From contig WLHG01000007.1 in assembly GCA_009702845.1 (NCBI GenBank), forward strand, positions 1 to 16,191: DNA of 16,191 nucleotides. The letters are read 5' to 3'. Each line of letters opens with the position of its first letter. Positions within the stretch are counted from its first letter, which is position 1. The notes under the pieces are model-generated. The model had not been told where the DNA came from. It ran no database searches and saw only the letters and a list, made by a program, of their open reading frames with translations. Shown here piece after piece: positions 1 to 16,191 of this stretch. Made by a program: the position numbers and the translations under genes. This DNA comes from Actinomycetota bacterium (GTDB taxonomy: Bacteria; Actinomycetota; Actinomycetes; Nanopelagicales; Nanopelagicaceae).

Positions 1-924
1 GCCAGCGTTGATATCTCAATAGGTTTAAAGCCACGAGATGTCTCAACGGGGCCAGTGAAGTTATCACCGCAAGAAGAGCTGGCAATAATTAATAATCCAA
101 AGAGCGTAGTTGGTTTTAAGTTACAAGATCTTGCTGGACGCATAAAGGCAGAGTTCCCAGAGCCCGTGATAGTTATGTTAGTTAATGGCATCAAGCGCTG
201 TGCTGATTATCAAGATGTCGCCTATGCCGGTCAGTATTTGAATCGCCTGTTAAGTGTGAGGGATGCCGAAGCACAGCATGGCGATGGAACATCACGCGTT
301 CTTTTGGAAGCTGCTCGATATACCGCGCTTTGGATGACTTACGAGGACACGATTCGTGTGGCTGATTTAAAGATTCGACGTACACGTTTTAATCGTGTTG
401 GCGAAGAGGCTCAAGTACAAAACGATCAAATAATGCAGATCCGTGAGTTCTTACATCCGCGCTCTGAGGAGTTTGCCGATACTCTGCCAACGGCTCTCGG
501 GCGTTGGCTTCTTCGAACTAAAGCGGTCACAGGCATTATTGAGAGGTTGGCAAAGAACGGAATAGTTTTACAGACGACATCTATTCGTGGCTACATCATG
601 CTCTACTTCATTGCCCGACTAAAGCCCATACGTCGGCGCTCATTACGCTTTAATTTAGAGCAAGAGCGCATGGATCAGTGGATTGTTTTAATTAACCGTG
701 AGATTGCAAGCAATTACGAATTGGCCTATGAAATTGCTGAGTGTGCCAACCTAATCAAGGGCTACGGTGATACCCACGCAAATGGTTGGCGTAATTTCAT
801 ACTAGTAATGGAGCAGGTGGTCTCACTTCGAAATGAGAGTGACGTTGCCGCTCGTATTAGCGAGCTTCGCAAGGCTGCATTGGCCGATGAAGATGGCACA
901 AAGCTTCGCGCAATTTTGGCTTAG
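1..924 (+). CDS. Indolepyruvate oxidoreductase subunit beta family protein, C-terminal part (5' end outside window)
   Basis: The reading frame is open from base 1 to a TAG at 922-924, followed at once by a second TAG, giving 307 visible residues. A GTG at 55 could start it, but the 18 codons before it read as normal protein and no convincing ribosome site precedes the GTG. I therefore take the gene to begin upstream. The visible part matches the C-terminal half of the roughly 500-residue IorB-like family. Its hallmarks are ALWMTYEDTIRVADLK (about residues 109-124 counted from base 1), a HPR/LPTALGRWL segment, and KGYGDTHANG near the C-terminus. Family members work with a thiamine-diphosphate alpha subunit to convert arylpyruvates such as indolepyruvate to arylacetyl-CoA in the cytoplasm. 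The gamma-type N-terminal domain would lie outside the window. It converges on the monooxygenase gene with 12 bases between stops and no terminator there. Family assignment is from remembered motifs; the exact substrate is inferred. Confidence 0.72.
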   Translation, partial: ASVDISIGLKPRDVSTGPVKLSPQEELAIINNPKSVVGFKLQDLAGRIKAEFPEPVIVMLVNGIKRCADYQDVAYAGQYLNRLLSVRDAEAQHGDGTSRVLLEAARYTALWMTYEDTIRVADLKIRRTRFNRVGEEAQVQNDQIMQIREFLHPRSEEFADTLPTALGRWLLRTKAVTGIIERLAKNGIVLQTTSIRGYIMLYFIARLKPIRRRSLRFNLEQERMDQWIVLINREIASNYELAYEIAECANLIKGYGDTHANGWRNFILVMEQVVSLRNESDVAARISELRKAALADEDGTKLRAILA

Positions 925-936
925 TAGTTAGATTAC

Positions 937-3330
937 TTATCCTTCAAAAGCCGACGTGATCTGCTCGTAAGAGAGCGAGTTTTTGGCGGTCGCAAGCATC
1001 TGCTTTTCGCGCTCAATGTTTCGCTCTATTTGAACTTTGGCCGATACGTACTGCTTAGGCCACGTAACATTCTTATATCCAATTTTTGCCGCCTCTAGTA
1101 GCGTCCAAGCTGGATTAACTAGGTGCATACGCGCTACGGCACATAGATCGGCGCGACCGGCGGCAATAATTGTATTTACATTATCGGCTTCGAAAATTGC
1201 ACCAACTGCAATTGTTGCGATTCCAGCTTCATTGCGAATTTGATCGGCAAATGGAGTTTGGAACATACGGCCGAACACGGGTTTTTCTTTCTTCGTAACC
1301 TGTCCTGACGAACAGTCAATCATGTCTGCGCCAGCGGCTTTAAAAGCCTTCGCTATTTCAACTGCATCTTGCGGAGTGATTCCACCCTCAGTCCAGTCAT
1401 GTGCAGAGATACGAACGCTTATCGGTTTGCCTTGTGGCCAAACCGCACGAACGGCGTTGAAGACTTCTAATGGATATTTCATTCGGTTTTCAAGGGAGCC
1501 ACCATATTCATCGGTTCTCGTATTTGTAATCGGTGAAATAAAGGATGAGAGCAGATAGCCATGAGCTGCGTGAAGCTCTAGCCAATCAAAGCCAGCTTCA
1601 TTAGCAGCTTTTGTGGAGTTAATAAAATCTTCCTTAACACCATCCATATCGGCACGCGTCATCTCATGCGATGTTTGGGAAACTCCCTCGAGGTACTGTT
1701 CTGGTGAGGCCGATATGAGGGACCATGAATCAGTTTCAACTGGCTTATCGATTCCCTCCCAAGCAAGCTTTGTGGCACCCTTTGCGCCAGCGTGACCAAT
1801 CTGAACAGCGATTTTTGCATCCGTATTATTATGAACGAAATCAACGATGCGCTTCCAACCAGCTGTGTGCTCGGGTTTATAGAGACCCGGGCATCCTGGA
1901 GTAATCCGTGCATCGGCACTAACACAAGTCATTTCAGTAAAGACCAGTGAAGCCCCACCCATGGCGCGGGCACCCAGATGAACAAGGTGGTAGTCGGCAG
2001 CTAAACCATCAACGGCTGAGTACTGGGCCATAGGAGATACGACCACACGGTTTTTTAGGACGACATCTCGAACTTTGAATGGAGTAAACATTGGGGGAAT
2101 GTTTTCAACGTTAGTTGGTAATTCAACTCCAGCATCGGCAAAAGCCTTGGCCGCAAACCATTTGTCATAGTTAGCAATGTAATCTGCATCGCGTACTCGC
2201 AGATTATCGTGGGAAATTCTCTGGCTACGAGTCAGTAGTGAGAAATTAAACTGTTCTGGAGGCATATTTGTGTAGCGACCAGTCTCTTCAAACCATTCCA
2301 TAGCATTGCGGGCAGCATTTTGAATCTTAAGCACTTCAATAGCACGGGTCTCTTGATAAGAGGCCAATATTTCATGCATTTCGCCAGTAGAACTATTAGC
2401 AAAAGAGTTAGCAAGTTCAATAGCATCTTCCATTGCGAGTTTTGTTCCCGACCCAATGGAAAAATGTGCGGTATGCGCAGCATCGCCCATCAAAACAACT
2501 GGAACTTCCTTGCCATCGATGGAGTTCCATTGAACCCAATTTTCACAGATAACTCGAGGGAATTTAATCCAGTTGGCAGAGCCACGCAAATGAGCTGCAT
2601 TGCTCATTAACTCGGCGCCATCTAAGTGCTTTGCAAATAGCTTTTCGCAGAAGGCGATGGACTCTTCCTGAGACATTTGATCTATTCCTGCACGCAACCA
2701 AACATCTTCCGGAGTCTCAACAATAAATGTGGATGTATCACCATCAAATTGATAGATATGGGCTTGAAACCAACCAAATTCAGTATTCTCGAAAATAAAT
2801 GTGAAATCTTTAAATAATTTCTTAGTTCCAAGCCAAACAAAGCGGCACTTGCGTGTATCGATATCGGGTTTGAATGTACTCTCGTATCGAGTACGGATTG
2901 CACTGTTTAAGCCATCGGCGGCAATAACCAAATCTGCACCATATTCGCGCGCGGCTTCCTGGTCATCTTTTATATCGGCTTCAAAAACTAACTTAACACC
3001 AAGGCTTTCTGCCCGCTCCTGAAGAATATTAAGAAGTCGCTTTCTTCCAATTCCGCAGAAGCCGTGGCCACCTGAAATGATGCTGGTGTTATTAATTCGA
3101 ACATCAATGTCATCCCAGTGATTAAAGGATTGAAGAATTGTGCGAGCCGTGGGTTCATCTGCACGTACGAAGTTACTCAACGTCTGATCAGAAAATACGA
3201 CGCCCCATCCAAAAGTGTCATAAGGGCGATTGCGCTCCAGAATAGTGATTTCATGGCTGGGATCGAGTTTCTTCATAAGAATCCCAAAGTAAAGTCCCGC
3301 AGCACCACCACCGATGGAAAGAATCTTCAT
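937..3330 (-). CDS. Anthraniloyl-CoA monooxygenase/reductase-type flavoenzyme (or salicylyl-CoA 5-hydroxylase type)
   Basis: This 797-residue fusion joins two flavoprotein domains. The N-terminal class A FAD monooxygenase half (about 1-400) has a dinucleotide fold SIGGGAAGLY at 5-14, a DG motif (AADGLNS) near 139 and the GDAAHTAHFSIGSG motif near 282. The C-terminal Old Yellow Enzyme-like half (about 412-760) has SPMAQYS, QIGHAGAKG and the HAAHGYL motif with His587 and His590. This order and length match 2-aminobenzoyl-CoA monooxygenase/reductase of Azoarcus-type aerobic anthranilate metabolism. That enzyme hydroxylates anthraniloyl-CoA and then reduces the ring to 2-amino-5-oxocyclohex-1-enecarboxyl-CoA using NADH and O2. 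Database names for the family also include salicylyl-CoA 5-hydroxylase. ATG at 3330 is preferred because AGAGGGG lies 6 bases upstream; a TTG six bases earlier abuts that site. It is divergent from the SDR gene and alone on its strand here. Domain identity is firm; the substrate rests on family resemblance and neighbours. Confidence 0.88.
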   Translation of the reverse strand: MKILSIGGGAAGLYFGILMKKLDPSHEITILERNRPYDTFGWGVVFSDQTLSNFVRADEPTARTILQSFNHWDDIDVRINNTSIISGGHGFCGIGRKRLLNILQERAESLGVKLVFEADIKDDQEAAREYGADLVIAADGLNSAIRTRYESTFKPDIDTRKCRFVWLGTKKLFKDFTFIFENTEFGWFQAHIYQFDGDTSTFIVETPEDVWLRAGIDQMSQEESIAFCEKLFAKHLDGAELMSNAAHLRGSANWIKFPRVICENWVQWNSIDGKEVPVVLMGDAAHTAHFSIGSGTKLAMEDAIELANSFANSSTGEMHEILASYQETRAIEVLKIQNAARNAMEWFEETGRYTNMPPEQFNFSLLTRSQRISHDNLRVRDADYIANYDKWFAAKAFADAGVELPTNVENIPPMFTPFKVRDVVLKNRVVVSPMAQYSAVDGLAADYHLVHLGARAMGGASLVFTEMTCVSADARITPGCPGLYKPEHTAGWKRIVDFVHNNTDAKIAVQIGHAGAKGATKLAWEGIDKPVETDSWSLISASPEQYLEGVSQTSHEMTRADMDGVKEDFINSTKAANEAGFDWLELHAAHGYLLSSFISPITNTRTDEYGGSLENRMKYPLEVFNAVRAVWPQGKPISVRISAHDWTEGGITPQDAVEIAKAFKAAGADMIDCSSGQVTKKEKPVFGRMFQTPFADQIRNEAGIATIAVGAIFEADNVNTIIAAGRADLCAVARMHLVNPAWTLLEAAKIGYKNVTWPKQYVSAKVQIERNIEREKQMLATAKNSLSYEQITSAFEG

Positions 3331-3336
3331 TAACAA

Positions 3337-3343
3337 CCCCTCT
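3337..3343 (-). promoter_or_regulatory. Ribosome binding site deciding the monooxygenase start
   Basis: On the minus strand AGAGGGG is followed by six bases (TTGTTA) and then ATG at 3330. The TTG inside that spacer touches the purine run directly, so it is too close to serve as start. This supports the 797-residue form. Confidence 0.6.
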
Positions 3344-3371
3344 AAATATTCTCTATTGGCATGTCGATTTT

Positions 3372-3385
3372 TTGACTACCGTCAA
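3372..3385. promoter_or_regulatory. Candidate operator: dyad TTGAC-N4-GTCAA in the divergent region
   Basis: A perfect inverted repeat (arms of 5, spacer TACC) lies between the divergent monooxygenase and SDR genes. Both arms also resemble a -35 hexamer, TTGACT reading right and TTGACG reading left. I found no well-spaced -10 for either direction, so promoter calls are withheld. The position suits a regulator controlling both directions; no regulator gene is in the window. Confidence 0.4.
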
Positions 3386-3407
3386 GGACGCAACACGAAC
3401 CTTGGGG

Positions 3408-3419
3408 TACGCTAGCGTA
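3408..3419. promoter_or_regulatory. Candidate operator: perfect 12-base palindrome TACGCTAGCGTA
   Basis: TACGCT followed directly by its reverse complement AGCGTA, with no spacer, sits 41 bases upstream of the SDR start and 22 bases from the TTGAC/GTCAA dyad. Uninterrupted palindromes of this size are typical of dimeric repressor sites such as those of TetR or GntR proteins. This is a shape argument only; no second copy was found in the window. Confidence 0.4.
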
Positions 3420-3460
3420 AAGAAGGCCACCTGGCGAGAGCAGCAACGGGAGAAAATCTA

Positions 3461-4237
3461 ATGACGAAGAATCGATTTACCGGCAAGGTTCTTGTAATCA
3501 CTGGTGGTGCTGGTGGATTGGGGGCTGCTATTGCTCTGGAGGCAGGGCTGCAAGGTGGCGCCATTGCGATCTTAGATACAAATAAGGCCGCTGTCGATTT
3601 ACTCGTCGCCAATCTCCGCTCACAAGGAATTACCGCTGATGGTCGTGTCGTTGATGTGCGAGATGGCAATGCAGTTACTCAAGTAATTGGTGAGCTTGCC
3701 GATTCTTTATCAGGAATAGATATTTTAATCTCAGCAGCTGGAGGCTCGTTAGGAACTCCGCGAGATCTTGAAGATATTACAGATGAAGATCTTGATTTGG
3801 TATTAGATGTAAATGTTAAGGGGACGTATTACTGTGCACGCGCATCCATCCCACATATGAAGAAGAGAGGCGGTGGCGCAATTGTCACCTTCTCATCCAT
3901 TGGAGGGCGAAGCGCGAGTCCGGTAACGGGAGTTCCATACGCAGCTGCAAAAGCTGCCATTCTCGGACTTACTCGACGATTAGCAAAAGAAGTCGGCTTA
4001 GATAATATTCGAGTGAATGCAGTTGCCCCAGGACTTTTCCTCACGGATCGCTTAACGGGAATGTTCGAAAAATTGAGCTCGGCAGAGCGCGATGAAGTAC
4101 TCAGCGGCATCCCGCTTGGACGAATGCCCGAGATTCGTGAGTGCGTCGACCCAGTTCTCTTTTTAGCAAGCAATGAATCCTCATACATCACAGGTGCAGT
4201 CCTGGATGTAAATGGGGGACGGCTCATGCCTAATTAG
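3461..4237 (+). CDS. SDR-family NAD(P)-dependent dehydrogenase (first of two)
   Basis: A 258-residue classical short-chain dehydrogenase. The cofactor glycine motif TGGAGGLG is at 14-21. Asp39 at the end of strand 2 (AILDTN) suggests NAD(H) preference. The active site has Asn118, Ser145/146, Tyr160 and Lys164 (YAAAK), and the C-terminus is the usual VNGG. The normally NNAG segment reads SAAG at 91-94, a mild deviation. Start ATG is supported by GGGAG eight bases upstream. It resembles BadH- and FabG-like enzymes that interconvert hydroxy and keto groups, including on alicyclic CoA esters. Placed divergently from the ring monooxygenase/reductase, it may reduce or oxidise the 5-oxo or a later hydroxyl group (inference). 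A 161-base gap separates it from the downstream VOC-ABC genes, so it may be transcribed separately or read through. Confidence 0.85.
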   Translation: MTKNRFTGKVLVITGGAGGLGAAIALEAGLQGGAIAILDTNKAAVDLLVANLRSQGITADGRVVDVRDGNAVTQVIGELADSLSGIDILISAAGGSLGTPRDLEDITDEDLDLVLDVNVKGTYYCARASIPHMKKRGGGAIVTFSSIGGRSASPVTGVPYAAAKAAILGLTRRLAKEVGLDNIRVNAVAPGLFLTDRLTGMFEKLSSAERDEVLSGIPLGRMPEIRECVDPVLFLASNESSYITGAVLDVNGGRLMPN

Positions 4238-4240
4238 GGG

Positions 4241-4346
4241 ATTATCACGTTTCGTAATGAGAGGTTCCACCGAGAGAAACTCTTGCGAAATAAAGCGAAA
4301 TTGATATGGCAGATGATTGACGAACGCCACAAAGGCACGTGATAAT
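4241..4346 (+). promoter_or_regulatory. Candidate structured leader RNA closed by a perfect 10-bp stem
   Basis: ATTATCACGT at 4241-4250 is exactly complementary to ACGTGATAAT at 4337-4346, enclosing 86 bases. GGG at 4238-4240 can add three more pairs to CCC at 4349-4351 across a two-base bulge. Inside, AGAGGTTC (4260-4267) pairs with GAAACTCT (4276-4283) with one mismatch and an eight-base loop. TTCG (4251-4254) can pair with CGAA (4286-4289) beneath it, and a weaker TGGC/GCCA stem (4307-4310 with 4326-4329) follows. The layout resembles a riboswitch aptamer or attenuator in front of the VOC-ABC operon. I do not recognise a known class. A DNA-level role (paired binding sites) is also possible. 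Confidence 0.4.
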
Positions 4347-4362
4347 AACCCATCGCAACGTC

Positions 4363-4392
4363 CTCCCTTTTTATGGGAATTTTGAATGGGAG
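4363..4392 (+). promoter_or_regulatory. Possible Shine-Dalgarno-sequestering switch before the VOC gene
   Basis: The ribosome site GGGAG (4388-4392) is six bases before ATG 4399. CTCCC (4363-4367) is its exact complement. The overlapping TCCC (4364-4367) can instead pair with GGGA (4375-4378), which would leave the ribosome site free. Two mutually exclusive short hairpins directly after a closed multi-stem element look like an expression platform. The stems are short, so this is tentative. Confidence 0.3.
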
Positions 4393-4398
4393 AGATTA

Positions 4399-4908
4399 AT
4401 GTCATTTGCAACTAGGAATCTTCCTGGTCTTGAAGGTATGGATCATGTTGGAATTACAGTGCCAAGCCTTGATGATGCTGTTGCGTTTTACTGCACACTA
4501 CTTGGCGCCACAGAGATCTTTCGTTTAGGACCATTTGACGCGCGTGATTTTGATGCAGTCGATGGCAAGGATTGGGCTCTTGCGCATGTAAATGTTGCCG
4601 ATGGGCGCTTTACATTAGCGATGCTTGAATATGCCAACGGTAGTCGGTTAGAACTTTTCCAATATGACCGACCAACAGAGCGCCCAAGTGCTCCTCCGCG
4701 CAATAGTGATTTAGGTGGACATCACATCGCATTCAAAGTTTCAGATTTGGATGCCGTGCTTGCACTTGCTGATTCTTTTTCACTGAAATTCTTGGCTGGA
4801 CCGATAGAGATAAATGAGGGACCCGCTGCGGGGCAGAGAATTATTTATGTTTTGGATCCTTGGGGCAATCAACTTGAACTCGTGGAGTATGAAAGCAAGC
4901 GCTCATAA
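4399..4908 (+). CDS. VOC-superfamily (glyoxalase/bleomycin-resistance fold) protein, function unknown
   Basis: A 169-residue two-module vicinal-oxygen-chelate protein. Module 1 opens with MDHVGITVPSLDDAV and module 2 with GGHHIAFKVSDLDAV, and the protein ends DPWGNQLELVEYE. The four expected metal positions (His in DHVG, Glu in RLELFQ, His in GGHH, Glu in QLELVE) are all present, so a metal enzyme is likely. Start ATG 4399 has GGGAG six bases upstream; a GTG at 4339 in the same frame lies inside a putative RNA stem and lacks a ribosome site. The VOC fold covers glyoxalase I, epimerases, extradiol dioxygenases and lyases, and I cannot choose between them. Methylmalonyl-CoA epimerase was considered because of the mutase downstream, but the DPWGN ending is not typical of it. 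It is followed two bases later by the importer ATPase, so it is co-transcribed with transport. Confidence 0.75.
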   Translation: MSFATRNLPGLEGMDHVGITVPSLDDAVAFYCTLLGATEIFRLGPFDARDFDAVDGKDWALAHVNVADGRFTLAMLEYANGSRLELFQYDRPTERPSAPPRNSDLGGHHIAFKVSDLDAVLALADSFSLKFLAGPIEINEGPAAGQRIIYVLDPWGNQLELVEYESKRS

Positions 4909-4910
4909 CC

Positions 4911-6398
4911 ATGACAACTCGTGTTTTAATGGAAGGTATCAGTAAGCGCTTTGATGCAGTCCATGCTCTTACTGGTGTCAACCTAACTCTGCATCCGGGC
5001 GAAGTTCACACAATTGCCGGTGAAAATGGATCTGGTAAGTCAACGCTTTTAAAAATATTGGCAGGAGTCATTAAGCCTGATGCGGGTTCAATTGCCATTG
5101 ATGGAACGTCAGTGGAGTTCCCAGATATTAGATCGGCAATCGGCCATGGCGTCACAATGGTGAGTCAAGAGTTAAGCCTCGTACCTCACTTAGGGGTTGC
5201 AGAGAATGTCTTCCTTGGACACAATCAAACACGTAATGCTTTTGGAATTGATTGGAAAGATACCGATCGGCGAGCAATTGAAATCCTGAAACGACTAAAT
5301 CTTTCAGTTAACCCTCGAGCCGAGGTCTCTTCACTGCCTCAGCACGAACAACAACTTGTTGAAATTGCGCGTGCCCTTGCATCGCAAACCAAAGTACTTC
5401 TTTTGGACGAGCCGACTTCATCATTAGCTCCAACAGAGGTTGAGGCGTTATTTAATGTGGTTCGCCAACTTCGCGATGATGGCGTCGCCATTGTCATGAT
5501 TTCACACCGGATGTCTGAGATGCTCGCCATTAGTGATCGCTTTACGGTTTTGCGCGATAGTAAGTTCATAGATACAAGTTCGCGAAATGGCGTAGATGAA
5601 AACTGGCTCATCGACCGGATGGTGCTCAATAGGCCAAAGTCGGCCACCAAGAGAGTCAAAAGCGGTGAGCCCCAAAGAGTCGTAATGGAAGTGAAGTCCC
5701 TATCTGATTTTGCTGGCTCCTTCGAGAACATTTCATTTAATATCCATGAAGGTGAAATCGTTGGCTTAGCTGGACTAGCCGGTGCGGGCCGGACCGAGCT
5801 GGTAGAGACAATTGTCGGGGCGTACACACGACGCTCTGGAGAGGTTTTTATCAATGGAAAAAAGATCGGGCATAACACCCGTTCAACGATGAACTCAGGT
5901 ATTGCATTAGTCCCCGATGATCGACGACTTAAGTCAACGATTCATGAAATGTCGGTTCGAGATAATCTTTTGCTTGCTGTACACGGCAGGCCAGCTAAGA
6001 ATAGGTCACGTAAAAAGGAAGAGAAGATAGTCAACAGTTGGGTTGAGAAATTTAGTATTAAAGTTAAGAATCTCGATGCACCCATCAGTTCGCTATCTGG
6101 CGGCAATCAACAGAAGGTAGTTATTGCGCGCTGCTTAGTCTCAAAACCCAAAGTACTCATTCTTGATGAGGCCACACGTGGTATCGACTTAGGGGCAAAG
6201 GCCGAGATTTATGAGATCCTTCGAGCTCTTGCCCGTGAGGGGCTTGCAATTTTAGTTGTCTCATCAGAGATAACAGAGATATTTGAGATTTCAGATCGAG
6301 TACTTGTAATGCACGCCGGCGAACTAACCGCCGATTTAGATAGAAGCACGATCAAAGAGTCAGATGTTGTATCGGCTGCGACAGGAGTTCTCGTATGA
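4911..6398 (+). CDS. Ribose-type ABC importer, duplicated ATP-binding subunit (RbsA/MglA family)
   Basis: A 495-residue protein with two nucleotide-binding domains in tandem, the normal architecture and length of carbohydrate-uptake-type 2 ATPases. The first domain has Walker A GENGSGKST at 37-45, Walker B VLLLDEPTSSL at 162-172 and a switch His199. Its signature is the degenerate LPQHEQQLVEIARAL at 142-156. The second has the family's degenerate Walker A GLAGAGRTEL at 288-297, a canonical LSGGNQQKV signature at 395-403 and Walker B VLILDEATRG at 415-424. It energises import at the inner face of the membrane. It starts two bases after the VOC stop with no strong ribosome site, suggesting translational coupling, and its TGA overlaps the permease ATG (ATGA). 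Transport of an aromatic or other non-sugar ligand is inferred from context only. Confidence 0.93.
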   Translation: MTTRVLMEGISKRFDAVHALTGVNLTLHPGEVHTIAGENGSGKSTLLKILAGVIKPDAGSIAIDGTSVEFPDIRSAIGHGVTMVSQELSLVPHLGVAENVFLGHNQTRNAFGIDWKDTDRRAIEILKRLNLSVNPRAEVSSLPQHEQQLVEIARALASQTKVLLLDEPTSSLAPTEVEALFNVVRQLRDDGVAIVMISHRMSEMLAISDRFTVLRDSKFIDTSSRNGVDENWLIDRMVLNRPKSATKRVKSGEPQRVVMEVKSLSDFAGSFENISFNIHEGEIVGLAGLAGAGRTELVETIVGAYTRRSGEVFINGKKIGHNTRSTMNSGIALVPDDRRLKSTIHEMSVRDNLLLAVHGRPAKNRSRKKEEKIVNSWVEKFSIKVKNLDAPISSLSGGNQQKVVIARCLVSKPKVLILDEATRGIDLGAKAEIYEILRALAREGLAILVVSSEITEIFEISDRVLVMHAGELTADLDRSTIKESDVVSAATGVLV

Positions 6399-7393
6399 AA
6401 CGCGTAATGAAACTGCCCACGGTGAGCTCTTTGCCAGCTTGGTTTGGCATTCTGGTTCTTGAAATTATGTTACTGATCGCAATGGCAATTATGCAGCCAG
6501 TGTTTTTTTCTGGCTCTAACTTAAGCAACATAGTTCGCTCCTCGGCCGTGCCGATTATTCTGGGAATCGGCATGACATATACGATTTTGACGGCCGGAAT
6601 CGATTTAAGCGTCGGAAGCGTATTAGCCTTTACGGGCATTGTTCTCTCTGGATTAATTACACATATGCCACGAGCAGCGGCAGTAGTTCTGACAATCGCT
6701 TTAGTAACACTTATTGTTGGTGGAATTAATGGTCTCCTCATTGGAAAATTAGGATTAAACAGCTTTGTTATAACCCTTGGCACACTAGGTATCTTTAGAG
6801 GAATCTCCTACCTAGTGACAAATGGAACGACCCGCACGATTGATACCGGACCACTTATTAATACTTTAGGTGATGGAAATGTTGGACCTATTCCGGGGCC
6901 ATTTCTGGTCGTAATTTTCGTATCGATAATTTCAATTTACGTCTTGAAGTCAACATACTTTGGCCGCGATGTTTATGCAGTGGGTGGCAATGAGTTTGCC
7001 GCTAAGTTGGCTGGAATATTTACCAGCCGAGTGAAGATGACGGTTTACTTTATTTCAGCACTTCTTGCCGCCTTAGCTGGCGTTATGCAGGTTGGTCGTC
7101 TACAAGCGGCCTCTCCAACTATCGGAGTCGGAATCGAACTCACAGTTGTCGCTGGAGTTCTTCTCGGCGGAACGCGCCTTAGCGGTGGCGTAGGAAGTAT
7201 CACAGGCACAGTAATTGGCCTGCTCTTCCTACAAACCGTATCTAATTCCCTGACCATTCAGGGGGTCTCCTCATACTGGCAACAAGTTGTTACAGGTGTC
7301 TTATTGGGAGCAGCAGTTCTTTTCGATCGAATACGAATTGTGTATTCCGGTCGAAGCAAACGAGGAGAGGAAAGTAATGTCACTAAAGAGTAA
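6395..7393 (+). CDS. Ribose-type ABC importer permease (RbsC family)
   Basis: A 332-residue hydrophobic protein with about eight to ten membrane-spanning segments. It carries conserved features of the BPD_transp_2 family: GIDLSVGSVLAFTGIVLSG in the first third, AVGGNEFAAKLAGI in the middle cytoplasmic loop, and the GGTRLSGGVGSITGTVIG motif near the C-terminus that contacts the ATPase. The ATG shares four bases with the ATPase stop, and AGGAG sits seven bases upstream within the ATPase gene. A second in-frame ATG at 6407 is possible but less well supported. The protein presumably forms a homodimeric channel. The 3' end overlaps the binding-protein start by 17 bases, so all three transporter genes are coupled. 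Confidence 0.92.
   Translation: MKRVMKLPTVSSLPAWFGILVLEIMLLIAMAIMQPVFFSGSNLSNIVRSSAVPIILGIGMTYTILTAGIDLSVGSVLAFTGIVLSGLITHMPRAAAVVLTIALVTLIVGGINGLLIGKLGLNSFVITLGTLGIFRGISYLVTNGTTRTIDTGPLINTLGDGNVGPIPGPFLVVIFVSIISIYVLKSTYFGRDVYAVGGNEFAAKLAGIFTSRVKMTVYFISALLAALAGVMQVGRLQAASPTIGVGIELTVVAGVLLGGTRLSGGVGSITGTVIGLLFLQTVSNSLTIQGVSSYWQQVVTGVLLGAAVLFDRIRIVYSGRSKRGEESNVTKE
7362..7370 (+). promoter_or_regulatory. Strong ribosome binding site of the solute-binding protein
   Basis: GAGGAGAGG lies six bases before ATG 7377, inside the permease coding sequence. It is the most purine-rich site of the ABC operon, matching the usual need for excess binding protein over permease. It also rules out the 30-codon N-terminal extension that the open frame allows. 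Confidence 0.7.
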
Positions 7394-8378
7394 AAAGGCA
7401 ATATTTATTCCATTATTAACAGTTGCGGCACTGCTTGCATCAGGCACAACCGCTTCGCATGCAGCTGCATCAAAGGGGCTAGTTGGATTCAGTTACCCAA
7501 TTGAAGCCAACACCTATTTGAAGGCTATAGGACTAGCTGCTGAATCAACTCTGAAAAAAGCTGGATATACAATGTTGGCAATCGATGCTCAACTTGATGG
7601 TAATAAGCAGATTTCTGATGTAGAGACAATGATTACCAAAAAAGTAAAGGCGATGATTATCTATCCTCTTGACTCAAATGGCATGAAGCCAGTTCTTACT
7701 AAGGCAGCTGCTGCTGGTATCAAAGTTATTACTATGAACTACAGTGTTGGCGATTCAGTCAAGGCTCCACCAGCTCCATCACTTGCACAGGTTCAAGATG
7801 GTTTCCCACAGAGAAGTCTTGCAACTGCTCGTGTTGCTTGGCTCAAGAAGGTACTGCCAAAGGGTGGCAACATTCTCTATGTTGGCCTTGGTTTCCCTGT
7901 AGCGGCCCTTGAAATGCATGCCAATCTCTTCAAGGAAGAAGTAGACCAGGATACTGCTTTTGAATATCTAGGTCGTGTAGACAATATGTCAGATGACTCA
8001 GAAGGCGGCCGTAAGGCAGTCGATGAGGCTCTTATTAAGTTTCCAAACATCGATGCGATCGTTGCTTACAACGATCCAACGGCACTTGGTGCTTATTCGG
8101 CAGTAAAAGCAGCAGGCAAAGCAGGCAAGATCAAGGTTATTGGTCTTCAAATGCAGCCTGAGGCAGTTAACTCAATCAAGGCTGGCCAAATCAACGGATC
8201 ATGGGACTTCAATCCTGTTGCCTCCGGTGTTTCATTGGCTTCATTGACTATTTCAATCCTTAAGGGTGAAGCTAAGTCAAAGTGGAGCAAGACAATTCAA
8301 ACTCCTGCAGTGTTCTTCGATAAGACGACTATTGCAAAGTTTGTACCTTGGGACACTCGCGTAAAGGGTCTTAAGTAA
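7377..8378 (+). CDS. Periplasmic/secreted substrate-binding protein of the ribose-type ABC importer, ligand unknown
   Basis: A 333-residue protein with a Sec signal peptide: basic start (MSLKSKK), hydrophobic core (AIFIPLLTVAALLASG) and an SHA-type cleavage site near residue 29. There is no lipobox cysteine. The mature part is a type 1 periplasmic-binding fold like RbsB. Against E. coli RbsB as I recall it, Asn13 and Asn190 (in NDPTALGA) are kept. The sugar-binding residues Asp89-Arg90 become Asn-Tyr (VITMNYS), Arg141 is lost, Asp215 becomes Gln (IGLQMQ) and Gln235 becomes Phe. Ribose binding is therefore unlikely. A bulkier or less polar ligand would fit the change and the catabolic neighbourhood, but this is inference. 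The codon choice looks more uniform than in neighbouring genes, as expected for high expression. The gene ends 14 bases before a strong terminator. Confidence 0.9.
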   Translation: MSLKSKKAIFIPLLTVAALLASGTTASHAAASKGLVGFSYPIEANTYLKAIGLAAESTLKKAGYTMLAIDAQLDGNKQISDVETMITKKVKAMIIYPLDSNGMKPVLTKAAAAGIKVITMNYSVGDSVKAPPAPSLAQVQDGFPQRSLATARVAWLKKVLPKGGNILYVGLGFPVAALEMHANLFKEEVDQDTAFEYLGRVDNMSDDSEGGRKAVDEALIKFPNIDAIVAYNDPTALGAYSAVKAAGKAGKIKVIGLQMQPEAVNSIKAGQINGSWDFNPVASGVSLASLTISILKGEAKSKWSKTIQTPAVFFDKTTIAKFVPWDTRVKGLK

Positions 8379-8392
8379 TAATTAAGTAATAG

Positions 8393-8436
8393 AAAAGCCG
8401 GTGTAGAGATTTCTCTACACCGGCTTTTTCTTTTTT
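8393..8436. terminator. Bidirectional rho-independent terminator
   Basis: AAAAGCCGGTGTAGAGA (8393-8409) pairs perfectly with TCTCTACACCGGCTTTT (8412-8428), a 17-base stem around TT (about 16 pairs with a realistic four-base loop). A T-rich tail runs to 8436 on the plus strand. On the minus strand the stem ends in TTTT followed by CTATTACTT. It lies between the convergent binding-protein and crotonase genes and can stop transcripts from both sides. Confidence 0.95.
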
Positions 8437-8449
8437 AATTTTATTGTAT

Positions 8450-9247
8450 TTATCTAAACGGGTTAAAGTCCGGAAGTCTCTTTTCAGTGAAAGCCTTGCC
8501 ACCCTCTTGTGACTCTTCGGTCTTTGTGTATAGATCTAAGACATCAAAGGAAAGTGCTGCAATTCCAGCTATGTGATCTGAATCGGCATTGAATGAATGC
8601 TTGAGTGCTTTTAGTGCAGTTGGTGATAGCGCGCAAATTTTCAGCGCCCATTCCATTGATGCCTTCATCAGTTGATCCGGTTCTACAACTTTATTTACCA
8701 ATCCCCAACGCTCGGCAGTTACCGCGTCATACTGCTCGCATAAAAACCAGATTTCACGGGCGCGTTTTTCTCCGACAACTCGCGCTAAATATGCACTTCC
8801 AAAACCGGCATCGAAAGAGCCAACGCGTGGCCCCACTTGACCGAACTTGGCGTTAGTTGATGCGATTGAAAGATCTGCAAGGACATGCAAAACATGCCCT
8901 CCTCCGATTGCAAAACCATTAACTGCAGCGATCACAGGTTTTGGAACTGCCCTTATCATTTTATGTAAGGCCTCTATTTCAAACATTCCCGTTTCTGTTT
9001 CACCATAGCCGCCGCTTTCAGCACGCTCTTTTTGGTCTCCACCTGTACAAAATGCCTTCTCGCCTGCGCCAGTAAGGATTACCGCACCTACTGCCGTATC
9101 AACCCAGGCGCGTTTGAAAGAGCTAAGAAGCTCATCTACGGTACGTCCGCGAAGGGCGTTGTAACGGTCGGGGCGATTAATGGTGATTATGGCAACGCCT
9201 TGATCTATCACATACGTTGTATCGGTCAACTCATTAATAGAAATCAT
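8450..9247 (-). CDS. Crotonase-family ring hydrolase/cyclase: BadI-like 2-ketocyclohexanecarboxyl-CoA hydrolase or MenB-like
   Basis: A 265-residue enoyl-CoA hydratase-fold enzyme belonging to the MenB/BadI branch. Signature segments are NRPDRYNALRG (24-34), AFCTGGDQ (65-72), IGGGHVLHVLADL (114-126), QVGPRVGSFDAGFG (137-150), ARVVGEKRAREIWFLC (155-170) and ESQEGGKAFTEKRLPDF near the end. Tyr240 matches the C-terminal catalytic tyrosine of this group. BadI hydrolytically opens 2-oxocyclohexanecarboxyl-CoA to pimeloyl-CoA; MenB performs the reverse-type ring closure in menaquinone synthesis. The absence of other men genes and the presence of an alicyclic-producing monooxygenase/reductase favour ring opening, but motifs alone do not separate the two. 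Ordinary enoyl-CoA hydratase is unlikely because GGDQ and SFDAG replace the usual segments. It lies 27 bases downstream of the thiolase on the same strand, with AGGG seven bases before ATG, and ends at a shared terminator. Confidence 0.82.
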   Translation of the reverse strand: MISINELTDTTYVIDQGVAIITINRPDRYNALRGRTVDELLSSFKRAWVDTAVGAVILTGAGEKAFCTGGDQKERAESGGYGETETGMFEIEALHKMIRAVPKPVIAAVNGFAIGGGHVLHVLADLSIASTNAKFGQVGPRVGSFDAGFGSAYLARVVGEKRAREIWFLCEQYDAVTAERWGLVNKVVEPDQLMKASMEWALKICALSPTALKALKHSFNADSDHIAGIAALSFDVLDLYTKTEESQEGGKAFTEKRLPDFNPFR

Positions 9248-9274
9248 TGCATAACCCTATCCTTGAACCGTTGA

Positions 9275-10456
9275 TTAAGCCGAAACCTCGATGGCCACTG
9301 CTATCCCTAAGCCAACACCAATACAGGCGGCAACAATTCCGATGCCCCCGCCTCTTCGCTTTAACTCTCGTGCACAGTCGATAATCACTCGGGATGCAGA
9401 TGCACCAACTGGATGCCCAATCGCAATGGCCCCTCCATTAACATTGACGCGACTGCGATCAATCTCGGGTATTTCATGTAAAACAGTTAAGACCATTGAA
9501 GCAAAAGCCTCATTAATCTCCCATACGGCAATATCGCCAACGGTGAGACCAAGCTTTGCAAGAAGTTTATGGATGGCACTCACCGGAGCCAAAGAGAATT
9601 GATCGGGATCGGTTGCAGTAACTTGCGAGGCCAAGATTTTGCCAATCGGTTCAACCTCAAAGAGATCTAAATTCTTGCGATTGGTAATTATTGCTGCGAC
9701 AGAGCCGTCATTTAATGGAGATGAGTTACCTGCCGTGCCGGAACCACCAGGTGAAAATACCGATGGCAGCGCTCCTAAAGTTTGTATTGAAGAATCTGGG
9801 CGAATTGATTCATCACGGTTGACAGTACCGAACGGTAAAACCCAATCTGTGTGCAAACCCTTGTTCCAGGCCTCATTGGCTAAAACGTGTGATCGCACCG
9901 CCCACTCATCCTGTTCAATTCGTGATATTCCAAGGCGCTCGGCAACAACTTCTGAACATCTTCCTAGACTTTGTGTCCAATTAGATTCCATGAGGGGATT
10001 TGTAAGTCTCCAGCCGACCGTGCTCTGGTGAAAAGTAGGATCAGTTGGCTCGTCCCTACTTGTTCGCTCAACAATCCAAGGAGCGCGACTCATGCTTTCA
10101 ACACCACCGGAGATAATCAGCTGCGCATCTCCAGATTTAACCGCTCTAGCACCTTGAATAAATGACTCTGCACCAGAACCACATAATCTATTAATAGTTA
10201 GACCAGGCACGCTCTTGGGCAGACCCGCTAGAAGCGAGCCCATTCGAGCAACATTTCGATTGTCTTCACCGGCTCCATTTGAGTCGCCGATAATTACATC
10301 ATCTATCTGGGCTGGATTAATCTGTGGATTTCGCGCCATCAGATTTCGCAAGGTAAAACCGAGGAGATCATCGGGGCGCGTCGTTGAGAGGCCACCAAAA
10401 TACTTTCCAAAAGGAGTCCGAACTGCACTTACGATGAACGCCTCAGGAGTTGTCAT
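9275..10456 (-). CDS. Thiolase-family acetyl-CoA acyltransferase
   Basis: A 393-residue thiolase of usual length. The acylated cysteine is Cys92 in NRLCGSG. NEAF (315-318) and the GHP motif with His348 (AIAIGHPVGASASR) are present, and the second cysteine Cys378 lies in AACIGVGLGIA. That last segment is usually CIGGGQGIA, so two positions are altered near the active site. The enzyme should cleave a 3-oxoacyl-CoA with CoA to acetyl-CoA or succinyl-CoA plus a shortened acyl-CoA; PcaF/PaaJ-type 3-oxoadipyl-CoA thiolases are similar. ATG 10456 is a standard N-terminus (AFIVSAVRTPFGK) but has no clear ribosome site. AATAAT seven bases upstream would fit a -10 of a leaderless transcript. It is the first gene of a two-gene unit with the crotonase and is divergent from the second SDR. 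Confidence 0.93.
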   Translation of the reverse strand: MTTPEAFIVSAVRTPFGKYFGGLSTTRPDDLLGFTLRNLMARNPQINPAQIDDVIIGDSNGAGEDNRNVARMGSLLAGLPKSVPGLTINRLCGSGAESFIQGARAVKSGDAQLIISGGVESMSRAPWIVERTSRDEPTDPTFHQSTVGWRLTNPLMESNWTQSLGRCSEVVAERLGISRIEQDEWAVRSHVLANEAWNKGLHTDWVLPFGTVNRDESIRPDSSIQTLGALPSVFSPGGSGTAGNSSPLNDGSVAAIITNRKNLDLFEVEPIGKILASQVTATDPDQFSLAPVSAIHKLLAKLGLTVGDIAVWEINEAFASMVLTVLHEIPEIDRSRVNVNGGAIAIGHPVGASASRVIIDCARELKRRGGGIGIVAACIGVGLGIAVAIEVSA

Positions 10457-10550
10457 ATGGCGTATTATTGCCTATCGTTAGAAAAACGCACCATGTATTG
10501 TGTCCTTATTACTCTAGGAAATAGACCATAGATATGGAGCCACCACTTTT
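10457..10550. promoter_or_regulatory. Divergent promoter region between thiolase and second SDR operons
   Basis: These 94 bases must hold promoters for both directions. AATAAT reading left (10469-10464) ends seven bases before the thiolase ATG. Reading right I see only weak candidates, such as TTGTGT at 10498. GGAG at 10536-10539 is the SDR ribosome site, 11 bases from ATG. The dyads at 3372 and 3408 do not recur here. Confidence 0.4.
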
Positions 10551-11294
10551 ATGGCAATGAGGGTTCTTGTAGTTGGGGCTGGCCGTGGAATAGGGCGAGC
10601 AATCTCAATCCAGTTGCTGGATTTAGGCCATGACGTTGCCTTATGTTCTAGAACCCAATCCGATCTCGATGTTCTCATCGATGGGCGAATCAATAAAACT
10701 CTAGCAATTGTCGCTGATGTGACTTCCCCTGGCGCGGCCGACAAGGTTATTTCGACTGTAGTCAATGCATGGGGTGGAATCGATGTACTCATTCTCAATG
10801 CAGGCGATGGTGCCAGCGCACCAATAGACAAGACTTCGGATCAGATGTGGGATCACATGATCGATCTGAATCTGAGCGCGCCATTTAGATTTATGCGAGC
10901 TGCTGTGTCACATATGAAGCTGGCTCAAAGCGGCCAAATAATTGTGATCGCTAGCAAAGCGGGATTAGTCGGTGAGCCAAATGTTGCGGCGTATACGGCG
11001 GCAAAACATGGAGTTGTAGGTCTAGTTCGAGCGGCATCAAGTGAACTTTCACGTTATGGAATTACTGTCAATGCGCTCTGTCCAAGCTATGTAGATACAC
11101 CAATGACGGAACGAACATTAGCGGCAGCAGCAGCTCGAACTGGTAAAGCGATAGATGAAGTTAAGATGGCGCTCGAATCAAAACTCTCGGGAGGACGCTT
11201 ACTAACGGCAGATGAAGTTGCAGAAGCCGCTATTTTATTCATTGGAGATTCTACAAAGACTGGAATAACTCAACTGCTCGAAGGAGGGCATTAG
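10551..11294 (+). CDS. SDR-family oxidoreductase (second of two)
   Basis: A 247-residue classical short-chain dehydrogenase. It has the cofactor motif GAGRGIG at 9-15, NAG at 83-85, Ser135, and Tyr148 with Lys152 (YTAAK). Ser32-Arg34 at the end of strand 2 (LCSRTQ) lacks the acidic residue of strict NAD enzymes and suggests NADP(H). The C-terminus reads QLLEGGH where VDGG is usual. It likely acts on a hydroxy/keto group of a CoA ester, as FabG- and BadH-type enzymes do (inference). Start ATG 10551 is chosen over the ATG at 10557 for its distance to GGAG. It heads a five-gene run with gaps of 0-2 bases or one-base overlaps; the Rid gene follows after one base and uses a ribosome site inside this gene's end. 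Confidence 0.87.
   Translation: MAMRVLVVGAGRGIGRAISIQLLDLGHDVALCSRTQSDLDVLIDGRINKTLAIVADVTSPGAADKVISTVVNAWGGIDVLILNAGDGASAPIDKTSDQMWDHMIDLNLSAPFRFMRAAVSHMKLAQSGQIIVIASKAGLVGEPNVAAYTAAKHGVVGLVRAASSELSRYGITVNALCPSYVDTPMTERTLAAAAARTGKAIDEVKMALESKLSGGRLLTADEVAEAAILFIGDSTKTGITQLLEGGH
11281..11288 (+). promoter_or_regulatory. Near-consensus ribosome binding site of the Rid gene
   Basis: AAGGAGGG is seven bases before ATG 11296 and lies within the last codons of the SDR gene. It is the best Shine-Dalgarno match I see in the window. Confidence 0.7.
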
Positions 11295-11295
11295 T

Positions 11296-11688
11296 ATGAC
11301 AATCAAGAAAATAAACCCAGAAACACTTGCCCCTCCAATCGGTTTTTCTCACGCAGTTATTGCTGAAGGAAAAAATATATTTCTTGCAGGACAGACTGCT
11401 TTGAATAAAGAGGGCGTCATCGTCGGCGACACTATTGTCAGCCAATTTGAAAAGGCGCTGATTAACCTAGTTACAGCGTTGCGCGAAGCGGGCGGCACCC
11501 CTGAAGATCTCGTAAAAATAACTATATTTTCGGTGGATCCAGTTGACTACCGTGCGCACTCCCGAGAGATTGGGAAAATCTGGCAATCACTGTTGGGTAA
11601 GAATTATCCTGCAATGACCCTCGTAGGTGTTACTAGGCTGTGGGATGACGCCGCTCTTGTTGAAATTGAAGGAATAGCTTGCATCTAA
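11296..11688 (+). CDS. RidA/YjgF-family protein, non-archetypal (catalytic Arg missing)
   Basis: A 130-residue single-domain protein of the Rid (YjgF/YER057c/UK114) family, with IFLAGQTALNKEG near 28-40, the REAGGTPEDLVKITIF segment near 63-78 and the terminal VEIEGIACI. Archetypal RidA hydrolyses enamine/imine intermediates and needs Arg105 in a PAR(S/T) motif. Here the motif reads YPAMT, so that arginine is a methionine, while the downstream glutamate (VEIEG) is kept. It therefore belongs to another Rid subfamily whose activities are mostly unassigned. Members occur in catabolic clusters for nitrogenous aromatics, such as 2-aminomuconate deaminase. An amino-group-removing role on a 2-aminocyclohexenyl-CoA intermediate would fit the neighbours but is inference and is weakened by the missing Arg. 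The stop codon overlaps the next start (TAATG). Confidence 0.88.
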   Translation: MTIKKINPETLAPPIGFSHAVIAEGKNIFLAGQTALNKEGVIVGDTIVSQFEKALINLVTALREAGGTPEDLVKITIFSVDPVDYRAHSREIGKIWQSLLGKNYPAMTLVGVTRLWDDAALVEIEGIACI

Positions 11689-13748
11689 TGAATGATCTAT
11701 CCCTTTTATGGAGAGCCACATCGATTGCGATTATCGGCGCTACTGAGCGTGAAAATGCGATGGGCAGAGCTCCGATTGAATATTTGCAAAGATTTGGATT
11801 CTCTGGGGATATTTACCCCATCAATCCCAAGAGTTCCACGATCCTAGGTTTACCAAGTTATGCGAAGATTTCTGACGTACAAAGCGAAATTGATTTAGCG
11901 TTAATCATGCTCCCCGCATCGTCAGTTGAGACTGCATTGATTGAGTGCGCAGGCGCTGGTGTAAAAGTTGTAATTGTCATGTCGTCGGGATTTGGTGAAT
12001 CCGATGAGGCAGGAAGCTTGGCGCAAAATAGATTAGTAAAGATTGCAAAGGATGCTGGTATGCGCTTAGTTGGACCCAACTGTATTGGGTCGGTCGGCGG
12101 TGCTAATAAATTAGTAGCATCATTCTCGCCAGTGTTTTCATCTTCAACGACGACAGTGGAAGCCGGAAACATAGCCCTTGTTAGCCAATCAGGTGCCCTT
12201 GGGTATGGGATGTATTCACTCGGAATTGAACAAGGAGTTCCTCTTGGCGTCGTGGTGACCACGGGCAATGAAGCAGATGTAACCAACCTTGAAGTTGCAC
12301 AAGCGTTGGCCGATGATGCTTCGGTTTCTGCGATTCTTCTTTATGCAGAATCACTCACAGATGTTGAAGCCCTCCGCACGATATCTGCGAAGAAGCCCAC
12401 TGCAATTCTAAAAGTTGGCCGATCGGCCCAAGGCGCAATAGCCGCGGCCTCTCACACTGGCGCACTTGCAACTGAAGATCGAATCATCGATGCCGCGATA
12501 AAGGCCACAGGAGCCGTCCGTGTTGATGATGTCGAGCAGCTCTTGGATGCGGGATTAATCTTTGCCTCTGGGGCTAAATCCCTTGGAAAACGAGTGGCGA
12601 TTATTACTACTTCTGGTGGTAGTGGAATTCTTGCTACCGATGCGTTAGAAAAAAATGGCTTAGAACTCGCAGAATTAGCACCAGAGACACTCGCAGCCCT
12701 TGCAGGGATTGTGCCCTCCTATGGAAATGCTACTAATCCCGTGGATGTAACTGCCGCCGTCATGTCCACGCCTGATCTATTTGAAAAGTGTCTGGATGTA
12801 TTAGCTAAAGACAGTGGTGTTGACTCCATAGTTGCCTGCTTTGCCGTACTTGTCGGGGCAGATGTCGAACGTATCGCCTCTGCTCTGGGAGGCGTCAGAG
12901 CGGTTAGAAACCTTCCCATCGCAGTTGCAAGGACCGGCTCAAAGAATTTGGCACCTCTGGCAAGCGGAATTTTCAAGAGTCTGAACATTCCAGTATTCCC
13001 GACTCCCGATCGCGCCGTTGCCGCATTACGAATTCTCGAAGAGAGCGGACGCACTATAAAGCGAGTACTTAAAAAAGATTTTGTTGGCAACTTTCCTACG
13101 CCCTCTGAAACGGCTACAGAAGTTGAAATGAAAGAGCTCTGGAAGCAAGTTGGAGTTCCAGTTCCGCTTTCAGTAGTTGTGAAGAATGAAAGCGAAGTTC
13201 TATCTGCTGTTGAATTTGTTGGTGGCCGCGCAGTATTCAAAGCAGTCATTCCTGGATTACTTCACAAGAGCGAGGCCGGCGGAGTCGCCTTAGATATTAA
13301 TGCAGCAGATGCTGGTGTAACTTATTCGCGGCTGTCGAAAATTTCTGGAGAAAGAAATGATGTCCTTGTTGAAACTTTTGTTCCTAAGGGTGTTGAAACT
13401 CTAGTCGGTGTGACATCTTCATCCCTGGGTAAAGTCTTAACCATTGGCGTAGGAGGAATTCTCACTGAAATAATCTCCGATGTGTCGATCCGACTACTAC
13501 CAATTAATGAAGAAGTACTGCGAGAGATGATATCTGAGACTCGATTAGCTCAACTTTTTGCAGGGGCGCGTGGATCAGCACCTGCCGATGTGGATGCCTT
13601 TATTTCTGCAGTCTTAAAAATTGCAGAGGTTGCACATACATTTCCTGAGCTCAGTGAGTTAGATATCAACCCACTAACAGTGTTACCACAAGGCGCATGG
13701 GTGCTAGACAGTGCATATTCAATACCTACCGAAGGGAAACACCACTAA
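11688..13748 (+). CDS. ADP-forming acyl-CoA ligase (acetate--CoA ligase family)
   Basis: A 686-residue fused alpha-beta ADP-forming acyl-CoA synthetase. An N-terminal CoA-binding domain (SIAIIGATER at 12-21, GPNCIGSVG near 129-137) and succinyl-CoA-ligase-like domains (NIALVSQSGALGYG at 161-174) come first. His256 in ASHTGALA is the expected phospho-histidine. A C-terminal ATP-grasp domain follows (about 475-686, HKSEAGGVAL at 526-535, ELDINPL near 657-663). It makes an acyl-CoA from acid, CoA and ATP, giving ADP and phosphate, and is often reversible. The acid is unknown; in this cluster an aromatic or dicarboxylic acid is plausible. ATG 11688 overlaps the Rid stop; an in-frame TTG at 11679 sits too close to AAGGAA. 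The next gene's ATG follows the stop with no spacing. Confidence 0.88.
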   Translation: MNDLSLLWRATSIAIIGATERENAMGRAPIEYLQRFGFSGDIYPINPKSSTILGLPSYAKISDVQSEIDLALIMLPASSVETALIECAGAGVKVVIVMSSGFGESDEAGSLAQNRLVKIAKDAGMRLVGPNCIGSVGGANKLVASFSPVFSSSTTTVEAGNIALVSQSGALGYGMYSLGIEQGVPLGVVVTTGNEADVTNLEVAQALADDASVSAILLYAESLTDVEALRTISAKKPTAILKVGRSAQGAIAAASHTGALATEDRIIDAAIKATGAVRVDDVEQLLDAGLIFASGAKSLGKRVAIITTSGGSGILATDALEKNGLELAELAPETLAALAGIVPSYGNATNPVDVTAAVMSTPDLFEKCLDVLAKDSGVDSIVACFAVLVGADVERIASALGGVRAVRNLPIAVARTGSKNLAPLASGIFKSLNIPVFPTPDRAVAALRILEESGRTIKRVLKKDFVGNFPTPSETATEVEMKELWKQVGVPVPLSVVVKNESEVLSAVEFVGGRAVFKAVIPGLLHKSEAGGVALDINAADAGVTYSRLSKISGERNDVLVETFVPKGVETLVGVTSSSLGKVLTIGVGGILTEIISDVSIRLLPINEEVLREMISETRLAQLFAGARGSAPADVDAFISAVLKIAEVAHTFPELSELDINPLTVLPQGAWVLDSAYSIPTEGKHH

Positions 13749-15305
13749 ATGGATGTCGGAACACTTGTAGCGCGCGCAACTCGCGCCTATTACGATCGCC
13801 CAGCAGTTGAGAGCGAAGAAGGCATCCTGACTTTTGGAGAAATTGGCGGAAGGATTTTCCAGTTATCTAGAGCTCTGCGTGCCTTAGGCCTACAAAACGA
13901 GGATCGCGTTTTAGATCTGCAGTTCAATCAGATTTCATATGTTGAGAGCGATCTAGGGATTTCTAGTGCCGGCCTTTGTCGTGTGGCGCTTAACTACCGC
14001 CTGCATCCCAATGACTGGGTTCGCATCGCTAAAGACTGCGGCGCTACGGTATTAATCGTCGATCACAAGTTCTGGGTAGAGTCCGAGCCAGTCCGAGCCT
14101 TAGTTAAACATGTGATTCTTATTCATGGAACTGAGTCAGGAGCAGTTAATTATGAGGATTTCCTTGCAGCACAATTAGCAGAACCTCTTATGCTCGCGGT
14201 GGATCCCGACTCACTAGTTTCACTCAACTATTCAAGTGGAACAACTGGAAATCCAAAGGGTGCAATCAGAACTCATCGCAATCGCATTGCAAGTTTAAAC
14301 AATATTGTTACCGATATTTTGAAACGTGTTCCAGATGAGACAGATTGCTGGATTCATGCAGGTCCGATTACGCATACCAGCGGATTATTTGTACTTCCAT
14401 ACTTTGCATTTGGAGCTAAACAGATAATTCAGGCCAAGTTTGATCCAGATGAATTTGTCAATGTGATTCAAAACCGTGGAGGTAATGCCACTGCTCTTGT
14501 GCCCACGATGATTGCACGCCTTTTGGCGATGCCTGGAATGAGCCGTGAAAAAATGGCTAATCTGCGTTTGCTTGGCTATGCAGGAGCTCCGATGACACCA
14601 GAGCATATAAAGCAATGCTATGAAACGATCACTAAGAATATGGTGCAGTACTACGGACTCGTCGAAGCGATTCCACCAGTAACTGTTCTAAGTGCAAGAG
14701 ACCACGAACTTGGACTCCTTGGAAATCCTGAACTATTAACAAGTGCTGGAAACGCTTGCATCGGTGTCGAGATTCTCATTGTCGATGAGGAGAATAAGCC
14801 TGTAGCGCTAGGTGAGATTGGCGAAGTTATTACGCGTGGAGACCACGTGATGCGTGGCTACTATGGTGCAGCTGGAATGGATGCAACCGTTACTAAAGCC
14901 GTTCGCGATGGCTGGCTACATACGGGGGATCTAGGTCGACTTGATGCCGATAATCGCCTTTATTTAGTTGATCGCAAAGGCGACATGATTATCAGCGGTG
15001 GGTACAACATCTATCCTCGTGAAATTGAAGATGTTGTAGCCGATGTCGAAGGCGTTCTTGAAGTCGCTGTAATTGGGGTTAAAGATGCAGAATGGGGCCA
15101 ACGCGTAGTTGCAATGGTCACGCTCAAGCCAGGAGTGGTTGCAACAGAGGCAGAGATTTCAGAGAAAGTGATGGCTCACTGTAAATCTAGTATGGCATCG
15201 TATAAGAAGCCAAAAACAGTTATGGTTGTCAAAGAATTTCCGTTGAACTCAACTGGAAAAATTGCCAAGAAAGTATTGCGTCAACAACTAGAGGAAAGTA
15301 AGTAG
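13749..15305 (+). CDS. AMP-forming acyl/aryl-CoA ligase (ANL superfamily)
   Basis: A 518-residue adenylate-forming ligase. The phosphate loop reads SSGTTGNPKGA (162-172). The A5 motif YYGLVEA (301-307) has Val where Thr is usual. HTGDLG (391-396) and the hinge DRKGDMIISGGYNIYP (408-423) follow, and the adenylation lysine is Lys504 in NSTGKIAKK. It activates a carboxylate with ATP to an acyl-adenylate and then to the CoA ester. Given the anthraniloyl-CoA monooxygenase in the window, candidate substrates are anthranilate, indoleacetate or another aromatic acid. Medium-chain fatty acids cannot be excluded because the N-terminal substrate pocket is not diagnostic by eye. It begins directly after the preceding stop (AAGGGA 11 bases upstream) and is followed two bases later by the mutase gene. 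Confidence 0.9.
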   Translation: MDVGTLVARATRAYYDRPAVESEEGILTFGEIGGRIFQLSRALRALGLQNEDRVLDLQFNQISYVESDLGISSAGLCRVALNYRLHPNDWVRIAKDCGATVLIVDHKFWVESEPVRALVKHVILIHGTESGAVNYEDFLAAQLAEPLMLAVDPDSLVSLNYSSGTTGNPKGAIRTHRNRIASLNNIVTDILKRVPDETDCWIHAGPITHTSGLFVLPYFAFGAKQIIQAKFDPDEFVNVIQNRGGNATALVPTMIARLLAMPGMSREKMANLRLLGYAGAPMTPEHIKQCYETITKNMVQYYGLVEAIPPVTVLSARDHELGLLGNPELLTSAGNACIGVEILIVDEENKPVALGEIGEVITRGDHVMRGYYGAAGMDATVTKAVRDGWLHTGDLGRLDADNRLYLVDRKGDMIISGGYNIYPREIEDVVADVEGVLEVAVIGVKDAEWGQRVVAMVTLKPGVVATEAEISEKVMAHCKSSMASYKKPKTVMVVKEFPLNSTGKIAKKVLRQQLEESK

Positions 15306-15307
15306 CA

Positions 15308-16191
15308 ATGACAATCGAAGAGCCTGGTAAGTATCCGTATACTCGCGGCATTAATGCCGACCCAGGCGTATGGACCATGGGTCAATATGGCGGTTTTGGT
15401 ACACCCGCTGAAACCAATGAACGCTTTCGAATCTTATTAGATCAAGGTTTAACAGGTTTTAGTGTCGCGCTAGATTTACCAACTCAACTGGGACTGGACT
15501 CTGATGACCCACTATCACTCGGCGAAGTTGGCCGTGTGGGCGTGGCAATAGATAGCTTGCGGGATATAGAGATTCTCATGGAGGGTATCCCTCTCGAAAA
15601 GATTACCCAAGTGCGTACGACGGCGAACTCAATCGGCTATATCTGGGCGGCAATGTTTATAGCACTGGCAGAACAGCGCGATATGGATCCAAATAGGTTT
15701 GGAATGTTTATTCAAAATGATGTCTTAAAAGAGTACATCGCTCGCGGAACACAGATATTTCCAGCAGAAGCCGGCTTAAAACTCTCAGTAGATGTCATTG
15801 AATATATTGCAACCAAGATCCCTCGATGGGTTTCATTAGCGATGAGCGGTTATCACATCCGTGAGTCAGGCTCAGATGCCGTGCAAGAAGTTGCGTTTAC
15901 ATTTGCAAATGCTCGTGAGTACCTTGATGCAGCGATTGCTCGCGGTGTAAGTGTTGATCAAATAGCGGCCACCTTATTTACATTTCTATCGTCAAATATT
16001 GAGTTCTTGCCGGAAATTGCTAAATTTCGCGCTGCCCGTAGGACCTGGGCTCGCTTGATTCATGAGAAATATCAGGCTCAGGATGCCGCTTCCGAGAAAC
16101 TGCGTATCTTTGCATTTACTGCCGGCTCTTCACTGACTGCTCAGCAGTCCATGAACAACGTTGTCCGCACATCGGTTGAAATGCTTGCAGC
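15308..16191 (+). CDS. Methylmalonyl-CoA-mutase-type B12-dependent acyl-CoA mutase, large subunit (3' end outside window)
   Basis: The frame is open from ATG 15308 to the right edge, giving 294 residues of the substrate-binding barrel. AGGAAAG stands about ten bases upstream and the gap to the ligase stop is two bases. Family landmarks are YPYTRGI (9-15), QYGGFGTPAETN, DLPTQLGLDSDDP, IQNDVLKEYIARGT and SGYHIRESG. In P. shermanii numbering as I recall it, Tyr89, Gln197, Arg207 (carboxylate clamp), Tyr243 and His244 are kept, so the substrate should carry a free carboxylate as succinyl/malonyl-type esters do. Unusual features are the missing MYxxR segment before WT, Gly for Arg87 (TMGQY), Phe for Thr195 (MFIQND), and TANSIGYIW in place of the common TMNGAVLP-like stretch. 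The N-terminus is short, as in two-component mutases with a separate B12 subunit. Substrate could be methylmalonyl-CoA or an aryl analogue. Confidence 0.87.
   Translation, partial: MTIEEPGKYPYTRGINADPGVWTMGQYGGFGTPAETNERFRILLDQGLTGFSVALDLPTQLGLDSDDPLSLGEVGRVGVAIDSLRDIEILMEGIPLEKITQVRTTANSIGYIWAAMFIALAEQRDMDPNRFGMFIQNDVLKEYIARGTQIFPAEAGLKLSVDVIEYIATKIPRWVSLAMSGYHIRESGSDAVQEVAFTFANAREYLDAAIARGVSVDQIAATLFTFLSSNIEFLPEIAKFRAARRTWARLIHEKYQAQDAASEKLRIFAFTAGSSLTAQQSMNNVVRTSVEMLA

Follow-up and report, generated by a model that had tools for sequence, protein, structure and literature searches.

One of the closest known systems is the 2-aminobenzoyl-CoA pathway of Azoarcus (Aromatoleum) evansii, whose genes we take to be the abm clusters. 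Ring opening between C2 and C3 with beta-oxidation was reportedly first proposed for this organism by Schuehle in 2001. Beta-oxidation after the anthraniloyl-CoA monooxygenase/reductase (ACMR), a fusion of FAD monooxygenase and old-yellow-enzyme domains, is restated in a passage of a review (PMC4539516), and a passage on anthranilate-grown Arthrobacter describes a CoA-esterified C7H8O4 acid, according to its authors perhaps cyclohexanedione-carboxyl-CoA (PMC3534580). In excerpts of other papers, EchA20 of steroid degradation is a crotonase-family enzyme of aerobic hydrolytic ring opening, placed together with MenB in a clustering of the M. tuberculosis EchAs and 24% identical to BadI (PMC5380842); IaaGH is a mutase of anaerobic indoleacetate breakdown (PMC8360864); and iadA and iadB of the iad auxin loci encode the alpha and beta subunits of an indolepyruvate-type oxidoreductase, with an isatin route leading to anthranilate (PMC9613470). 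ACMR-type tryptophan breakdown was omitted from a 2022 curation of catabolic pathways for want of knowledge, as an excerpt of it states (PMC9007349). What follows ACMR is thus a recognised gap in the pathway, and the gene set of the acI freshwater actinobacteria (Nanopelagicales) would fill it.

The acI group is among the most abundant of freshwater bacteria, and the window analysed here is a stretch of 16,191 nucleotides from one of its members (contig WLHG01000007.1, assembly GCA_009702845.1). ACMR, encoded on the minus strand (937..3336), matched NF006101 (ACMR/PRK08255) over residues 3-783 with 1341.4 bits (cut-off 1078) and contains the domains PF01494 (FAD_binding_3) and PF00724 (Oxidored_FMN). 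The copy of locus L001 is 94% identical. Genomes G051 and G120 have an ACMR only 49% identical to that of the window, but a crotonase of 74-75% identity, and have retained SDR1 and the oxidoreductase. The latter is represented in the window by the C-terminal part of an indolepyruvate-oxidoreductase subunit beta gene (1..924, plus strand; DUF6537 end), which as a cut gene reached 318.4 bits against NF006179/PRK08312 (cut-off 348); a whole orthologue (L008:12394-13989) reached 654.7 bits. In relatives, an isatin hydrolase and the oxidoreductase alpha subunit adjoin the beta subunit, and the isatin hydrolase, which lies outside the window (L008:16409-17182), is close to solved isatin hydrolases (285.6 bits to 5nmp, 261.6 bits to 4j0n). 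We propose that the indolepyruvate-type enzyme may be an isatinate (2-aminophenylglyoxylate) oxidoreductase supplying anthraniloyl-CoA. Fuller copies of the cluster also hold ligase, kynureninase-like and TDO-like genes. Kynureninase-like genes above 200 bits occurred in 13 of 17 genomes with the cluster and in 13 of 17 without it, and none exceeded the cut-off in either set. As context for the putative ACMR substrate, anthraniloyl-CoA or salicylyl-CoA, the cluster holds an isatin hydrolase, a kynureninase-like gene and Rid.

SDR1 (3461..4237, plus strand; PF13561/PF00106) diverges from ACMR at a distance of 124 bp and was found beside it in 15/16 acI loci. It is followed by a VOC-family protein (4339..4908, plus; PF13669), present in 4/16 acI loci and weakly matching methylmalonyl-CoA epimerase TIGR03081 (33.7 bits, cut-off 114.95), and by three ORFs of an RbsA-type ABC transporter (4911..8378, plus). 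The transporter ATPase (4911-6398) and permease (6395-7393) were named by eye; the binding protein (7386-8378), weakly similar to RbsB/RhaS, was read from a start at 7386, while the ORF list has a TTG at 7287. The stretch from 4339 to 8378 had no place in an earlier, sequence-only reading of this DNA. A two-way terminator-like hairpin (8392..8429; stem of 17 pairs on the plus and 16 on the minus strand) occupies the gap between transporter and crotonase. The crotonase (8450..9247) and a thiolase (9275..10456) lie on the minus strand, and SDR2 (10551..11294, plus; assigned by family matches) opens an SDR2-Rid-ACD-ACS-mutase operon with junctions of +1, -10, 0 and +2 bases. All genes named in the sequence-only reading were intact ORFs where it had placed them, but it had taken account neither of the mutase and the ligases nor of the isatin hydrolase and the oxidoreductase of indolepyruvate type. 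Among 16 acI ACMR loci, the crotonase was kept beside ACMR in 12, and the thiolase, SDR2, Rid and the ADP-forming ligase in 11 each; this repeated neighbourhood indicates that the grouping is not due to chance. The four loci without the crotonase each stop at a contig end on the crotonase side; in three of these genomes the gene was located at the end of another contig, and in the fourth (G007) it was not found.

Among NCBIfam models the crotonase scored best with NF005637/MenB (337.1 bits, cut-off 380), TIGR01929/MenB giving 313.2 bits (cut-off 342.7) and TIGR03210/BadI 309.3 bits (cut-off 467.6); none of these cut-offs was reached, and Cupriavidus badI scored 474.2 bits against TIGR03210. 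In the tree, the acI crotonases formed a clade of 16 rows (support 94/99), no acI cluster rows fell within the MenB clade (14 rows, 100/100), and no acI rows within that of named BadI (96/94); which of the two is the nearer neighbour was left unsettled by the tree. On scores and tree, the crotonase is assigned to the MenB/BadI branch as a third clade that is neither MenB nor BadI. A true MenB over cut-off was present as a separate gene in 16/16 related genomes. The sequence-only reading was thus borne out in separating the crotonase from MenB; membership of BadI proper was not supported. The site 10 residues before PKPV is E in 16/16 acI crotonases, L in 14/14 MenB and E/D in 5/5 BadI, while Tyr258, present in 14/14 MenB and 5/5 BadI, is replaced by T/I/V, mostly Thr, in acI. 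The label of an 'anaerobic-style' ring opening was also unfit, since badI genes were found in aliA/aliB clusters of bacteria that we take to be aerobes. The suggested opening of a deaminated 2-oxocyclohexanecarboxyl-CoA analogue remained the best fit, in keeping with the CoA ester of Arthrobacter in the passage cited above (PMC3534580).

To survey co-occurrence, 251 genomes of the order were searched; 27 had both ACMR and crotonase, two ACMR only, four the crotonase only and 218 neither (p 9e-30, with kinship among genomes ignored). The expected link therefore held within the order (27/29 ACMR genomes), but not outside it: of 33 further genomes with ACMR that were sampled from the phylum, 0 had an orthologue. 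The 64 non-acI ACMR loci had crotonases of 29-36% identity (60 loci) or none (4), and ACMR outside the order mostly lay beside a PRK08258-type crotonase and acyl-CoA dehydrogenases; a dehydrogenase like that of locus L016 was found in 56/64 non-acI loci and in 14/20 other actinobacterial loci. With two L016 queries, acyl-CoA dehydrogenase was found in 0/36 acI loci, and the PRK08258-type crotonase was likewise not found in acI loci, its query matching at 27-31% only at sites of the window-type crotonase. Because the crotonase tracks ACMR within the order, while another crotonase type and acyl-CoA dehydrogenases occur outside, the lower pathway of acI is a distinct one.

Its most telling component stands at the end of the operon containing Rid, which runs into the gene for the large subunit of an unusual (class B) B12-dependent acyl-CoA mutase; the N-terminal part of this gene lies in the window (15308..16191, plus). 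Although cut by the window end, it passed TIGR00641 (337.1 bits, cut-off 303.8); the full-length L164:5066-6559 scored 549.8 bits. The full class B large subunit reached 460.9 bits against methylmalonyl-CoA mutase NF006944 (cut-off 876), a model spanning both domains that it cannot match as a whole, since it has no fused B12 domain. MeaB and B12 subunit genes are in the cluster. The best solved match of class B was 2-hydroxyisobutyryl-CoA mutase (HCM, 443 bits; methylmalonyl-CoA mutase, MCM, 348 bits), and in 33 other genomes of the phylum the matching mutases were at most 49% identical to it. Class B keeps Tyr89 and Arg207 of MCM, but in 13/13 rows a gap of three residues falls at Arg82 and Arg87 is replaced by Gly; class A mutase retains Arg82/Arg87 in both proteins examined. 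As the two arginines are presumably CoA contacts in MCM, their loss places substrate binding by class B in doubt. Class B, full or as a fragment, was found in 29 genomes, 27 of which had the crotonase (exceptions G143 and G160), and four crotonase genomes had no class B match (G014, G074, G194, G229). A full class B without any class A mutase found was seen in 19 genomes, and both classes in nine (G006, G009, G015, G016, G051, G120, G143, G167, G227).

The thiolase scored best with 3-oxoadipyl-CoA thiolase NF006551 (392.7 bits, cut-off 605) and passed the general TIGR01930 (389.3 bits, cut-off 240.55), the PcaF model TIGR02430 giving 388.0 bits (cut-off 597). Its solved relatives are 7vtr, 1ulq and the beta-ketoadipyl-CoA thiolases 6pca-6pcd, and it may act as a 2-methyl-3-oxoadipyl-CoA thiolase. 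ACD (11679..13748, plus; PF13607, PF13549, PF13380) is an ADP-forming acyl-CoA ligase whose nearest solved protein is the 4-hydroxybutyrate--CoA ligase (ADP-forming) 8wzu. The AMP-forming ACS (13749..15305, plus; PF00501) reached 407.3 bits against NF004837 (cut-off 476); identity with the ACMR-side ligase type of Oxalobacteraceae was rejected, as acI orthologues are only 25-27% identical. A ligase of the Oxalobacteraceae type sits further along in relatives of the window. The Rid-family protein (11296..11688, plus; PF01042, 75 bits, cut-off 27.3) is of the ACMR-associated kind. It has PAM where RidA has PAR, with Met for the catalytic Arg, presumably Arg105; PAR was present in 4/5 solved Rid relatives aligned, and PAM/PTM/PSM in 93/93 ACMR-cluster loci with a Rid match. 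By this residue it departs from the RidA enamine/imine deaminases. Of the claim that the enamine is hydrolysed by Rid or spontaneously, the hydrolysis was kept as a proposed step, with or without Rid, which lacks the catalytic Arg and is not special to this locus.

Our reading, held with slightly less than even confidence and drawn from gene content and sequence, is that the locus may encode an aerobic CoA-thioester route from anthranilate-type compounds to central metabolism. Anthraniloyl-CoA would form from anthranilate, in line with the ligase, kynureninase-like and TDO-like genes of fuller copies, and perhaps also directly from isatinate, on which the oxidoreductase would act once isatin hydrolase has supplied it. 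After the ACMR step, assigned by family, hydrolysis of the enamine would give 2,5-dioxocyclohexanecarboxyl-CoA. Judged by branch, residues and linkage, the crotonase would hydrolyse the C1-C2 bond to 4-oxopimelyl-CoA. The class B mutase would then shift the thioester carbonyl, as between succinyl-CoA and methylmalonyl-CoA, yielding 2-methyl-3-oxoadipyl-CoA, and the thiolase would release propionyl-CoA and succinyl-CoA, the former being removed via prpBCD or a second, methylmalonyl-type mutase. In a variant, SDR1 would reduce the 5-oxo group first, the mutase would act on 4-hydroxypimelyl-CoA and SDR2 would reoxidise before thiolysis. The BadI-like ring opening is probable, the mutase step as drawn somewhat less likely than not. 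That the whole is a new aerobic route which dispenses with acyl-CoA dehydrogenation, with hydrolytic opening by the third-clade crotonase, rearrangement of the carbon skeleton of 4-oxo- or 4-hydroxypimelyl-CoA by a B12 mutase of a new substrate class, and thiolysis to propionyl-CoA and succinyl-CoA, is conceivable but somewhat short of likely. The mutase-thiolase route is supported by the failure to find acyl-CoA dehydrogenase in the acI loci and by an enrichment of genes that dispose of propionyl-CoA: either PrpD or a class A mutase occurred in 31/33 cluster genomes and 88/218 others (p 1.7e-9, a pattern noticed after the fact), never together in one genome. PrpD alone was weakly enriched (19/33 against 78/218, p 0.02). 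It lay 8.5-9.5 kb away from ACMR in 7 genomes and on another contig in 12/19 PrpD-bearing cluster genomes, including G001, which is closely related to the window; prpB, prpC and prpD of G008 all exceeded their cut-offs. Counted against the route are the undecided placing of the acI clade in the tree, the lack of Tyr258, the changes at Arg82/Arg87, the thiolase scores under the 3-oxoadipyl-CoA cut-offs and the Rid protein without its Arg, as well as SDR1, SDR2, ACD and ACS, which have no forced role. The genomes in which class B and crotonase do not go together, PrpD on other contigs and the even spread of kynureninase-like genes also tell against it.

Ring opening could be BadI-like and the mutase an ordinary enzyme of propionate or succinate metabolism, with 4-oxo- or 4-hydroxypimelyl-CoA passing to housekeeping beta-oxidation elsewhere in the genome. 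The retained Tyr89 and Arg207 and the match of thiolase and SDRs to general beta-oxidation-type families are consistent with this, but nine genomes hold both classes, class A keeps both arginines in the two proteins examined, class B scored 460.9 bits with the two-domain model NF006944 (cut-off 876) and PrpD genomes need no MCM for propionyl-CoA; we regard this explanation as unlikely. The B12 mutase and the auxin-type module (isatin hydrolase, indolepyruvate-type oxidoreductase), together with the IaaGH precedent in the excerpt cited (PMC8360864), would also suit crotonase, thiolase, SDRs and mutase acting upstream of ACMR, in a shortening of side chains to anthraniloyl-CoA as in anaerobic indoleacetate breakdown (mutase IaaGH, dehydrogenase IaaF). 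Such a role is improbable, given a crotonase in the BadI/MenB branch and no acyl-CoA dehydrogenase in 36 acI loci with the two L016 queries.

An Azoarcus-type beta-oxidation after ACMR, in which the crotonase would serve as a hydratase and the ring would open between C2 and C3, can appeal to a published proposal, the beta-oxidation of which recurs in the review passage (PMC4539516). The dehydrogenases and PRK08258-type crotonase of other ACMR loci were, however, not found in acI loci, making this quite doubtful as well. That the crotonase is a second MenB for menaquinone synthesis, here by chance, is suggested by its top single NCBIfam score and by database names reading naphthoate synthase, but is very improbable in view of the separate true MenB, the distinct clade and the tracking of ACMR. 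If the preferred BadI-like and mutase-thiolase route is true, it would mean a new reaction class for B12 mutases, a ring-opening hydrolase clade, and a means by which some of the most abundant freshwater bacteria could live on tryptophan and compounds of the indole type. Being small and specific, the acI set lends itself to testing enzyme by enzyme.

Comparison with the Azoarcus/Aromatoleum evansii pathway was made on the loci of Oxalobacteraceae and other actinobacteria. These share with acI the combination of ACMR, CoA ligase, Rid-type protein and often an SDR, but mostly have a PRK08258-type crotonase and acyl-CoA dehydrogenases, whereas acI has a BadI-like crotonase, a PcaF-like thiolase and a B12 mutase. 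With BadI of badHI-aliBA clusters, the acI crotonase shares the branch, the acidic residue at the MenB-Leu site, the QVGP and Ser/Asp motif and a nearby SDR; it differs in its score under the BadI cut-off, its position outside the BadI clade and its residue (mostly Thr) for Tyr258, and, unlike 2-oxocyclohexanecarboxyl-CoA, its proposed substrate would have an oxo or hydroxy substituent at C5. EchA20, likened by published description, shares aerobic crotonase-family hydrolytic ring opening and the affinity to MenB, but differs in substrate and gene cluster. The class B mutase resembles MCM and HCM as a split B12 acyl-CoA mutase with MeaB and has Tyr89/Arg207 as in MCM, from which it differs by the gap at Arg82 and the change of Arg87 to Gly; its likeness to the phenylsuccinyl-CoA mutase IaaGH is drawn from published description. 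The iad auxin loci of Variovorax and Bradyrhizobium share the indolepyruvate-type oxidoreductase alpha and beta subunits and the isatin route, but in acI this module adjoins ACMR and the ring-opening set.

The genes named in the sequence-only reading were each found in the window as a whole ORF in its place, among them the anthraniloyl-CoA monooxygenase/reductase (ACMR; 937-3336, minus strand) and the crotonase (8450-9247, minus strand). The contig showed a GC content of 43-50% per kilobase. ACMR scored well above its curated family cut-off and was 94% identical to the copies of two actinobacterial MAGs (L001, L002) and 78% identical to those of MAGs titled acI (a freshwater group of the order Nanopelagicales), Nanopelagicaceae or Nanopelagicales. 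For the crotonase, the top family models were MenB and BadI, with scores under both cut-offs. The window also contains genes for a VOC protein, an RbsA-type transporter and two acyl-CoA ligases (one ADP-forming, one AMP-forming), together with two cut genes: one for an indolepyruvate-type oxidoreductase, of which the end lies in the window, and one for a B12-dependent acyl-CoA mutase, of which the beginning does. The second short-chain dehydrogenase (SDR2), the Rid protein, the ADP-forming ligase, the AMP-forming ligase and the mutase are joined, in this order, at junctions of +1, -10, 0 and +2 bases, so that Rid and the mutase look like members of one operon. Crotonase and thiolase are 27 bases apart, and this pair is divergent from the genes SDR2 to mutase, with 94 bp between. 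A near-perfect, two-way terminator-like hairpin (8392-8429) separates the transporter from the crotonase. The slot of the VOC protein and the transporter (4339-8378) is occupied by a TDO-like gene in the related loci L008 and L168 and, in L156, by a transporter judged by eye to be of the branched-chain-amino-acid type. Within the best 80 loci, oxalobacterial and further proteobacterial copies were 66-73% identical to the window ACMR, compared with 46-57% for 18 over-cut-off copies from elsewhere in the phylum; these identities, higher to the proteobacterial copies, suggest lateral transfer. Two acI-type loci (L008, L011) stem from records titled as Bifidobacterium breve MAGs, and these titles therefore look wrong.

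Among 251 genomes of the order, ACMR was over the cut-off in 22 and present as fragments in 7 more, and a crotonase orthologue (identity of at least 75%, E of at most 1e-99; next class at most 52%) was found in 31. The expected co-occurrence of the two genes held inside the order, where 27 genomes carried both and 218 neither, but not beyond it: elsewhere in the phylum, none of 33 genomes bearing ACMR-like genes (over the cut-off in 18) had an orthologue, and three had a crotonase relative of 50-53% identity. As the genomes of the order are mostly fragmented and kin, p values overstate their independence. All four crotonase-only genomes showed a contig end close to the crotonase; in G090 the contig edge still held the start of ACMR, the contigs of G141 and G175 ended in the other short-chain dehydrogenase (SDR1), and the contig of G074 was 5.4 kb long. 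In the two incomplete genomes with ACMR only (G104, G125), the ACMR piece was located at a contig end and no crotonase orthologue was found elsewhere. Genomes G051 (locus L152) and G120 (L153) carried another ACMR lineage, 49% identical to that of the window, together with crotonase, SDR1 and oxidoreductase as in other acI clusters; in these, ACMR differs and the set is kept.

The crotonase was investigated for its relation to MenB and BadI. A true MenB was present in 16/16 ACMR-bearing acI genomes (405-417 bits, cut-off 342.7), and a second, window-type gene scored 310-335 bits in 15 of them. In a tree of 47 proteins, the 16 acI cluster crotonases formed one branch (support 94/99), 14 MenB proteins formed their own (100/100), and a third branch comprised five named BadI and three unnamed proteins (96/94); the tree did not resolve how the acI clade joins BadI and the remaining plasmid proteins. 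Equivalents of the E. coli MenB residues Ser161/Asp163, Gln154, Gly156 and Tyr97 were conserved in all 16 acI crotonases, and the position of Tyr258 was occupied by T in 11, I in 3 and V in 2 of them. A second MenB was rejected on the basis of the tree and of the separate true MenB, the gene of the men pathway that was searched for. At the site 10 residues before the PKPV motif, E was found in 16/16 acI crotonases, L in 14/14 MenB and E or D in 5/5 BadI; twelve other proteins showed E (5), D (4) or G (1), or no motif (2). The alignment of 120 homologues placed a gap beside this acidic site and shifted it, and the site was therefore counted by distance from the motif; E was thus observed in 119 homologues, the remaining one having no motif. 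Plasmid-borne relatives came first in identity (59-67%), followed by badI-named (at most 57%) and MenB-named proteins (at most 54%), a ranking that leans toward the hydrolase side. BadI proper is ruled out by the score below the BadI cut-off and by the tree. Placement of the crotonase apart from MenB was thus confirmed, but it also fell outside the BadI clade. The five nearest plasmid relatives belong to Mycobacterium (two), Rhodococcus, Marinobacter and Azoarcus; they were surrounded by varying combinations of genes for SDRs, ligases and acyl-CoA dehydrogenases, with aliB in Marinobacter, and ACMR was found within 10 kb of none of the five.

Fuller copies of the cluster contained candidate feeder genes. 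Both subunits of the indolepyruvate-type oxidoreductase were present (alpha 279.3 bits, cut-off 650.9; beta 654.7, cut-off 348), as was a ligase 48-52% identical to the ACMR-adjacent ligase of the oxalobacterial locus L016. A protein labelled 'kynurenine formamidase-like cyclase' was renamed isatin hydrolase, due to its match to solved isatin hydrolases (262-286 bits). In locus L008, two CrtI/CrtO-like FAD oxidoreductases (17227-18822 and 18885-20411) adjoin this gene. Auxin iad loci have been described (PMC9613470) in which indolepyruvate-type oxidoreductase genes serve as markers and anthranilic acid is reached by way of isatin and isatinic acid; the acI oxidoreductase might putatively make anthraniloyl-CoA from isatinate. 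An exclusively iaa-type indoleacetate pathway was dropped because its dehydrogenase was not found in the acI loci with the acyl-CoA dehydrogenase queries used. The TDO-like protein, found in 8/16 acI loci, reached 131.8 bits (cut-off 390.7), which leaves its identity as TDO unsure. The kynureninase-like protein (234.7 bits, cut-off 246.4) is weak evidence for the cluster, occurring in 13/17 acI genomes with it and in 13/17 without it. One curation of catabolic pathways left out tryptophan breakdown via ACMR because too little was known of it (PMC9007349).

The best Rid match of each ACMR-cluster locus carried P-A/T/S-M instead of PAR in 93/93 loci (20 acI, some from the same genome; 56 from the 64 other, mainly oxalobacterial loci; 17 other actinobacterial). 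Four of five aligned solved relatives had Arg at the position of this Met. With the Arg of PAR taken to be the catalytic residue of RidA, the pathway has its own kind of Rid, devoid of that residue. Rid may still speed deamination of the beta-enamino thioester or serve another purpose, and deamination may also be spontaneous. Examples of the P-A/T/S-M kind from three lineages are those of the window (11296-11688, plus strand), L016 (15787-16194) and L137.

Two classes of mutase large subunit were distinguished, class B of the cluster and class A, a second, methylmalonyl-type mutase. Full-length class B proteins scored 540-575 bits with TIGR00641 and class A proteins 656-743 bits. Full class B was found in 25/251 genomes, 24 of them with the crotonase, and class B including fragments in 29, of which 27 had the crotonase (exceptions G143 and G160). 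Class A including fragments was found in 22/251 genomes. Both classes occurred in 9 genomes and full class B without class A in 19, a count that was 21 before fragments, classed by best match, were included. Of the residues of methylmalonyl-CoA mutase (MCM), class B had Tyr89 and Arg207; all 13 aligned rows, namely the window plus 12 loci (G008 supplying two), showed a three-residue gap at Arg82 and a Gly replacing Arg87, while two class A proteins had all four residues. The best solved match of class B was 2-hydroxyisobutyryl-CoA mutase (443 bits; MCM 348), and a class A protein scored 509 and 503 bits, respectively.

In the proposed route, C1-C2 hydrolysis of 2,5-dioxocyclohexanecarboxyl-CoA would yield 4-oxopimelyl-CoA, which the B12 mutase would rearrange to 2-methyl-3-oxoadipyl-CoA in the way that succinyl-CoA is rearranged; a thiolase of the beta-ketoadipyl kind would then release propionyl-CoA and succinyl-CoA. 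Alternatively, an SDR would first reduce the 5-oxo group, giving 4-hydroxypimelyl-CoA and 2-methyl-3-hydroxyadipyl-CoA, and a second SDR would lead to the same end. BadI-like ring opening is likely, and of the readings compatible with the gene set, the mutase step is the boldest. Among the open-licence papers listed for 4-oxopimelate, 2-methyl-3-oxoadipyl and their synonyms, no title dealt with such catabolism in bacteria, and no open-licence paper was found that links a B12 mutase to anthranilate and cleavage of the ring. The route predicts propionyl-CoA. PrpD or class A mutase was found in 31 of the 33 genomes with ACMR and/or crotonase (19 PrpD, 12 class A; 28/33 before mutase fragments were included) versus 88/218 others, a pattern noticed post hoc in the finished tables; G141 and G229 had neither. 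PrpD alone was weakly enriched (p 0.02, in kin genomes). It was located 8.5-9.5 kb from ACMR in seven genomes and on a different contig in the other 12 PrpD-bearing cluster genomes, G001 among them; in G008, prpB, prpC and prpD were each above cut-off. PrpD (97 genomes) and class A mutase (22) never occurred together in one of the 251 genomes.

Related steps are described for other bacteria. Besides anthraniloyl-CoA, anthranilate-grown Arthrobacter Rue61a is reported to contain a C7H8O4 acid as its CoA ester, which was tentatively read as cyclohexanedione-carboxyl-CoA (PMC3534580). EchA20, which clusters with MenB, is described as a hydrolytic ring-opening enzyme of aerobic steroid breakdown (PMC5380842). 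According to a review, proteomic and genetic proof exists that the 2-aminobenzoyl-CoA cluster of an indole degrader serves anthranilate breakdown (PMC6221969). For the Azoarcus pathway, another review restates a lower route by beta-oxidation (PMC4539516). Among ACMR loci outside acI, 20 from other genomes of the phylum carried a PRK08258-type crotonase (16) or none (4), and 64 mainly oxalobacterial loci showed matches to the window crotonase at 29-36% identity (60) or none (4). With queries from the single oxalobacterial locus L016, acyl-CoA dehydrogenases 1 and 2 were each found in 56/64 non-acI loci and in 14/20 and 13/20 other actinobacterial loci, respectively, and in 0/36 acI loci, a number that counts short contig pieces and multiple pieces of single genomes. 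The 3-hydroxyacyl-CoA dehydrogenase of L016 was matched in only 7/64 non-acI, 0/20 other actinobacterial and 0/36 acI loci; MeaB and the B12-binding subunit were found in 4/36 acI, 0/64 non-acI and 0/20 other actinobacterial loci. The proposed route, which would need no acyl-CoA dehydrogenase, is in line with the acI gene set, and this set is a real, conserved alternative to the usual post-ACMR steps that is bound to its lineage.
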